From positions 62,001 to 126,000 of the forward strand of contig JAILOG010000001.1 of NCBI GenBank assembly GCA_024690965.1: a DNA stretch of 64,000 nt, written 5' to 3'. A program made the position numbers and the translations under genes. Shown here piece by piece: positions 1-64,000 of the stretch. Under the pieces are notes generated by a model. The model saw only the letters and a list, made by a program, of their open reading frames with translations. It was not told the origin of the DNA and made no database searches. Within the stretch, counting starts at the first letter, position 1. Each line of letters begins with the position of its first letter. Origin of the DNA: Clostridiales bacterium. GTDB taxonomy: Bacteria > Bacillota > Clostridia > Oscillospirales > Acutalibacteraceae.

Positions 1-993
1 ATAGAAAAGTAAGCCGCTGTTGTTAATGGGAGAATCATATGGAACAAGCGCACACTCGCCGAGATAAGCGGCGCCTTCGTCCATTGATATCATTTTATTG
101 AGCAATTCTTCATTTTTTTCCGCGTGGGCTTCCACTGCTTTTCCGTCTTTAAATCTTATTGAGAAGTTCTCTATGAGCTGACCTTGATACGAAAGCGGCT
201 TTGTGGAATATACTATACCCTCCGCAACGCCTCTTTTAGGTGTAATGAACACTTCTTCCGTTGGAATATTAGGGTTAAAGTAATTGCCGCCAAGCGTATA
301 TTCTCCGCCGCCCAAGAATTCCGCGTTGTCAATCATACCCACCTTAAAATCGGTGCCGTTTGAAGATTTATATTCAAGCGTCGCAATGTTAAGTGAATTT
401 AGATAATTGCATCTGTCGGTCAAATCTTTGTTGTGCTTTTCCCAAGCGGCAACAGGATCGTCGTCCACACGGGACGTATAAAGAATAGCCTCCCAAAGGC
501 GCTCAACAGCCTCATTTTTTCTCAGACCGGGAAATACCTTTTTAGCCCAGGCAACACCGGGAACGGCGGCTATACACCATTGATATTTATTCTCCATCGC
601 ATCGCGGTATTCTTTTATCTGTATGTAACGTGCCTGCTGAGCTTTGCTCATTTTTTCCATATTTATGCCCTTTAAGCCGTCGGGATCTTCGGAAATAAGA
701 TATATCGTGGCAGGCAATGTATCTACACGGTATTTAAGACGCTCCAATTCCCAGTTTTTAACCTTCTTTAAAGTTGTCAGGCTTTCATGACGGTAATGTA
801 TTTTTGTAAGCGGCTGATAGCTCCACTGAACGGTAACCTCTTTCGCGCCTGCTTTATAACATTCGTCAACAACATATGCTACAAACTCCGGCTGGTCAAG
901 ATCGGCGTATATTACTACCTCTTGTCCTTTTCTCACCTTTGCGCCTGTTACGGCAATAAGCTTCGCGTATTTTTTAAGTATTGTTTTCTTCAT
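1..993 (-). CDS. M29-family aminopeptidase, N-terminal part (gene runs off the window)
   Basis: The reverse strand reads 331 codons from an ATG at 993 with a strong upstream AAAGGAG, and runs off the left edge without a stop. It begins MKKTILKKYAKLIAVTGAKV and continues with the typical M29 N-terminal domain (VVIYADLDQPEFVAYVVDEC, then VTVQWSY). The second half carries the EGAAYLGECALVPYDSPI stretch that in M29 enzymes contributes metal ligands. These cytosolic enzymes are cobalt/zinc-dependent leucyl-type aminopeptidases of about 410 residues, so roughly 80 residues with the last ligands are missing here because of the window edge. It is monocistronic on the upstream side, behind its own sigma-A promoter and a terminator. 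Confidence 0.9.
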   Translation of the reverse strand, partial: MKKTILKKYAKLIAVTGAKVRKGQEVVIYADLDQPEFVAYVVDECYKAGAKEVTVQWSYQPLTKIHYRHESLTTLKKVKNWELERLKYRVDTLPATIYLISEDPDGLKGINMEKMSKAQQARYIQIKEYRDAMENKYQWCIAAVPGVAWAKKVFPGLRKNEAVERLWEAILYTSRVDDDPVAAWEKHNKDLTDRCNYLNSLNIATLEYKSSNGTDFKVGMIDNAEFLGGGEYTLGGNYFNPNIPTEEVFITPKRGVAEGIVYSTKPLSYQGQLIENFSIRFKDGKAVEAHAEKNEELLNKMISMDEGAAYLGECALVPYDSPINNSGLLFY

Positions 994-1029
994 AATGATA
1001 AAACTCCTTTATATTTGATTTCGTTACAT

Positions 1030-1058
1030 ATTATACCAAACAAATGAGCGTTTGTCAC
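1030..1058 (-). promoter_or_regulatory. sigma-A promoter of the M29 aminopeptidase gene
   Basis: On the minus strand GTGACA (1058-1053), a 17-bp spacer and a consensus TATAAT (1035-1030) lie about 37 bp upstream of the ATG. Recognised by eye. Confidence 0.7.
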
Positions 1059-1098
1059 GCTAACATACAAAATAATGTAAAGAAAAATTCGCTGTCGC

Positions 1099-1143
1099 AA
1101 CACGCCCCATACGGTTTTGCGGTAAAACCATACGGGGCGTGTT
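1099..1143 (-). terminator. Intrinsic terminator of the 2135-aa surface protein gene
   Basis: Two 20-bp arms (1099-1118 and 1124-1143) pair with only two G-T wobbles around a 5-nt loop. On the minus strand a short T-run follows after a few bases. It lies just past the stop at 1168 and before the aminopeptidase promoter. Confidence 0.75.
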
Positions 1144-1167
1144 TTGTCATAGTTAATTAATTATGTT

Positions 1168-4100
1168 TTATTCGTTGGGAGGATAATTTCCTCCGTTGAT
1201 TGGTCCGTGTGTAGCAGAGAATTCTTCTTCGTTAATTTCTCTGTCATTTAGTATTGCGTCAATATATTTTGAGAGATAAGGATCAGCCGCTACAGCAGCG
1301 GTATTATTATTCAGGATATACTGCGCTACACCTTTAAGGTTTGCTTTATATCCCTTGCCTAAAGCATTGCTGCCTGTTTCGGTATAATAATGATATCTCT
1401 CTATTCCGCTTGCGTCTGTATAACATATATACGGTCTCGCAACAAAGTCAGTGGGATAATCGCTTACCGCTATGCCGTTAATTACGGTTGAAAATACATT
1501 GTATCGATTTCCCCTATACAGCTTGTTTATAGCCTCGGATTTTTGTGCCTTATAAACGCCGTTTACGGGTACGCAACTGTCAACCGTTAAATCTCCGTTT
1601 TGAACGGCGCTTGCGAATGCGACGATATGTCCGTATTTCACCGACTTATCGGAAAGGCTTTCCAAAGATGATATAAGCTGTTTGTTTATGCGGGATACGA
1701 ATCTCAGTCCTGTTCCGCCGTAAGTCTGAGAATATACGGTTCTTATCTGAACGCCTACAAGCTCAAAGCCGCTTAGATCCTGTTTTACGTTACCAAAGCG
1801 GATATATGTGTCACTGTCTTCTTGCGTTACCGTTCCTATGGGGGTAAATCCCGCATAAAGTTCCGTATTTTGGTTAATAGCGGTATTATGACTTATCGCT
1901 TTTGAAGTATCGTTGCCTGTTGCGGCGGATGCTGTTGTGTACCAACCGGTGAACACACATCCGTCTTTTACGGGAGTTATCGGCTTGCCGCCGCTGTCTT
2001 TAAGAGAAGCGGAATCCAGCGTTGCATTCACGTCTGCGTTTACCCCTGTGAATACTGATGTTTGCCCCGTGCCTGAATCAATATACGTTATATTTGTACC
2101 GTCAGCATTCTTAAGTTTTATCTCAACTGTGTTTTGCGTCCATACAGCGTATAGATTTACGGTTCCGTTATTTACCGCGGAAAGGTCGGATACGGTTTGT
2201 CTATCTGTATAAACTACCGTTTTGCCCGCGATCTCGGTATCCCAACCGATGAATGTATAACTTGTTCTTTCAAACGTGTTGGCGTTTAAGGCGTTGCTTT
2301 CTCCGTATGTAAAGCTTTGGTCGGACATATTGCCCGTTCCGCCGTTTGCATTGAATTTAACGGTGTAAGTATTTGCTTGCCACTGAGCTGTAAATATAGC
2401 TGTGTCGCCTGCGTTCGCACAAAGGTTATAAAGCACCATACCTGCCATTGTACTTGCGGGAGGTAATATTATACGGTCTTGCGTTATACCTGTTAAACTG
2501 CCCCCTGCTCCTGTATATGCCTGTGTTTGTCCTGATGTATAAGTTGCAGTTGTCGCATAGTTTGGCTGAGAGGTTCCTTCATATGTCAGTTTCCAACCCT
2601 TAAAGGTATATCCTGTACGTGTTGGATAATCTGAAATATTTCCGAGGCTGTAACCGTTTGAACTGCCAAATGTTCCGGATTCTGTCGTTATTGAAGCGCT
2701 GTTTATAAATACACCGCCATTGGGGTTAAATTTAATTGTATATTCATTTGCCTGCCACTGTGCTGTAAATACGGCTGTATCGCCTGCGTTCGCACAAAGG
2801 TTATAGAGCACCATACCTGCCATAGTACTTGCAGGAGGTAATATCACACGGTCTTGCGTTATGCCTATGAAGCTACCGCCTGCACCAGTATAAGCCTGAG
2901 TTTGTCCTGATGTATAGGTTGTGGTTGACGCATAGTTTGATTGAGAATTTCCTTCATATGTCAGTTTCCAGCCCTTAAATGCATATCCAGTGCGTGTTGG
3001 ATAATCTGAAATATTGCCGAGGCTGTAACCGTTTGAGCTTCCAAATGTTCCCAATTCCGTCGTTATTAAATCGCTGTTTTTAAATGTACCACCGTTCGGG
3101 TCGAACTTAATCGTATACGTGTTAGCTGTCCATACTGCATATAAATTCACAGTTGCGTCTGCGGTACTTGTAAGTGTGGAAACCGATTGTCCGTCACTAT
3201 ATACAACCTTTGTTCCTGAACTTGATGTATCCCAACCGGTAAACGCATAGCCTGTTTTTGTAAAAAGATTGGCAGTCAGGGCTTTAGATGTACCATAAGT
3301 AAAACTCTCATCATTCATACTGCCGGAGCCGCCGTTTGCATTAAAATGCACTGTATAGCTATTTGCATCCCACATAGCGTATACCGTGGAATCATCATAA
3401 CGATCGTATAAACAATAAGGTCCGGAAGCGTTGATTGTACCGTCGTTCGTGATATAACGAGGATTTACAGCTACTGCCGTGTTTTCGTTATAGTATCCTT
3501 TAAATCTATAACCTGTTCGCGTAGGAATCTCAATAGCAGTTATACTGTGTGTATGAGCAGCATCACTAAAGTACTCTGTAGTATCAAATGTATAGTATAC
3601 CTTTTGAGTGCCGCCACTGCCGCCATTGGGGTCAAGGGTAACTGTGATATTCTTTGGCTGCCAGTTGAGCGTATATTGCTTTTGCTTTGTCAGGTTGTTT
3701 GTAACAGTTATGGTTTGTTCGGGGGTTGTGCCGTTTGATCCTGTATAACCAACAAAATCGTAGCCGATTTTTGTAGGTACAGGAAGCTTTGTTAAATCAC
3801 CGTATCGCATAACCCTGCTGAAATCTCTGCGATTACCGTCAAGTCTTCCTCCGTTTAATGTAAACTGAGCGTATATGTCTATATCTTCAAGCACTGTATA
3901 CTCGCCAAGATTTCTTATTTCAAATGACGTTTCGGCCGAATTAAAGTAAACAAGCTCTGCCGTTTCATTACCATTGGCTCCTTCAAGCGTGTTAATAAGC
4001 CTATCATCAAGTTTAACGGTATATCTGTACCATCCTTCGTCCAAAGCTTCTATCTCACCGTATATTGCAGTATCAGGGTTATTACCATTTAGGCTTATTG

Positions 4101-7100
4101 TTTCAATCTCTGTTAGACGCTTTGTCCAACTATCTTTCCATATCGTATAGGCTATTGTATCACCCGTTACCTCCGTGGATGTGGGTCTATACTCAAATGT
4201 AAAACCCTTACCGCTATTTGCAAAGTTTGGCATGAACAACGCATTGTTTATCGTACGGTTTTTAGACTGCAACATCTCCTGTGTTAGTTTTATATTATCT
4301 ATGCAGACCGATTTTTTAACCTGTGCCGGTGCAAAATACAATAGATTTAGCGTCTCTTCACCGGTTGCGCCCTCTGCTGTATTTACTGGCAAACCGTTAA
4401 GCGGTATCGAAACCTCAAAATTACCGTTGTTTTTCTCTGTAACAGTACCAACCGTTTGTGAACTGCATTTAACGGTTTTTGCGGAAGTATCTATCATTAT
4501 ATAATCTGCTATGCGTATCCATTCCGGCGCACTTACCGAGTCCACTAGGCTGAGACGGAATTTGCTACCCTCTGACACGGTGCTTGTGGGACGGTACTCA
4601 AAGCTTAACACTTTTCCCGATGTGTGCCAATTTTTTATATCTACGTAATTGTTCCAATCGGTATTTATATTTATATTTAATAACTCTTTTAATATTTTAA
4701 AATCGTCAATAAGAAAAGAATGGTTCATCCACCTGAAAACAACACGGTCTACATAATCCTCCGCATTACCGTCTGTGTATACCGTAAAGGCAGACATCGG
4801 TGCAAAATAGTTGTACCAACCATTGCCCAAATCGGTAATTTCTCCTACTGTTGCAGTTTGGGCAGCAAGATTTATACTTACGGGATTAGACTCTGTTTTC
4901 CACGGATCAGACTGAATAAGATACATAGTTACATTGTTATTAACACCGACAAATGTATCGGTCAATTTATAATTGAAACTGATGGCTGCTCCACCCAATT
5001 TCCAGTTTTGCACACTGTTAATACTTATTTGATGATACGAATTATCGGGGCTCCCCGTAGACGGTATAACATTGTCAGCAACTCTGATATTGTCAATGAA
5101 AATCGAATTACCAACATTTGTGAAATACAATTTTGTCGCAGTTGTCGAGTCGTTACCTGTTGATGTAAGCTCGCTAAACAAAACGTAATAATCAAACCAA
5201 CCATCGCTGTCACGCTCCGACAAAACACCTTTAGAGGCCGTCTCTAAGCTTAAGTCGATTATAACGTCCTCACAAAGAGCAGGTACGCTGTTATTTTGCA
5301 GGCAAAAGCATACTTTACCCTCATTTGTTGTATATGTATATGATGGCTTAAATCTGAAGCACAAAGCTTTGCTGTTTGATTTCCAGTTATTTACACGCCC
5401 AATACTCCAGGTGCGATTTACAAGATTTGTCACCTCATTGCCATTGCCCTGAAGTGTGTATTTCATTTCAGTTATCATATTAGCAAGGCTTTCTCTGCAA
5501 GCTTTAAGATTAGCAGATGTCGCCTTTCCGTCGTCGTAGTTGACATCGTCGAACATAGTATTATAGAGTGTGTTAAGTCTTTTCCTGTATGCGCTTGTGT
5601 CTATGCCCTTTACTTTAAGCTTGGAAATGAGCTCATCAAATATGCAAAGATAATCGTAATCATCGCATCCTGCAGACACATTTTCAAAACGAACACTGCT
5701 TGAAAACCAACCGTATCCGCCATTTGCGGGGTCGCACTTATCTTCACTATGTACAAGGGCATTATTGGGGTATATAAGCACTCCGTCATCGGCTACCTGC
5801 TTAAAGTTACAAGGGTTAATCCATGGGTCATTAGGTGTAACATTGTTATCTTCATCAATATTTTTGAAATAATCGAGCGCCCAGTAGAGTTCACCTCTTA
5901 AGCCCATCTTATGCTGCTGCCAGCGGTTAATTCGGGCTATTGCAATTGCGTTTGTTGTAGAGGATGAACCATCACCAGAGTTATCATTTGCATTCTCGTT
6001 TAGAATATATCCCGAAATTGCAGGATCATAAGCGGATGTACAGCAACCGTACCACCACATTTTCAAATCGGAATCGGTTTCAATTATTGCAAGTGTGCCT
6101 TGCGCATCACGGGCATATGCACTTGGATATGTTGATAAATCGGTAAACTGAACACAATAGTTTTTTAATCTGTAATTTGTAGGCACGGTATATTCGTAAC
6201 TTGAAAGTACGGAATTTTGATCTTTGTAACCGTCTAAATACACATCTGCAACAGTTTGCTTATATTCACCAAGGTTAAAATACTGCAATCCGTTATAAAG
6301 CAAAGACACATACATAGTTCTGTTCCACTTGGTCTTGAGTAAGGTGGGGTCTGTTGTAGGCAAATAAATAATATCATCAAGAGACTGCAAAAGTTTGTTT
6401 TTCATACTTGAAGAGGAATATGTCGTGTTAATATAATTCCGCACAGCTTGCTTTGTGCAGGTGAAAACATAATCATTAAGCAATACCTTAAGGTTACTGT
6501 CAAGGTCAAATTGACCTGGTTCGTCGGTTTGTGGGCAGTACAGGTACGCATATTTATACATATCTACACCTGTTTGCATTGATTTATCTGCTATTGCCTT
6601 AAGCACGGTCTCCATGCCAAGTAAATAATAAGTAACACCGCTAATGGTTTGGTTGTGGTCATATTGAGAAAATATCAATACATTATCTGTTGTGTATGTA
6701 TAGTGAGTTGACAAATTATAATATGGTACTTTAGATGTTGTTACAAATGTATACAATTCGCTTATGTATTTATTTAAATTACTTACAGCCCAATCCTCTG
6801 TTAAAGGATACCCCGTGCCGACCTTATTATCATTAGCAAATTTTGTTATTTCTTTACGGTACTGGGTGGCATTTTTTAATCCAGTGGTGCTTTGTATTTC
6901 TTGGACAGTTGAAGAATAAAACTGAGTTGCAAAATGGGTAGCGCTCTTAGTCTGATATGGCAATTCAAAGTCATATACCGTAAGCTTCATAGGTAAAAAT
7001 TGTGCGTCACCGTCGCAGGTAACGGTAAGCGTTGCCGTGTATTCGCCCGCTTTTGTGCCTGCGGGAACATCTATGGTAAGCCATATTCCCTGGTTGTTGC

Positions 7101-7575
7101 CATTTGTCGTATCAAGTATGTTGAGCCCCTCACCTACTGCCATATTATAGTTTATAAGCGCGTCGGGATACCAGCCCAAGCCGGTGAGCGCATTAGCACT
7201 TGAAGTCCAAAGCTTGTCGACATTCACGTACCACTCAAAAGCTCTATCAAGTTTATTTGCCGGTATTGTACCCGCGTTGCCGGTGAAGTCAGTAGAAGTT
7301 ATTGTAATGCTGTTTATATTTTCTGTGGAATTTATGATTATCTGTGCCGACTCACGCTCGTTGGCAGCTGCGGAAAACTCAATAGGTGAAGATGCACTTA
7401 TAGTCTTAAGCTCACTGTCAACGTAATTATTTTTCTTTATAATCTTTGAGTTAGGCAAAGATTTGATAGTTACATTGCCTGCCGCATACGCAGTGGGTGA
7501 TGATAACACACCCATGGACACAAGCATCGTTATTGCCACCAAAATGCTTAAAGATTTAAATAACAACTTTTTCAT
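1168..7575 (-). CDS. Giant secreted protein: DUF4091 region, lectin-like modules, B-repeats
   Basis: 2135 residues. Residues 1-32 are a Sec signal peptide ending SPTAYAA. About 40-690 resembles the DUF4091 glycoside-hydrolase-like family: a TDEPGQFD motif, then GLRGELYWALDYF and a late SSVRFENVSAGCDDYDYL segment. About 735-1240 holds four beta-sandwich, carbohydrate-binding-like modules, three of them closing with an ID-(N/D)-(I/F) motif (FIDNIRV, LIDDFKI, CIDNIKL). About 1300-1900 carries Listeria/Bacteroides B-repeats (FNANGG, GYxFxGWD, LYAVW). A C-terminal globular domain (FVSRINKQL to GVAQYILNN) follows. No LPXTG motif, C-terminal membrane segment, dockerin or SLH repeat is visible, so how it stays at the surface is unclear. 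Role inferred: binding or processing of an extracellular glycan. Start supported by AAAGG upstream and the signal peptide. Confidence 0.85.
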   Translation of the reverse strand: MKKLLFKSLSILVAITMLVSMGVLSSPTAYAAGNVTIKSLPNSKIIKKNNYVDSELKTISASSPIEFSAAANERESAQIIINSTENINSITITSTDFTGNAGTIPANKLDRAFEWYVNVDKLWTSSANALTGLGWYPDALINYNMAVGEGLNILDTTNGNNQGIWLTIDVPAGTKAGEYTATLTVTCDGDAQFLPMKLTVYDFELPYQTKSATHFATQFYSSTVQEIQSTTGLKNATQYRKEITKFANDNKVGTGYPLTEDWAVSNLNKYISELYTFVTTSKVPYYNLSTHYTYTTDNVLIFSQYDHNQTISGVTYYLLGMETVLKAIADKSMQTGVDMYKYAYLYCPQTDEPGQFDLDSNLKVLLNDYVFTCTKQAVRNYINTTYSSSSMKNKLLQSLDDIIYLPTTDPTLLKTKWNRTMYVSLLYNGLQYFNLGEYKQTVADVYLDGYKDQNSVLSSYEYTVPTNYRLKNYCVQFTDLSTYPSAYARDAQGTLAIIETDSDLKMWWYGCCTSAYDPAISGYILNENANDNSGDGSSSTTNAIAIARINRWQQHKMGLRGELYWALDYFKNIDEDNNVTPNDPWINPCNFKQVADDGVLIYPNNALVHSEDKCDPANGGYGWFSSSVRFENVSAGCDDYDYLCIFDELISKLKVKGIDTSAYRKRLNTLYNTMFDDVNYDDGKATSANLKACRESLANMITEMKYTLQGNGNEVTNLVNRTWSIGRVNNWKSNSKALCFRFKPSYTYTTNEGKVCFCLQNNSVPALCEDVIIDLSLETASKGVLSERDSDGWFDYYVLFSELTSTGNDSTTATKLYFTNVGNSIFIDNIRVADNVIPSTGSPDNSYHQISINSVQNWKLGGAAISFNYKLTDTFVGVNNNVTMYLIQSDPWKTESNPVSINLAAQTATVGEITDLGNGWYNYFAPMSAFTVYTDGNAEDYVDRVVFRWMNHSFLIDDFKILKELLNININTDWNNYVDIKNWHTSGKVLSFEYRPTSTVSEGSKFRLSLVDSVSAPEWIRIADYIMIDTSAKTVKCSSQTVGTVTEKNNGNFEVSIPLNGLPVNTAEGATGEETLNLLYFAPAQVKKSVCIDNIKLTQEMLQSKNRTINNALFMPNFANSGKGFTFEYRPTSTEVTGDTIAYTIWKDSWTKRLTEIETISLNGNNPDTAIYGEIEALDEGWYRYTVKLDDRLINTLEGANGNETAELVYFNSAETSFEIRNLGEYTVLEDIDIYAQFTLNGGRLDGNRRDFSRVMRYGDLTKLPVPTKIGYDFVGYTGSNGTTPEQTITVTNNLTKQKQYTLNWQPKNITVTLDPNGGSGGTQKVYYTFDTTEYFSDAAHTHSITAIEIPTRTGYRFKGYYNENTAVAVNPRYITNDGTINASGPYCLYDRYDDSTVYAMWDANSYTVHFNANGGSGSMNDESFTYGTSKALTANLFTKTGYAFTGWDTSSSGTKVVYSDGQSVSTLTSTADATVNLYAVWTANTYTIKFDPNGGTFKNSDLITTELGTFGSSNGYSLGNISDYPTRTGYAFKGWKLTYEGNSQSNYASTTTYTSGQTQAYTGAGGSFIGITQDRVILPPASTMAGMVLYNLCANAGDTAVFTAQWQANEYTIKFNPNGGVFINSASITTESGTFGSSNGYSLGNISDYPTRTGYTFKGWKLTYEGTSQPNYATTATYTSGQTQAYTGAGGSLTGITQDRIILPPASTMAGMVLYNLCANAGDTAIFTAQWQANTYTVKFNANGGTGNMSDQSFTYGESNALNANTFERTSYTFIGWDTEIAGKTVVYTDRQTVSDLSAVNNGTVNLYAVWTQNTVEIKLKNADGTNITYIDSGTGQTSVFTGVNADVNATLDSASLKDSGGKPITPVKDGCVFTGWYTTASAATGNDTSKAISHNTAINQNTELYAGFTPIGTVTQEDSDTYIRFGNVKQDLSGFELVGVQIRTVYSQTYGGTGLRFVSRINKQLISSLESLSDKSVKYGHIVAFASAVQNGDLTVDSCVPVNGVYKAQKSEAINKLYRGNRYNVFSTVINGIAVSDYPTDFVARPYICYTDASGIERYHYYTETGSNALGKGYKANLKGVAQYILNNNTAAVAADPYLSKYIDAILNDREINEEEFSATHGPINGGNYPPNE
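2372..3119 (-). repeat. Tandem duplication of a ~124-residue B-repeat module
   Basis: Two adjacent copies of a module that starts YTIKF(D/N)PNGG and ends FTAQWQAN lie head to tail inside the 2135-aa protein gene. They share long identical stretches, such as FGSSNGYSLGNISDYPTRTG and PPASTMAGMVLYNLCANAGD. By eye the DNA copies agree at roughly nine bases in ten, which points to a recent duplication. Confidence 0.85.
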
Positions 7576-7673
7576 TATATCACTACCTTTGCTTAATTAT
7601 TCACTACACAGTATAAAGCGGGGAACAAACCGTTTTATAACTACGCCCCCACTATTGTAATAAACTTGGCTAA

Positions 7674-7702
7674 ATTATATCTTAATTCACTGTAAAAATC
7701 AA
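7674..7702 (-). promoter_or_regulatory. sigma-A promoter of the 2135-aa surface protein gene
   Basis: Minus strand: TTGATT (7702-7697), 17-bp spacer, TATAAT (7679-7674), about 100 bp upstream of the start at 7575. The leader between them holds no clear structured element. Confidence 0.65.
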
Positions 7703-7753
7703 TATATTTGCCTAAAAATGTGTTACTTTTACATAAAACTTAAGGGCAAAAGC

Positions 7754-7799
7754 AATTTCCCCCGAAAATCGCGTAAAACAGCGACTTTAAGGGGAAATT
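7754..7799 (-). terminator. Terminator after lysS
   Basis: A long imperfect hairpin: AATTTCCCC (7754-7762) pairs with GGGGAAATT (7791-7799), with an inner stem around ATCGC/GCGA. It lies immediately after the lysS stop on the minus strand and is followed by T-rich sequence. Confidence 0.7.
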
Positions 7800-7802
7800 T
7801 AA

Positions 7803-9308
7803 TTATTTATCTATAGGTTTCATTGTCGGGAACAGCAATACGTCTCTTATAGAAGCGCTGTCGGTGAGCAGCATAACAAGCCTGTCCACACCGAATCCCA
7901 ATCCGCCCGTGGGGGGCATACCATACTCAAGCGCGGTAATATAATCATAGTCAACCTCGGATTTGCAGTCGGGATCCGCGGCTTTCTTTATGGCGACTTG
8001 CTTTTCAAAACGCTCTTTCTGGTCTATCGGGTCGTTAAGCTCGCTGAAAGCGTTACCATACTCCGTAGCGTTAATGAAATACTCAAAGCGCTCAGTAAAC
8101 GCGGGATTATCGGGCTTACGCTTTGCAAGCGGACTGTTTTCAACAGGATAATCGTATATAAACGTGGGCTGAATGAGCTTTTCTTCTACAAATGCGTCAA
8201 ATAACTCCGCAAGCACTGTACCCTTTGTCGCGTCTGCCGCTACGTCTACATTGTGCTCCTTTGCGCATTTGCGCGCGTCTTCATCGGTAGCCCAATCATT
8301 ATAGTCGCAGCCGCTGTACTTCTTCACCGCCTCAACCATTGTAAGACGCTCCCAGTGACCCATATCTATCTCTATTCCCTGATATGTTATGACTGTGCTG
8401 CCGCAAATTTTTTCTGCAAGCGATTTATACAATTCTTCCACAAGGTCCATCATACCGTGAAAATCGGTAAAAGCTTCGTACAGCTCTATTGTTGTGAATT
8501 CGGGATTGTGCTTTGTGTCCATTCCCTCATTTCTGAATATTCTGCCCACCTCATAAACCTTGTGCATACCGCCGACTATGAGCCTTTTGAGGTAAAGCTC
8601 GGTCTCGATACGCAAATACATCTCCATATCAAGAGTATTATGATATGTTTTGAAAGGACGGGCAGACGCGCCTATCTCTATGGGTAAAAGAATCGGGGTA
8701 TCTACCTCCAAATAACCCTTTGAATCAAGATACGCGCGTATTTCACGCAATATTTGTGAGCGTTTTATAAACGTGTCGCGCACCTCGGGGTTAACTATAA
8801 GGTCAACATAACGCTGACGGTAACGGGTATCGGTGTCCTTTAAGCCGTGAAACTTCTCGGGAAGCGGCAACAAAGATTTGGACAAAAGCTCTATATGCTG
8901 TGCGTGTATTGATATCTCACCTGTTTGTGTTTTGAACACAAAACCTTTTACGCCGATTATATCGCCTATATCCCACTTTTTGAACGCTTTATAATCATCT
9001 TCGCCTACATCATCGCGTCTTACATAAAGCTGTATATCCCCTTCTCCGTCACGAAATCCGACAAAGCTTGCCTTACCCATAATTCTTCGACTTATTATTC
9101 TGCCGCCGAGAGAAACTACCTTACCTTCATATTTCTCAAAGTCGGCTTTTATTTCTACGGAAGACGAATCTGTTTCGTATTTTGTTTTCGTAAAAGGGTC
9201 GCAACCCGCTTCTCTTAAAGCCTGAAGCTTGTCTCTGCGAACCTGTAATATCTCGCTTAAATTCTGCTCGCTGTTTTCAAGCTGAGCAATGTTGTTATTT
9301 TCACTCAT
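7803..9308 (-). CDS. lysS: Lysyl-tRNA synthetase, class II
   Basis: Charges tRNA-Lys with lysine in the cytosol. About 501 residues, normal for bacterial LysRS. An N-terminal OB-fold anticodon-binding domain (about 50-165) precedes the class II catalytic core. Motif 1 is at about 190-210 ([13 protein letters not shown]), motif 2 follows [20 protein letters not shown], and motif 3 is near the C-terminus ([13 protein letters not shown]). The ATG at 9308 (MSENNN) is preferred over an upstream ATG at 9344 because AGAGGAC lies just before it and because the longer form would overlap the end of greA. The greA stop is 22 bp upstream and the two share the greA promoter. No T-box or lysine riboswitch is seen. 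Confidence 0.96.
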
Positions 9309-9330
9309 ACTTATTGTCCTCTCACAAAAC

Positions 9331-9801
9331 TTACAGCAATTCAAGAATTTTAAACTTAACCAAACCCACAGGTATCTCAGCTTCTACCGTATCTCCCGTT
9401 TTGGCTCCGAGTAAAGCTCTGCCGATAGGCGATTCGTCCGATATCTTACCCTCAATAGGGTTGGCTTCGTTTGAGCCTACAATACTGTAGACACATTCTT
9501 TTTTGCCGTCCATTTTTAACACTTTAACTGTAGAGCCAATGTGAACATGCTCGCTGCTTAATGTTGAGCTGTCAACAACTTTTGCGTTTTTTAGCGTTTG
9601 CTCAATCTCGGCAATTCTTGCTTCAAGTATTGCCTGCTCGTTTTTGGCGTCATCGTATTCGCTGTTTTCCGATAAATCTCCATACGATCTTGCAATTTTG
9701 ATTTTCTCTGCCATTTCTTTTCTTTTGACAGTTTTACATTCTTCAAGTTCCGCCTCTAACTTTTTCAGACCTTCTTCAGTTAATATAAATTGCTTTTGCA
9801 T
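9331..9801 (-). CDS. greA: Transcription elongation factor GreA
   Basis: 156 residues, normal for GreA. Residues 1-75 are the antiparallel coiled coil, including the acidic tip region [18 protein letters not shown] that reaches into the RNA polymerase secondary channel to stimulate cleavage of backtracked RNA. Residues 80-156 form the FKBP-like C-terminal domain ([20 protein letters not shown]). The start is supported by AAAGGTGAT upstream. First gene of a greA-lysS operon, a common pairing in Firmicutes, and divergent from mntP. Confidence 0.96.
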
Positions 9802-9851
9802 AATTACATCACCTTTAAATTAATTTTGTATAGAGCTATACATACTTGTGT

Positions 9852-9880
9852 ATTATATAAAAATCAGATAACAATGTCAA
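9852..9880 (-). promoter_or_regulatory. Consensus sigma-A promoter of greA-lysS
   Basis: Perfect TTGACA (9880-9875), 17-bp spacer and perfect TATAAT (9857-9852) on the minus strand, about 50 bp upstream of the greA start. Expected to be strong and largely constitutive. Confidence 0.85.
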
Positions 9881-9933
9881 GTGATAGACAAAGGAATTTT
9901 TGTTTTTTAACCCACATAATATTTAAATACCAC

Positions 9934-9962
9934 TTGTATTTGATTATAGGCTGTGGTAAAAT
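9934..9962 (+). promoter_or_regulatory. sigma-A promoter of mntP
   Basis: TTGTAT, 17-bp spacer, TAAAAT, about 27 bp upstream of the mntP ATG. This leaves a very short leader, too short for the yybP-ykoY manganese riboswitch often found before mntP. Confidence 0.6.
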
Positions 9963-9989
9963 GTGCGAAAAGCTTTGTAAAGACGGGAG

Positions 9990-10568
9990 ATGAACATAAC
10001 GACAGCTTTAGAACTGGTTTTGATATCTGTCGGGCTTGCTATGGACGCCTTTGCGGTATCTGTTTGCAAAGGTCTGGCGATGAAAAAGATAAATTACACC
10101 CAAGGACTTGCAACCGCGTTATCATTTGGTTTGTTTCAAGGTATAATGCCGCTGATAGGCTTTTATCTGGGGGCAGGCTTTGAAAAATACATAACGTCCT
10201 TTGACCATTGGATAGCATTTGTGTTGCTTGCCTTTATCGGAGGAAAAATGATTTTCGACGTGATACACGATAGTCCCGATGATGATATGGCAAATGAAAA
10301 ATTTGATATTAAAGACCTTTTTATGCTTTCATTAGCTACAAGCATAGACGCCCTTGCGGTAGGAGTTACATTCGCTTTTTTGAAAGACAGTAACATACTG
10401 CTTTCGGCGGGAACAATAGCGGCAATTACATTTGTTGTTTCGTTTTGCGGTATAATAATCGGTAATTTCTTTGGCTCCAAATTAAAAAACAAGGCTCAGA
10501 TATTCGGAGGGGTAATCTTGATTCTGATAGGCTTGAAAATTCTTATAGAGCATGTTTTAACAGAATAG
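9990..10568 (+). CDS. mntP: Manganese efflux pump MntP
   Basis: 192 residues with about six transmembrane helices; exports Mn(II) across the cytoplasmic membrane. The two family half-repeats are visible, each with a conserved acidic residue in a helix: GLAMDAFAVSVCKGL near the N-terminus and ATSIDALAVGVTFAF at about 115-130. GGXXG-like helix packing motifs occur at the end (FGGVILILIGLKIL). The ATG at 9990 gives the usual family N-terminus, but the only purine-rich sequence (GGGAG) directly abuts it, so initiation may be weak or aided by a short leader. Monocistronic, followed by a terminator. Confidence 0.93.
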   Translation: MNITTALELVLISVGLAMDAFAVSVCKGLAMKKINYTQGLATALSFGLFQGIMPLIGFYLGAGFEKYITSFDHWIAFVLLAFIGGKMIFDVIHDSPDDDMANEKFDIKDLFMLSLATSIDALAVGVTFAFLKDSNILLSAGTIAAITFVVSFCGIIIGNFFGSKLKNKAQIFGGVILILIGLKILIEHVLTE

Positions 10569-10571
10569 TGT

Positions 10572-10609
10572 AAACGGCAGCTCGTCTTGTCTTAAGACAG
10601 CTGCCGTTT
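10572..10609. terminator. Bidirectional terminator between mntP and the pilus operon
   Basis: An 11-bp perfect stem, AAACGGCAGCT (10572-10582) with AGCTGCCGTTT (10599-10609), is followed by a T-run on the plus strand and has A's on its left side. It can serve both convergent transcripts. Confidence 0.85.
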
Positions 10610-10620
10610 TTGTATACCGT

Positions 10621-11286
10621 TTATTCAATTTTTATTTTATTTACTCGCTCGCATCTTACCGTAACCCGGTACTGTCCACCTATTGTACAGGTGAACAATG
10701 AGAGATCCGCCTGTCCCGAAGTCATTTCTTTAACTTTATCAGGCTCAAGCGTTTCCAATGCAAATACCTTATATTCAAAAACATTGCCGTCCATGTCTAC
10801 AAGGTTTACGGTGTCACCTATAAGCAACGATGTAAGCGCGCCGAAATGCTTTGTGTAGTTGTGCGCGGCTATAACAAGATTGTCTTTATACGCCGAGCCG
10901 CTGTATCTGCATGGGGCGTCTCTTAAATTGTCATAGCTCCATTTGCTCATCACCGGAAGCTCTAACTTAAGCTTTGGTATTTTAATTATAGCAACGTATT
11001 TTTTACCGTCAACACTTTTTTCGGGCATAGGCATATCGGGGTTAAGAAGATAATCGGGGTATTCGGTTCCCGTACCGTCAAAAGCGTCATTTTTTACCAT
11101 GCTGTTATCAAGTAAGTCATACCCCGGTATTTGACCCGACAATGATTTGATCGCATCACTGACATAATCACCTGCGCGGGTGTCGTCGTAAAAATTATAT
11201 ATTGTAAGAGATGCGGCAGATATCAAAAGCAAAACACCTATCGCAACAAAAAATTTGTATAACGCTCTTTTACCTTTGCTTTTCAT
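10621..11286 (-). CDS. Sortase, last gene of the pilus operon
   Basis: 221 residues. An N-terminal membrane anchor (about 9-28) is followed by an extracellular sortase beta-barrel from about 90. The catalytic His lies in VIAAHNYTKHFG, the catalytic Cys in LSLFTCTIGGQYRVTVRCE and the Arg in YRVTVR, matching the TLxTC...R arrangement. It is shorter than the class C enzyme upstream and lacks that enzyme's C-terminal membrane helix, so it may attach finished pili or other LPXTG proteins to the wall. Housekeeping versus pilus-specific use cannot be told from sequence. Its start overlaps the end of the minor pilin gene by 17 bp, indicating translational coupling. Confidence 0.88.
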   Translation of the reverse strand: MKSKGKRALYKFFVAIGVLLLISAASLTIYNFYDDTRAGDYVSDAIKSLSGQIPGYDLLDNSMVKNDAFDGTGTEYPDYLLNPDMPMPEKSVDGKKYVAIIKIPKLKLELPVMSKWSYDNLRDAPCRYSGSAYKDNLVIAAHNYTKHFGALTSLLIGDTVNLVDMDGNVFEYKVFALETLEPDKVKEMTSGQADLSLFTCTIGGQYRVTVRCERVNKIKIE

Positions 11287-12385
11287 TTTTTGTTCCTCTG
11301 CGCTTAATTAACAGACCTATGATCACAAATAACAATCCAAGTGCGATCATCATAGGCACAGGCCACCACAGCACACCTGTTTGAGGCAAACGTTCATTTT
11401 GCGAGTCCGGTGTAACATTATAATTCTTAGGGTCATATGAACTGTCGGTTGAAATTTCACTGTCGGAGTTTACAGGTTTAGAGTCAGTATCTGATGTAAT
11501 TTTACCCTCAGAATCAGTCGGCGCAGTTTTATCGGTATCGGTCTGCGGTTTGTGTCCTTCACCGCGGTAGGTATTTGTAAGCCTGTAAGTATTGCCGAAC
11601 CAGGCTCCCGCCGACATATATCCCTGTATGTCTTCCTCGGCTATTACCCAATTATACCCTCTCGGCAGACGCTCCCATGTGTGCGACCAACGGTTGCTCT
11701 CGCTTAACGTTACGCTGTTATACAGCTTACCGTCACAATATATGGAAACCTTAAGATTCCTTGGCTGCTTTTCGGGATGATCACCGTTATCCCAAACCTT
11801 GAGTACATGTATATCTATATAAGAATCCGAATCCGATGAATCAGTAATCTTTGTTTTCTGAGGTTTTGGATTTGTTGTGATATCGTAATTCCAATCGTAT
11901 TTTTCACTAACACGGTTAGGAAGGCTTACAAGATAAGGTGCGGCAGAGTAATAGTATCCGTCATATTCACTCGGCAAAGTAGCAATAAGATATAACCCCG
12001 ACGCGAGGTTTTGAAATTTGCACCTACCCGAATCATCCGTTACACCCGAATATCCGGGAGAGACACCGTCACGAACAGCGTTTCCGTATAAAATATTGGC
12101 TGCTGACATACGGCTTTCATCGTCCGAACTGTTTATATCCACCGCATAGCCCGCAAACGGACCGCAAAGCTCAAAGTTAGCATCGTCCGTAAACTCAGCT
12201 ACTTTAAAAATATCAAATTTAATTCCGGGCAAATAATTACCGGAATATATATATTCGACCGTCAAAGAGGAATCTTGCTCATGCGGCTTTAAATCTGCGG
12301 CATCAGCAGTTAAATGTACAAACATAAACGAAAAAGCCAAACAAAGGCACAGTAAAACTGCGACTGCTTTTTTATTTACTAACAT
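11270..12385 (-). CDS. Minor (basal) pilin with LPQTG sorting signal
   Basis: 371 residues. Signal peptide 1-30 (ends FVHLTADAAD). The first mature domain (about 40-175) is pilin-like with a SGLYLIATLPSEY strand. A Cna-B/SpaA-type domain (about 190-275) starts IDIHVLKVWDNGDHPEKQP and ends YRLTNTY. A Thr/Ser/Asp-rich linker leads to NERLPQTGVLWW, a hydrophobic helix and a basic tail, which is a classic cell-wall sorting signal. Position between the class C sortase and a second sortase fits the basal pilin that anchors the fibre. RBS AGAGGTGAT lies before the ATG. Confidence 0.88.
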   Translation of the reverse strand: MLVNKKAVAVLLCLCLAFSFMFVHLTADAADLKPHEQDSSLTVEYIYSGNYLPGIKFDIFKVAEFTDDANFELCGPFAGYAVDINSSDDESRMSAANILYGNAVRDGVSPGYSGVTDDSGRCKFQNLASGLYLIATLPSEYDGYYYSAAPYLVSLPNRVSEKYDWNYDITTNPKPQKTKITDSSDSDSYIDIHVLKVWDNGDHPEKQPRNLKVSIYCDGKLYNSVTLSESNRWSHTWERLPRGYNWVIAEEDIQGYMSAGAWFGNTYRLTNTYRGEGHKPQTDTDKTAPTDSEGKITSDTDSKPVNSDSEISTDSSYDPKNYNVTPDSQNERLPQTGVLWWPVPMMIALGLLFVIIGLLIKRRGTKNEKQR

Positions 12386-12425
12386 TTAATATCACCTCTT
12401 TAAATTATATTTTGTTGCCGAAGGG

Positions 12426-13448
12426 CTAAATAGAATCTTGCTCTTCGTCTGTGTCATTTATACTGTTATTCTTGTTTTTTCTGCTGTTTTTACGTTTCTT
12501 TTTATCCTTTACCTGTTTAAGATTATCGGAATTCAAACCGTAGAGACCAAGCGCTTTACGAGATTCCAAGGCGCGCCGCATTTCTTTCTTTTGGCGTTTG
12601 TCTTTTAATACAACATGGATTAATAACCACAACAATATGGGTATAGCAACTATAGGTGCTATAATCATAGGCTCAATTTGAGTGGCGTCCGCTGTTACGC
12701 GTATATTAGCGGCATTTGCCTCATTTTCTATCCTGTGCCCTCTTACAAGAAGTCTGTGAGTGTTTATTCCGTAAGGCGTACAGGTGAGAAGCGTAACATA
12801 GTCCATACCCGGCACTATTTTAAGGTTTTCTATATCGTCCGGCAATACAATGAGTATTTGATCCACTTCATATGTCAATGTTTCGTCAAGTATTCGTATT
12901 ATAAAAGTATCGTTGACGCTCAGCTTATCAAGATTAGTAAACAGCTTTGCGCTTGGCAGTCCTCTGTGTCCCGACAAAACGCAATGGCTGCTTTCGCCGC
13001 CTACGGGCAATGAGGTCCAGTTTATATGTCCTACTGAATTTTGCAAAACACGGTCCGATGTTCCGTGACATATAGGCAAAGTAACGTCAATAGTCGGTAT
13101 TTCTATATACCCCATTACACCGCCGCCGTCAACGTTAAGCTGTTCCTCATAAATTCCGAGCTGACGGTCGGTGAGAGAAAAAGTTTGATTCTTGCTCAGA
13201 TTAATATTATAATCCAAAGCTTCGGCTAAAATTCTCTCATAATCGGCACCGTCCATTTTCGCCACAACCTCGGCATAGTTGCTTATAACACGGGAAGATC
13301 TGAATGAGTTCCAATAATCGCTTATCGTGGGATACAACATAATTCCCAAGCCTAATATCAAAACGCATATAAGTATTATGGTTGAAGTGTTTTTCTTCTT
13401 TTTGGGTTGTAACGCTTTGTTTTTCTCGTTTTGGGCTACAGATGCCAT
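12426..13448 (-). CDS. srtC: Class C (pilin-polymerising) sortase
   Basis: 340 residues. N-terminal helix at about 23-42 (TSTIILICVLILGLGIMLYP), catalytic domain about 110-235, and a second C-terminal helix (about 255-275) followed by a long Lys-rich tail; two-ended membrane anchoring is typical of class C sortases. The catalytic His is in HCVLSGHRGLPSAKLF, the Cys in VTLLTCTPYGINTHRLLVRG and the Arg within NTHRLL. No obvious DPF/DPW lid motif is seen before the barrel. It would join pilin subunits through lysine and the LPXTG threonine. It follows the backbone pilin gene after a 153-bp gap holding two hairpins. Confidence 0.92.
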   Translation of the reverse strand: MASVAQNEKNKALQPKKKKNTSTIILICVLILGLGIMLYPTISDYWNSFRSSRVISNYAEVVAKMDGADYERILAEALDYNINLSKNQTFSLTDRQLGIYEEQLNVDGGGVMGYIEIPTIDVTLPICHGTSDRVLQNSVGHINWTSLPVGGESSHCVLSGHRGLPSAKLFTNLDKLSVNDTFIIRILDETLTYEVDQILIVLPDDIENLKIVPGMDYVTLLTCTPYGINTHRLLVRGHRIENEANAANIRVTADATQIEPMIIAPIVAIPILLWLLIHVVLKDKRQKKEMRRALESRKALGLYGLNSDNLKQVKDKKKRKNSRKNKNNSINDTDEEQDSI

Positions 13449-13484
13449 AAGCCTACCTCAAATACTGTATTTGCCAATTTGCGC

Positions 13485-13516
13485 TTTAAACCGTATAAAG
13501 CTTTATACGGTTTAAA
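13485..13516. repeat. Perfect 32-bp palindrome between pilin and sortase C
   Basis: Both 16-bp halves (13485-13500 and 13501-13516) are exact reverse complements with no loop base; half-site TTTAAACCGTATAAAG. A shorter overlapping palindrome (TACGGTTTAAACCGTA) shares its right half. It lies just upstream of the sortase C start, inside the operon. Confidence 0.9.
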
Positions 13517-13534
13517 CCGTAAATTTTCTTTGGC

Positions 13535-13566
13535 GGGTGCGCCGGATAAAAACATCCGACGCACCC
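13535..13566 (-). terminator. GC-rich hairpin after the backbone pilin gene, probable partial terminator or mRNA stabiliser
   Basis: Arms 13535-13546 and 13555-13566 (GGGTGCGCCGGA and TCCGACGCACCC) pair over 12 bp with one wobble and an 8-nt loop, about 35 bp after the pilin stop. No T-tract follows, so it may protect the abundant pilin message or damp read-through into the sortase genes. Confidence 0.6.
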
Positions 13567-13601
13567 AAGCTTCAATATTAAAGCCTAAAGCTTAAATTTT
13601 A

Positions 13602-15161
13602 TTATTTTGTGCCTGCCATTCTCTTTTTGGTGATAAGAAGAACAGCTGCTCCAAGTACCAATATGCCGCCTACAACATAGAAAATAGTTGTACCGATGCC
13701 GCCTGTTGTGGGAAGCTCTGCGCCCTTATGGTTCTGAACTGTTGTTGCAACAACGGGAACAGGTGCTGTTGTTGTAGTTGAAGAACCGCCTGTTACCTCA
13801 GTTTGGGTAACATTACCGTCTGCATCGTAGTAAGTTGTGATAGTTTCTGTATAGGTTGATGTAGACTCAAGTGCTGCTATTATGTCGATCGGGCTTGCAA
13901 GCTTGTTGTACTCTGCGGGAGCCTGTGTTTCTGTGATGGTATATGTACCCGCATCTACACCCTTGATGATGATAAGACCGCTTGCAGGTGAAGTAACGAG
14001 ATTGCTTGTTGAATCAGCGTCATAGTTGTAAACACCTGCGTCTGCAGTTGCTGTTACGTTAACTGCGTTACCGTCTGCATCTTCAACAGAGAAGATTGCG
14101 CCTTCGAGAGCATCGCCGTTCTCGTCAACCTTGAGGATAGCGAGAGCGTATGTGTATGTTACTGTTTCAACGTCGCTTGATTTGTGATATTCTGTATCTG
14201 TTTCTGTTTCTGTGTCGTTTTCTGTTCTGTAATCGATGTTAGCGGTATTCTTGTTACCGTCAGCTGCGATCTCAGCGCTTGTGTTAAGAGTTGCGTCATA
14301 TGTAACTACCAAATCAGAAGGAGAATCATAAAGGAATTGGTTGTTAGCGTCATCATACATATCAATAGTGATCTTAAAGCTGTGGTCGTCTGCAGCGTAT
14401 ACGATAGTATAATCTTCATCTACATCAAGTTCGCTGTCTGCGATATATACTTTGAGTGAGGTTTTGTCATATGTGAGACCTTCGTCGATCGCATCGTTTA
14501 CGAATACTTCTACAACTTTGTCTGTACCGTTGTAGTTAGTTGTTGTGCCCTGAACTTTAAAGCTGATTGTATCACCAAATCTTGCAGAGCTCAAAAGCGT
14601 GTCTGTATCTTCTACAATTGACTTGCCGCCGATAACGGGACCGCCCTGGTTCTTATCGATAACATTAACTGTGGGGTTGTTTGTGTCAAGTGTTACTATT
14701 GAACCAAGTGTAGAAGTGATGTAGTAGTAGCCGAAATCAAGACCGCTGAATGTAACCGTATCGGTTGCTGCTTCTACAGGACCTGCCGCTGCAGTAAGTA
14801 AATCAATAACATTAGCCTTAAGCCAATCAGCAATAACTGCGCCGTCTGTTTCTGTTGTTGTTACGTTGTAAACGTTTGCTGTTGTTGTCGGTGCAAGTGT
14901 AAAAGGACTGCCTGCTGCTGTTAAAGCTGCATAAACAGCGTCACTGTCACCTGTTTTTGTGTAAGTATAAGATACTTTGTCGTGATCGCCTGACTCATAT
15001 GTTGCGTCAAATATTTTGTAAGCAGAATAAGTTTCGCCTACTGTCGCGTTTGTGATAGTGATAGAGCCTGTAGTGGGTTCTTCGGCAGAAGCTGTTATCG
15101 TCATAGCGAAAATGAGCATGGCTGCCATAAGAAGAGCTAAAATTTTCTTTGTTGTTTTCAT
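13602..15161 (-). CDS. Backbone (major) pilin with LPTTG sorting signal
   Basis: 519 residues from the ATG at 15161, which has AAAGGAG nine bases upstream; an ATG two codons earlier is too close to the RBS. Signal peptide 1-27 ends TITASAEEP. The first domain has YSAYKIFDATYE and a SGLDFGYYYITSTLG strand. The middle domain (about 175-320) resembles isopeptide-forming FctA-like domains (VFVNDAIDEGLTYD). A SpaA/Cna-B domain (about 335-430) contains ILKVDENGDALEGAIFSVED and the E-box-like AGTYTITETQAPAEYN. The C-terminus is ELPTTGGIGTTIFYVVGG, a hydrophobic helix and KKRMAGTK. No canonical YPK pilin motif was found. It would polymerise through sortase C. Confidence 0.92.
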   Translation of the reverse strand: MKTTKKILALLMAAMLIFAMTITASAEEPTTGSITITNATVGETYSAYKIFDATYESGDHDKVSYTYTKTGDSDAVYAALTAAGSPFTLAPTTTANVYNVTTTETDGAVIADWLKANVIDLLTAAAGPVEAATDTVTFSGLDFGYYYITSTLGSIVTLDTNNPTVNVIDKNQGGPVIGGKSIVEDTDTLLSSARFGDTISFKVQGTTTNYNGTDKVVEVFVNDAIDEGLTYDKTSLKVYIADSELDVDEDYTIVYAADDHSFKITIDMYDDANNQFLYDSPSDLVVTYDATLNTSAEIAADGNKNTANIDYRTENDTETETDTEYHKSSDVETVTYTYALAILKVDENGDALEGAIFSVEDADGNAVNVTATADAGVYNYDADSTSNLVTSPASGLIIIKGVDAGTYTITETQAPAEYNKLASPIDIIAALESTSTYTETITTYYDADGNVTQTEVTGGSSTTTTAPVPVVATTVQNHKGAELPTTGGIGTTIFYVVGGILVLGAAVLLITKKRMAGTK

Positions 15162-15265
15162 TGTCATTATCTCCTTTACAATAAAATTAATAAAATTATA
15201 TATTTGTTTGTGATATATCGCCACGGCGCAATTTAATATTTCCTTTCGCCGTTTAGAGGGCAGAT

Positions 15266-18200
15266 TTAAAATCTCTCCCTCCTTTCGCATTTGCGCCTCA
15301 GCATATATCCGCACATCAAAGCGGCTGCAATTAAAGCCAATCCGCATAATGTGTAAACCTGTGTGCCAATTCCGCCTGTCATCGGCAGCAATACACCGGA
15401 ACGGTTAATGACCGTCATATTAACAGCGCTGTCGGCATGCACATACTCGCCGCTGAAATCGTCGGGAGTTATAACATTGCCTGTGCTGTCACAGAAAATA
15501 ACGGTTTCGTCCGATACTCTGAAATATATTGAATCTTCGGGCAGCTTATAGCCCGGCAATGAAGATGTTTCAGTAAGGCGGTATAATTTATTTATCTCGA
15601 AATTGGGTATTATTATATATCCGTTAATGTCGGTTATCAAGCCCTGAGAAATATTCTGCCAAGCGTTACCTTCTCTAACGTCTAAGTCAAATTCAACTCC
15701 CGCAAGGCTTTGCTGTGTTAAAACGCCTTCCACTTCTCTTTGAGAGACCTTGTGAAGTCTCACCGTATAAGTAGCGGGGCGCCATTGGGCATAAAGCACG
15801 GTAACATCTTCTGTAAGAGTTATCGGGTTACCCGGGCTGTAGCTTGTACCGGTGCCGTCAGCCATCGTGTTCCAACCGTCAAACATAAAGCCTTCTTTTG
15901 TATAATACTGGCTTTCGTTAGATGTATTATCCCAAACCGCGGCGTTCGCGTAACGGGCATAAACAAAGCCTGTTTCGTTTGGATATTGGGTATCGGGAGT
16001 TCCTCCGTTTGGATCATATTTAAGATAAACGGCGTTCTCCTGACTTACCCACTGCGCTATAAAGGTCATGCCTGGCATCCACTGTGAAAGTATGTGATCT
16101 CCGGGCTGATAAACGTTAGAGTTATTATCAAGCAGCCAGCCGGCGAAAATCTTACCCTGCGTATTTGTAAGATCTGTTAAAGCCTTAACCGGAACACGGG
16201 AAGTACCCAGTGTATATTGGTCATTGTCCACAGGAGCGTTTGCCTGTATACCGCCCTGTGCGACATTAGCGTTATACATAACCCACGGGTTATCGTTAAG
16301 CCACTGTCCGTATACCTTTACTACCCAAACGTATTTGTCGGCAGCTTCGTTATACTCCCATACGCCGTATTCACCGTACATAGGTATGTTAAAGTCAAAT
16401 CTGCTTTCGTAACCGTAGTCACTGTTTGTCCATACCCAATAGTCGGGGGTTACGGCGGCAGGCGGCGAAACATAATCACCGTTGCTGAAATAGTGCCATT
16501 CAACCGGTGTTTCGGAATGCTCGGTAGAATAAAACTCGATAATATTATCTGTTATCCTTTCCCATTTTGCAAAGAGCATTACACTGGTGTTATCTTCAGC
16601 TGTAGCAATCATACTGCTCCAATCGGCATTAGTGTATACCTCACCGTAAGAGTTCATCCATCCTACAAATTTATAACCCGGTCGTGTAAGATATGAGTGC
16701 TGCTCGTTATTAGGCAAGCCGCCCTGATAATCGGCTATGCTTTGACCGTACATTATATTGCTGTAAGATAGTGTATCGTCATGTCCGTCGCCGTCGGCAT
16801 CATACATAAAGTTAAACTGCAACGTCACATCCTTGCGTGGATAGTACAGCAAAAATGCTCTTGACCAGCTTGATGGATTGTATGTTCCGTTGATCTTGTA
16901 GTAATCTTGATATTTAGTAAATAAAGAGTTTACTCTTGTATCGCCGATACTGCTTGTGCCGCCAACGCTGCCGTTGCTAATCGTATACGGCACGGATTGA
17001 CCATCATCGCAGCCAATTATCTGTTTAGCATTCCAACCAGTTGTACTTGTGTACAGCAGAACCTGGCTATAGCTTGTATCAACTTTATACGATTTTCCGC
17101 CAACGGTAAAATCGGGTGTTTCGCCCGGCAGACATTCAAAAGCGTACATCAATGCGTATGTGTTAGTATTGCCAAAACTTGCGGTAAAAGTACAGCCTTG
17201 TGTATTACGCCCGGTTGTGTTTTTTCTGAGATAATTCTCCAACATATTCTTTACACGTGAGCTTTGCTGCACATTGTCTTTATTGGCATTTGAAGAAGTC
17301 CAAACATATATTTTTCCTGTACCTCTTGAAGTAAGCCATGTTTGAAGCGGAAACGCGGTGGTAATATCTTGTTCGTATTTTAGATTTTTCAGCACAAATA
17401 CATTATTTCCGCTTGATGCGTTTGCGGACGCCGCAGTATACTCCCACTCTATGCCGTCGGGTGTAACGCCGGATGCGCTGTAGTTGCCGCTTTGAGTTGC
17501 GGTTGTTGTACCGGGCAGGTCACCATCGCTGTTAAGGGCGTACATATTCATATATCCGCCGCTTGAGCTGTTTGACATATTAAATGTAAGATCTACCCTT
17601 GCCCTCATATAATCAAAGTGAACAATTGAGGTACCGTTGTTCAAAATCGGTTCTTTGCTGTAAGGGTATGTTCCCTGACCGAACACATCTGTCCAATCTG
17701 TAGTATCTGCATCGTTAAACAGGAAATAATCACTGTATACATCGGGTACTGTTGCCTGTGTGATATGATTTTCATCTGTATAAACAGGATACTCTACCCC
17801 ATTTAACTCACTGTAAACGGTATGTGTTGTTCCGTTTGACTTTACTTTTATAACAGATCCTGCCATCGCGTACCAATAGTGATCGCTACCCTGCTTTAAA
17901 TAATCTGCAGTCTCAAATCCGTTATCATCTGGATTCTCAATATGAATAACAGGTGTAAACGGTACGTAAGCAGGCTCCCACTTGGCATAATAGAACTTAT
18001 TCTCAGTTATCGTTTGCACACCGCTTACAGGTTGTGTTAGCTCTGCATCAGTGTACCAACCCTCAAAATGATATCCCGCGCGAACAGGCGTGTAATCATC
18101 AAGGTCAACTGTTTCTCCCGTAATTACATTAATAGGAGGGATACGCTCGCCGTTTGTTACGAATATAACTCTGCAAACGTCGTTTACGCCCGGCCACAGG

Positions 18201-20527
18201 TAGAGGTCACAGGCTACAGAGCCGTCGCCTGTCAAATAATCTGTCATATCGCTTACAGGTGTTGTAAAGTCATACTCTACTGTGCGGTTACTGTCTAAGT
18301 ACCACTTGCCGTTCCATTCCTGACCTGCCGGGGGCTGAATTTGCGGTCTGTACGGGCTCAGCGTTCTGCCTTCACCTATAAGGTATGTTACAAGCACCGT
18401 CTCATAGGAGTTTCCTCTGTCAAAGTCGTAGAAATATACATAGTAGCCTTCGCCTTGATGTCCCCATTTGGCATACAATACCATATCGTTAGTAATAGCT
18501 GCATTTGCGTTAAACGGGGTTGTGCACTCCGCGTCTGTATACCAGCCTTCAAACGGCACGGCAATATTGTAATACTGACCTTTCCAAACAGGTGTTGGCA
18601 CATAATCAAGTGTTTGCCCATACGGTACTAAAACATCTTCCAACGGCTCAATAAAATCATTATATATACCAAGGTTAAACGACACATTTACAGACTGCGC
18701 CCAGTGGGCTGTAAATGTAGTATCCTCGGTTATATTCATATCCGCTATTTCTTCCGCGGTATATACTGTGCTGTCATTATCTTTTGTCCAACCTACAAGT
18801 ACATAGTCCTCTCTGGTCCAGTCAGACGGTACATCGGAAAGCTGTACGCTGCCGCCGCCAATCGGTAATTGTACAGTAACATCATCATGCAACTCGGCGG
18901 AATCTTCAAACGTAACATATACGCCGGGTACACGCTTATATATTACCATATTTCGTCTGCTTGTATTGGTATTAGCGTAGCTTCTGGAGAAGCCATTGTT
19001 ATATATCAAATAATAAGTACGGGTGCTAGACTGCCTGTAACTTAACGTCCAAACTTCTGTTCCGGAATTATAGTTTAACGTGGGACCGGTCGACTGAGAT
19101 GTAGCAATAATGGAGCTGTCAGTAAGTCGTAAATACCGTGTGTTAAAGGCAACATTCTTTATCTTGCTGACTGTGCCCGAAGAAAGAACAGTAGATTCAA
19201 AGTTCCACTGGTACTGCTCATCGTTGGAGTTGCAGGTGAAATAATTGTTAGAGCCAGCTACAGAGGTAAATGTAACTGCCTTAGCCGATGCATTTCCGGC
19301 ATTTTCATTTGCTACACCAATTGCATAACCGCTTTGAGATACTATCATATATGTGGCATTAGTATCATCAATTTGAGTTACCTTTTCCCAATATCCACCT
19401 GAAGCACCTCTTAAGGTAACGCCCAAAACGGCATTTGAATAAATAATATCACTGGTTAAGTTGTCATCACGCGCAAAAGCGTTGGCGGTGTGTGATATAT
19501 CGTGAAGCTCCTCATCGTCGCTTCGAGCTTCTCCCCTGCTTCTCATACCCTTGCTCTTAACGCCGCGCAGGCGGTAATAAGTATTCATAGCCTCGTCGGT
19601 AGCTTCTGTTGAATACTCCAAATAATAAGCATCTTGTATATCTGCCCAATCGGTCGCGCCGTCTGCGGAGCTTTGCCACTGCCAATAATACTTTTCAATA
19701 TCAACAGCGTTTACATCTGCCTTAAGGCAAAGCATACCGTCGCATATTTCCGAATACACTATAACTTCGGCTTGATCATCAATATGTATGACATTTGCAC
19801 TGTCATCGACCTTCGCAAAACCGAGTATCTCGCTGTCACCCAAGTAATACTCTACATAATCGACTTTATTGTTGCAGTCACCCATAACGGCAACGATCTT
19901 TGTAGCGGACTCGCTCTTTATATCGGTAACAACAGCCACATGATTGTCATTTGTGAATAAAAGGTCGCCCTCATTTGGAATATACTCATCAGCACTGTAA
20001 TAACAGTTATACTCTCCTGAGGCAAGCGTCTCTCGCCACTGAGTTACATCTTGAGCGTACGGGAAGTCGTTAACACCGGCATAGTATAAACAGAACGAAG
20101 CAAACATTGCGCTCCAATCAGCGTATTCGTCACCGTACCATGCACCGTAGCGCGTATATCCCTTTGTTATATCTCCGCCTACGACCATGTAGTTCTTATA
20201 GCTTTCGGTGTAACCGAGCTGTGTTTTTGCTATCGACGCGGTATCTTTTCCCTTAAGGCTCAAAAGCTCGGCATTTTGCATAGTTTTCTCCCACTGCGCA
20301 GGCGTTTCAACATCTGCTTCGGGATTTGAATAGCACTGCAAAGTATGCTCATGCTCCAAACCGCAATATGTATCGTTTGTCATTGTTATGGCAGGAAGGA
20401 TAAGCGCATATGTGGTGCAGAATACAACAATTGCGGACAACACACTTACAATTCTGTACCAGCGCTTCTTTCTTTTGTGCTTACTGTTTATTTTTACGGT
20501 TTCCATCAACAATTCTCTCTGCGTCAT
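15266..20527 (-). CDS. Pilus tip adhesin: degenerate CHAP-like domain, B-repeats, LPMTG anchor
   Basis: 1753 residues, start set by AGGAGG and ATG at 20527. A basic N-terminus and long signal/membrane segment (about 24-48, ending YALILPAITMT) lead into a CHAP-like domain (about 95-245). There the position of the catalytic Cys in YADWSAMFASFC reads Ser while NHVAVVTDI keeps a His, so peptidase activity is doubtful. A ricin/RICIN-like beta-trefoil stretch (about 370-530) may follow. Several B-repeats occur at about 545-880 and again at 1280-1640 (e.g. GYKFVGWMN, MLFAKWE), flanking a large domain at about 880-1280. A SpaA-type domain (LAGVEFDLDVREG) precedes LLPMTGGIGTQVY, a hydrophobic helix and RRKCERRERF. 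Largest subunit and first structural gene, as expected of a tip adhesin. Confidence 0.87.
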   Translation of the reverse strand: MTQRELLMETVKINSKHKRKKRWYRIVSVLSAIVVFCTTYALILPAITMTNDTYCGLEHEHTLQCYSNPEADVETPAQWEKTMQNAELLSLKGKDTASIAKTQLGYTESYKNYMVVGGDITKGYTRYGAWYGDEYADWSAMFASFCLYYAGVNDFPYAQDVTQWRETLASGEYNCYYSADEYIPNEGDLLFTNDNHVAVVTDIKSESATKIVAVMGDCNNKVDYVEYYLGDSEILGFAKVDDSANVIHIDDQAEVIVYSEICDGMLCLKADVNAVDIEKYYWQWQSSADGATDWADIQDAYYLEYSTEATDEAMNTYYRLRGVKSKGMRSRGEARSDDEELHDISHTANAFARDDNLTSDIIYSNAVLGVTLRGASGGYWEKVTQIDDTNATYMIVSQSGYAIGVANENAGNASAKAVTFTSVAGSNNYFTCNSNDEQYQWNFESTVLSSGTVSKIKNVAFNTRYLRLTDSSIIATSQSTGPTLNYNSGTEVWTLSYRQSSTRTYYLIYNNGFSRSYANTNTSRRNMVIYKRVPGVYVTFEDSAELHDDVTVQLPIGGGSVQLSDVPSDWTREDYVLVGWTKDNDSTVYTAEEIADMNITEDTTFTAHWAQSVNVSFNLGIYNDFIEPLEDVLVPYGQTLDYVPTPVWKGQYYNIAVPFEGWYTDAECTTPFNANAAITNDMVLYAKWGHQGEGYYVYFYDFDRGNSYETVLVTYLIGEGRTLSPYRPQIQPPAGQEWNGKWYLDSNRTVEYDFTTPVSDMTDYLTGDGSVACDLYLWPGVNDVCRVIFVTNGERIPPINVITGETVDLDDYTPVRAGYHFEGWYTDAELTQPVSGVQTITENKFYYAKWEPAYVPFTPVIHIENPDDNGFETADYLKQGSDHYWYAMAGSVIKVKSNGTTHTVYSELNGVEYPVYTDENHITQATVPDVYSDYFLFNDADTTDWTDVFGQGTYPYSKEPILNNGTSIVHFDYMRARVDLTFNMSNSSSGGYMNMYALNSDGDLPGTTTATQSGNYSASGVTPDGIEWEYTAASANASSGNNVFVLKNLKYEQDITTAFPLQTWLTSRGTGKIYVWTSSNANKDNVQQSSRVKNMLENYLRKNTTGRNTQGCTFTASFGNTNTYALMYAFECLPGETPDFTVGGKSYKVDTSYSQVLLYTSTTGWNAKQIIGCDDGQSVPYTISNGSVGGTSSIGDTRVNSLFTKYQDYYKINGTYNPSSWSRAFLLYYPRKDVTLQFNFMYDADGDGHDDTLSYSNIMYGQSIADYQGGLPNNEQHSYLTRPGYKFVGWMNSYGEVYTNADWSSMIATAEDNTSVMLFAKWERITDNIIEFYSTEHSETPVEWHYFSNGDYVSPPAAVTPDYWVWTNSDYGYESRFDFNIPMYGEYGVWEYNEAADKYVWVVKVYGQWLNDNPWVMYNANVAQGGIQANAPVDNDQYTLGTSRVPVKALTDLTNTQGKIFAGWLLDNNSNVYQPGDHILSQWMPGMTFIAQWVSQENAVYLKYDPNGGTPDTQYPNETGFVYARYANAAVWDNTSNESQYYTKEGFMFDGWNTMADGTGTSYSPGNPITLTEDVTVLYAQWRPATYTVRLHKVSQREVEGVLTQQSLAGVEFDLDVREGNAWQNISQGLITDINGYIIIPNFEINKLYRLTETSSLPGYKLPEDSIYFRVSDETVIFCDSTGNVITPDDFSGEYVHADSAVNMTVINRSGVLLPMTGGIGTQVYTLCGLALIAAALMCGYMLRRKCERRERF

Positions 20528-20566
20528 ATGCTCACCCTCCTTTCTGTCAATTTTTAATTTTAATTA

Positions 20567-21148
20567 TTATTTTACATTTCCAAAGCTTTTAAAGGGCCAT
20601 ACTCTGAAAACGATTTTTCCTACTATTTGTTCTGTTTCTACGCAGCCGACGGTCGAGCTTCGGCTGTCTATTGATGTGGAACGGTGGTCGCCCATTAAAA
20701 ACCATTTGTTTTCAGGCACCTGATACGGCAGCTCCATATCGCACTCACCTAAAGCCTTTTCAGTCAAATACGGCTCTTTAAGAAGATTTCCGTTAACAAA
20801 AACATCGCCGTCGCTTGTAATATCCACCCAATCACCGGGTCCTGCTATACACCGTTTTACAAGAAGCTTGTTCCCGTAGTAAAAGCCCACTACATCGCCT
20901 GCGTCGAAAGAAGAACCCTTGAGCGAGACAACAATATCCCCGTCTGTAAGCGTAGGAGTCATAGAAGTACCGTATATCTGCAAAACGGGCATCCACAGTG
21001 TTGCAACCAAAACGGCAAATGCCGCCGTAACAACCAAAGCATACACCGTACTTCGTAAAATTCTTCTGTATCTTTTACGGTATTTTTCTCTCTGAAGCTC
21101 TTGCTCTATTTGAGCAGCTTCGGGAAATTCTGGAGTATATTTTTTCAT
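20567..21148 (-). CDS. lepB: Signal peptidase I of the pilus locus
   Basis: 193 residues with one N-terminal transmembrane helix (about 32-52) and an extracellular catalytic domain. Box B has the nucleophile Ser in IYGTSMTPTL, box D the general-base Lys in KLLVKRCIAGPGD, and box E reads FLMGDHRSTSIDSR. It cleaves preproteins after translocation. Pilus loci often carry a dedicated signal peptidase (SipA-like), but those may lack the catalytic pair; here both residues are present, so it should be active. It lies 39 bp upstream of the adhesin gene and after the coiled-coil gene. Confidence 0.93.
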   Translation of the reverse strand: MKKYTPEFPEAAQIEQELQREKYRKRYRRILRSTVYALVVTAAFAVLVATLWMPVLQIYGTSMTPTLTDGDIVVSLKGSSFDAGDVVGFYYGNKLLVKRCIAGPGDWVDITSDGDVFVNGNLLKEPYLTEKALGECDMELPYQVPENKWFLMGDHRSTSIDSRSSTVGCVETEQIVGKIVFRVWPFKSFGNVK

Positions 21149-21195
21149 TATGGGTTTTCCCTCTTTTGAGATGCGGCAAAAGCATAAGCCATTAC

Positions 21196-21651
21196 TTAGT
21201 TAAAATCATCTATATCTTCTTCCCGCACCGGCTTGCGATGCACTAATATTCTTCCGTCATTTGTTTTCTGACAAGGCAGAGGAACCGCTTTTTTCAGGGC
21301 GCGGATCTGCGGCGCATTTTGTTCTTTAGGTTTGTTCTCGGTATTGCGGAGGTCAACCACAGGGCTCTCATTTTTGCGTCCATCTGTTTTCTGTTCAAAT
21401 GGCATATCCGCATCGCCTTTGATATTCATAAGATACTGGTCGGCTGCCGCCTGCGCAGCGTTGAAAATATCGTTAATTTTGAGTGCCGCCTCGGCAATTG
21501 AACCTGAATTTTGTATTGCAATCTCCTTTTCGGAGAGTTTTTTTCTTAATTCTTTTATCTCTTTTTCCAAGCTGTCCGCACGTTCGGTCTGAGCCAAAAG
21601 AAGCTCTAAAAGCTCGGTTCTTGTAAGCTTTTTAAGTTCTTTGTTTGTCAC
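21196..21651 (-). CDS. Coiled-coil protein of unknown function, first gene of the pilus operon
   Basis: 151 residues from a GTG at 21651 with GGGAGG upstream; the open frame extends further up but without a ribosome site. Residues 5-45 form a charged coiled coil (ELLELLLAQTERADSLEKEI). A helical segment (about 48-80, INDIFNAAQAAADQYLMNI) follows, then a disordered, polar tail ending KPVREEDIDDFN. No signal peptide or membrane segment, so it is cytosolic. Its place ahead of signal peptidase and pilins suggests a scaffold or assembly/regulatory role, but I do not recognise a characterised family. Confidence 0.75.
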   Translation of the reverse strand: MTNKELKKLTRTELLELLLAQTERADSLEKEIKELRKKLSEKEIAIQNSGSIAEAALKINDIFNAAQAAADQYLMNIKGDADMPFEQKTDGRKNESPVVDLRNTENKPKEQNAPQIRALKKAVPLPCQKTNDGRILVHRKPVREEDIDDFN

Positions 21652-21693
21652 TGATCCACCTCCCTCAAAAACAATACTTTTAGAATTATGATT

Positions 21694-21722
21694 AAGATAA
21701 CAGTTCACAAGAATTGTCGCAA
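21694..21722 (-). promoter_or_regulatory. Possible proximal promoter of the pilus operon
   Basis: Minus strand TTGCGA (21722-21717), 17-bp spacer, TATCTT (21699-21694). It is weaker than the distal repeat-associated promoter, could give basal expression, and lies 42 bp upstream of the GTG. Confidence 0.35.
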
Positions 21723-21876
21723 GCAAACGTAGACTACTGACAAGTCATATATTATGGGCGTCGTATGATTAGCAGTTTTTCAAAATACTGCTTATTTGCA
21801 TAATTATAGCCACAATATACCGTAACATTATTCTTTTTTTCCACTGATAGACCGATTCTCAACTTTTCACTATGGT

Positions 21877-21912
21877 ATAATAACAACACGTGTCCAACAA
21901 ATGTCCAACAAA
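21877..21912 (-). promoter_or_regulatory. Predicted activator-dependent pilus promoter with tandem 11-bp repeats
   Basis: Reading the minus strand, TTTGTTGGACA occurs twice back to back (21912-21902 and 21901-21891), then exactly 8 bp, then TATTAT (21882-21877). There is no proper -35. Direct repeats on an 11-bp period ending 8 bp before the -10 are the known operator layout of SARP-family activators. The same layout stands before the response-regulator gene at 23331-23366. Transcription would leave a leader of about 220 nt before the first pilus gene. Confidence 0.6.
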
Positions 21913-21987
21913 TACTACAATATTTTCGTTTTTATAAAGTTTTTCACAGAGTTAATATACTGGAACAGGATGTTTACATAAATCATC

Positions 21988-22016
21988 TTGTGTCTTACGA
22001 TTATTTGTGTTATACT
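21988..22016 (+). promoter_or_regulatory. sigma-A promoter of the histidine kinase gene
   Basis: TTGTGT, 17-bp spacer, TATACT, 39 bp upstream of the kinase ATG. The stretch between this and the repeats (21913-21987) shows nothing else distinct. Confidence 0.65.
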
Positions 22017-22055
22017 GGCCTTGAAAGGTGAGAAAAGTCAGAAGGGAAAAAATTT

Positions 22056-23312
22056 ATGCAAAGTTTGATAACACAAAATGCTATGGATGCGATAATACCG
22101 CTTATTCTGCAAATGCTTGGTCTGATTCTGGTAACTTTTATTGATCCGTACATAAAAAGAAACAACAGGATAATCATTTTAATAAATTTTGCCCTTATCA
22201 TCACTATAATTATTCAGAATGTGATAGACTCTAACTCGGAGATACCTTTTATAAGAACGCTTTCCTCTATTTACGGCTATTCTGTAAGACCTCTTATTCT
22301 ATTGCTTTTTTGCCTTATTATCAAATCGGAAAGAAACCAGACACCCTTTTGGATATTAATTGGTATCAATACGATTATAAATATGACATCGCTGTTCACT
22401 GATATTTGCTTTGGCATCAGCAATGACAACCATTTTTACCGTGGACCGCTCGCATACAGCAGTCATATATGCAGTGCGATAATGATTGTATATATGATCT
22501 ATTTGACACTTAGCGCAAAAACCGATAAACGGAGATTTCAGGTGATCATCCCGATTTTTAATACGGCGGTGGTTGTTTTTGCTGTTCTGCTTGACACCTT
22601 TATTGTTCAAACAGAAGGAGTCATATCGCTTTTGTCGATAGCCATGGTAATCAGTTGTCCTTTTTACTATATTTGGCTTCATCTTCAGTTTGTACATGAG
22701 CATGAAAAGGCATTCATGGCTGAACAGCGAATACGTATCATAATGTCTCAAATACAGCCGCATTTTTTGTATAACACCCTTTCCTCGATTCAAGCGCTTT
22801 GCCGTATCGACCCGGAACAAGCATTCAACGTTACCGAGAAATTCGGAACATATCTGCGGCAAAATATCGACACACTCGATAAGCCTCAGCTCATCCCTTT
22901 TAAAAATGAGCTGGAGCACACGCAGGTTTATTGCGAAATTGAGATGATACGATTTCCGACTGTCAGCGTAAAATATGATACGCGTGACACTGATTTTTTA
23001 GTTCCTGCGCTGACAGTGCAGCCGCTTATGGAAAACGCAATACGCCACGGAGTACGTATCCGCGAGAAAGGACTTGTTACAGTTTCTACAAGAAAAATTG
23101 AAGGTTATCACGAAATCGTCATACATGATAACGGCAAAGGATTTGATGTAAATCAGAAACACAGTCCGGACGAAAAACATATAGGAATACATAACGTGCG
23201 TGAAAGAATTGAGAAAATGTGCGGCGGTACTTTAACTATTGACAGCATTATTGGCGAAGGAACTACAGTTACAATTCTCATTCCTGTTAAAAAAGACAGG
23301 AAGAAGAAATAG
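22056..23312 (+). CDS. Membrane sensor histidine kinase (LytS/YesM type)
   Basis: 418 residues. Six or so transmembrane helices fill residues 1-210 with no large extracellular loop, so the sensed signal is probably in or near the membrane. The His_kinase dimerisation region has the phosphorylated His in SQIQPHFLYNTLSSIQALC at about 230-250. The HATPase domain follows, with NAIRHGVR (N box), HDNGKGFD (G1) and GEGTTVTILIP (G2). Start ATG has AGAAGGGA upstream. It should phosphorylate the response regulator encoded 271 bp downstream, and is divergent from the pilus operon, its likely target. Confidence 0.92.
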   Translation: MQSLITQNAMDAIIPLILQMLGLILVTFIDPYIKRNNRIIILINFALIITIIIQNVIDSNSEIPFIRTLSSIYGYSVRPLILLLFCLIIKSERNQTPFWILIGINTIINMTSLFTDICFGISNDNHFYRGPLAYSSHICSAIMIVYMIYLTLSAKTDKRRFQVIIPIFNTAVVVFAVLLDTFIVQTEGVISLLSIAMVISCPFYYIWLHLQFVHEHEKAFMAEQRIRIIMSQIQPHFLYNTLSSIQALCRIDPEQAFNVTEKFGTYLRQNIDTLDKPQLIPFKNELEHTQVYCEIEMIRFPTVSVKYDTRDTDFLVPALTVQPLMENAIRHGVRIREKGLVTVSTRKIEGYHEIVIHDNGKGFDVNQKHSPDEKHIGIHNVRERIEKMCGGTLTIDSIIGEGTTVTILIPVKKDRKKK

Positions 23313-23330
23313 TCGTTTGTTTTCGCAGGA

Positions 23331-23366
23331 TTTGCCGGACATTTGTTAGACATAAGTTTGTATGAT
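23331..23366 (+). promoter_or_regulatory. Predicted autoregulatory promoter with 11-bp repeats before the response regulator
   Basis: TTTGCCGGACA (23331-23341) and TTTGTTAGACA (23342-23352) are in tandem, followed by 8 bp and TATGAT (23361-23366). Unit sequence, period and 8-bp gap match the pilus-side element at 21877-21912. Further TTAGACA-like half sites lie at 23400-23406 and in inverted form near 23430. The rest of this 255-bp gap shows no ORF. Confidence 0.55.
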
Positions 23367-23583
23367 TTAGGGTAAAAACAAATTAGTCAATGAAGAAAAT
23401 TAGACAAAATCTTATTTATATCAAAGAATTTGTCTGTAATGGACGAAAGCAAAAAAACTTGGTCCCCGTTTGTAAAACTTTTAGCCTTTGCGAGAAGTAA
23501 TGAATGTGCCGACAAATTCGGAAATTGCAAAACGCTTTTCTTCGCGTTAAACAATAATTCAAGAAGGAGTGCAAGGTAAAGTT

Positions 23584-24402
23584 ATGAAAATTATTTGTGT
23601 TGATGACGAACCTCTCATTCTGAAAATGACAACAGACCTTTGTCGGGAGCTACCGCAAAAGCCGGAAGTCTACGGATTTTCAAGCGCAACAGACGCACTT
23701 TTGTGGCTTGAGAATAATAATTGCGATATTGCGCTTCTTGATATTAATATGCCTGATATGAGCGGAATTACGCTTGCCGAAATTATCAAAAATAAGCATC
23801 CTTATACGGCAATAATTTTCTTAACCGGGTATTCAGAATATGCGTTGGATGCCTTTAAACTCCATGCGTCGGGGTATCTTTTAAAGCCCGTAAACAAGCA
23901 GCGCCTCACTGAGGAAATCAACTACGCCGTAAGCTTGCGCGGTCCTCAAGCAACTTTGTCGAATAAAGGCGTACACATTTCGGCGCGCACTTTCGGGGAA
24001 TTTGATCTTTTTGCGGATGGACAAGTCGTCTCTTTCCCCCGTTCCAAATCAAAAGAGCTTTTGGCATATCTTATTGACAGGCAAGGCGGAAGCGTTACAA
24101 GGGCGGCGGCATTTTCCGCGCTATATGAGGACGCTGCATATGACCGTTCCATGCAAAAACAGTTTGATGTAATCATAAGGTCACTGCGATCCGCTTTAAA
24201 AAATGTCGGTGCAGAAGACATCTTTGAAATAAAGCAAGCCACTATGCGTGTTTATCCGGAAAAAATTGATTGTGACTTGTATCGCTTTTTAAACGGCGAT
24301 ACTTTCACTATTAACAGTTACCGCGGCGAATATATGAGTGCCTATTCCTGGGCGGATATGACCGAGGCTTTTTTAGACAGACTGTATAATAGGATGATGT
24401 AA
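23584..24402 (+). CDS. Response regulator with SARP-like DNA-binding domain
   Basis: 273 residues from the ATG at 23584 (an in-frame GTG at 23569 overlaps the purine-rich site and is less likely). The receiver domain covers 1-120: acidic pair in IICVDDEPL, phospho-Asp in CDIALLDINMPDMSG, Thr in IIFLTGYSEY and Lys in GYLLKPVNK. Residues about 135-235 form an OmpR/SARP-type winged helix (FGEFDLFADGQVVSFPRSKS, then FDVIIRSLRSALKNVG). The end, YRGEYMSAYSWADMTEAFLD, looks like only the beginning of a BTAD domain, so this is a short SARP. It is likely activated by the kinase upstream and likely binds the 11-bp repeats at 21891-21912 and 23331-23352. Confidence 0.88.
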   Translation: MKIICVDDEPLILKMTTDLCRELPQKPEVYGFSSATDALLWLENNNCDIALLDINMPDMSGITLAEIIKNKHPYTAIIFLTGYSEYALDAFKLHASGYLLKPVNKQRLTEEINYAVSLRGPQATLSNKGVHISARTFGEFDLFADGQVVSFPRSKSKELLAYLIDRQGGSVTRAAAFSALYEDAAYDRSMQKQFDVIIRSLRSALKNVGAEDIFEIKQATMRVYPEKIDCDLYRFLNGDTFTINSYRGEYMSAYSWADMTEAFLDRLYNRMM

Positions 24403-24468
24403 ATATCAAATAAAACGTCTGCGTGTACGTTTCATATTACCATCTTCCGAGTAATGATTATTTGATAT
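24403..24468. repeat. Inverted repeat after the response regulator gene
   Basis: ATATCAAATA (24403-24412) and TATTTGATAT (24459-24468) are exact inverted copies 46 bp apart just past the stop. It may be a long-loop hairpin or weak terminator. The remainder to the T-box promoter (24469-24628) is AT-rich with no gene seen. Confidence 0.45.
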
Positions 24469-24628
24469 AATGACGAGTAAAAATCAAGCTATGTGACAAA
24501 ATTCAATTTGTTACATATTGAAGAAGCTTTAGAAACAGTTTATTTTTTAAAGTTAACCAAATATATTATCCGGTATTCCATATTAATTTATGAATTTAAT
24601 TGCAAAATATGAAAAGAATAAAATATAA

Positions 24629-24658
24629 TTGACAAATGCGTATAATCGGTAGTATAAT
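24629..24658 (+). promoter_or_regulatory. sigma-A promoter of the T-box/trpB transcript
   Basis: Perfect TTGACA (24629-24634), 18-bp spacer and perfect TATAAT (24653-24658), immediately upstream of the T-box leader. Confidence 0.85.
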
Positions 24659-24664
24659 CACCTA

Positions 24665-24949
24665 AATCGTTGATTAAGGGGTAGTAACCGGATCTGCAGA
24701 AGCAAAGAGAGCCGCAGGCGCTGGGATTGCGGCGTGATGTAACCGGCGAATGGCCTTATGAGAGCAGGAGGAACGGGTCTGTATTCTCGCCTTAGTAATA
24801 CCTGACGGAAAAGCTTTATTCCGTACTAACAAAAAGCCGTTTTAAAACGCAGAGCGGATGCCTGAATAAGTCAGGCGTCAATTTGGGTGGCACCGCAGAA
24901 GCTTACGCTTTTGTCCCATGTTATTATGGGATAAGAGCGATTTTTTATA
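24665..24949 (+). promoter_or_regulatory. Tryptophan T-box riboswitch
   Basis: A leader of about 285 nt before trpB. It has the stem I landmarks (GTAGTA near the start, an AGAGAG-type loop region at about 24706 and a GCGAA-TGG specifier loop with the Trp codon TGG at 24751-24753). The conserved T-box (TTTGGGTGGCACCGCAG, 24881-24897) precedes a terminator hairpin, about 14 bp with arms near 24906-24919 and 24926-24939, followed by a T-run. Uncharged tRNA-Trp should pair with the specifier and the T-box bulge and allow read-through into trpB when tryptophan is scarce. Confidence 0.88.
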
Positions 24950-24965
24950 TTTGGAGGAACACACT

Positions 24966-26330
24966 ATGAAAAAGATACCTTACAGATTTGTATTATCGGA
25001 AGACCAGATGCCCACACAGTGGTATAACCTTCGCGCAGATATGAAATCGTTGCCGGAACCGCTTTTGAACCCCGCAACGCTTGAGCCCGCAAAAGAAGAA
25101 GACCTCTATCCCGTTTTCTGCAAAGAGCTTGCGCGCCAGGAGCTTGACAACACTACACGTTATTTTGACATACCCGAAGAGGTACTTGAGATATATAAAG
25201 TATACCGTCCTTCTCCGCTTATGCGCGCGTACAACTTAGAAAAGGCCTTGGGAACGCCCGCAAAAATATATTATAAATATGAGGGGAACAATACATCGGG
25301 AAGCCACAAGCTAAATTCTGCCGTTGCGCAGGCATATTACGCAAAACAGCAGGGTATTACATCACTTACGACCGAAACAGGCGCGGGACAGTGGGGTACC
25401 GCACTTTCCGAAGCGTGCGCGTATTTTAAGATACCGCTCACGGTATATATGGTAAAGGGAAGCGCAGAGCAAAAGCCGTACAGAAAAATAGCGATGCAGA
25501 CATTCGGCGCAGATGTTGTGCCAAGCCCCAGCAACACAACGGAAGCCGGGCGCAAAATTTTGGCTGAAATTCCCGATACAACGGGAAGTCTCGGCTGCGC
25601 GATAAGTGAAGCTGTGGAAAAAGCCGCGACAACCCCCAATTGCAGATATGTTTTAGGCTCCGTTCTCAATCAGGTGCTTTTGCATCAATCTATAATCGGC
25701 TTAGAGGCTAAAAAAGCAATGGAAATGCTGGATGAATATCCCGATGTTATTATCGGCTGCGCAGGCGGCGGCTCAAATTTGGGCGGACTTATCGCTCCGT
25801 TTATGAAAGATATGCTTGAAGGAAGAGCAAACACGGAGTTTATTGCCGTTGAACCTGCCTCCTGTCCGTCGCTTACAAGAGGAAAATACGCCTACGACTT
25901 CTGCGACACGGGAAAGATAACACCCATGGCTAAAATGTATACTTTAGGATGTGATTTCATACCTTCGCCAAACCACGCAGGAGGACTTAGATATCACGGT
26001 ATGTCGCCGATAATATCCAAGCTTTATCACGACGGTTATATGAAAGCCGTTTCGGTTGAGCAAACAAGAGTGTTTGAAGCCGCCACATTGTTTTCACGTG
26101 TAGAAACGATACTTCCTGCTCCCGAATCTTCACACGCAATAAGAGCCGCGATTGATGAAGCATTAAAATGCAAAGAAACAGGCGAAGCAAAAACAATTTT
26201 GTTTGGTCTCACGGGAAGCGGATTTTTTGATATGACAGCTTACAACGCCTACAACACAAAATCAATGACAGATTATATTCCCACGGATAAAGAATTGGAA
26301 AATTCGTTTGAAAAATTGCCTAAGCTGTGA
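24966..26330 (+). CDS. trpB: Tryptophan synthase beta-like protein, TrpB2 type
   Basis: 454 residues from the ATG at 24966 with GGAGG upstream. PLP-dependent; joins indole and L-serine to give tryptophan. The long N-terminal region (about 1-70, MPTQWYNLRADM) and total length match TrpB2 rather than the roughly 400-residue TrpB1. The PLP lysine is in NTSGSHKLNSAVAQ, the catalytic region in TTETGAGQWGTALS and the phosphate loop in IGCAGGGSNLGG. No trpA is nearby, so it probably uses free indole. Control by a Trp-specific T-box supports a true tryptophan role. Confidence 0.93.
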   Translation: MKKIPYRFVLSEDQMPTQWYNLRADMKSLPEPLLNPATLEPAKEEDLYPVFCKELARQELDNTTRYFDIPEEVLEIYKVYRPSPLMRAYNLEKALGTPAKIYYKYEGNNTSGSHKLNSAVAQAYYAKQQGITSLTTETGAGQWGTALSEACAYFKIPLTVYMVKGSAEQKPYRKIAMQTFGADVVPSPSNTTEAGRKILAEIPDTTGSLGCAISEAVEKAATTPNCRYVLGSVLNQVLLHQSIIGLEAKKAMEMLDEYPDVIIGCAGGGSNLGGLIAPFMKDMLEGRANTEFIAVEPASCPSLTRGKYAYDFCDTGKITPMAKMYTLGCDFIPSPNHAGGLRYHGMSPIISKLYHDGYMKAVSVEQTRVFEAATLFSRVETILPAPESSHAIRAAIDEALKCKETGEAKTILFGLTGSGFFDMTAYNAYNTKSMTDYIPTDKELENSFEKLPKL

Positions 26331-26390
26331 TAAAATACTTTCTCAGGCGTATAATTAGTAAATATGCTATTTTGATTATTGGAGTGGTAA

Positions 26391-27674
26391 GTGTTGTTAA
26401 ATTACAAATCCGCCTCTGAAAAAGACTTACAATCTGAATATACAAAGCTTAAAGATGAATATGATGCATTTTGTTCAAAAAATTTGAGTCTCGATATGTC
26501 AAGAGGTAAACCTTGCAAGGAACAGCTTGATATATCTAATGATATATTTGACGTACTTAAAAGCGATTCAAATTTCCTGTCCGAGGACGGGTTTGACTGC
26601 AGAAATTACGGTCTGCTCGAGGGCTTGCCCGAAATGAAAAGAATTTTTGCCCAAATGCTTCAGGCGCCGGAAGAAAACATTATGGTGGGCGGAAACTCAA
26701 GCCTTAATATGATGTTTGATACGATATCCTGCTTTATGACAAAAGGTATAAACGGTTGCAAGCCTTGGCTTTTACAGAACAAGATCAAGTTTTTGTGTCC
26801 TGTTCCGGGATATGACCGTCATTTTGCAATAACCGAATATTTCGGTTTTGAAATGATCAATATTCCAATGCTCAAGGACGGTCCCGATATGGATATGATA
26901 GAAATGCTTGTATCCTCCGACGACGCCATAAAAGGAATATGGTGTGTACCGAAATACAGCAATCCCCAGGGTATCGTTTACAGCGACAGTGTAGTAAAAA
27001 GATTTGCTTCACTTAAACCAAAGGCAAAGGATTTCCGCATTATGTGGGATAACGCCTACTGTGTTCACGATTTTTGCGAAAAGCCCCAAAAGTTACTCAG
27101 CCTTTATGATGAATGTTTAAAGAACGGCAATGAAGATCTGCCAATAATGTTTTGCTCAACTTCTAAAATCACATTCCCGGGCGCAGGTGTTGCGGCTATG
27201 GCTGCAAGCGATAACAATATGAAGATAATAAAAGATAAATACAAATACAAAACCATTGGCTATGACAAAATAAATATGCTGCGTCACGCACGGTATTTTA
27301 AAGATTATAACGGGATTGTTGAACACGCAAAGCTTCACGCAAAGGTTTTAAAGCCAAGATTTGACACGGTTATTGATTCACTTACAAAAAACCTCAAGGA
27401 AACTTCGGTTGCAGAGTGGGTTGAACCTTGCGGAGGATATTTTGTAAGCGTAGATGTAATGCCAGGCTGCGCGAAAAGAACAATTGAGCTTTGCAAGCAA
27501 GCGGGCGTAAAACTCACGTGTGCGGGAGCTACTTATCCTTATCATACAGACCCAAACGACAGCAACATAAGAATAGCCCCCTCATATCCGCCTATGCAGG
27601 AGCTGAAAATCGCAATGGAGGTGTTCTGCATTTCCGCTAAAATAGCAGCCATAGAAAAAATAATGAAGCAGTAA
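26391..27674 (+). CDS. Aspartate aminotransferase-like PLP enzyme (AspT type Ic family)
   Basis: 427 residues with a GTG start at 26391 six bases after GGAG (a TTG one codon later is also possible). It belongs to the fold-type I family described for Corynebacterium AspT (Asp-aminotransferase family), shown by SLDMSRGKPC, the NYGLLEGLPEMKRIF substrate-loop region, CSTSKITFPGAG with the PLP lysine, and IRIAPSYPP near the end with the carboxylate-binding Arg. It would transfer amino groups between aspartate and 2-oxoglutarate. It starts 60 bp after trpB without a visible terminator, so it may share the T-box transcript. Confidence 0.88.
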   Translation: MLLNYKSASEKDLQSEYTKLKDEYDAFCSKNLSLDMSRGKPCKEQLDISNDIFDVLKSDSNFLSEDGFDCRNYGLLEGLPEMKRIFAQMLQAPEENIMVGGNSSLNMMFDTISCFMTKGINGCKPWLLQNKIKFLCPVPGYDRHFAITEYFGFEMINIPMLKDGPDMDMIEMLVSSDDAIKGIWCVPKYSNPQGIVYSDSVVKRFASLKPKAKDFRIMWDNAYCVHDFCEKPQKLLSLYDECLKNGNEDLPIMFCSTSKITFPGAGVAAMAASDNNMKIIKDKYKYKTIGYDKINMLRHARYFKDYNGIVEHAKLHAKVLKPRFDTVIDSLTKNLKETSVAEWVEPCGGYFVSVDVMPGCAKRTIELCKQAGVKLTCAGATYPYHTDPNDSNIRIAPSYPPMQELKIAMEVFCISAKIAAIEKIMKQ

Positions 27675-27710
27675 TGAATGATATAAATAAGGATGAAAGG
27701 AGGAACAAAA

Positions 27711-27965
27711 ATGGATTACAGCGATTATTCCACTTATTCTACCGCATCGGGACAAAATCTGCACTACGTTGTATTGCAGGTAACTCTCAAAGAGAAGTTT
27801 TTGGGAACAGGCTCAGGTAATCTTACCGAGCTGGAGTCGGTCATAAACGACCAGGCAAGTAAAGGCTACCGCTTACACACAATTACGACATCCAACGGCG
27901 GAAGCAAAGGACTTTTAGGCGGCGACCGCATACAGGCGACAATGGTATTTGAAAAAATCGTGTAA
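27711..27965 (+). CDS. Small DUF4177 protein
   Basis: 84 residues from the ATG at 27711 with AGGAGG upstream; an in-frame ATG at 27693 lies ahead of the ribosome site and is rejected. The core HYVVLQVTLKEKF ... LESVINDQASKGYRLHTITT ... TMVFEKIV is the DUF4177 pattern of two outer strands, a helix and a closing strand. No signal peptide. Function unknown in the family. Last gene before a terminator. Confidence 0.85.
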   Translation: MDYSDYSTYSTASGQNLHYVVLQVTLKEKFLGTGSGNLTELESVINDQASKGYRLHTITTSNGGSKGLLGGDRIQATMVFEKIV

Positions 27966-27970
27966 AAAAT

Positions 27971-28005
27971 TGCCCGCGAGATTGAACAGTCGCGGGTAAA
28001 TTTTT
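27971..28005 (+). terminator. Intrinsic terminator after the DUF4177 gene
   Basis: TGCCCGCGA (27972-27980) pairs with TCGCGGGTA (27990-27998), and AAATTTTT follows. The next 125 bp (to 28133) are extremely AT-rich with A/T tracts, perhaps an UP element for the sigma factor promoter. Confidence 0.85.
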
Positions 28006-28133
28006 GGACAAAAATTTAATTTCTGTTTTTAATAAAATTAACTTTTTTGATACAGTAAACATAAAAGATTTTAAAAAATAGCAATATTTTTCAAAAAAAT
28101 ACATAATTTTTCAAAAATTTTTCTAAAAAAATG

Positions 28134-28162
28134 TTGACTTGCGGATTTTTTTATTGTAATAT
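28134..28162 (+). promoter_or_regulatory. sigma-A promoter of the sigma factor gene
   Basis: TTGACT, 17-bp spacer, TAATAT, preceded by long A/T tracts and 31 bp upstream of the GTG start. Confidence 0.65.
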
Positions 28163-28193
28163 AACTGCAATAGTTTTAGAAAGAGGCGTTTGA

Positions 28194-28784
28194 GTGAATC
28201 ACTGTTACAACAGCAAACCGCTTTCGGACTGTACGGACGAAGAGCTCTCTTTGTTGGTAGACTACGGCAACATGGCAGCGTTTTCTGAGCTTTCGGAGCG
28301 TTTTTTACCTGCTATTAAAGCAAAGGCGGGTTCATTTAACGTTGCGGGCTTTGAGTTTAACGATTTTGTTCAGGAAGGGCTATTGAGCCTTTATATATGC
28401 ACAAAAACTTATAACAGCAGTCGAAATACAAGCTTTAAGACTTTTTGTGACACTTGCATACTTAACAGAATGTTATCTCTTTGCAGAACTGCAAATTCCG
28501 ATAAAAATATTCCCCTTAAGTCTTATGTGTCTTATGACGAATATTTAAGCGAGACGTCGTCTTCGCTTGAAAACCCCGAGCAGAAGCTTATAGACGAAGA
28601 AATGTTCAACGATACATATAAGCTTATAAGGTCACGGCTCTCAGAGCTTGAATATAATGTTCTTGTACGTTATATCAACAACAAAAGCTATACCGATATT
28701 TCTCGCGACCTTGAGATAAGCGTTAAATCCGTTAATAACGCAATGCAGCGGATAAGAAGAAAGCTTAAAGATATTTACATATGA
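28194..28784 (+). CDS. Sigma-70 family RNA polymerase sigma factor (SigH-like)
   Basis: 196 residues, GTG start at 28194. Region 2 is at about 15-95: LLVDYGNMAAFSELSERFLP then FNDFVQEGLLSLYICTKTYN, the core-binding and -10 recognition helices. Region 4 is at the C-terminus: LSELEYNVLVRYINNKSYTD and SVKSVNNAMQRIRRKLKDIY, a helix-turn-helix. The layout is that of the short SigH/sigma-30 group, between ECF and housekeeping factors. No anti-sigma gene is adjacent. Whether it is the sporulation SigH orthologue cannot be settled here. Confidence 0.85.
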   Translation: MNHCYNSKPLSDCTDEELSLLVDYGNMAAFSELSERFLPAIKAKAGSFNVAGFEFNDFVQEGLLSLYICTKTYNSSRNTSFKTFCDTCILNRMLSLCRTANSDKNIPLKSYVSYDEYLSETSSSLENPEQKLIDEEMFNDTYKLIRSRLSELEYNVLVRYINNKSYTDISRDLEISVKSVNNAMQRIRRKLKDIYI

Positions 28785-28845
28785 TTTTATGCATCGCCGG
28801 GCGGTGCTTAGAATATAATTTTACCAAAGCGAGGTACAAACTATC

Positions 28846-29151
28846 ATGTATGAAGACAAAACATTAATCTGCAAGGAATGCGGAAAAGAATTTATTTTTT
28901 CTGCAGGCGAACAAGAATTCTACGCCGAAAAGGGTCTCACTAACGAGCCTCAGAGATGCAAAGAATGCCGCGACGCACGCAAAAAGGCTATAAGAGCTGC
29001 CCGCGAGACATTTACCGGAGTTTGCGCAAAATGCGGCGGCGAGGCAACCGTTCCGTTTAAACCGCGTGACGACCGTCCTATATATTGCAGCTCCTGCCTT
29101 GAAGAATTAAAAGCTTCCGGAGAATATCCTCCGAAGAATGTTGAGGAATAA
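28846..29151 (+). CDS. Zinc-ribbon protein with four CxxC motifs
   Basis: 101 residues. Residues 1-45 are the probable zinc-ribbon domain (LICKECGKEF ... QRCKECRDARKKA). A second ribbon (about 58-88) has GVCAKCGGEATVPF and IYCSSCLEELK. Together the eight cysteines could bind two zinc ions. Basic residues between the ribbons suggest RNA or DNA contact. Small, cytosolic, with AAGCGAGG upstream of the ATG. Molecular role unknown. Confidence 0.88.
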   Translation: MYEDKTLICKECGKEFIFSAGEQEFYAEKGLTNEPQRCKECRDARKKAIRAARETFTGVCAKCGGEATVPFKPRDDRPIYCSSCLEELKASGEYPPKNVEE

Positions 29152-29175
29152 TTATACATATTAATACACCAATAG

Positions 29176-29209
29176 ACGCTTTCTTCATATAGCGAGGAAA
29201 GCGTTTTTA
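29176..29209 (+). terminator. Terminator of the zinc-ribbon gene
   Basis: ACGCTTTC (29176-29183) pairs with GAAAGCGT (29197-29204), followed by TTTT. Confidence 0.75.
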
Positions 29210-29233
29210 CTTGCCAAAATATGTTTTATGTGC

Positions 29234-29263
29234 AAAAAGGCGCTTCGCATATTGCGAAGCGCC
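29234..29263 (-). terminator. Terminator of the 29290-31245 dockerin gene
   Basis: A perfect 10-bp stem GGCGCTTCGC/GCGAAGCGCC (29239-29248 with 29254-29263) and a 5-nt loop. On the minus strand it runs straight into a T-tract (29238-29234). Confidence 0.88.
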
Positions 29264-29289
29264 GAATTTGTTAATCGTTGTTTCTTAAA

Positions 29290-31245
29290 TCAGTTAGCTT
29301 TTTTCTCTTCTGCGGGGAACTTAGTGATAAGCTTAGCAACATATTTTTGAATGGATGTTATGTCTTCCATATTAACCTTCTTGTCGCCTGTAACGTCTGA
29401 GTTGTTAAGAGCAACACCGGTAAGCTTAGTAAGAGAAGCAACGTGCTTTTGAATTGTTGTTACGTCTTCAAGATTTACTTCTTTGTCAAGAGTAGCGTCA
29501 CCGTACATTGTTACTACATCTGAGAACTCGTCTGTGTCGCTGTCGTTGTATCTCTTAGAAATGCTTGTTATGGGAAGGATTACGGAGAACTCATAATTCT
29601 CGGTATCTCTGTTGTGCTCTTCAACAGACTGTGCTGTTTCTTCAAGCTCTACCCAGTCATTAGCTACGAATACAACCTCAAACTGTGTTTCGTACAAGTC
29701 TGTTGCGTAGTCAATACCAAAGTAATTCTTGCTTTCTCTGTCGGCAAATATCTCGTTGCCGTCATAATCCTCTGTGATGTTCTTCTTAATGTAAACAACA
29801 TCGCCGAGCTTGTAGCTTGTGTAGTTAATAACATTCTTAGAAACGTACTCAAGCTTAGAAGCGTCTACAACACCGTTAAGACCGTTGTATCTTACACGGA
29901 GATATCCGTCGATAACTTCACCTGTTGAATAGAAAACAGTGTTAGCCGCAAAAGAACCGATCTCTGTGTTTCTGTCCACGTTAAGAACGGAAACCTTAGT
30001 TGTTGTTCTGTATGTGCCGGCTGCAGATTTGAGGTACTTAGGCGGAATTGCAAGGCAATACTCCTCAGTAACGTCTGTGCCGTTTACAACTATGGGAGAT
30101 GCGGGAACTATGTATGCCGCATCGCCGTATGCATACTTGATCTCGTAAAGTACATCATAGATAAGAGGATAGTCTTTGTAATCTTTAACGCTTGTGAACC
30201 AGAAATCTTTGTAGCCTTCAAAAGAATCGGTATCTGTACCGTAAAGCTCTGTAACCTTTACAAAGCTCTTCTCTTTAAGACCGTTGTCGCAGAAGAGTGC
30301 TCTCTCTTTGCTTACCAGGTCACAGCTGTTGATGGTAACTTTTGTTGTCTTATAGTATTTGCCGTTGAGAAGAAGATATACGGTAGCATAACCGTTAGAG
30401 TAGTCGGCTATAACAACCTCTGTTCCGGTAGGAATAGTGATTCTCTCTGTCTTTTCTCCGCTCTTTGCAAGATATGTAGAAGCTTCTACGGTAAGTCTTT
30501 CGGCTGTTTTGTAAACGCCTATCTCTGCTTTGTTGGGAACACCGTTGCCTTGAAGAACGAGGTCATCAAGCTTGATGTATTTTGTTACTGTCCAACCAAG
30601 GCTCATAACGATAGGATATATGTTTTTGTACCACTCGTTGTCTGAGTCGATATTGAACATATTGGCAATCATATCCTCTGTTATGCCCATTCTCTCAAGA
30701 TAAGAAGCAGTTAAACGGCAGGAAATCTTTGCTACATCGTTTTCGTCGATATCTTCAACGGTGTAAGAGAATATTCTCCAGAAGCCTTTAACTTCTTTCA
30801 TGTCTTCGTCTTGCTCAATAGCGCCGCTCTTAATAAGAACGTCTGAACCTTTACCGATAACATAAACTATGTCCTCATCCGAATCTCTCTCTTCGGCATA
30901 TGTTTTAAGCTCTATATCGTTAATGTTCATATCGAGCTTTAAAAGATAGCTGACAGAAGAAACATAGTAGCTTGTTTCGATTGTAGCTTTGTCGCCGAGT
31001 ATGGATTTAACGGTATAAACAAGATATGCATACATAGAGTTTATCTCATTGCCGTTATAGTCTTTTGCGCCAAGTTTGATTGTAACATTGTCGCCTACTC
31101 CTATTGCCGTGCTTTCGGATGCGCCTGCCATAATGCTGTCGTCAGCTGCAAATGCTGTCATATTAAGCATAGCAACACTGCCGATAACCATTAAAGTTGC
31201 GAGCAGACACGCAGTTGTCTTTTTAAGTAATTTTGTGAATCTCAT
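29290..31245 (-). CDS. Secreted dockerin protein with SH3-like segments
   Basis: 651 residues from the ATG at 31245, chosen for the signal peptide (MRFTKLLKK to LNMTAFAADD) and a GGAGG 12 bases upstream. The mature part has an N-terminal domain with a YxVxS strand pattern and a repeated SH3-like fold (about 395-470, SVLNVDRNTEIGSFAANTVF and GYLRVRYNGLNGVV). The C-terminus is a type I dockerin: two Ca-binding helix repeats, GDATLDKEVNLEDVTTIQKH and GDKKVNMEDITSIQKY, ending AKLITKFP. It would attach to a cohesin outside this window. No catalytic domain recognised. Monocistronic with a consensus promoter. Confidence 0.87.
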   Translation of the reverse strand: MRFTKLLKKTTACLLATLMVIGSVAMLNMTAFAADDSIMAGASESTAIGVGDNVTIKLGAKDYNGNEINSMYAYLVYTVKSILGDKATIETSYYVSSVSYLLKLDMNINDIELKTYAEERDSDEDIVYVIGKGSDVLIKSGAIEQDEDMKEVKGFWRIFSYTVEDIDENDVAKISCRLTASYLERMGITEDMIANMFNIDSDNEWYKNIYPIVMSLGWTVTKYIKLDDLVLQGNGVPNKAEIGVYKTAERLTVEASTYLAKSGEKTERITIPTGTEVVIADYSNGYATVYLLLNGKYYKTTKVTINSCDLVSKERALFCDNGLKEKSFVKVTELYGTDTDSFEGYKDFWFTSVKDYKDYPLIYDVLYEIKYAYGDAAYIVPASPIVVNGTDVTEEYCLAIPPKYLKSAAGTYRTTTKVSVLNVDRNTEIGSFAANTVFYSTGEVIDGYLRVRYNGLNGVVDASKLEYVSKNVINYTSYKLGDVVYIKKNITEDYDGNEIFADRESKNYFGIDYATDLYETQFEVVFVANDWVELEETAQSVEEHNRDTENYEFSVILPITSISKRYNDSDTDEFSDVVTMYGDATLDKEVNLEDVTTIQKHVASLTKLTGVALNNSDVTGDKKVNMEDITSIQKYVAKLITKFPAEEKKAN

Positions 31246-31312
31246 TTCTAACAGAAACCTCCATAATAAATTCCGGATTACGCGCAAAACGCACTCAATA
31301 CCGATTGTCTTA

Positions 31313-31341
31313 ATTATATAGTCGAAACGCTGTGTTGTCAA
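31313..31341 (-). promoter_or_regulatory. Fully consensus sigma-A promoter of the dockerin gene
   Basis: Minus strand TTGACA (31341-31336), 17-bp spacer, TATAAT (31318-31313); all twelve consensus bases match. This suggests high, constitutive expression. Confidence 0.85.
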
Positions 31342-31401
31342 GCAAAAATATTAATTTATCCCTTTAAATCGCAAATTTTTATCAATTTCGATTTTTTAAA
31401 C

Positions 31402-31439
31402 AAAAGTCACAAATCAGACTACTCTAATTTGTGACTTTT
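31402..31439 (-). terminator. Terminator of the spoVAE-like gene
   Basis: AAAAGTCACAAAT (31402-31414) and ATTTGTGACTTTT (31427-31439) form a 13-bp perfect stem with A/T flanks. Confidence 0.8.
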
Positions 31440-31463
31440 AACAATAATTGCATTACAATTTTT

Positions 31464-31850
31464 TTACTTCTTTTCCGATGAGCGGGACACAAGCGAAAAA
31501 ATATATCCAAAAACCACAGCGGCCGATATTCCCGCTGCGCAGGCAGCGGCTCCACCTGATAATATACCCAACGCCCCCTGCTCTTTAACAGATTCCTCTA
31601 CCCCTTTGGCAATGGTATATCCAAAGCCCATAAGCGGTACAGTCGCGCCGCCGCCCGCGTAATCTGCCAAAGGCTCATAAATACCTATCGCCGTAAAAAA
31701 TACTCCTAAAACAACAAGTGTTACAAGTATTCTTGCGGGCGTTACCTTGGTTTTATCAATAAAGATCTGGCACACGGCGCATATTAGTCCGCCGACCCAA
31801 AATGCGTTAAACAGCGACATTATTAATTGTGCGGTGTTTATAAAAATCAC
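31464..31850 (-). CDS. spoVAE: SpoVAE-like membrane protein
   Basis: 128 residues as drawn, with about three to four hydrophobic helices. LICAVCQIFIDKTKVTPARILVTLVV and GATVPLMGFGYTIAKGVEE are family signatures of SpoVAC/SpoVAE, subunits of the channel that moves dipicolinic acid into forespores. The other spoVA genes are not in the window, so it is a lone copy. The start is uncertain: a perfect GGGAGGTGAT overlaps the GTG at 31850, while the family N-terminus fits an ATG at 31820 that has no nearby ribosome site. Expected to be expressed in the forespore; no sigma-G promoter was identified with confidence. Confidence 0.85.
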   Translation of the reverse strand: MIFINTAQLIMSLFNAFWVGGLICAVCQIFIDKTKVTPARILVTLVVLGVFFTAIGIYEPLADYAGGGATVPLMGFGYTIAKGVEESVKEQGALGILSGGAAACAAGISAAVVFGYIFSLVSRSSEKK

Positions 31851-31962
31851 CTCCCGAAATCAATCTGTTGATATTATCTTCATTAAGATTTACATATATT
31901 CGCTTTAGGATGTCTTTTTCGCATATTTTTATTAATTAAGTAAAACTATATTATAAAAACTG

Positions 31963-31991
31963 TTGTAAATATTGCGCTCAGTGGTTATAAT
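31963..31991 (+). promoter_or_regulatory. sigma-A promoter of the LURP-one-like gene
   Basis: TTGTAA, 17-bp spacer, TATAAT, about 30 bp upstream of the predicted start. Confidence 0.65.
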
Positions 31992-32022
31992 AGTTATGTT
32001 TACAGAATGTGAGGTGAATGCA

Positions 32023-32499
32023 TTGAAGATGTATATTGTCCGTGACACCGGCGACAGCAAAGACCGATACTCCGTATACGACAACTGCGGAAAGCTTGTG
32101 TACCGCGTTGCGGGCAAATACGGTTTGCTGGGTGACGCAATGTACATCTTTGATGAAAACGGAAAACGTGTTTTTAAAATATTACAAACATCCGTTCAGC
32201 TTCCTATAACGGTATATTATTTAAGCGGTGAAACGGATAAACTGAGACTCACGTTCAATCATATGAGAAAGCAATATGTGTTTTCGGGAATAAGCTGGCA
32301 TATATACGGCTTGGCGCCCACTTATGAAATATATGACGCCGACAAAAGCGTCGTTATGTCGCAAAGCCCCGATTCCTCCGGTCTCGGATATATGCTTGAG
32401 ATTAACTGCGAGGGCAGACGGCTTTTATGTGTTGCGGCAGCGGTGTGCATAAACAGCATAGTTGTGTCTTCCGATACCGCTGTTGCTTTTCAAAGCTGA
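32023..32499 (+). CDS. LURP-one-related (YxjI-like) protein
   Basis: 159 residues from a TTG at 32023 that is properly spaced from GAGGTGA; the ATG two codons on is an alternative. The repeated strand pattern KDRYSVYDNCGKLVYRVAGK, AMYIFDENGKRVFKI and PTYEIYDADKSVV, closing with AVAFQS-like strands, matches the LURP-one/Tubby-like C-terminal beta-barrel family that includes Bacillus YxjI. No signal peptide; biochemical role unknown. It ends 28 bp before the membrane-protein gene and may be co-transcribed. Confidence 0.78.
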   Translation: MKMYIVRDTGDSKDRYSVYDNCGKLVYRVAGKYGLLGDAMYIFDENGKRVFKILQTSVQLPITVYYLSGETDKLRLTFNHMRKQYVFSGISWHIYGLAPTYEIYDADKSVVMSQSPDSSGLGYMLEINCEGRRLLCVAAAVCINSIVVSSDTAVAFQS

Positions 32500-32527
32500 T
32501 AATCAATTGAAACGGAGATAACAAACA

Positions 32528-34579
32528 ATGTCAAAAAACAAGAAACAAAAAAGCAGTCTTCCCACCAAATATCATAACGCGCTTATTATTTCGGTAATAT
32601 GCATTTTACTTGTATTTGCCGAGCTGATACTTTCGAACAGCATTTTGATAAAAAGCGCAATAGGAGGTTATGAACCACATTCTATCAAGCTTAACAATAA
32701 TCCCGATGTAAGACAGGAAAGTGACGGCCTGTACATAGATAATATAGATATCCCCGCCTGCTGCGTGGGAATATCGGCTGTCGGTATGATATCGTACAAC
32801 GATTTTCAAATAATGATGCTTGATGAAAACTTTGCTTACGAATATCAGCTTGCGGGTAAATACAGGTTTTTCTGCGGAGCAAAAGAAACGACCGGTTATT
32901 TTAAGATAAACCCCGCAGGCAAACTAAAATCTCTTAAAATAAGCGTTAATTCGTCAGACTCAAATATAAGTCTGTCCAATATAACCATAAACGCGAAACC
33001 GCCTATAAGCTTTAACTTTTTCAGATACGTTTTATCCTGCATAATAATATGCGGCATATTTGTTATAATCCGCAATAAGGCGTACAATAAAGAGTATGAC
33101 GAAAACAACCGAGGTCATATTGCGCTTTTGGCAATTGTTATTGCCGTATGTATGCTTAACTCGATTTTCTTGAATAATTTTACTTCCTCAAAAACCCAAA
33201 CAAAATCATATTCACATCCGCTTACCGCATCGGACCTCACGGAATGCGGTCTTTATGCGCGCCAGTTTGACGCTTTTTTAGACGGTCATCTAAACATAGA
33301 TGTTGATCTTGACAACGCGAGAGTATCGGCTCTTGAAAATGTATACGATAACTCTGAACGCGGCAAATACGCCTCAGGCTCGGGGCTTGTATGGGACAGC
33401 GCATATTATAACGGCAACACATATTCTTACTTCGGCGTCGCGCCCATAATCTATTACTACTATCCGTATTATGCTCTTACAGGTCATATCCCCACCGAGC
33501 ACAGCGCTTCACTTTTCCTTTCGTTCTTCGGATGTCTTTTTATCTGCCTCGCGTTTATCGAAATAGTTAAGCATTACTGCAAAAAGCCGTCCCTTGTTTT
33601 AATGTGCCTGGCAATGCCCGCGATATGCTTCTCCTCACTTATCTACGCTTCGCAGTCTATGGCTAATATGTATAATATAGCCTGTTTGTCTGGAATTTTG
33701 TTTCTCGCGTTAACATTGTTTGCCTCATTTAAGGCAGTTCACGCGAAAAAAACCGTGTCCCGAATACTTTTATTTGCTTTGGCGGGGCTTGGCGCGGTTT
33801 CTCTGCTTGCTTCAAGACCGATATCAATACTGTATTGTGTAATGCTCGTTCCGCTGTTTATTTCATATCTTTTACAGCAGCGCGAAAATAAAGAGAAAAT
33901 TGTGTCGGTCACAGCATTTTTTGTGCCTGTTGCCGTTTGCGGTGTCGCCCTTATGATTTATAATAAGGCACGTTTCGATTCACCCTTCCAGTTTGGCGCG
34001 ATTTATAATATCACTGTGAGCGACACTTCAAAGAACAACATCAGGCTTTTCCTGTTCTTCCCGGCAATTTATCATATGTTTTTACAGCCGCCGAGAGTAA
34101 GCGGTACATTTCCGTTTATATTCACGCAAAAAACAGATTTGAACGTTTACCGTTCATATATTTACAATATTGCCACGGTGGGCGCGCTGTCTTATCCCAT
34201 AACATGGGGTATATTCGGCTCATTGTTATCGTCTAAAGGAAAAGAAAACCGTTCAAAACGCGCTGTGATAATTCTCGCAGTTGCCGCAGCCGTGATCATT
34301 GCGTTTTTGGACGTATGTATGGGCGGCGTACACCTGAGATACGAAACAGATATTATGCTTATTATGTCAATTATCGGATCACTTGGTATGCTGGTAATCT
34401 TGGAAAAAGCAAAAGATGTCGTTCCGCCCCTTTATTCCAAGCTGCTTGGTGTTTTTTGCGTATTCTGTGTTATCTCCGCCCTTATAGGCGGTGCAATGGC
34501 ATTTGAAAACGCACGCAGTCTCATACTTAACAACAATATCCCTGCCTATAAATTTTTCTTTGACCTGTTCAATTACTAA
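32528..34579 (+). CDS. Large multi-pass membrane protein, GT-C-like
   Basis: 683 residues. Helix 1 (about 16-40) is followed by an extracellular beta-rich domain of about 110 residues, helix 2, another loop with an ARQFDAFLDGHLNID segment, and then about nine further helices (about 265-670). The topology and the SRPISILYCVMLVP / MGGVHLRYETDIML patterns look like lipid-linked-sugar (GT-C) glycosyltransferases, but no signature proves activity. Located just upstream of a Maf-like protein, a flippase and sugar-activation genes, it may transfer or polymerise a surface glycan. Confidence 0.72.
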   Translation: MSKNKKQKSSLPTKYHNALIISVICILLVFAELILSNSILIKSAIGGYEPHSIKLNNNPDVRQESDGLYIDNIDIPACCVGISAVGMISYNDFQIMMLDENFAYEYQLAGKYRFFCGAKETTGYFKINPAGKLKSLKISVNSSDSNISLSNITINAKPPISFNFFRYVLSCIIICGIFVIIRNKAYNKEYDENNRGHIALLAIVIAVCMLNSIFLNNFTSSKTQTKSYSHPLTASDLTECGLYARQFDAFLDGHLNIDVDLDNARVSALENVYDNSERGKYASGSGLVWDSAYYNGNTYSYFGVAPIIYYYYPYYALTGHIPTEHSASLFLSFFGCLFICLAFIEIVKHYCKKPSLVLMCLAMPAICFSSLIYASQSMANMYNIACLSGILFLALTLFASFKAVHAKKTVSRILLFALAGLGAVSLLASRPISILYCVMLVPLFISYLLQQRENKEKIVSVTAFFVPVAVCGVALMIYNKARFDSPFQFGAIYNITVSDTSKNNIRLFLFFPAIYHMFLQPPRVSGTFPFIFTQKTDLNVYRSYIYNIATVGALSYPITWGIFGSLLSSKGKENRSKRAVIILAVAAAVIIAFLDVCMGGVHLRYETDIMLIMSIIGSLGMLVILEKAKDVVPPLYSKLLGVFCVFCVISALIGGAMAFENARSLILNNNIPAYKFFFDLFNY

Positions 34580-34612
34580 AAGCCAAAAAGTGATGTTTCT
34601 GTGATTTTTTTG

Positions 34613-34640
34613 TTGACTAATTGATTGGTTATGATATAAT
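34613..34640 (+). promoter_or_regulatory. sigma-A promoter of the glycan cluster
   Basis: TTGACT, 16-bp spacer, TATAAT, 35 bp upstream of the DUF115-like gene. It suggests that the five following genes form one unit. Confidence 0.65.
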
Positions 34641-34674
34641 CAAGTATACTACCGTTGTATTGAGGTGAGTGTTT

Positions 34675-35469
34675 TTGCGTCCCTTAAAATCTGTTATTTC
34701 GCGCATACAAGCTAAACAATTTACCGATTTTTCCAAAACGCGTTACGCAAAAAAGCTAAGAAAGCTTAAAGATATACATAAGGGTGAGCGTTGCTTTGTA
34801 ATAGGCAACGGACCCAGCCTTGCTGCTGAAGATTTGAATACTCTTGCAAAGAACAACGAGATCACCTTCGGTATGAACCGGATATACAAAATTTTTGATA
34901 AAACAGACTGGCGTCCTACATATTACGCCTGCGAAGATGTTAACATATTCCACGACAGCATAGATGAGATAAACGCTTTAAGTTCAAAAATAAAATTTAT
35001 ACCCATAAATGTAAAATGGTTCAACGGTATAAAAATAAAAGACGCTTATTATTTTAAAGCGAATTATAACAGGGAGCTTGATTTTCCTTACAGCTTTTCC
35101 ACCGAAATAGACAAGCAGTTGGACTCTCGCGGAACGGTTACATTTACCTGTATGTGCATTGCGGCCTATATGGGCTTCAAAGAGATATATTTGCTCGGTG
35201 TAGACCACAATTACAGAGTTACTATAAATGAACTGGGAGAAACAGTTGTTGACGAAAATTCAAAGGATTATTTCTGTGAGGGATACGACGACGATATAAA
35301 AGATCAGGTTATTCACGATATGCGCAACAACACCCGTTGTTATAATCTTGCAAAGCAATTTGCCGAAAAAAACGGCATAAAAATATATAACGCTACACGC
35401 GGCGGAAAACTGGAAATATTTGAGCGTATGGATTTTGACAAACTAATAGGAGATAATCGGCTTGGGTAA
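34675..35469 (+). CDS. DUF115/Maf-like protein
   Basis: 265 residues from a TTG at 34675, nine bases from GAGG; a GTG at 34669 is too close. The core GERCFVIGNGPSLAAEDLNTL and ITFGMNRIYKIF is the nucleotide-sugar-binding Rossmann-like motif of DUF115, and IYLLGVDHNYR is its distal landmark. The family includes flagellin glycosylation factors (Maf) that use CMP-nonulosonic acids, and archaeal MptE. No flagellar genes are near, so the acceptor here may be a cell-envelope glycan. Its end overlaps the flippase gene by 8 bp. Confidence 0.82.
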   Translation: MRPLKSVISRIQAKQFTDFSKTRYAKKLRKLKDIHKGERCFVIGNGPSLAAEDLNTLAKNNEITFGMNRIYKIFDKTDWRPTYYACEDVNIFHDSIDEINALSSKIKFIPINVKWFNGIKIKDAYYFKANYNRELDFPYSFSTEIDKQLDSRGTVTFTCMCIAAYMGFKEIYLLGVDHNYRVTINELGETVVDENSKDYFCEGYDDDIKDQVIHDMRNNTRCYNLAKQFAEKNGIKIYNATRGGKLEIFERMDFDKLIGDNRLG

Positions 35470-37033
35470 AAAGATCGCTACAAAAGGTGTAAACCAGCTG
35501 CGCGCAGGCGTGGCTCTGTCTTATGTTAATTTAATACTCGGAAATATAATCCCTATCATATATACACCGTGGATGCTTTCTCTGCTCGGTAAAGACCAAT
35601 ACGGACTTTATACGTCCGCGTCTTCTATCGTAAGTTATCTGAGCTTACTAAGCCTCGGTATGGGCACCGCCGTAATAAGGTATCTTTCAAAAGCTTTGGG
35701 TGAAAACGATATTGAGCAGTATCGCAAGCTTTACGGTTTATTTCTTAATATATTCAGAGTTATTGCCGCGCTGTGCCTTACTGCAGGCATAGTTTTGACG
35801 TTTCTGGTCGATAACATTTACGGCGGAAACAAATCCGCGTCCGAAATAGAGACAATGCGCATATTGGTTCTTTTGATGAGCGTAAATGTCTCTATCGGTT
35901 TCTTGTTTTCACCTTACACCTCTGTAATAACATCATACGAAAAATACATATTCTTACAAATAGTAAACATATTTGTCTCAATATTACCTGCATTTTTAAA
36001 TATTGCGGTACTGTATATATGGCCGTCATCTATCTCACTTATATGCGTATCTCTTACACTTAACATACTGATACGATTTGTTTATGCTGCATACATAAAA
36101 AAGGTCATTAAGATAAAGCCCCTTTATAAAAAGCCCGAAACATGGCTGTTAAAAGAGCTTTTCTTCTTCACATTCTGGGTGTTTGTAGCTACTCTTGTTA
36201 ATCAACTGCAATCTCAAACCGATAAAGTTATAATAGGATACGCAATGGAGTTTGCTTGGGTAGGTATATACCAAATTGGTGCCACATTTGAAATGATAAC
36301 GCAAAATATATCTCTAAATATATCAAATGTGTTAACCCCAAAAATAACAAAAATTGTAAGCAGTTTATGTAGCGAGGGCAATATGCACGAAATTGACGAA
36401 TTGCTCATAAGGATAGGGAGAATCCAGTTTTACGTGGTTTCGCTTATCGTTTCAGGATTTGTTGTATTCGGAAGACAGTTTATTTATCTCTGGGTGGGAG
36501 ACGAATACGGTGAAGACTGTCTTAAGGCATACTGGGTGGCGCTGCTTTTGATCGTGCCTTCTGTTGTTCCTTTGATCCAAAACGTGGCTTATTCCTCGAT
36601 AGTAGCACTAAACAAGCACAAATTCCGTTCTATTGTTTATTTATGTGTGGCTATTGCCAACGTAGCCACAACAATCCCTGCAGTTTATAATATGGGTATT
36701 GTCGGTGCGGCGCTTATGACAAACATATGCTCAGTAATAGGCACCTGGTTTGTAATGAACTGGTACTATTGGAAAAGAATAAGAATAAACATTCCAAAGT
36801 TCTGGAGTGTTATGCTCCCCCGTTTTGCATTGCCCGCAGCAATGACGGGATTAGGAATATTTGCAAGTCATTTTATTGATTTTTCTTCAAATCTTTTAAT
36901 ATTACTTGTTGGTATTATCGTTTACACTATTATATTCTTTGTACTTAACTGGCTTATATATATGAATAATTATGAAAAAGATGTATTCAGAAAACCTGTA
37001 TATGCTGTAATTAACAAGATAAAGAAAAAATAA
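35462..37033 (+). CDS. Wzx-type polysaccharide flippase
   Basis: 523 residues with about 14 hydrophobic helices and no large soluble domain; MOP-superfamily polysaccharide exporter. Typical landmarks are the N-terminal LGKDQYGLYTSASSIVSYLS and QLQSQTDKVIIGYAMEF in the middle. It would flip an undecaprenyl-linked glycan across the membrane. TTG start at 35462 with AGGAGAT upstream, overlapping the previous gene, so translation is coupled. Confidence 0.9.
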   Translation: MGKKIATKGVNQLRAGVALSYVNLILGNIIPIIYTPWMLSLLGKDQYGLYTSASSIVSYLSLLSLGMGTAVIRYLSKALGENDIEQYRKLYGLFLNIFRVIAALCLTAGIVLTFLVDNIYGGNKSASEIETMRILVLLMSVNVSIGFLFSPYTSVITSYEKYIFLQIVNIFVSILPAFLNIAVLYIWPSSISLICVSLTLNILIRFVYAAYIKKVIKIKPLYKKPETWLLKELFFFTFWVFVATLVNQLQSQTDKVIIGYAMEFAWVGIYQIGATFEMITQNISLNISNVLTPKITKIVSSLCSEGNMHEIDELLIRIGRIQFYVVSLIVSGFVVFGRQFIYLWVGDEYGEDCLKAYWVALLLIVPSVVPLIQNVAYSSIVALNKHKFRSIVYLCVAIANVATTIPAVYNMGIVGAALMTNICSVIGTWFVMNWYYWKRIRINIPKFWSVMLPRFALPAAMTGLGIFASHFIDFSSNLLILLVGIIVYTIIFFVLNWLIYMNNYEKDVFRKPVYAVINKIKKK

Positions 37034-37057
37034 TTTTGTTTAATTTGAGGTAAAGCG

Positions 37058-37702
37058 ATGTTAATAAAAGCAATTATGCCCATAAAGCTTAATAACGAAA
37101 GGTTGCCCGGTAAAAACACAAAATTACTCGGGGACAAGCCTTTAATTCAACATCAGCTGGAAGCGCTTAAGGAAAGCCGTGTTTTTGATTCTATAAGCGT
37201 TTTTTGCAGCAGTGAAGACGTGGTGCCGTTCCTTATCGACGGTGTTGACTTTGTAAAGCGTGATGAAAAGCTTGATCTCCCCACCTCTAATTTTAACCAG
37301 ATATTTTCAAGCTTTATTGATTTGGTTGACGCCGACATATATGTATACGCTCACGCGACAGCTCCGTTCATTACGGTAGATACGATAAAGGAATGTGTAA
37401 ACGCCGTTTTAAGCGGCAAATATGACAGCGCGTTTTGCGCCGTTAAAATACAGGATTATTTGTGGCAGGATAACAAACCCATAAATTTTGACGCGACAAA
37501 TCTTCCCCGAAGTCAAGACTTAAAGCCCATATACAGAGAAACCTCGGGCATTTATGTAATACCTAAAGAAACTTATTTGAAAACCGGCAGAAGGATAGGA
37601 AACAACCCATACATAAAAGAAGTAAGCTTTAAAGAGTCTATTGATATCAACAACCCCGAAGACTTTGACCTTGCGCAGGCAGTTTTAAATCTTGAACTGT
37701 AA
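37058..37702 (+). CDS. CMP-sugar synthetase, NeuA/acylneuraminate cytidylyltransferase family
   Basis: 214 residues. The N-terminal CTP-binding signature reads AIMPIKLNNERLPGKNTKLL, a variant of the usual ARxGSKxxxxKN motif. LIQHQLEAL, YAHATAPFI and a late ESIDINNPEDFDLA segment match the family. It would activate a 2-keto-3-deoxy sugar acid (sialic, legionaminic, KDO-like) as its CMP derivative. Neighbouring aldolase and phosphatase suggest the substrate is made by an aldol step rather than by NeuB. Confidence 0.87.
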   Translation: MLIKAIMPIKLNNERLPGKNTKLLGDKPLIQHQLEALKESRVFDSISVFCSSEDVVPFLIDGVDFVKRDEKLDLPTSNFNQIFSSFIDLVDADIYVYAHATAPFITVDTIKECVNAVLSGKYDSAFCAVKIQDYLWQDNKPINFDATNLPRSQDLKPIYRETSGIYVIPKETYLKTGRRIGNNPYIKEVSFKESIDINNPEDFDLAQAVLNLEL

Positions 37703-37749
37703 ACAATACTTTTTGAAAGGTACACGCGCCGCGTGTAAACGGTGATGTT

Positions 37750-38766
37750 ATGGATAAATTTAATTTGCTTGAATGTACTTTACGTGACGGAGGCTACATA
37801 ACAGGTTGGCATTTTGACAACGGTATGATCCGCGATACGGTAAAAAGTCTTATTGACGCAAAGCTTGATTTTGTGGAAGTGGGGTATCTTAACGCCGCTG
37901 CAAATGAGGACAATATGACTCAATTTAAAACAATTGAGAGGATAGGCGACTTTTTGCCTGAAAATCGTGACGGAACAATAATATTGGCAATGGCTGACGT
38001 TATGCAGTTCAAACCCGAAAACCTTACCCCATACACGGGTAAGTCTATAGACGGGATAAGAGTAGTATTCTACAAGCATCAGGTAGAAGAAGCTCTTAAG
38101 ATGTCAAAGGCTGTAAAAAAGGCAGGCTATAAGCTGTTTGTACAGCCCATGGTTACCATCGACTATACCGTTGATGAATACGCTTCTCTCGCGAAAGAAA
38201 TAGCGAAGCTTGAACCGTATGCCGTTTCTATTGTTGATAGCTTTGGATATATGATAAAATCCGATTTCAGGCGCTATTTTAAGATACTTGATAATATTCT
38301 CGCACCCGAGGCTGTAATAGGATTTCACTCGCACAACAATATGAATCTTGCCTTTATTACGGCACAGGATATTTTAGAATACGAAACAAGCAGACGCCTT
38401 GTAATAGACTCTTCGCTTTACGGTATGGGCAGAGGCGCGGGCAATCTTAACACAGAGCTTATCGCAAACTACTATAATATGACCCTCGGCAACAAATACG
38501 ATATAATAAAGATTCTTGAGCTTATCAGCAAATACATAATGCCCATAAAGCAAGAAAAAGAGTGGGGATATTCGCCATATATGTTCATAACGGGGCTTCA
38601 TCATTATCATCCCAACTTTGCGTGTTATTTGCTTGCGGAGCACGATGTTTCGGTAACGGAATTTGAAGAATTCATACACACAATCCCGGACGAGATGCGT
38701 ACAAAATGCAAAAAACCATACGTTTTGGAAATGTGGGATAAGTTTTGCCAAAGCAAGAATAAATAA
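37750..38766 (+). CDS. DRE-TIM aldolase (HMG-CoA lyase/4-hydroxy-2-oxovalerate aldolase-like)
   Basis: 338 residues. A metal-dependent TIM-barrel aldolase: LECTLRDGGYITGW holds the catalytic RD and metal Asp, FVEVGYLN follows, AVIGFHSHNNMNLA contains the metal HxH, and LYGMGRGAGNLNTELI is the family's late glycine-rich motif. Family members cleave or form C-C bonds using pyruvate or acetyl-CoA enolates. No acetaldehyde dehydrogenase partner is present. Wedged between a CMP-sugar synthetase and a KdsC-like phosphatase, it most likely condenses pyruvate with a sugar-phosphate aldehyde to make an ulosonic acid. That role is inference. Confidence 0.85.
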   Translation: MDKFNLLECTLRDGGYITGWHFDNGMIRDTVKSLIDAKLDFVEVGYLNAAANEDNMTQFKTIERIGDFLPENRDGTIILAMADVMQFKPENLTPYTGKSIDGIRVVFYKHQVEEALKMSKAVKKAGYKLFVQPMVTIDYTVDEYASLAKEIAKLEPYAVSIVDSFGYMIKSDFRRYFKILDNILAPEAVIGFHSHNNMNLAFITAQDILEYETSRRLVIDSSLYGMGRGAGNLNTELIANYYNMTLGNKYDIIKILELISKYIMPIKQEKEWGYSPYMFITGLHHYHPNFACYLLAEHDVSVTEFEEFIHTIPDEMRTKCKKPYVLEMWDKFCQSKNK

Positions 38767-38781
38767 AGGATACTATTTATT

Positions 38782-39252
38782 ATGGAACACAATATTAAGC
38801 TTCTTATAATGGACGTAGACGGCACAATGACCGACGGAAAAATATATATCGGGAATAACGGCGAGGTTATGAAAGCTTTCAGCAGCAAGGACGGCTACGG
38901 GTTGAATGTTTTGCTCAGAAAAGCGGGAATTAAAACCGCTATAATTACAGGCAGAACTTCGGAAATAGTTGCAAACAGGGCAAAAGAGGTGGGTGTCTCA
39001 GAGCTGTATCAGGGTGTTACCGACAAACCCTCGGCAATGGCGGATATGCTTTGCAAGCTTAATCTAACCGCGCAAAACGTCGCGTATATAGGCGATGACC
39101 TTAACGATTTGGAATGTATGAAGCTGTGCGGTATCTCCGCCTGTCCCAATGACGCGCACAAATCGGTAAAGGAATACGCCGACTTTATATGCGAGCATGA
39201 CGGCGGTCACGGCGCGGTGCGTGACTTTATAGATTATTTATTAAACAGATAA
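38782..39252 (+). CDS. KdsC-like HAD phosphatase
   Basis: 156 residues, the size of KdsC. HAD motif I is LIMDVDGTMTDGKIYI, motif II ITGRTS, the Lys in TDKPSAM, and motif IV GDDLNDLECM. These capless, usually tetrameric enzymes remove phosphate from ulosonic acid phosphates such as KDO-8-P. It starts 15 bp after the aldolase gene, so it probably dephosphorylates that product before CMP activation. Confidence 0.88.
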   Translation: MEHNIKLLIMDVDGTMTDGKIYIGNNGEVMKAFSSKDGYGLNVLLRKAGIKTAIITGRTSEIVANRAKEVGVSELYQGVTDKPSAMADMLCKLNLTAQNVAYIGDDLNDLECMKLCGISACPNDAHKSVKEYADFICEHDGGHGAVRDFIDYLLNR

Positions 39253-39257
39253 TTTTA

Positions 39258-39289
39258 TGCGCAGAATACATAATGCTGTGTTCTGCGCA
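39258..39289 (+). terminator. Hairpin closing the glycan cluster
   Basis: TGCGCAGAATAC (39258-39269) pairs with GTGTTCTGCGCA (39278-39289) with one wobble. There is no proper T-run, so termination may be partial. Confidence 0.55.
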
Positions 39290-39315
39290 GTATTATTATA
39301 GTGGGGTGATGACCT

Positions 39316-40566
39316 GTGAACGCAACTATAATTTCTATAGGAACGGAAATTCTGCTTGGCGAAATAACAGACACAAACGCAGTATACATTTCAAAAATGC
39401 TTGCTCTTTACGGTATAAATGTATATAAACGCATTACCGTAGGCGACAACGCAGAAAGATTCAAAAGGATATTAAACATGGAATATGCCGATTGCGATAT
39501 TATAATAACAACAGGCGGATTGGGACCCACCGCCGATGATTTATCAAAGGAAGCTGCGTGTGAATACTTTGATGTTCCAATGATATTTCACAAAGACATA
39601 TATGATGATATATGCGGTTATTTTGAAAGATCCGGTAAGGCAATGTCGCAAAACAACAAAAAGCAGGCTTATTTGCCTAAGGACTGCACTGTAATGTATA
39701 ACCCAAACGGAACCGCACCCGGTTTCATTCTCGAAAAGCAAAACAAAACTTTGATAATGTTCCCGGGTCCGCCGAAAGAAATGATACCTATGTTCGAATC
39801 TTATGCGATTCCTTATTTTGAAAAAATCAGTAATCAACGTGTATTCACGAAAAATATATTGACATACGGCATATCCGAATCGGAAGCAGATAAAAAGCTC
39901 GGGACGATAACTGACTTTTTCCCCGAAATAACATATGCGACATACGCGTACACAGGCATGGTCCGTGTTCGTTTGGGGATAAAGTTTGACAGAGACAAAC
40001 ACTCCCCTATTCTTGAAAAAGCCGTTGAAAAAGCTGTTGAACTCATTGGCGGTAAATACGTTTACTCAACCGATGCTCCCGATATGCAAACAGCTTTGGT
40101 AGAGCTGCTTAAAGCTAACAATATAACTGTTTCGACCGCAGAAAGCTGTACGGGAGGACTTATCTCAAAGCTGATAACCGATGTAAGCGGAGCAAGCACG
40201 GTGTTCGAGTGTGGGATATGCTCGTATTCAAACAGAATAAAAAGCGGGGTTTTAAATGTTTCTGAGGATATTCTGTCAGAATATGGTGCGGTATCACATC
40301 AAACCGCGATACAGATGGCTGAAAATGTCCGTAATATTGTGGGGTCTGATATTGCTCTGTCGGTAACAGGCTTGGCAGGGCCGCAGGGAGATGAGAGAAA
40401 ACCCGTTGGGCTTGTATATATCGGAATATCGAGTAAAAGGGGCACATTTAGTAAAGAATTTAATTTTTGCAGAGGCAGAATTAGGACGCGTGACGATATA
40501 CGTATTTTGTCCGCAAACGCCGCTTTCGCGCTTGCGATAGATGAAATAAAGTCAATAAAATACTAA
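39316..40566 (+). CDS. cinA: CinA family protein (NMN amidohydrolase fusion)
   Basis: 416 residues, full length. The N-terminal MoCF/MoeA-like domain (1-170) shows IISIGTEILLGEITDTN and ITTGGLGPTADDLSKEA. The C-terminal PncC-like domain (about 255-416) has STAESCTGGLISKLITDVSG and VTGLAGPQGDERKPVGLVYI. It deamidates nicotinamide mononucleotide in NAD recycling and was named for competence/damage induction. GTG start with GGGGTGATG upstream. No recA adjacent, unlike many Firmicutes. Confidence 0.93.
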   Translation: MNATIISIGTEILLGEITDTNAVYISKMLALYGINVYKRITVGDNAERFKRILNMEYADCDIIITTGGLGPTADDLSKEAACEYFDVPMIFHKDIYDDICGYFERSGKAMSQNNKKQAYLPKDCTVMYNPNGTAPGFILEKQNKTLIMFPGPPKEMIPMFESYAIPYFEKISNQRVFTKNILTYGISESEADKKLGTITDFFPEITYATYAYTGMVRVRLGIKFDRDKHSPILEKAVEKAVELIGGKYVYSTDAPDMQTALVELLKANNITVSTAESCTGGLISKLITDVSGASTVFECGICSYSNRIKSGVLNVSEDILSEYGAVSHQTAIQMAENVRNIVGSDIALSVTGLAGPQGDERKPVGLVYIGISSKRGTFSKEFNFCRGRIRTRDDIRILSANAAFALAIDEIKSIKY

Positions 40567-40581
40567 ATTAAACATTAAAAA

Positions 40582-40619
40582 CCTGCATAGGTATCAAATA
40601 CCCGTGCAGGCCTTTTGTT
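40582..40619 (+). terminator. Terminator of cinA
   Basis: CCTGCATAGGTAT (40582-40594) pairs with ATACCCGTGCAGG (40598-40610) with two wobbles, then CCTTTTGTTTTT. It also separates the convergent dockerin gene. Confidence 0.85.
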
Positions 40620-40642
40620 TTTGAGTTTAATTTAATGTTGGA

Positions 40643-42118
40643 TTATTCCTCCTGTGCGAAAACCGTAAGCATAGCTTCATCGCGCAGATCGTAATACCAT
40701 CTGAAAACATATCCCTGGTCAGTATTTATCAATGTAAAATATCTTTGTGTGCCTACGTCGATTATGGAAAGTGTACCATCTAAATTTGCAACTACCTCAA
40801 CAGGCTCTTCGGGCGTTTCGGTAAGGGTACATTTTGTAGAATTTCGTGTTGCGCATATATACAATCCCGATGCGGCGTTTTTCATATAATAATTGCCGTC
40901 GGGGCTTTTTTCAAATACATACGCACATTCGGGCTCAGCCAAGGCATAGTCTTCATCAAAATCATATATAAACTCCAAAGCGGATATAGACTTGTCACTC
41001 GTACGTCCGCCCGCGGCATAGTCGCCGTGGGTGAGCAAAACATAGCCTAATGATGAGAGATTTGAAATACTGTTTTCGGTACAGTCAAAATAGTTATAAC
41101 CGCCTGAATATGAAAACTCGGTGTTTGTATCATTATCAGATAAATCGTCGTTATGGCTTTCCACAATATCATAGTCAGATTCATACGCAACGCTTATCAT
41201 AACACTGCCGTCGTAAATATAAGGCACGCATACAAGATTCACTATACTGCCCATACCGCTGCCCTCAGGCATAGGCGCAGGGCGGTAGCATTTATATGAC
41301 ACGCCGTCGCGCTCAGCAATTACGGAAGCACCTGAGTAAGCGGTAATTTTAACATTTTTAATAAGTATTTTTGTTGACAAATAATTACCCACATCTTTTA
41401 TATCTACCTCTACAGGGTCAATGGAAGGCAAACCGGACTTTATAACCGACACTTCCTCGGGTGTGCTTATCTGAAGCGAAGAAAGATACAAACTTGATGT
41501 TCCCACAACTTCAACCAAAGCGTTAAGCGGATATTTTCCCGCGGCAACTCCCTTTTTGTCAAAAATACGATAGCTTGTAACGGTACCTTTTTCATCTTGT
41601 TCTTCCAAAATGACAGTGTTTCCGCCGTAAATATAAACCACCTGTCCCCTGAGCTTCAAATATTTGTCCTCACCGAGGGCTTTTGCCTGGGCGAGTGTCA
41701 GCGGCTCCAGATCCGTATTGATCTTATCCGTATCAAGATGATTTATAGAATCGGTATTGCTGTTGTCATCTGTATCTATATTTACAACGTCGCTGTCTTC
41801 ATCATCTGTTATGGGGTAAACATCTGAAACAGGGAATTCTGTGATAAGCTGAGCGATATATTTTTGAGTAGTTGTAACATCTACCATTGTTACTTCGTTA
41901 TACGGCTCGTCTACATCTGCGTTTAATATGGATGTGTTTTTAAGCGTAATAAGCTTTGCCACGTGCTTTTGCATTATTACAACATCGCCCATGGCTATGG
42001 TGCCGTCCAAGTCGGCGTCACCGTACATTAGCTTTGCGGCATTTACAGGCAAAACCGCCGATATCAATGCCAAAACTGTTAATATAACGCATAAAGCACA
42101 CGAAATTATTCTTTTCAT
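40643..42118 (-). CDS. Secreted protein with N-terminal dockerin
   Basis: 491 residues. Signal peptide 1-27 (ends VLPVNAAK). A dockerin lies directly at the mature N-terminus: GDADLDGTIAMGDVVIMQKH and a second repeat EVTMVDVTTTQKYIAQLITE. The linker is Asp/Ser/Thr-rich. Residues about 145-310 look like an OB-fold domain (LKLRGQVVYIYGGNTVILEE). The C-terminal 150 residues carry a repeated beta pattern (NYYMKNAASGLYICATRN, FTLINTDQGYVFRW). No catalytic motif recognised. RBS GGGAGGTG upstream. The preceding pepF ends 38 bp away but runs the same way, so they may be unrelated transcripts. Confidence 0.85.
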   Translation of the reverse strand: MKRIISCALCVILTVLALISAVLPVNAAKLMYGDADLDGTIAMGDVVIMQKHVAKLITLKNTSILNADVDEPYNEVTMVDVTTTQKYIAQLITEFPVSDVYPITDDEDSDVVNIDTDDNSNTDSINHLDTDKINTDLEPLTLAQAKALGEDKYLKLRGQVVYIYGGNTVILEEQDEKGTVTSYRIFDKKGVAAGKYPLNALVEVVGTSSLYLSSLQISTPEEVSVIKSGLPSIDPVEVDIKDVGNYLSTKILIKNVKITAYSGASVIAERDGVSYKCYRPAPMPEGSGMGSIVNLVCVPYIYDGSVMISVAYESDYDIVESHNDDLSDNDTNTEFSYSGGYNYFDCTENSISNLSSLGYVLLTHGDYAAGGRTSDKSISALEFIYDFDEDYALAEPECAYVFEKSPDGNYYMKNAASGLYICATRNSTKCTLTETPEEPVEVVANLDGTLSIIDVGTQRYFTLINTDQGYVFRWYYDLRDEAMLTVFAQEE

Positions 42119-42156
42119 TGCTTATACACCTCCCATATTCTTCGTAACACGATAAT

Positions 42157-43851
42157 TTATATTTCAGATTTTATCTTATGAAGCAATTGCTCTATTTCCA
42201 CAGCAACATTCTCCAAAGCGCCGTCCTTGAACGGAGACGCAAGTCCTGCTTCTGTAAGAAGCTCTGTAAATACCTTTTCTCCGCCTTGGGATAATAATTT
42301 AACGTATCTCTTAAAGGCATCGTCATAATCCTTTTGAGATTCAAGCAAAAATTCAAATGCCGCTGTTTGTGCCAAACAATAGTCAATATAATAGAACGGC
42401 GTTTCAAATATGTGCATCTGATACTGCCAACGGGTGCCTTTTTCCAAATAAGGTATACCATCCATAGAGAGATAGGGTCTGAACTCAGACTCAAGCTTAA
42501 GCCACGCTTCATTTCTCTGTGCCGGCGTCATCTCGGGATTTTCGTATACGATATGCTGGAAATAGTCAACAATAGTACCGTAGGGAATGAACGAAAGCGC
42601 GTCAAACGCGTGCATAAATTTATACTTCTGCGCGTTTTCGCCGAAGAATTTATCAATGTATTTCCATGCGAAAAATTCCATGCTCATAGAATGGGTTTCG
42701 GCGGTTTCCATTCCGCCTATACCAAGCTCAAATCTAAACTTGTTTTTGGAAGTCATATAATCGGCAAAGGCGTGTCCTGCCTCATGAGTCATAACGTCAA
42801 CATCGCCCGATGTACCGTTGAAATTAGCAAGTATAAACGGCTGGGCGTATTTTTCAAATGATGTGCAATAGCCTCCGCCCCACTTGTTTTCACGGGATAT
42901 AACATCAAACGCCTCATTTTCTATCATCATATCAATGAATTTGCCGGTGTCTTCGCTCATCTCGTGGTACATTTCTTTTGCGGCTTTAAAAATACCGTCT
43001 GTATCAACGCAGGGCTTTGGATTTCCTTCGGGAATGATTATATCGTTATCATAGAGCATCATATGGTCTATTCCCATTGTCTTGGCGTTTTCGGTTTTTA
43101 GCCTTGCCACAACGGGAACAATATCTTTAAGTACGTTCGCTCTGAATTTTTCTATATCGTTTTGGTCGTAGCACAATCTGCCCATACGGTAATAGCCAAG
43201 CTCAACAAAGTTTTTGTAGCCCATTTTTTTTGCCATTTTGTCACGTATCTTTACAAGCCTGTCAAATATGTCGTCAAGCTTATCGCCTACCTTTTCAAGT
43301 CCCTTGCCAAGCGCTTCATAAGCCTCTTTTCTTGTGTCGCGGTCAGCGTCAGAAAAATATTTGGTAAGGAGTGTTTTAGGCATTCTTTCGCCTCTGAATT
43401 CGAAGGTAAGCCCTGCCATAAGCTGTGAATACTCGCTTACAATTTTATTTTCCTCAACCATCTCTTCTATTATCTCGGGAGACATAGACTTTTTTTGCAC
43501 CTCATAGCTTTTGAATACAAGAGGCAAAAGCGCCTTTTCAAGCTCGGGGCGGAATTTACTTTCCAAAAGCGCGTTGGCATATTCAAGACCGATGCTTTGC
43601 ACCTCCGGAATTATTTCATCGTAATAATCACGCTCTTTAACGTAAAACTCATCTATTGTGTTTATCGTATAGCGCATATTCGCAAGGGCGTACTCGGTAG
43701 AAAGCTCTTCCGCATTTTTGTTGTATTCGTCACGGGCTTTAAGTACGTCTTCTACGCTTTGGGCGTTTTTCACCATTTCTATAATGGCTTTTGATTTTTC
43801 TCTTATTTCTTCTATAGTTACTCTTTTGTACTCTAATTCTGATACTTTCAT
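42157..43851 (-). CDS. pepF: M3-family oligoendopeptidase (PepF-like)
   Basis: 564 residues, normal for the M3 oligoendopeptidase group. The zinc site is in DVMTHEAGHAFADYM (HEXXH), with the third ligand Glu downstream in GGMETAETHSMSMEFF. C-terminal helices include PFYYIDYCLAQTAAFEF, matching the substrate-closing region. Cytosolic, digests short peptides. AAGGAAGG precedes the ATG. It follows gmk by 20 bp in the same direction and is probably the last gene of the yicC-remA-gmk operon, taking the place where rpoZ often stands. Confidence 0.93.
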   Translation of the reverse strand: MKVSELEYKRVTIEEIREKSKAIIEMVKNAQSVEDVLKARDEYNKNAEELSTEYALANMRYTINTIDEFYVKERDYYDEIIPEVQSIGLEYANALLESKFRPELEKALLPLVFKSYEVQKKSMSPEIIEEMVEENKIVSEYSQLMAGLTFEFRGERMPKTLLTKYFSDADRDTRKEAYEALGKGLEKVGDKLDDIFDRLVKIRDKMAKKMGYKNFVELGYYRMGRLCYDQNDIEKFRANVLKDIVPVVARLKTENAKTMGIDHMMLYDNDIIIPEGNPKPCVDTDGIFKAAKEMYHEMSEDTGKFIDMMIENEAFDVISRENKWGGGYCTSFEKYAQPFILANFNGTSGDVDVMTHEAGHAFADYMTSKNKFRFELGIGGMETAETHSMSMEFFAWKYIDKFFGENAQKYKFMHAFDALSFIPYGTIVDYFQHIVYENPEMTPAQRNEAWLKLESEFRPYLSMDGIPYLEKGTRWQYQMHIFETPFYYIDYCLAQTAAFEFLLESQKDYDDAFKRYVKLLSQGGEKVFTELLTEAGLASPFKDGALENVAVEIEQLLHKIKSEI

Positions 43852-43871
43852 TAATCTGTTCCTTCCTTCGT

Positions 43872-44480
43872 TTAATTCTGTGAAAGCTCGTTAATAAATG
43901 AGCTCATTCTGTCTGTTTTATATCTTTCCGCGTTAATTATGCTCAAAACATCCAAAACGCACTTTTCAAGCCTGTCGTTTACAACAATGTAATTGTAATC
44001 ACCGGCGCATTTAAGTTCTACCGCCGCCTGTGCTGTTCTTTTGTCTATTACCTCATCGCTTTCGGTAGACCTGTTTTTAAGGCGCGCTCTGAGCTCCTGC
44101 ATCGAGGGCGGCGCCACAAATATACTTACCGAATCGGGGCATTTCTCTCTGATTTTTTGTGCGCCCTGCACCTCAATCTCCAATATTACGTCATTTCCGT
44201 TATTAAGCGCTTTTTCTACAACGCTTTTAGGCGTACCGTAAAAATTATCACAGTATTCGGCATATTCCAAGAGTCCGTCATTTTCAATCATTGTTTTAAA
44301 ATCGTCTTTATTAATAAAATGATAATCTTTACCGTTTTGTTCTCCCGTACGCGGGGAGCGCGTGGTTGCAGAAACGGAAATAACAAGATTATCGTCTTTC
44401 TCAAGTATCTGCTTTACTATTGTACCCTTTCCGGTTCCCGAAGGTCCCGATATCACAATTAGGTTTCCTTTTCTTTTCAT
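43872..44480 (-). CDS. gmk: Guanylate kinase
   Basis: 202 residues. Walker A is ISGPSGTGKGTIVKQI at 9-24. The GMP-binding segment (SVSATTRSPRTGEQNGKDYHF) and DVILEIEVQGAQKIRE are diagnostic. It phosphorylates GMP to GDP with ATP. The start overlaps the remA stop by 4 bp (ATGA-type), so translation is coupled. Confidence 0.97.
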   Translation of the reverse strand: MKRKGNLIVISGPSGTGKGTIVKQILEKDDNLVISVSATTRSPRTGEQNGKDYHFINKDDFKTMIENDGLLEYAEYCDNFYGTPKSVVEKALNNGNDVILEIEVQGAQKIREKCPDSVSIFVAPPSMQELRARLKNRSTESDEVIDKRTAQAAVELKCAGDYNYIVVNDRLEKCVLDVLSIINAERYKTDRMSSFINELSQN

Positions 44481-44728
44481 ACTTTATCGTCCTCCTCATC
44501 GCCGAATCTCTGCGCTATCTGTTTCAGATTTGCCGCGCACAGTATTATATGGTCCGTGGTCGTGATTATGACCGACTGGGTTTTTCTGCCGCAGGAGGCA
44601 TCGATAAGCTTTCCTTTCTCACGCGCATCGTTTATTATTCTTTTCACCGGGGCGGCTTCGGGACTTACCACTGTCATTACCTTATCCGCCGACACAAGAT
44701 TTCCGTATCCAATATTTATAAGCTGCAT
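44477..44728 (-). CDS. remA: RemA/DUF370 regulatory protein
   Basis: 83 residues: QLINIGYGNLVSADKVMTVVSP and DAREKGKLIDASCGRKTQSV are the conserved RemA segments. In Bacillus RemA is a DNA-binding activator of matrix and osmoprotection genes. The yicC-remA-gmk order is widely conserved in Firmicutes. The initiation region is odd: AAAGGAAAT lies about 30 bases before the ATG with a small CGC...GCG hairpin between them. Confidence 0.94.
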   Translation of the reverse strand: MQLINIGYGNLVSADKVMTVVSPEAAPVKRIINDAREKGKLIDASCGRKTQSVIITTTDHIILCAANLKQIAQRFGDEEDDKV

Positions 44729-44773
44729 AATGTATTTATAAGCGCTTTTTCGCGTTGTTATTTCCTTTCAGAT

Positions 44774-45652
44774 TTATTCTATATTTTGAATTTGTTCTCT
44801 TATCTTTTCAAGTTCAGATTTAACGTCTACAACTATATGAGCTATGTCTGAATTTGTAGCCTTTGAGCCTATTGTATTTATTTCTCTGTTCATTTCCTGA
44901 AGCAAGAAATCAAGCTTTCTGCCTATTGCCTCGTTACTGTTAAGCGTTGCCTCAAGCTGATGAAAATGGCTTCTAAGCCTTACGGTTTCTTCGTCCACTG
45001 CTACCTTATCGGCAAAAATAGCCGTTTCGGTAAGGACACGCTGATCGTCAAATGTGTTGTTCTCAAGCAACGCGCGAAGCTTTTGCTCAAGGCGCTCGCG
45101 GTATGTGACAACGGTCTCTGGAGATTTTTCTTCTATTTTGCTCACCAATTCAAGAATATTTCCGGCTTTTTCAAGAATATCGTTTTTAAGCCTTTCACCC
45201 TCTACAATACGCATATTAAGAAGATTTTCCAACGCGTTGTCGCATGTCTCTTTAACGCATCTCCATATCTTTTCTTCATCTGCGGGCTGTTTTCTGACAG
45301 TGAAAATATCGTTAAACCTTGAAATAAGCGTAGGCGTGATCTCACCGGAAAGAGAATACTTTTCTTTTATTCCGTTAAGTGCGGATATATAACCGTCAAC
45401 AAGGCTGTTATTTACTTCTACGATACAAGGTGAATCATCGCTGTAAACTACCGTAAGAGAAACGTCTACTTTGCCTCTTGAAATCTTGGTTTGTATATAG
45501 TTTTTCAGCTTTTCCTCCAAAAAGCCATAACCTCTGCCTGTGCGGCAGCTGAAATCAAAATATCTGTGATTTACCGTTTTTATCTCAATGGTAACAGATA
45601 TATCCTCAATTATTCCGTCAAAACGACCGAAACCGGTCATACTCTTAACCAT
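44774..45652 (-). CDS. yicC: YicC family endoribonuclease
   Basis: 292 residues, full length. N-terminal VKSMTGFGRFDGIIEDISVT and VNHRYFDFSCRTGRG are the YicC signature. The C-terminal DUF1732 domain has RLRSHFHQLEATLNSNEAIGRKLDFLLQEMNREINTIGSKA-type residues (positions about 225-265). YicC proteins are RNA-cleaving enzymes implicated in small-RNA turnover and stationary phase survival. First gene of the operon, with a good promoter. Confidence 0.94.
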   Translation of the reverse strand: MVKSMTGFGRFDGIIEDISVTIEIKTVNHRYFDFSCRTGRGYGFLEEKLKNYIQTKISRGKVDVSLTVVYSDDSPCIVEVNNSLVDGYISALNGIKEKYSLSGEITPTLISRFNDIFTVRKQPADEEKIWRCVKETCDNALENLLNMRIVEGERLKNDILEKAGNILELVSKIEEKSPETVVTYRERLEQKLRALLENNTFDDQRVLTETAIFADKVAVDEETVRLRSHFHQLEATLNSNEAIGRKLDFLLQEMNREINTIGSKATNSDIAHIVVDVKSELEKIREQIQNIE

Positions 45653-45694
45653 ATTGCAAATACTCCTTTTGTATACACATTTCGCATTGTGATA

Positions 45695-45723
45695 ATTATA
45701 TCAATAAACGTGATATATTGCAA
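45695..45723 (-). promoter_or_regulatory. sigma-A promoter of yicC-remA-gmk-pepF
   Basis: Minus strand TTGCAA (45723-45718), 17-bp spacer, TATAAT (45700-45695), about 42 bp upstream of the ATG. An AAAGGAG ribosome site follows. Confidence 0.75.
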
Positions 45724-45762
45724 GCAAATATAAACGAAAGTTGCATTTAACGGGAATAAATC

Positions 45763-46905
45763 TTACATTGGTGTTTTGCTTATCAAATATCCCGGTATAA
45801 CCACAAGCGCAAAGAAAATAAGGTTGATAACAGTGAAAACAGCAATGAATTTCAATCCGTTTTTAGGATATTCTCTTACATATATACGGTAATTGATAAC
45901 AGACGCCAGCGAACCGATAATTGTACACAACCCTGCGGAATCAAGTCCGTAAAGCAGCGCGCCTCTGTTTTGCGCAAACGGATACAGCACTATTGCGGCA
46001 GGTACATTTGAAATTACCTGACTGAGCAAAATTGACCAAGCGTATTCGTTACCGGAAACAGCGCCGCTCAAAAAAGCCGATATTTTTTCGTTTGCGGCAA
46101 TCGAAGATGAAAAGATAAAAAAACACAAAAACGTAACTAACAATACATAATCCGTTTTAATCAGTATTTTTTTATCTATTATTAATACCAATGCAAAAAC
46201 CGCTGCGCAAATATAGCCCCAAAACTGAGTTCTGCTCACAATCGTAAAAACCACTACGGCAAAAATACACAGATAAGCTATTCGTTGTGGTCTTCTGTTT
46301 TTGTCCTGTTTTTCCATAAAACCGCCGTTTGAGGTTAATGCCTTTTCTTTAAGGTCACGGTGATATACGGAAATAACAAATATTGCGAGCAGTACGCCCG
46401 ATATAGCCCAAATGGGCATCATATAAAGCACAAATTTTACTGCTGACACGTTGCTTTGACCGTATATAAACAAATTTTGAGGACTGCCGAAGGGAGTGAG
46501 CATAGAACCTCTTACCGCGGCGATGTTTTCGAGCGTTATTACCGGCAATATGTATTTTTCTTTTTGCGCTGTTCTGAAAAGAATTATCGTAAGCGGCACA
46601 AATATTATAAGCGAAACATCGTTTGTTACGAACATTGATGAAAAGAATACCGAAAACACCAAAAACAAAGAAAGTCCGACCATAGAATTAATCTTTCCGG
46701 CAAAAGCTAAAAGCGGGTTAAATATATTCTCTTTTTTAAAGCCCTCAAGCACGGTGAGCATCATAAAAAGCGTGCCTAAGGTACGCCAATCAATTTTCAA
46801 CAACAGATCGGCGGACGGCGGTGTTATTATCATTGCAATAACAGCCGCAGAAACGGCTGCTATAAGCATCGGTTCACGTTTCAAAAACAGAAGTATTTTT
46901 TTCAT
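45763..46905 (-). CDS. Anion permease, ArsB/NhaD (IT) superfamily
   Basis: 380 residues from the ATG at 46905 with AAGGTAA upstream; the frame extends further but lacks a ribosome site. About ten to eleven hydrophobic helices. The inverted-repeat motif VTNDVSLIIFVPLTII and LTPFGSPQNLFIYG mark the first half, and LLSQVISNVPAAIVLYPF the second, as in citrate/arsenite/Na+ transporters of this superfamily. Substrate cannot be assigned. No arsenic or citrate genes nearby. Confidence 0.85.
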   Translation of the reverse strand: MKKILLFLKREPMLIAAVSAAVIAMIITPPSADLLLKIDWRTLGTLFMMLTVLEGFKKENIFNPLLAFAGKINSMVGLSLFLVFSVFFSSMFVTNDVSLIIFVPLTIILFRTAQKEKYILPVITLENIAAVRGSMLTPFGSPQNLFIYGQSNVSAVKFVLYMMPIWAISGVLLAIFVISVYHRDLKEKALTSNGGFMEKQDKNRRPQRIAYLCIFAVVVFTIVSRTQFWGYICAAVFALVLIIDKKILIKTDYVLLVTFLCFFIFSSSIAANEKISAFLSGAVSGNEYAWSILLSQVISNVPAAIVLYPFAQNRGALLYGLDSAGLCTIIGSLASVINYRIYVREYPKNGLKFIAVFTVINLIFFALVVIPGYLISKTPM

Positions 46906-46945
46906 ATTACTTACCTTGTAAATAGTTTTTGTATTATTATAAAAA

Positions 46946-46974
46946 TGCCTCAACCCTTATTACAGGTTGAGGCA
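46946..46974 (-). terminator. Terminator of the 46991-49959 secreted-protein operon
   Basis: TGCCTCAACC (46946-46955) and GGTTGAGGCA (46965-46974) form a perfect 10-bp stem, and on the minus strand TTTTT follows at once. Confidence 0.9.
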
Positions 46975-46990
46975 ATTAAATACTTATATG

Positions 46991-47884
46991 TCAGGGGTCA
47001 AGCGTGGGTATAAGATCCGCCAAATATCTTTGTAATTGCACAACGTCGAGCATATTAACTATTTTGTCGTGGTTGCAGTCTGAATTCTCACGGGAAGCGG
47101 CGCCGAATTTTTCGTGTGTCGTAAGAAGTGCAATGATTCTCTGAAGCGCCACAACGTCCTCCATATTTACCTTTCCGTTGCAGTCAACGTCACCGTACAT
47201 ATACTTTACATCATCCTCTGTATCGGACGTGGTATCGGTAGATGTATCCGTGTTCGTTGAAGTATCGGTATTATCGGATGTGTCCGTACTTGAAGATGTA
47301 TCGGTTGAGGTGGATGTGTCCGTATCGGTAATATCGCTGTCAGTGTCGGACTTTGGCGATTCCACTATCGCGAAATAACCGTCAAGTATTTCAGTAAACG
47401 TAATTTTTCCGCTGTCATTGGACGTGTTCACAGATGACACCTTTCCCTCAGGCATAAGATTATATACCAAAGGCAGATCGTAACTGTCTTTAGGTGTCAA
47501 GGTAACTTCAACAGGCTCCTGTGGTACGAATCGGTTACCGTTTGCGTCCTCCGCGAAAATATACATAGGCATAATGTTTTTGCCGTATTTAAGAAGGATA
47601 TCCTCGAACCAATACCACGCGCTCATATCACTTTTGTCAACAGGTATTACGCCTATCTTAAAAGCGCTGCCCGCGTTTGTAACGGTTACGGTATTACCGC
47701 CGGGAAGCTCGATTTTCGCAGTACCGTCGGCGTCAACATCGGCGTAATAGATGTTATGCACGCCTTTGTTATATTTTGCGGTAACGTCATTGCTGTAAGT
47801 TATAATCTCACTGTAAGCCGCGGCGCTGACAATACACGAAAGCGCCAAAACAGCGCATAAAATAATGGAAATTATTTTTTTCAT
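46991..47884 (-). CDS. Secreted dockerin protein
   Basis: 297 residues. Signal peptide 1-23. The mature N-terminal domain (about 28-175) is beta-rich (TAKIELPGGNTVTVTNAGSA). A Ser/Thr/Asp linker of about 45 residues (DTSTSTDTSSSTDTS) leads to a dockerin: GDVDCNGKVNMEDVVALQRI and HDKIVNMLDVVQLQRYLADL, ending LIPTLDP. The dockerin is nearly the same as that of the 1946-aa protein and differs from the other two. Its ATG overlaps the upstream gene by 4 bp, so the two are made together. AAGGAGG upstream. Confidence 0.88.
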   Translation of the reverse strand: MKKIISIILCAVLALSCIVSAAAYSEIITYSNDVTAKYNKGVHNIYYADVDADGTAKIELPGGNTVTVTNAGSAFKIGVIPVDKSDMSAWYWFEDILLKYGKNIMPMYIFAEDANGNRFVPQEPVEVTLTPKDSYDLPLVYNLMPEGKVSSVNTSNDSGKITFTEILDGYFAIVESPKSDTDSDITDTDTSTSTDTSSSTDTSDNTDTSTNTDTSTDTTSDTEDDVKYMYGDVDCNGKVNMEDVVALQRIIALLTTHEKFGAASRENSDCNHDKIVNMLDVVQLQRYLADLIPTLDP

Positions 47885-48378
47885 TGCTGATCCTCCTTAA
47901 TAACCGCATCAAGTGTAACTGCCCCCGCACTGTGATAAGTATCGGGTTCATACGCCATAACCTTAACGGTCAGTTTGTTGTCTTCGGGCACACGGGAAAG
48001 CGTTACATAAGGCAGATACTCACCTTGTTTTATAAGGCCGCTCTCCCCTATAATCTCGCCGTTGGTATCAAAAATACGCGCCTTTATCCACACATTGTTT
48101 TCAGGTAGATTATTAAGATAAATAAACGCATTATTGTTGTCGGTTGCTATCTTTCCGCACACGCCTACTTTATATGCCGTTGCGTCTGCCTCGCCGTATC
48201 CGCTGTCTGAATCTAAAACAGGGGTTCCCGTGACGGCATTGCCGTCAAACGGCGGCGGCGTAAAATTCGGATTTGCGGCATTACTTGTGACAAAAAGCAC
48301 AACAACCGCGAAAATAACAGACACCGCACAAACAAGTGCCGATATTAAAAGTAAAGATGATTTCTTCAAATACAACAC
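47881..48378 (-). CDS. Membrane-tethered small protein, paralogue of 49414-49959
   Basis: 165 residues, GTG start with a weak ribosome site. One N-terminal membrane helix (about 8-32) and an extracellular domain. The core NAFIYLNNLPENNVWIKARI ... ESGLIKQGEYLPYVTL ... TVKVMAYEPDTYHSAGAV has the same strand order as the protein at 49414 (VSLFFENPGK, AQSGRITPGKRVTML, IVVLYYQPENGEKA). Family unknown to me. It sits between a starch-binding-like protein and a dockerin protein in one operon, suggesting a joint surface assembly. Confidence 0.75.
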   Translation of the reverse strand: MLYLKKSSLLLISALVCAVSVIFAVVVLFVTSNAANPNFTPPPFDGNAVTGTPVLDSDSGYGEADATAYKVGVCGKIATDNNNAFIYLNNLPENNVWIKARIFDTNGEIIGESGLIKQGEYLPYVTLSRVPEDNKLTVKVMAYEPDTYHSAGAVTLDAVIKEDQQ

Positions 48379-48452
48379 ATCTCTTTATTTGCAAATTTGT
48401 CCTTCAAAATCCACAAATCATATTTGTAAGCTTTGAAAGGCAAATTTAATTT

Positions 48453-48487
48453 ATATGAACAGGAGGTCTTAAGCCTCCTGTTCATAT
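48453..48487 (-). terminator. Strong hairpin inside the secreted-protein operon
   Basis: A 14-bp perfect stem (48453-48466 with 48474-48487, ATATGAACAGGAGG/CCTCCTGTTCATAT) lies just after the 284-aa gene. The A/T-rich tail is not a clean T-run, so it may attenuate rather than stop transcription into the two downstream genes. Confidence 0.7.
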
Positions 48488-48500
48488 ATGTTATCAACTA

Positions 48501-49355
48501 TCAGCTATTGGAAACGGTATATTTTCCTGTATCAGTGTCAAAACCTGAAACATGAAGGTTATAATTGCCGCCAAGTGTTGTCAGATCAATATCAACCGTC
48601 TGTTTTCCACCTGCTGTGGAATCAAGTCCGTTGCCGATAATGATGTGATCATATGTGTCAACATCAAGCTCAAATGTATACACATTGCCTTCGCCCTTTG
48701 TCATCTTTTGTCCGGGCCAGGTATTATTAATGCTGCTATCAGCGTCTTTCCATGCGTAGAGATAAACATCTCCGCTCTCGTTTGCAAGTGACATTTCAGC
48801 ATTATCTGTGAATGTAACTGTCTTTGTTGTAGCTTCTTCTGATGCGTCAAGAGTAACGGTTACCGTTCCGAGAGTTCCGGATTCTGTAATTGCGCCCGCA
48901 ACTGTGAGTACCGCAGTATGTTTCGGAGCATTTGCCAAATCATTTTCAACCGCGGCGGGGATTGTCGCAGTTGCACTGTCAAAAGTACCTGTAACTGTGC
49001 TTCCCTCAGCGGGTGTGTAAGCAAAAGCTACGTTTACTGCCGCGTTTGAGTGATTTGTAACAGTAATTTTGTTTGAGTCTGCTGTTTCGGGAGCCCAAAC
49101 TGCATCTGATTGGTTACTGTATGTGTGTGTTGCGGGATCCCATACACCTTCGGATCTGTCGGTATAAGTAAATTTTAAATCTCCCCATGCAACGTCTACA
49201 CTGTAAACGGTTGCTGCCTTTGCACCTGCAACATAAGTTGCGGTTACGTCTTTAGACGCGGTGTTTGAAGATGTGTCAAGTGTGTCTGCGTTTGCTGTTA
49301 TTGCCAGTGCGCATATCATAGCAACTGCCAATACAACGGATAATAACTTTCTCAT
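48501..49355 (-). CDS. Secreted protein with starch-binding (CBM26-like) C-terminus
   Basis: 284 residues. Signal peptide 1-23 (ALAITANADT). The N-terminal domain (about 30-115) has VYSVDVAWGDLKFTYTD and VWDPATHTYS, a pattern common in secreted Clostridia proteins; a beta domain follows with VNVAFAYTPAEGS. Residues about 190-284 resemble a CBM26-type starch-binding module: VYLYAWKDADSSINNTWPGQ, then YTFELDVDTYDHIIIGNG and KQTVDIDLTTLGGNYN. No catalytic domain or anchor. AAAGGAG upstream. It may capture starch for the complex. Confidence 0.82.
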   Translation of the reverse strand: MRKLLSVVLAVAMICALAITANADTLDTSSNTASKDVTATYVAGAKAATVYSVDVAWGDLKFTYTDRSEGVWDPATHTYSNQSDAVWAPETADSNKITVTNHSNAAVNVAFAYTPAEGSTVTGTFDSATATIPAAVENDLANAPKHTAVLTVAGAITESGTLGTVTVTLDASEEATTKTVTFTDNAEMSLANESGDVYLYAWKDADSSINNTWPGQKMTKGEGNVYTFELDVDTYDHIIIGNGLDSTAGGKQTVDIDLTTLGGNYNLHVSGFDTDTGKYTVSNS

Positions 49356-49413
49356 AATAATCTTCTCCTTTGATTTTAATATTTCAAAAAAGCTGACGCT
49401 TTAATTGACCTGA

Positions 49414-49959
49414 TTAGTAACTTACGTTAATATTAACGGGAATATCGGTATTAAGAATTGCTTTTTCACCGTTTTCGGGCTGATAGTACAAAACAACGAT
49501 CTTGCCGTTATATCCGCCCTCTTCAAGCGATGAACTCATATTATTCGGCAAATCAAGCATCGTAACTCTTTTTCCGGGTGTTATTCTGCCTGACTGCGCC
49601 ACAACCGTGTCGTGTATAACTATTTGGATAACAACGTCTTGGTTGGATTTACCGGGGTTTTCAAAAAACAAGCTTACCGTTTTCTCTGATAAACTAATGC
49701 CGACTTCGGTAGAATAAGACATACTAACCGCGCCGCCGCCCTCTGTCTGTTCAAGCTTTGAAGCAGAGTCGTCTCCTATATCTTCGGCATATTTTTCTAT
49801 GCTGACAGGCGCGTAATCGGGTGCCAATAAAGCGTTCCCGTTGTCATCACTTCTGAAAAACAACGCCCATACACTTACGCCTATAGCAACCAAAGTAACT
49901 ATTACAAGCACGGCGGTGATGATTTTCATTTTGCCGGAGCCACTGTTGTTTTTTTCCAA
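49414..49959 (-). CDS. Membrane-tethered small protein, first gene of the secreted-protein operon
   Basis: 181 residues from a TTG at 49959, five bases after GGGGG; a GTG at 49965 abuts the ribosome site. The longer open frame to 50025 would include the promoter and is rejected. One N-terminal helix (about 12-34, IITAVLVIVTLVAIGVSVWA), then an extracellular region with an acidic linker and a beta domain (GISLSEKTVSLFFENPGKS onward). Paralogous to the protein at 47881. Unknown function; the shared layout suggests both present one domain at the outer membrane face. Confidence 0.75.
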   Translation of the reverse strand: MEKNNSGSGKMKIITAVLVIVTLVAIGVSVWALFFRSDDNGNALLAPDYAPVSIEKYAEDIGDDSASKLEQTEGGGAVSMSYSTEVGISLSEKTVSLFFENPGKSNQDVVIQIVIHDTVVAQSGRITPGKRVTMLDLPNNMSSSLEEGGYNGKIVVLYYQPENGEKAILNTDIPVNINVSY

Positions 49960-49996
49960 AATCACACCCCCGAACTCATTATATATCAACACCTGT

Positions 49997-50025
49997 ATTG
50001 TACCATACCGTAAATTAATTTTCAA
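49997..50025 (-). promoter_or_regulatory. sigma-A promoter of the secreted-protein operon
   Basis: Minus strand TTGAAA (50025-50020), 17-bp spacer, TACAAT (50002-49997). It overlaps the upstream part of the first ORF and so fixes the later start at about 49959. Confidence 0.7.
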
Positions 50026-50091
50026 TAATATAACGCAATATTTTTACAATATTTAACTGATTATCATACTTTATTATACCAAATAACACGT

Positions 50092-50859
50092 TTAAAAGCC
50101 CTGTGGCATCGTATACACCTTTATTGCTTCCGATATTCTTTCGGCATTTTTTATATATGCTTTATAAAGCTCTTCGCTTATATTACGCATGTAATTATTT
50201 TTTGTTAAAATTGCCATTGCTTCTTCGCGACTTAATTGCGATACAGAAGATGCGCCCGGTTTGCTGTTAATAAATATCACACTGTCAAAAGCATATGCGC
50301 GAGAATTGTAATTATTATTCTTTTTACTCCAAGGCAGTGCGTAAAACAGGTATTTTCCGTTGTTTTGTAACAAGCAATAATCAGCGGCGCTATCCGATAC
50401 TTGCGTATCCTCAGCACGCTTGCGGGCGATTATGTCATTGTCACCGGAACAAACGAAGTAACGCTTATTATTATGAAGAATAACCGTTCCTCTTATATAA
50501 ATGCCTCCATCTTTTATAACCGAACATAAAAACGCGATAGAAATAAGCCTCAATATTTCGTGCTGCTTGTAAGACGGCATTTCACTAGGGCAATACAGCT
50601 CAGCCTTCAGGCAATTATTCTCCAATGCAAGGTAAATACCGTCTTTGGAAAACACAAACTTATTTCCGGCTTGTTTGCTGTCGTAGAAACAATATCCGTT
50701 AATTGAACAATTTGGGTGGGGAAAGTTAGGGGCTTGCTCTATCCCGCAAACTCTGATATGCAAATCAGGCATAAAATCATATTGCAAAGTATTGGCTTTT
50801 AATATTCTGTTTACATAATTGATATTAATATCCGTGTTGTTTTCAATGTAAAAACTCAT
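50092..50859 (-). CDS. HPr-kinase-like protein lacking a Walker A motif
   Basis: 255 residues, no signal peptide. The domain at about 110-235 has the order seen in HprK/PEP-carboxykinase-like proteins: GGIYIRGTVILHNNKRYFVC, then CSGDNDIIARKRAED where GxSGxGKS would be, VSDSAADYCLLQNNGKYLFYALPW matching the usual LSDD...GTPW block, and a later SVIFINSKPGASSVSQLSREEA helix region. The lysine and serine of the P-loop are absent, so ATP binding is doubtful. N-terminal 100 residues match nothing I recognise. RBS AGGACGG. Placed between two secreted-protein units. Confidence 0.65.
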   Translation of the reverse strand: MSFYIENNTDININYVNRILKANTLQYDFMPDLHIRVCGIEQAPNFPHPNCSINGYCFYDSKQAGNKFVFSKDGIYLALENNCLKAELYCPSEMPSYKQHEILRLISIAFLCSVIKDGGIYIRGTVILHNNKRYFVCSGDNDIIARKRAEDTQVSDSAADYCLLQNNGKYLFYALPWSKKNNNYNSRAYAFDSVIFINSKPGASSVSQLSREEAMAILTKNNYMRNISEELYKAYIKNAERISEAIKVYTMPQGF

Positions 50860-50887
50860 TTCATCAACCGTCCTTGTATTTGATGAA

Positions 50888-50921
50888 ACGGCGCGTGCTT
50901 TACAGTTGAAGCACGCGCCGT
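50888..50921. terminator. GC-rich hairpin after the 1946-aa protein gene
   Basis: A perfect 13-bp stem, ACGGCGCGTGCTT (50888-50900) with AAGCACGCGCCGT (50909-50921). A T-run lies on the plus side only; on the minus strand it is followed by TTTCATC, so it may be a modest terminator for the giant gene. Confidence 0.7.
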
Positions 50922-50937
50922 GTTTTTAATATTCAGT

Positions 50938-53900
50938 TTACGGGTCTAAATCGGGGATAAGCTTTGCAAGGAATTTTTGAATCTCGGTTACGTCCATCAT
51001 ATTAATTACATCATCGTGTACGCAATCGGAATTAATACGTGACATTTCGCCGTATTCCTCATGTGTGGCAAGCTTAGCCATAATCTTTTGCAATGCTACA
51101 ACGTCTTCCATTGTAACCTTGCCGTTGCAGTCAACGTCACCGTAAAGAGGCTTGCTGGGTACAGGTTCCTCGGAATCCTCGGTGTCTTTCTCTGTTGAAG
51201 TATCGCTACCGTCATGCGGACCCGTTGTGTCTGTATTTTTATCGGTGTCGCTTACGTCCATATATGAGCCGTCGTCTATCTTTTTCCAAACGGCATACAG
51301 TGTGATCGACTCACCGTCAAGATAAAAGTCACCGGGTTGATAGAAGGAATTGATGTCAATTTCATTAATATTCTTATCATTAATTTCCTTCGTTATCTGT
51401 TCTTTGCTCCAGCCGAGGAACTCATAGCCTTTTCTTTCAAACATATTAGCTGCAATTTCAGCAGGCATATTTGACAGATGCGGTTTTTCCACAGTGTCTT
51501 TGCTGTCTTTGTCAAGTCCGCCGTTGCCCTTATAAGTAATATAGAATCCGGCTTTCTCCCATTGCGCGTACAGTGTTACATCATGTGCGGGCATCTCGAA
51601 TGTATTTGCCTCGTCATATATAGTACCTGTACCGTCTGCCTTTGTGTTCCACTCTATAAATACATAACCCGTGTTTTCAAAGTTATTTGTATCAACGGTA
51701 ACAATCGACTTATACTCGGCGTTCTTCTCATAGCTCTTTTTGGTGCCGATAGTTCCGTCATTACCGTCATAAATAACCTTGAATATAGCCAATGACCATT
51801 TTGCATACAGCGTGTGATCTCCTGCTGTTTTTACAATAGACTGGTCGGTGATCGCATTTCCGGTACATTCCGCGTTAAGGTACCAGCCGCCGAATACATA
51901 TCCTTCTTCGCTGATTGTCGCAAGCTCACCGTATTTACTGTCAAATACAACTGTCTTAGATTCCATACTCGGTGTGCCGTGACCGTTTGCGTCGAATGTA
52001 ACCTTATACTCATTAGCTTTCCAATCAACCTTAAGTGTGATCTTGGCTCCGTCTTCCGGTGTGAGGTTCTTTATTGTTTGTTCGTCTTCGTATTTGTTGC
52101 CTTCGTCATCTTTCCAGCCGTCAAATGTATAACCGGTTCTTTCGTATTCGTTTTTGTTGAGCTTTTGCTCTTCGTCATACGTAAAGTCTTGGTCGGTCAT
52201 CTCACCGCTTGTAGAGCCGTTGCCGTCAAATACTATTGTATATTGGTTAGGTGTCCACTTTGCATAGAGTGTATGGTCGTTGGGTGTTTTAACTATTGTT
52301 TCAGCCTTAATCTCATCTCCGGTGCAGTCTGCGTTCATATACCAGCCGCCGAATGTATAGCCTGTTTCGCTTATTGTTGCCAAAGGACCGTAAGCTGAAT
52401 CATATTTTACAGTCTTGCTTGCGGGGTCGGGTGTTCCGTGACCGTTAGCATCAAATGTTACGGTATATTGTGAGGCTTCCCAGTTAGCAATGTAGCTGCG
52501 TTCGCCTGTTGAGCCTTTTTCTATTGTTACGGTCTCGGTTGCTCCGCTCAAGCCTGTTCCTGTCCAGCCTGTAAAGTCGTAACCTGTCTTTGTGGGGTTA
52601 TTGATAGTAAATGTGGGCGTTTCCACATTATACTGCGTCGGGTTCTCTACTGCTACCTCGCCGCCGTTTAAGTTGTAGCCTATAGTGTAGTTAATAATAG
52701 TCCATTTTGCATACAGCGTGTGACCGCCTGCAATTGCAACTATTGTAGTAGACTTGATCTCGTCGCCTGTACATTCACTGTTAAGATACCAGCCGCCGAA
52801 TGTATAGCCCGGTGCGCTTATTGTCGCCAGAGGACCGTACGGCGAATCATAAACAACTTGTTTTGAATTCATACTCGGCGTACCGTGACCGTTGGCATTA
52901 AACCATACAGTATAGGAGCACGCTCCCCATTTTGCCGTAAGAGTAACATTGCCATCCGGCATACTGAACGTTGTTGCGCCGTCCGCAAGTGTTATCCCGC
53001 TTGCTGTCCAGCCGTCGAAATAGTATCCCGTGCGTGTAAATGTTGTTCCCGGTTTTACATTTACGGTAGTATTGTATCCGTGAGTTTCCGATAATGTCGT
53101 TTGATTATCGGCAGTTTTGCCGCCGTTGCCAACATATGTCACAGTATAGTCAACAGGCACAACGGTAAACAATATATCTGCTATTGGGTCTTGAAGGGTA
53201 AGCGAATAAATTTTACTGCTCGGCTCTCCGTCTTTAAGAACATACTTTGTGCTGCCGAGGATAGATTCATCGTAATAAACCCTCTTTGTTCCCGTGGGCA
53301 CCGCAATTTGATCAGAGTCGCTGGAATAGAGGATAACGTCCTGATTGTCAAGAATATACTTAACGTACAACTCACCGATATACTTGGGCGTTACCGGTAT
53401 ATTTACTATCTTTGTACCGCCCGCCCTTGTTTCTTCAAGAGTTATTTCAAATGTCTTTGACACACTGTCAAGCGAATGATTGTGCTCGTCTTTTATGTTG
53501 CTTACACTTGTTGTGTACTTACCGTATTCAACATCTGAATAATCAATCGAAACGCTGTTTGTAAGTGTTTTCGTATCGTTAAACTGACTGTCGTCTGATG
53601 TGGTCATTTTCGTGTTGACTCTTGCGCTTGAGAGAGCCTTATCAATAGAAGACTCATACGTTCCATTATAGTTGTAGTCGAGGAAGACATTGATTCTCAG
53701 ATCCATTGTTGCGTCTTCGCTCCTGTAAAGCTGGTTGAAAACAGACCTTTTATTAGAGTTGTCAAACTTGGATTCAAGTGTGATTTTACTGTTACTCTCT
53801 ATGTTGGGTCTTGCATCATCCCTGACCTTAAACTTACCTGTAAGCTGCAGCGAGAAACCGGGATACAATTCTTCTTCTGCGGGAAGTATAACGCTGAGGG

Positions 53901-56727
53901 TTGTGGTGCCCGATATTTGTGCGTTAGTTATTGTTTTAACCACATTGTTATTTGTATCAAGTATTTCTACTATGAGGCTGTTTGGCACATAAGTGGATGC
54001 TCCTGAATAAAAATTCGGGAACGCATCGATTACTTTCATGTCTGTTACTATCGCATTTCCGGCATTAGTAAGTATAACCCTAAAATCTGCGTCTGTTCCG
54101 ATATTTACGGGAATAGCGTCGCTGTCAACATCCGTAAATGTAACACCATTCTTCTTATACTGTGATTTTCCGTCTATTTGGTAAGAAGCATTTACGGTAA
54201 ATCCTTTAACTTTTTCAATCTTTACAACCTTGTCCGTTCTGCTGCCGTCGCCGTCATAGTCGTTAGCATCTGTTACAAGAGTAAAAGATTTGGGATTATC
54301 CAAGAAATTGCTGACGCTTGAACCTGTTGAGTAGCATCCCGAGTTGCTCGGTATAAACGGTGTATCGTTAGAAGCAGATGTGTAGATATCAAACAACTGT
54401 GCGCCGCCTAACGCGTCTGACGTTACCGTAAGCGGTACGTTTACTCCCTCTACATAACCATCTCTTATTGAAGGAGTATATCTGCCGTTTGTGTCATATC
54501 TTTTTATTATTGTAGAAGCGTCAAAATTAAATCTCCATACTTCTTTTTCGCCGTCATTCGCAAGTTTTGTTATTGTTATCGTATGTGTACCGGATGTAGT
54601 GGTATATTTATTTGTTCCTGCGTTTGTAACAGCAGACGTGTTAAGTTTTATTCCTTTGGGGAAGACAACCGTTGCAACAGGTCCTACCCAGTTTGCGCTT
54701 ACCTCACCTGAATATGTGGGTCGGTCGCTTGCATACATTGAATTATAAAGTGCGTTGAAAAGATACAAACAAGAATTTATATTCTTTGTTTCAGACCCCG
54801 AAGGTGCTGCCAAAGAAATATTTGAATTCTCGGTAACTTGAATATATGCGTTATGTGCAGCTTCTCCCGTTACATAATACAGCTTATTCGTTCTGGTAAT
54901 CACACCCGATGAGTCGCTGTCGGAGCCTACAGTATCAACCCTTGCGTTTCCGTTGTATGTGTAATGAGGCTCATATCTGAGTATTCCGCTGACCTGCGTA
55001 TAATCGCCGTTATTAATACCGTTGTTTGTCTGTAAGCTCTTTTTGTTAGGGGGCAGTATGTATGTACATACTATTGGGGCATAGTCTCCGTCAACTATAT
55101 CGTGAACGTCGCCCTTAATTACACCACTTATTTTTGTTCCGTTTTCCGTATAATACGGTGTTGAAACTACCTTATCTACCCACTCGCCCTCATTAAGCTT
55201 AATATGACGGGCATTGGTAGAATCTGTATAGCTCACTGAACATCCTACACCTCTTGAGGGCAGATTGAACTCAAGTGTTCTTGAAGAAGTGCGACTTTTG
55301 ATATATACCTTAAAGTCCGCACCGTAACTGCTGTTGAATCTGTTTACTATTTGTGAAACATTTGCGGGTATACCGGATGAACGAGTATCATTTTGCCAAG
55401 TATAGCTAACACCGCTAATCGGCAAAATTCCAACGTTTTCAATTCGGTCCGTATAATTAGAAAAATTAGTATTGCTGGAACTCGGATTGTTTAAATCGAG
55501 GCAGAGATGATCATATTTAAGCTTATATGCGTCATCATTCAAATCCTGAATAGGATCAAGAACTATTAATGTCCTTTCTCCGTTTCTCGTTTCAATTCCC
55601 TGCTTCGTGCGAGCCGTAACCTGAGTTGTAAATTTTATTTCATCTATGCTTTGATTTGCAGGAACAAATATCTTAAGACGAGAAAAAGCCATATAGTAGT
55701 AACCTAAGCCTTGCCTGTTTGACGTGTAATATCTTCCTACATTCAATGCCTTGGTATTGCCGTATTTAATTACCAATTTATAACCCTGGGTTATATTTCC
55801 CGTTAAGGTTGTGTGACTGTCAGGCTCTCTGAGTTCAACTTGCACACCGGGAGAAATCTGCACAACGGCGGTGAAAGCGTCATCGGTGTCTACAAGGGGT
55901 ATTTGTGTGTAGCTTCCGTCGGAGTCGGAATTATTCTGATAAGCGGTCTGAACTATCTCATCACTTATATATTGTGTTTCATAATCTCTGTAAATATATC
56001 CCGACTTTATGTAGCTGTCTTGTCTTACCCATGGATCCTGATTTAAAAATCCATCATTTGAAGATACAAGAGGGGAGCTGAGGCTGGTGCTAACCGTATT
56101 ACCTATGGTAGTGTAATAAGTATCAAAAAGAGGCTGATCTTTTTTAACCAAACCAACATGCTCCAACTCAAAAACGCAATAAATGTATGCGTTTAAGTTT
56201 GTTTCGGCGGTATCGGGAGAAGAAAGCGGTATGCTTAGATAATGATTTGTTTTGTCAATTCCTGAAACAGGTCCGTTCTTCACTGTAGTAGAAGTAACAG
56301 AACCGTCTCCTACCTTATACTTAAAATTCTTGAAATACGGCTTCGTCGATGTACTTACGCTTCCGCTTGTGTTGTAAACATCATCTAAAGGCACTATAAG
56401 ATTTCCGCTTGTTGCGGCAGCCGAAGCCTTTATGGTTAATTGTATCGTCAGGTCGTAATCGCTGTCATTTGTACTCTTATTGTTAACATATGCAGTACAA
56501 AACTTACCCGATGACACTTTGTTAAACAAAGCACTGTAAGTTACTTTGTTAATGGTAAAGTTTGCGTCTGCCCCGTGAGGAGACAGATCAATTATTCCGC
56601 TGTGCGATAATTCTGTGACATCGGAATTATTTTTGCCGAAAATATCTTTTATGCTTTCGGCATTAACCGCTATTGCAGATGACATAATAAGCATCAGCGC
56701 AAGCAGTATGGCAAGCAGTTTTTTCAT
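50938..56727 (-). CDS. Giant secreted dockerin protein with eight B-repeats
   Basis: 1929 residues from the ATG at 56727 with AGGAGG upstream. Signal peptide 1-23. Residues about 30-850 are a large adhesin-like region without a recognised fold. About 870-1020 is a DUF11-like domain (VNIGTDADFRVILTNAGNAI), then an SdrD B-like domain (LRINVFLDYNYNGTYESSID). About 1175-1800 holds eight Listeria/Bacteroides B-repeats, several near-identical (FDANGHGTP, TFGGWYLN, LYAKW). An acidic Ser/Thr linker ends in a dockerin (GDVDCNGKVTMEDVVALQKI and INMMDVTEIQKFLAKL, then LIPDLDP). Probably a cohesin-attached adhesin. No transmembrane anchor. Confidence 0.88.
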   Translation of the reverse strand: MKKLLAILLALMLIMSSAIAVNAESIKDIFGKNNSDVTELSHSGIIDLSPHGADANFTINKVTYSALFNKVSSGKFCTAYVNNKSTNDSDYDLTIQLTIKASAAATSGNLIVPLDDVYNTSGSVSTSTKPYFKNFKYKVGDGSVTSTTVKNGPVSGIDKTNHYLSIPLSSPDTAETNLNAYIYCVFELEHVGLVKKDQPLFDTYYTTIGNTVSTSLSSPLVSSNDGFLNQDPWVRQDSYIKSGYIYRDYETQYISDEIVQTAYQNNSDSDGSYTQIPLVDTDDAFTAVVQISPGVQVELREPDSHTTLTGNITQGYKLVIKYGNTKALNVGRYYTSNRQGLGYYYMAFSRLKIFVPANQSIDEIKFTTQVTARTKQGIETRNGERTLIVLDPIQDLNDDAYKLKYDHLCLDLNNPSSSNTNFSNYTDRIENVGILPISGVSYTWQNDTRSSGIPANVSQIVNRFNSSYGADFKVYIKSRTSSRTLEFNLPSRGVGCSVSYTDSTNARHIKLNEGEWVDKVVSTPYYTENGTKISGVIKGDVHDIVDGDYAPIVCTYILPPNKKSLQTNNGINNGDYTQVSGILRYEPHYTYNGNARVDTVGSDSDSSGVITRTNKLYYVTGEAAHNAYIQVTENSNISLAAPSGSETKNINSCLYLFNALYNSMYASDRPTYSGEVSANWVGPVATVVFPKGIKLNTSAVTNAGTNKYTTTSGTHTITITKLANDGEKEVWRFNFDASTIIKRYDTNGRYTPSIRDGYVEGVNVPLTVTSDALGGAQLFDIYTSASNDTPFIPSNSGCYSTGSSVSNFLDNPKSFTLVTDANDYDGDGSRTDKVVKIEKVKGFTVNASYQIDGKSQYKKNGVTFTDVDSDAIPVNIGTDADFRVILTNAGNAIVTDMKVIDAFPNFYSGASTYVPNSLIVEILDTNNNVVKTITNAQISGTTTLSVILPAEEELYPGFSLQLTGKFKVRDDARPNIESNSKITLESKFDNSNKRSVFNQLYRSEDATMDLRINVFLDYNYNGTYESSIDKALSSARVNTKMTTSDDSQFNDTKTLTNSVSIDYSDVEYGKYTTSVSNIKDEHNHSLDSVSKTFEITLEETRAGGTKIVNIPVTPKYIGELYVKYILDNQDVILYSSDSDQIAVPTGTKRVYYDESILGSTKYVLKDGEPSSKIYSLTLQDPIADILFTVVPVDYTVTYVGNGGKTADNQTTLSETHGYNTTVNVKPGTTFTRTGYYFDGWTASGITLADGATTFSMPDGNVTLTAKWGACSYTVWFNANGHGTPSMNSKQVVYDSPYGPLATISAPGYTFGGWYLNSECTGDEIKSTTIVAIAGGHTLYAKWTIINYTIGYNLNGGEVAVENPTQYNVETPTFTINNPTKTGYDFTGWTGTGLSGATETVTIEKGSTGERSYIANWEASQYTVTFDANGHGTPDPASKTVKYDSAYGPLATISETGYTFGGWYMNADCTGDEIKAETIVKTPNDHTLYAKWTPNQYTIVFDGNGSTSGEMTDQDFTYDEEQKLNKNEYERTGYTFDGWKDDEGNKYEDEQTIKNLTPEDGAKITLKVDWKANEYKVTFDANGHGTPSMESKTVVFDSKYGELATISEEGYVFGGWYLNAECTGNAITDQSIVKTAGDHTLYAKWSLAIFKVIYDGNDGTIGTKKSYEKNAEYKSIVTVDTNNFENTGYVFIEWNTKADGTGTIYDEANTFEMPAHDVTLYAQWEKAGFYITYKGNGGLDKDSKDTVEKPHLSNMPAEIAANMFERKGYEFLGWSKEQITKEINDKNINEIDINSFYQPGDFYLDGESITLYAVWKKIDDGSYMDVSDTDKNTDTTGPHDGSDTSTEKDTEDSEEPVPSKPLYGDVDCNGKVTMEDVVALQKIMAKLATHEEYGEMSRINSDCVHDDVINMMDVTEIQKFLAKLIPDLDP
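51278..53150 (-). repeat. Array of eight B-repeats in the 1946-aa protein gene
   Basis: Eight modules of about 70-85 residues, each with a xVxFDANG-type first strand, a GYxFxGW centre and a closing LYAKW-type strand. Three copies share the GHGTP...LATIS...GGWY form, interleaved with divergent copies, suggesting duplication of larger blocks. Confidence 0.8.
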
Positions 56728-56778
56728 TTTAAAACCTCCTAAGATTTTACTGTAGTTTCGCCAAAATACCACGCTCAA

Positions 56779-56807
56779 ATTGTATCACAAATCGCTGTTA
56801 ATGTCAA
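56779..56807 (-). promoter_or_regulatory. sigma-A promoter of the 1946-aa protein gene
   Basis: Minus strand TTGACA (56807-56802), 17-bp spacer, TACAAT (56784-56779), about 50 bp upstream of the ATG at 56727. Eleven of twelve consensus bases match. Confidence 0.82.
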
Positions 56808-56827
56808 TTATTTTTATTAAAAATGAA

Positions 56828-56855
56828 TAAAAAAACGCAGGCCGATAAACCTGCG
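56828..56855 (-). terminator. Terminator of the TagGH-AraD operon
   Basis: CGCAGG (56836-56841) pairs with CCTGCG (56850-56855). On the minus strand a T-run of seven follows at once. It lies right after the araD stop at 56864. Confidence 0.85.
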
Positions 56856-56863
56856 AAAACAGT

Positions 56864-57559
56864 TTAATTTTTACTTTGTCCGTAATACGCATCCGGTCCG
56901 TGCTTGCGCGTATAATGCTTGTAAAGCAAATAACCGTCAATTTTCCCGATATCGGGATTAATCCGTTCGGAAAGCAGTGCCATCTTTGCGACCTGCTCCA
57001 TAACCACAGCGTTGTGCACAGCCTGCATACAGTCTTTGCCCCACGCAAACGGACCGTGCTTGCTTACAATAACACCCGGAACAGCCACAGGATCAATATT
57101 TTTGAATTTATCTGCAATTACCAGCCCCGTGTTTTTCTCATATTCGTTCATTACCTCTTGTTCGGTAAGCGGTCGGGTGCATGGAATATTGCCGTAAAAA
57201 TAGTCTGCGTGAGTGGTGCCGTAAGCAGGGATATCTCTGCCCGCCTGCGCCCACGAGGCAGCGTATGTCGAGTGGGTATGGATTATACCGCCGATGTTTT
57301 CAAAAGCCTTGTACAGCTCTATGTGAGTAGGTGTGTCTGAGGAAGGGTTCAACTCGCCCTCTACAACATTTCCGTTCAAGTCTACCACGACCATATCCTC
57401 AGGCTTCATATCTTCATATTCAACGCCGCTGGGTTTTATTACCACTAAGCCGCTTTCACGATCAATTTCGCTTACATTTCCCCATGTAAACGTAACAAGG
57501 CCGTATTTCGGAAGCAGCAAATTTGCCTTTAATACTTTTTCTTTAAGCTGTTCAAGCAT
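56864..57559 (-). CDS. araD: L-ribulose-5-phosphate 4-epimerase
   Basis: 231 residues, normal for AraD. ATG at 57559 with AAGGAG upstream. Class II aldolase fold: [26 protein letters not shown], the metal histidines in [16 protein letters not shown], and [19 protein letters not shown] late. It interconverts L-ribulose-5-phosphate and D-xylulose-5-phosphate. No araA or araB is near. It begins 31 bp after the LicD fusion gene and is the last gene of the envelope-polymer operon, so it may supply a pentulose phosphate for a CDP-polyol rather than serve arabinose catabolism. Confidence 0.93.
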
Positions 57560-57590
57560 TTGATTCACTCCTTGTTTTAAACGAAATATT

Positions 57591-59546
57591 TTAAAACAGT
57601 TCTCCACGACAATCTATATGTCTGAAACTGTCATCCGGATCATCTTTCACATATTTTCCCAAATCTATTCTTGTAAGATTATGTCCCGATTTTCTTGTAG
57701 AATACGGCAGCAGCTCGTTATATCTGTCGCCGTACCAATGTCTTAAATATTCATCATATTTTGCGGGTGCGGGAAATACTCTGTCTTCAAACTGCATTGG
57801 TATAACATCGTCGAAAAAGTCCGCCGGAAAAGCGCCTCTTTTAAGATTCATTCCAACACCGTCGATAAGGTGCTTACCGTGCTTTTTGAAATTATAAAAC
57901 CTCAGCAAAAATTCAAATACACCATGGAAAAACCCAAACGGTATGATCCTCATAACGGGAAGCAAAATTCTTGACTTGTAGTAATGCACGTTTTTACGCG
58001 GCTTGTTATACCATTTTATATTAAGCACCCGTTTCCAGGCGTGGAGTGCGTTTATATGAAGCTTTTGCAGAAATTTAAGATCCGATGTTTTATCGTAAAC
58101 AAGTATATCTATAAAAAATCCGTTTTCTATCAAAAACTTTCCCGAAAAGCTCGTAGTGAAAAATGTGTCTTTAAGTCTTACTTTGTCGAAAATGTAGTGG
58201 CTCGTCTTTTCGTCACGATAAGACTGATAGCAAAAGCCTTCTTTAAGCTCTTTCGGACATACCTTTTTAAATTTATTGTAGTCTTTTCTGAGCATTCCTA
58301 TATCAAAGTCATCGTCCCACGGGATAAAGCCTTTGTGCCTTACGGCGCCCAAAAGCGAACCGCCGACCATAAAATACTTTATATCGTGCTTTTTGCAAAT
58401 ACGGTCTATTTCGTCCATCATAACAAGCTCGGTTTGTTTTATTTTAGTAAGCTTGCCGTCGTAACATTCTTCGGTCACATAATACCCCAGATCAAGCTCG
58501 GGCAAAAGGCTCACCATACATTTATAAAGCTGTTCATCCGGAGTGGAAAGCAATCTCATACCGAGAGACAGTATTTTTCTTGATTCCACACGATAGCTTT
58601 TCGGCTTTTTGGCATCGACACCTATAAGATCAAGCGTAACGCCTTTTTTAGAAAACAGCTTATAAACCTCAGTTGCTATATCCAGCTTTGTAAAGCTATA
58701 AGGCGCAATATTGTAAATGTTACCGTTGGGCGCGGTAAAAAGTATAAAGTAAACAGCATACATCGCAAAACGTATATAGCACGCAGAAAAAACATCAGAA
58801 GCTTCGCTTTTGTTGAGTGTTATTTTTCCGGTTGTTTTTATTTCATCGGCAATTTTCGGCAAATTAAGCATATTCTCGTCGCTTACCATCGGTCCGAAAA
58901 TATTGTCAAATCTGGCGCATTCTGCGAAAAGTCCTTTTTTTACATAATCACGCAAAATTCTTTCCGCATTCAACTCAAAGGCTTCTATGCTGTCCAAGTC
59001 TTTTTGGGAATTAATGACCTCATATTCCACCTCAGAAACCGCCGTATATGGCTCTTTGATTTCCTCCATGGGAGGTATTATATTTACGCACAAAAACTTG
59101 GCGTCACGGCGCTCACAGGCGCAGTCAAGCCAAGTTTTTAAATTATTGAGCTTATTGTTTTTGATTTCTGCGGATTTGTATTTTTCAAGCCTTGTGTTTA
59201 TAAAATAGATAAAGAAGGTCTGAGAATCCGAGTTTTCGCGTTTGATATAATCACTGTATCCGTTGTACATATTTATACAAGGAACGTCCTGTGAAATTTT
59301 TGTACTAAGGTCGTCCAAAATGTCTTTGTGAGAGGCTTCCCCCTCGAAAACAACATTTACTTCGGCGTCAATAATGCCCTTTGACGCCGCGTGTGCAAAG
59401 CTACCCGCAAGATAAAACATAAGGCTGTGCTCATCACACACAAGCGTTATCTCGCGGTGTTTTCTGTTTGCTTTTATAAAATTTATATTTTTTGATAAAA
59501 GGGTGCTTACCACATCTATTTCATCAAAGACAAATTCATTTATCAA
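57591..59546 (-). CDS. LicD phosphotransferase with N-terminal degenerate SDR domain
   Basis: 651 residues, TTG start with AAGGAA upstream, overlapping the SDR gene by 4 bp. Residues about 375-640 are Lic[21 protein letters not shown] and WDDDFDIGM, the nucleotidyltransferase-like metal site. LicD proteins transfer phosphocholine or polyol phosphates to glycans. Residues 1-360 follow the extended-SDR pattern of the next protein ([10 protein letters not shown] ... [16 protein letters not shown] versus LSYIFGPGMK ... EAYNIASGLCTTTIAGIA), but the GxxGxxG loop and YxxxK are gone ([14 protein letters not shown] in place of [19 protein letters not shown] in place of YPLSKKACE). The N-domain is thus a pseudoenzyme. 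Confidence 0.85.
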
Positions 59547-60619
59547 TTTGGTTCATTCCTTGAAACATTTTTTAGCTCAGATTGTTCTTCTACCGTATTC
59601 TTTAAACCTGTTTTTAAGTCTACACGGGAACGCCAGCCGAGAGCTTCAAGCTTTTTGGGTGACAAAACGGCATTTTGTATAAGTGAAAAACGTTTTAGTT
59701 CCGTTTCGCAGGGAAGCTCATATTTAACAGTCAAGCCCTTCTCGGGATAGAGAGAAACGAGCGTTTCCGCAATTCCCGCTATCGTTGTGGTGCAAAGCCC
59801 GGAGGCAATATTGTAAGCCTCTCCGTTTTTGCCTTTTAAAAGCACGGTCAAAAGTCCCGTTACGGCATCGGTTATATATGTGTAAGAGCGAAGCTGCTCG
59901 CCCTTGCTTTTCATAACTATATCTTCATTGTTTGCTACGCATTTTGGAAAAACTGCAACAATCTTGCTGTCGCCCGGTTTCATTCCGGGCCCGAAAATAT
60001 AGCTTAATCTGCCTATTTTTACATTTAAACCGTATTCGTCCGCATAGCTTATAACCAGAGTTTCGCAGGCTTTTTTACTCAGCGGATAGCAGGAACGCAC
60101 CTTCGCTGAATTGATGTATCCGCTGTCATCCTCGTTTATAAGTCCGTCTCCGTTTATCGCGCCGTAAATCTCTATAGTAGAGACATACAAAAAGCTCTCC
60201 GCTTCTACCCTTTTCGCATAATCCAGCAAATTAAGAGTGCCGTAAAAATTGGTTTTCATCGTCTCAACGGGATATGCGGAATATTCTTTAGGCGCAGCGT
60301 TTGAAGCGCAATGGACAACATAGTCGGCACGTGTATCAAGCGTGATCTTTTCGCATACATCCTGCTCGCAAAAGCTTAACATACCGCTTGTAAGATATTC
60401 GGCAAACATAGCCTCTGCTCTTTGTCTGTTGCGCACAAGAGCAATAATATTAATTCTTTTATTATTGCTGAGAGCGTGATTTATGAGAGCATGAATCACA
60501 AAGGAACCGATAAATCCCGTTGCGCCTGTTATCATAAGTGTTTTTTCGTACAGCTTTTCCCATGGTATATCGATGCTTTCAGACACCGACAAAATATCTC
60601 TTTTTAATACACTGTTCAT
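59543..60619 (-). CDS. NAD-dependent epimerase/dehydratase (extended SDR)
   Basis: 358 residues from the ATG at 60619; a TTG at 60640 is possible but neither has a clear ribosome site, so translation is probably coupled to the upstream gene. The NAD loop is MITGATGFIGSFVIHAL and the catalytic pair is in CYPLSKKACETLV (YxxxK). A Thr in LYVSTIEIYG completes the triad. The substrate is unknown. In polyol-phosphate operons SDRs of this kind can act as reductases or epimerases on the sugar precursor. Confidence 0.88.
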   Translation of the reverse strand: MNSVLKRDILSVSESIDIPWEKLYEKTLMITGATGFIGSFVIHALINHALSNNKRINIIALVRNRQRAEAMFAEYLTSGMLSFCEQDVCEKITLDTRADYVVHCASNAAPKEYSAYPVETMKTNFYGTLNLLDYAKRVEAESFLYVSTIEIYGAINGDGLINEDDSGYINSAKVRSCYPLSKKACETLVISYADEYGLNVKIGRLSYIFGPGMKPGDSKIVAVFPKCVANNEDIVMKSKGEQLRSYTYITDAVTGLLTVLLKGKNGEAYNIASGLCTTTIAGIAETLVSLYPEKGLTVKYELPCETELKRFSLIQNAVLSPKKLEALGWRSRVDLKTGLKNTVEEQSELKNVSRNEPN

Positions 60620-60641
60620 ACAAAACGCACGTCCAAACAAA

Positions 60642-61355
60642 TTATTTGCAGTCTCTGACTTTAAGATAAGCCTTTAAAAGCTCGATATGTTCGGGAGTCG
60701 TGATCTTAAAATTCATTTCGTCTCCCCAAACAATGTGTACTTTTTCGCCAAGTTCTATAAGTAATGTGCAGGTAGCGACTGTATCTGTTATGCCGCGCTT
60801 GATTGCCTCGTTGTGAGCCCACACAAATTTTGAGAGACGCAAGCTTTGCGGCGTTTGTGTTTTTATTATGTTGTTACGGTCTATTACATTGGAGGATTCC
60901 GCGCCGCACTCGTTGTGCTCTTCACTGTAAAGTATAGCTTCTGTAGCAGGTAAAGACGTTATAGCAGTGCCGTATTTCTCAACAGCCTCTATATTTCTCT
61001 TGATAATATCGCATGAAACAAGCGGACGTACAGCGTCATGGATGATAATAATATCATCTTCGCTGCAATTCTCTCGCAAAAGGTTCATACCGTTTCTCAG
61101 AGATTCCATGCCTGTTGCGCCGCCGGCGGTAATATATTTAAGCTTTGTTATGCCGAATTCTGCGGCCCATTTTTTAAGCTCGTCCTCCCAGCCTTTAAGG
61201 CACACTACGGCAATGGCGTCAATATCCGCGCAACGCTGAAAGCTCTCAAGAGTGTACATAATAACGGGCTTGCCCTCAACCTGCAAAAATTGCTTAGGCA
61301 CATTCATTTCCATACGGCGTCCGACGCCGCCCGCAATCAAAAGTCCAATATTCAT
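60642..61355 (-). CDS. IspD/TarI-like cytidylyltransferase
   Basis: 237 residues from the second ATG (61355), nine bases from AAGG; an ATG at 61361 sits too close. The CTP loop is LLIAGGVGRRMEMNVPKQFL, then IIIHDAVRPLVS and KTQTPQSLRLSKF, shared by IspD and TarI. The neighbours (LicD, SDR, TagGH) favour a role in making a CDP-alditol such as CDP-ribitol or another pentitol rather than isoprenoid synthesis, but sequence alone does not settle it. Confidence 0.85.
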   Translation of the reverse strand: MNIGLLIAGGVGRRMEMNVPKQFLQVEGKPVIMYTLESFQRCADIDAIAVVCLKGWEDELKKWAAEFGITKLKYITAGGATGMESLRNGMNLLRENCSEDDIIIIHDAVRPLVSCDIIKRNIEAVEKYGTAITSLPATEAILYSEEHNECGAESSNVIDRNNIIKTQTPQSLRLSKFVWAHNEAIKRGITDTVATCTLLIELGEKVHIVWGDEMNFKITTPEHIELLKAYLKVRDCK

Positions 61356-61382
61356 ACCCATTCACCTTTTATATCCTTTATA

Positions 61383-62117
61383 TTATTTTTTCCGGCTTTC
61401 GTTATACATATTTACGGCTTCATTTACATCTCCGTCAAACATAACGCAACCTTTTTTAAGATATATAGCTCTGCTGCATATTTCCTGTATGCCGTCTTTT
61501 GAGTGGCTTACATACAGCACCGTAATTCCCTGTTTAATGATCTCGTTGATTTTAGCTTTGCATTTTTTCTGAAACGCGGCGTCTCCAACGCTGAGCGCCT
61601 CATCTATTACAAGAATATCGGGGTCGATATTAACATTTATCGCGAAACCCAGCCTCATTTTCATACCGCTTGAATATGTTCTTACGGGTTGGTCTATATA
61701 TTCGCCCAGCTCGGCAAATTCTATAACACGTTCTTCTATCTGCTTTATATATTCATCTGTAAGGCCCAATATATAGCCCTTAAGGTATATATTTTCTCGT
61801 CCTGTCATTTGTGCCGAAAAGCCTGCGGTAAGCTCAAGCAAAGCGGCAACCTTGCCGTTTACGGTAACATGACCGCTTGTGGGAAAGGTTACGCCCGTTA
61901 TCATCTTGAGCAGGGTGGATTTTCCAGCGCCGTTTGCGCCGATTATACCCACGGCTTCGCCTTTGGCTATTTTAAGGTTGACGTCTTTTAACGCCATATG
62001 CTTTTTGGCGCCCTTGACCTCTTTAAAAAGCGACACAAACCGTTGATTGTCATTTTTATATAAAGTATATTCCTTACTCACATCTTCAAATGTGATGATA
62101 GGATTCTCGATTTCCAT
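61383..62117 (-). CDS. tagH: Polysaccharide/teichoic acid ABC exporter ATPase (TagH/Wzt type)
   Basis: 244 residues. Walker A is IGANGAGKSTLLKMI, the signature is RTYSSGMKMRLGFA (with IDQPV before it), Walker B is DILVIDEALSVGD, and the H loop is VLYVSHSKDGI. The length equals a bare ATPase with no C-terminal carbohydrate-binding domain. It pairs with the permease encoded 23 bp upstream to export a lipid-linked polymer. Confidence 0.92.
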   Translation of the reverse strand: MEIENPIITFEDVSKEYTLYKNDNQRFVSLFKEVKGAKKHMALKDVNLKIAKGEAVGIIGANGAGKSTLLKMITGVTFPTSGHVTVNGKVAALLELTAGFSAQMTGRENIYLKGYILGLTDEYIKQIEERVIEFAELGEYIDQPVRTYSSGMKMRLGFAINVNIDPDILVIDEALSVGDAAFQKKCKAKINEIIKQGITVLYVSHSKDGIQEICSRAIYLKKGCVMFDGDVNEAVNMYNESRKK

Positions 62118-62140
62118 ATGATCTTTCCTTATTTCGTTTA

Positions 62141-62968
62141 TTACATAACATCAGGCAGCTTTTTGCGCAAACGGGAATAATTGAACATTCCCAAAAAGAA
62201 AAGCCCGACAAACTCCGCCAGTATTATTACAAGCTCCGTTTTATATTCAAAGAACCATCTGTCATACAAAAACGCGTTTCTGAAACCGTTTACAAAGAAG
62301 TTAATGGGATTAAACAGCATTATTTTTTCAAGCGCGTGATTTGGGAGATCGTAGCTGTTGTAAACGATACCCGAAAGCCAGAAAACGCCTGCCATTATCG
62401 AGATTATAATATTTTCAAAATCGCGGCTTATTGCGCTCATGGGCGCGGTAGACCACGCAAGCAGCAAAAAGAACGCAAACATAAAAGGGCAATATATGAA
62501 AAATTGCAGATTATAAATGCTTACCCCGTGTACTATCGCAACATATACATACATTATTACCGTCAAAAACAGGTTTACGTATAGCCTTGACAAAACGGTG
62601 TAGGTCGGTATTGTGGAAACGGGGAAATTGACCTTTGTAACGAACTGGCTGTTAAGCCTAATTGAGCGTGAGCCCATCAGGATAGAATCCTGAATGAAGA
62701 ACCAAGGGATAAAGCCGACAAGCATAAACAAAAATCTGTCAAAGTGAAGTGTGTTTCCGTGAATAAGCACATCCACGCCGCCTGATTTTTTTAAGCCTAT
62801 TGAAAAGGCAAACCAATACACGAACAAAGTGAAAGCAGGTTTTATGATCGCCCAAAAAGGACCGATTAAAGCACCTTTATATGTTTTTAAAAGCTCATTT
62901 TTCGCAAGCAAAAATATCTGCTTACCGAAATGCCTGTGTTCTTTAAATATAGTAAAAAACGGGAGCAA
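62141..62968 (-). CDS. tagG: Polysaccharide/teichoic acid ABC exporter permease (TagG/Wzm type)
   Basis: 275 residues from a TTG at 62968, seven bases after AAGG; the upstream frame lacks a ribosome site. Six helices of the ABC-2 type, with the family N-terminal pattern AKNELLKTYKGALIGPFWAI and the late FNPINFFVNGFRNAFLYDR motif. First gene of the operon; exports the polymer built by the downstream enzymes. Confidence 0.92.
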   Translation of the reverse strand: MLPFFTIFKEHRHFGKQIFLLAKNELLKTYKGALIGPFWAIIKPAFTLFVYWFAFSIGLKKSGGVDVLIHGNTLHFDRFLFMLVGFIPWFFIQDSILMGSRSIRLNSQFVTKVNFPVSTIPTYTVLSRLYVNLFLTVIMYVYVAIVHGVSIYNLQFFIYCPFMFAFFLLLAWSTAPMSAISRDFENIIISIMAGVFWLSGIVYNSYDLPNHALEKIMLFNPINFFVNGFRNAFLYDRWFFEYKTELVIILAEFVGLFFLGMFNYSRLRKKLPDVM

Positions 62969-63033
62969 ATGATCACCTTCCAAATAATATACCCCACGAA
63001 TGCAAAACACACATAGCGCAGAATAACAAGTAT

Positions 63034-63061
63034 ATTTTAGTACTTTTTTTTATTTTGTCAA
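63034..63061 (-). promoter_or_regulatory. sigma-A promoter of the TagGH-AraD operon
   Basis: Minus strand TTGACA (63061-63056), 16-bp spacer, TAAAAT (63039-63034), about 65 bp upstream of the permease start. Confidence 0.65.
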
Positions 63062-63185
63062 CCTTAATATGGTTTTTTTGTCATTTAAGACATAAAAAGT
63101 GCGTATTATCAAATATATTTATAATTATTAATCTAAGCTGCAATATCAAATTTCACACATTTAAAAAAGCCGTCTTGAAAACATA

Positions 63186-63213
63186 TTGACGTATGAAAAT
63201 AATCGGGTATAAT
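63186..63213 (+). promoter_or_regulatory. sigma-A promoter of the AEC transporter gene
   Basis: TTGACG, 16-bp spacer, TATAAT, 60 bp upstream of the ATG. The 63062-63185 stretch between the divergent promoters is AT-rich with nothing further seen. Confidence 0.7.
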
Positions 63214-63272
63214 TAGTTAAGAAAATTGACCTGCGCGGTCGAAAGGAGAGCGGGAAACCCCCGCAGCCTGAT

Positions 63273-64000
63273 ATGGTATTTTTTACAGCTGCAACAGGCG
63301 TTCTCTCTACCCTGTTTTATATTATACCCGGATATATTTTAAGAAAGATAGGCAAAGTCAGCGAAAAAGGGTTAGCTTCCCTCTCGGCTGTACTCATATA
63401 TATCTGTACCCCGTTTCTTATGGTATCGGCGTTTATAAACATTCCGAGTACATATGAAACAACCGTTAATATGCTTTTGTTCTTTTGCGTTACTTTCTTT
63501 GTTCAGCTAATGTTTGTTTGTGTTACCGCACTTATATTGCGAAAAAAATACAGCCAAAGCAAATACCGTATGCTGACTATCGGCGCAGTTGCGGGAAACG
63601 TGGGCTTTTTCGGTATGCCGCTTATAAAAACCATATTCCCGTCTCACCCTTACATAGCCGCTTATTCGGCAGTGTTTATGTTTTCGATGAATCTGATAAT
63701 CTTTACGGTGGGTATTTTTTGCATTACGGGGCAAAAAAAGTACATTTCCCTGAAATCAGCCGTCTTTAACCCCACTGTATTGGGATTCCTATTTTCGGTA
63801 ATATTTTACTCTTTCAACATAGGCACAGTTTTGCCCGATGCCTTTAAGAATGTCATAGTAACAATAGGAAATATGTCAGCGCCGCTTTGCATGACTATTT
63901 TGGGCATAAGGCTCGGCTCTGTGCGGTTTAAAGAAATTTGGAAAAGTCCGATTGTGTACGTTACCGCCTTCGCGAAGCTTATTATTTTTCCCTTATTTGC
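63273..64000 (+). CDS. AEC-family transporter, N-terminal part (runs off the window)
   Basis: 242 codons are visible from the ATG at 63273, with no stop before the edge. Hydrophobic throughout: TLFYIIPGYILRKIGKVSE, then YICTPFLMVSAFINIP, GAVAGNVGFFGMPLIKTIFP and NMSAPLCMTILGIRLGSV match the auxin efflux carrier (AEC) permease family of about 300 residues. Bacterial members move organic acids such as malate; the substrate here is unknown. AAGGAG sits 24 bases before the ATG with a GCGGG/CCCGC hairpin between, which could bring it to working distance. Confidence 0.87.
   Translation, partial: MVFFTAATGVLSTLFYIIPGYILRKIGKVSEKGLASLSAVLIYICTPFLMVSAFINIPSTYETTVNMLLFFCVTFFVQLMFVCVTALILRKKYSQSKYRMLTIGAVAGNVGFFGMPLIKTIFPSHPYIAAYSAVFMFSMNLIIFTVGIFCITGQKKYISLKSAVFNPTVLGFLFSVIFYSFNIGTVLPDAFKNVIVTIGNMSAPLCMTILGIRLGSVRFKEIWKSPIVYVTAFAKLIIFPLF

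Follow-up and report, generated by a model that had tools for sequence, protein, structure and literature searches.

Gene content and promoters of the locus

The window, that is, the whole 64,000-nucleotide stretch of Clostridiales DNA that was analysed, encodes on its plus strand a membrane sensor histidine kinase of the LytS type (22056-23312; His_kinase PF06580 and HATPase_c PF02518) and a response regulator (23584-24402) consisting of a LytR-like receiver (residues about 1-118) and a SARP-like winged helix with a truncated BTAD (residues about 131-272). Two operators accompany this gene pair. Operator 1, two tandem copies of TTTGTTGGACA on the minus strand (21912-21891, reading TTTGTTGGACATTTGTTGGACA), faces a seven-gene sortase-pilus operon and is separated by an 8 bp spacer, CGTGTTGT, from the -10 element TATTAT (21877-21882, minus strand), which has an extended -10 TGT directly upstream. 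Operator 2 is composed of TTTGCCGGACA followed by TTTGTTAGACA on the plus strand (23331-23352, reading TTTGCCGGACATTTGTTAGACA) and faces the response regulator gene, with the 8 bp spacer TAAGTTTG between it and the -10 element TATGAT (23361-23366, plus strand). These two promoters had been proposed in a first-pass annotation as repeats, 8 bp and TATTAT or TATGAT, and both letters and coordinates proved exact. A search for two tandem copies of TTTGNNNGACA with at most two mismatches returned exactly two matches in the window, namely operators 1 and 2; shuffled windows gave a mean of 0.08 matches to the same tandem pattern, and none of 100 shuffles reached two. Within the 1.9-Mb genome the two operators are likewise the only close matches. 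A third genomic match was rejected: it carries two mismatches, lies inside a coding gene and is without a correctly placed -10.

The operon behind operator 1 lies on the minus strand and begins with a small coiled-coil-like protein of unknown function (21196-21651) that has no Pfam or NCBIfam match. Translation of this gene likely starts at a GTG at 21651, preceded by GGAGG, which would leave a 5' leader of roughly 220 nt, although the choice of start is inferred. The predicted leader (21652-21870, minus strand) has no Rfam match and could hold further control. There follow a signal peptidase I (20567-21148; PF10502, TIGR02227); a giant 1753-aa surface protein with profile matches to Flg_new repeats and a SpaA domain (15266-20527), likely the tip pilin or adhesin; a major pilin with GramPos_pilinBB and SpaA matches and an LPXTG anchor (13602-15347); a class C, pilin-polymerising sortase (12426-13448; NF033745, 270 bits); a second pilin-like protein matching Cna_B (11270-12385); and a second sortase (10621-11286; TIGR01076). 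The presence of a class C sortase, an LPXTG major pilin and accessory pilins satisfies the definition of a sortase-assembled pilus operon. No RNA family reached the Rfam gathering threshold in the non-coding stretches flanking the kinase and regulator genes. Further along the plus strand, a T-box leader (24661-24921; RF00230, E 9.8e-19, its 83.2 bits falling slightly short of the gathering score) stands upstream of an apparent TrpB-like gene at 24918.

Predicted structure of the regulator output domain

Profile searches place the receiver of the regulator (PF00072, above cut-off; Pfam residues 3-112) in front of its DNA-binding domain, so that the N-terminal position of the DNA-binding domain that characterises a SARP is not met. 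The receiver is closest to those of S. aureus LytR, BtsR and MrkE rather than to that of PhoB. The DNA-binding domain itself was matched only by Trans_reg_C (PF00486), weakly and below cut-off in the window protein, and this was the sole Pfam family found on the output domain in 33 of 34 members; a LytTR DNA-binding domain was not detected in the regulator by profile search. Behind the wing lie about 40 residues that resemble the start of a BTAD, and as Pfam gives no BTAD match the domain is considered truncated, and the protein SARP-like rather than a canonical SARP.

Given that a full-length model is dominated by matches to REC-wHTH proteins of the OmpR type, the output domain was modelled without the receiver, with 34 aligned output domains as the input to AlphaFold2. 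The resulting model has a pLDDT of 95.5, and a Foldseek search with it ranked AfsR and EmbR first. VIA-align superposed EmbR and AfsR on the output domain with Z scores of 13.9-14.7, pairing 137-139 of 142 residues and taking in the helices that follow the wing, whereas PhoB was aligned with a Z score of 10.1 over 93 residues, covering the winged helix only. The regulator therefore conforms to one description of the OmpR/PhoB family, a receiver joined to a Trans_reg_C winged helix, but not to another, in which the domain ends at the winged helix and the closest structures are PhoB-like. On the strength of the predicted fold, this is a LytS/LytR-type pair that carries a SARP-like output domain. 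The first-pass annotation had described a SARP-type two-component system; the likeness of the output domain to SARPs is upheld at the level of modelled structure, the protein is not canonical since a receiver stands in front and most of the BTAD is missing, and the two-component type can be refined, the receiver and kinase being LytR/LytS-like. Ownership of the operators by a paralogue was rejected, the output domain having no second copy in the window genome.

Conservation of the promoters and co-occurrence with the regulator

Named genome contigs were scanned for orthologues of the regulator, which were found at 80 loci with 51-94% identity; almost all of these loci come from assemblies of rumen and gut Clostridia. 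The tandem repeat was found at 119 sites in 68 of these loci when at least 17 of 22 matches were required, compared with no sites in shuffled sequence and one for the reversed motif; the remaining 12 loci (about 15%) have no site at this threshold. SARPs follow a published rule in which direct repeats recur with an 11-bp period, the last repeat lies 8 bp from the -10 and the first lies over the -35 (PMC4393881, PMC10936776). The units of the Clostridia sites are spaced by 11 bp in 94 of 104 close pairs and by 22 bp in three, in agreement with the SARP period. A TATAAT-like hexamer (at least five of six bases) begins at offset +8 in 72 of the 119 sites and in no more than 14 of 119 at any other offset between 0 and 25; TATTAT and TATGAT of the window both obey this +8 rule, and together the offset peak and the two window sites fulfil the SARP arrangement of 8 bp to the -10 with the upstream repeat over the -35. 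The match to SARP geometry holds within the uncertainty of how the repeat units are framed. The extended -10 position is enriched in T and G, no -35 was seen in the 119 family sites apart from the repeats themselves, both repeat units are equally conserved, and a start codon follows most sites at a distance of less than 110 bp. The expectation of the first-pass annotation that the repeats would recur near orthologous kinase and regulator genes was thus met in dozens of genomes, the 11-bp period and the 8-bp distance being unchanged. Three loci apparently have three tandem 11-bp units instead of two (L073:842-874, L077:8407-8439 and L107:9063-9095).

Both repeats of the window are retained in the sister species (L066/L146), to which the intergenic region holding the predicted pilus-operon leader aligns at about 91% identity. 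In L066, operator 1 and its -10, with the extended element, are exactly conserved. Operator 2 is present with one change, but the TATGAT facing the response regulator gene is not kept: a stretch of about 190 bp just past the operator 2 spacer (window 23362-23556), which carries this -10, is missing from L066. The possibility that these 190 bp ahead of the regulator gene are a mobile repeat was rejected, as no second genomic copy exists. Given that the -10 facing the regulator gene is not conserved, autoregulation in the window genus, which is read from sequence alone, is less certain than control of the pilus, and in the sister species it is doubtful.

The full pattern of repeat, N8 and -10 was recovered from 48 of the 50 genomes known to encode the regulator, and in many of these it recurs several times (1-13), while the reversed pattern has no match in these 50 genomes. 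The two regulator genomes without the pattern (G086 and G098) carry a variant repeat, TTTGTTATACA. For comparison, 391 genomes were drawn across the class, 390 of them excluding the window's own; these represent a class background in which the regulator was not scored throughout and are not proven to be regulator-free. Only six of the 390 match, all at the limit of three mismatches and about as frequently as the reversed control, and no close orthologue of the output domain was found among these six. The attribution of the repeats to the regulator is supported in that the sites are confined to regulator-holding genomes (48/50 versus 6/390 at control level), in the absence of any binding data.

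Covariation of operators and recognition helices

Operators in which GG is replaced by AT (TTTGTTATACA) occur in L098, L118 and L124, the regulators of which carry Q193S, D195N and R199H or Y; the recognition helix reads KSFNVIVH/Y in L118 and L124 and NSFNVIVH in L098, versus KQFDVIIR in the others. Operators with T5 replaced by A (TTTGATGGACA) occur in L085, L100, L110 and L136, together with Q193Y in the regulator, and L130 combines Y193, S195 and N199 with the operator TTTGTTGTACT/A. Operator variants thus appear to track changes in the recognition helix. Nevertheless, the S193 set (TTTGTTATACA) forms one clade and the origin of the Q193Y set is unresolved on the tree; with so few independent events, the covariation is taken as supporting evidence and not as proof. 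These natural variants, with matched changes in operator and recognition helix, make specificity directly testable.

Proposed promoter activation and alternative explanations

The operators, their conservation and spacing, the geometry of their -10 elements, their occurrence alongside the regulator and the fold predicted for its output domain are established here. It is suggested that the LytS-type membrane kinase, in response to an inferred signal, would phosphorylate the LytR-like receiver of a regulator with a SARP-like winged helix and a vestigial BTAD, and that regulators seated at the operators would recruit and position RNA polymerase in the fashion of SARPs; binding, its dependence on phosphorylation and the contacts with polymerase are all inferred. 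In the window genus such a system would activate the sortase-pilus operon and probably also its own regulator gene. That activation, rather than repression, takes place is also an inference, for which the strict distance to the -10 speaks, as expected of contact with polymerase. Activation of promoters with SARP geometry by a LytS/LytR-type pair with a SARP-like output is very probable, and the explanation as a whole, including the pilus operon and, probably, the regulator gene as targets, is held with high confidence, although neither binding nor transcript data are available for either.

PhoB-type regulators likewise bind tandem 11-bp repeats that replace the -35. It is therefore possible that this is an ordinary OmpR/PhoB-family system, with a pho-box-like operator in place of the -35, and that the likeness to SARPs merely reflects the winged helix shared with OmpR. 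The Pfam assignment of the output domain to Trans_reg_C alone and the REC-wHTH order, which is that of OmpR and PhoB, are consistent with such a system, as are the tandem 11-bp repeats of PhoB boxes, and for this last reason it is the comparison of folds and not the spacing of the repeats that favours a SARP. However, this explanation is unlikely, given that EmbR and AfsR match nearly the entire output domain with Z scores of about 14 and PhoB reaches only about 10 over 93 residues, that the receiver is nearest to LytR, BtsR and MrkE and not to PhoB, and that the published SARP rule prescribes this 8-bp distance to the -10 (PMC4393881, PMC10936776).

The operators overlap the core promoter, which raises the possibility that the regulator-bound repeats serve as a repressor or silencer site; this is more improbable still, since a repressor has no need of the strict 8-bp distance that is the sharpest feature of the family, and the lack of a -35 is a trait of activator-dependent promoters. 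Finally, the repeats occupy the -35 position, and TGGACA in the distal unit of the window, 19 bp before the -10, resembles a -35 element, so that they might represent an unrelated conserved promoter type, for example that of an alternative sigma factor, found near the kinase and regulator genes by chance. Very little speaks for such a coincidence: the sites are restricted to regulator-bearing genomes and cluster around the gene of the regulator, they change together with its recognition helix, and their two units are conserved to an equal degree.

Activation in the manner of SARPs, which remains the preferred reading, is known mainly from actinomycete antibiotic clusters. The Clostridia output domain shares its fold, over nearly the full length, with SARPs of the AfsR, ActII-ORF4 and OtcR type and with mycobacterial EmbR, and its sites share with those of SARPs the 11-bp direct repeats, the 8 bp from the last repeat to the -10 and the upstream repeat in place of the -35. 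It differs from SARPs in being a two-component output behind a receiver, in possessing only the start of a BTAD, in the DNA motif of its sites and in being linked to surface proteins and a pilus. AfsR binds DNA as a side-by-side dimer and provides a new docking place for sigma region 4 (PMC10936776). With OmpR/PhoB response regulators the Clostridia protein has in common the receiver and winged helix and a tandem operator replacing the -35, but it has extra post-wing helices matching the start of a BTAD, a LytR-like receiver and a LytS-type kinase. The kinase class (PF06580) and the receiver are those of LytS/LytR (LytTR) systems, in which respect the difference lies in the output, which is SARP-like and not a LytTR DNA-binding domain. 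The order REC-wHTH-BTAD start is also that of COG3947, which we take to comprise the 'SAPR' response regulators (REC, wHTH and BTAD); a full-text literature search found no characterised binding site or regulon for COG3947. The open-licence literature yielded nothing relevant on Firmicutes or Clostridium response regulators of the SARP type, or on such control of a pilus in Clostridia, and earlier work may exist elsewhere.

Predicted targets across the family

Among the first genes behind the sites, the kinase and regulator genes excluded, a crude test finds 46 of 65 to encode a protein with a hydrophobic segment at its N-terminus. The target types include choline-binding, FIVAR, BspA-type LRR, dockerin and DUF3592 proteins, and further targets are a dicarboxylate symporter, SpoIIE phosphatases and STAS proteins. 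The nearest clade keeps the site that points away from the kinase but has different genes behind it: in the window and L066 this is the pilus operon; in L075-type loci, a 361-aa protein together with a giant adhesin of the Cna_B kind; and in L068 and L069, a STAS protein and an ABC-type ATPase. Pilus control as a family-wide rule was therefore rejected. The control of a pilus envisaged in the first-pass annotation is predicted to apply in the window genus, but elsewhere the same promoter position serves other, mostly exported proteins. The giant protein at the position of the pilus operon in L075 (565-7293, minus strand) has 2243 aa with three Cna_B domains and FctA, and relatives of this locus, L077-L079, also have a giant protein there.

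What is seen is a family, found across Clostridia of rumen and gut, whose promoter signature is conserved and of which the pilus of the window is one target, and this is larger than the idea from which the analysis set out. It is probable, with less assurance than for the locus itself, that these loci form a widespread and undescribed Clostridia class of LytS/LytR-type pairs that have gained a SARP-like output, placing activation in the SARP mode under a phosphorelay, directing it to pili, giant adhesins and exported proteins, and leaving a readable helix-to-operator code. SARP geometry and a SARP-like output fold in two-component systems of Clostridia from gut and rumen would widen the range of the mechanism, and the 36-bp promoter signature makes the regulons of uncultured species directly readable. 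To our knowledge almost no regulators of surface pili or adhesins have been identified in these bacteria, for which a candidate is now supplied.

In Lachnospiraceae bacterium XBB2008 (L097/G085), a named isolate, there are seven predicted promoters, each before a gene; one of them precedes the gene of a regulator-related protein that consists of a receiver alone. In L119, labelled as Erysipelotrichaceae, genes for a double-glycine-type leader peptide, a GH3-family enzyme and an NRPS-like protein (AMP-binding, PP-binding and Condensation) at 6475-6744, 6948-8621 and 17557-20484, all on the minus strand, lie behind family operators, and it is possible that a SARP-like regulator controls a natural product here, outside the actinomycetes.
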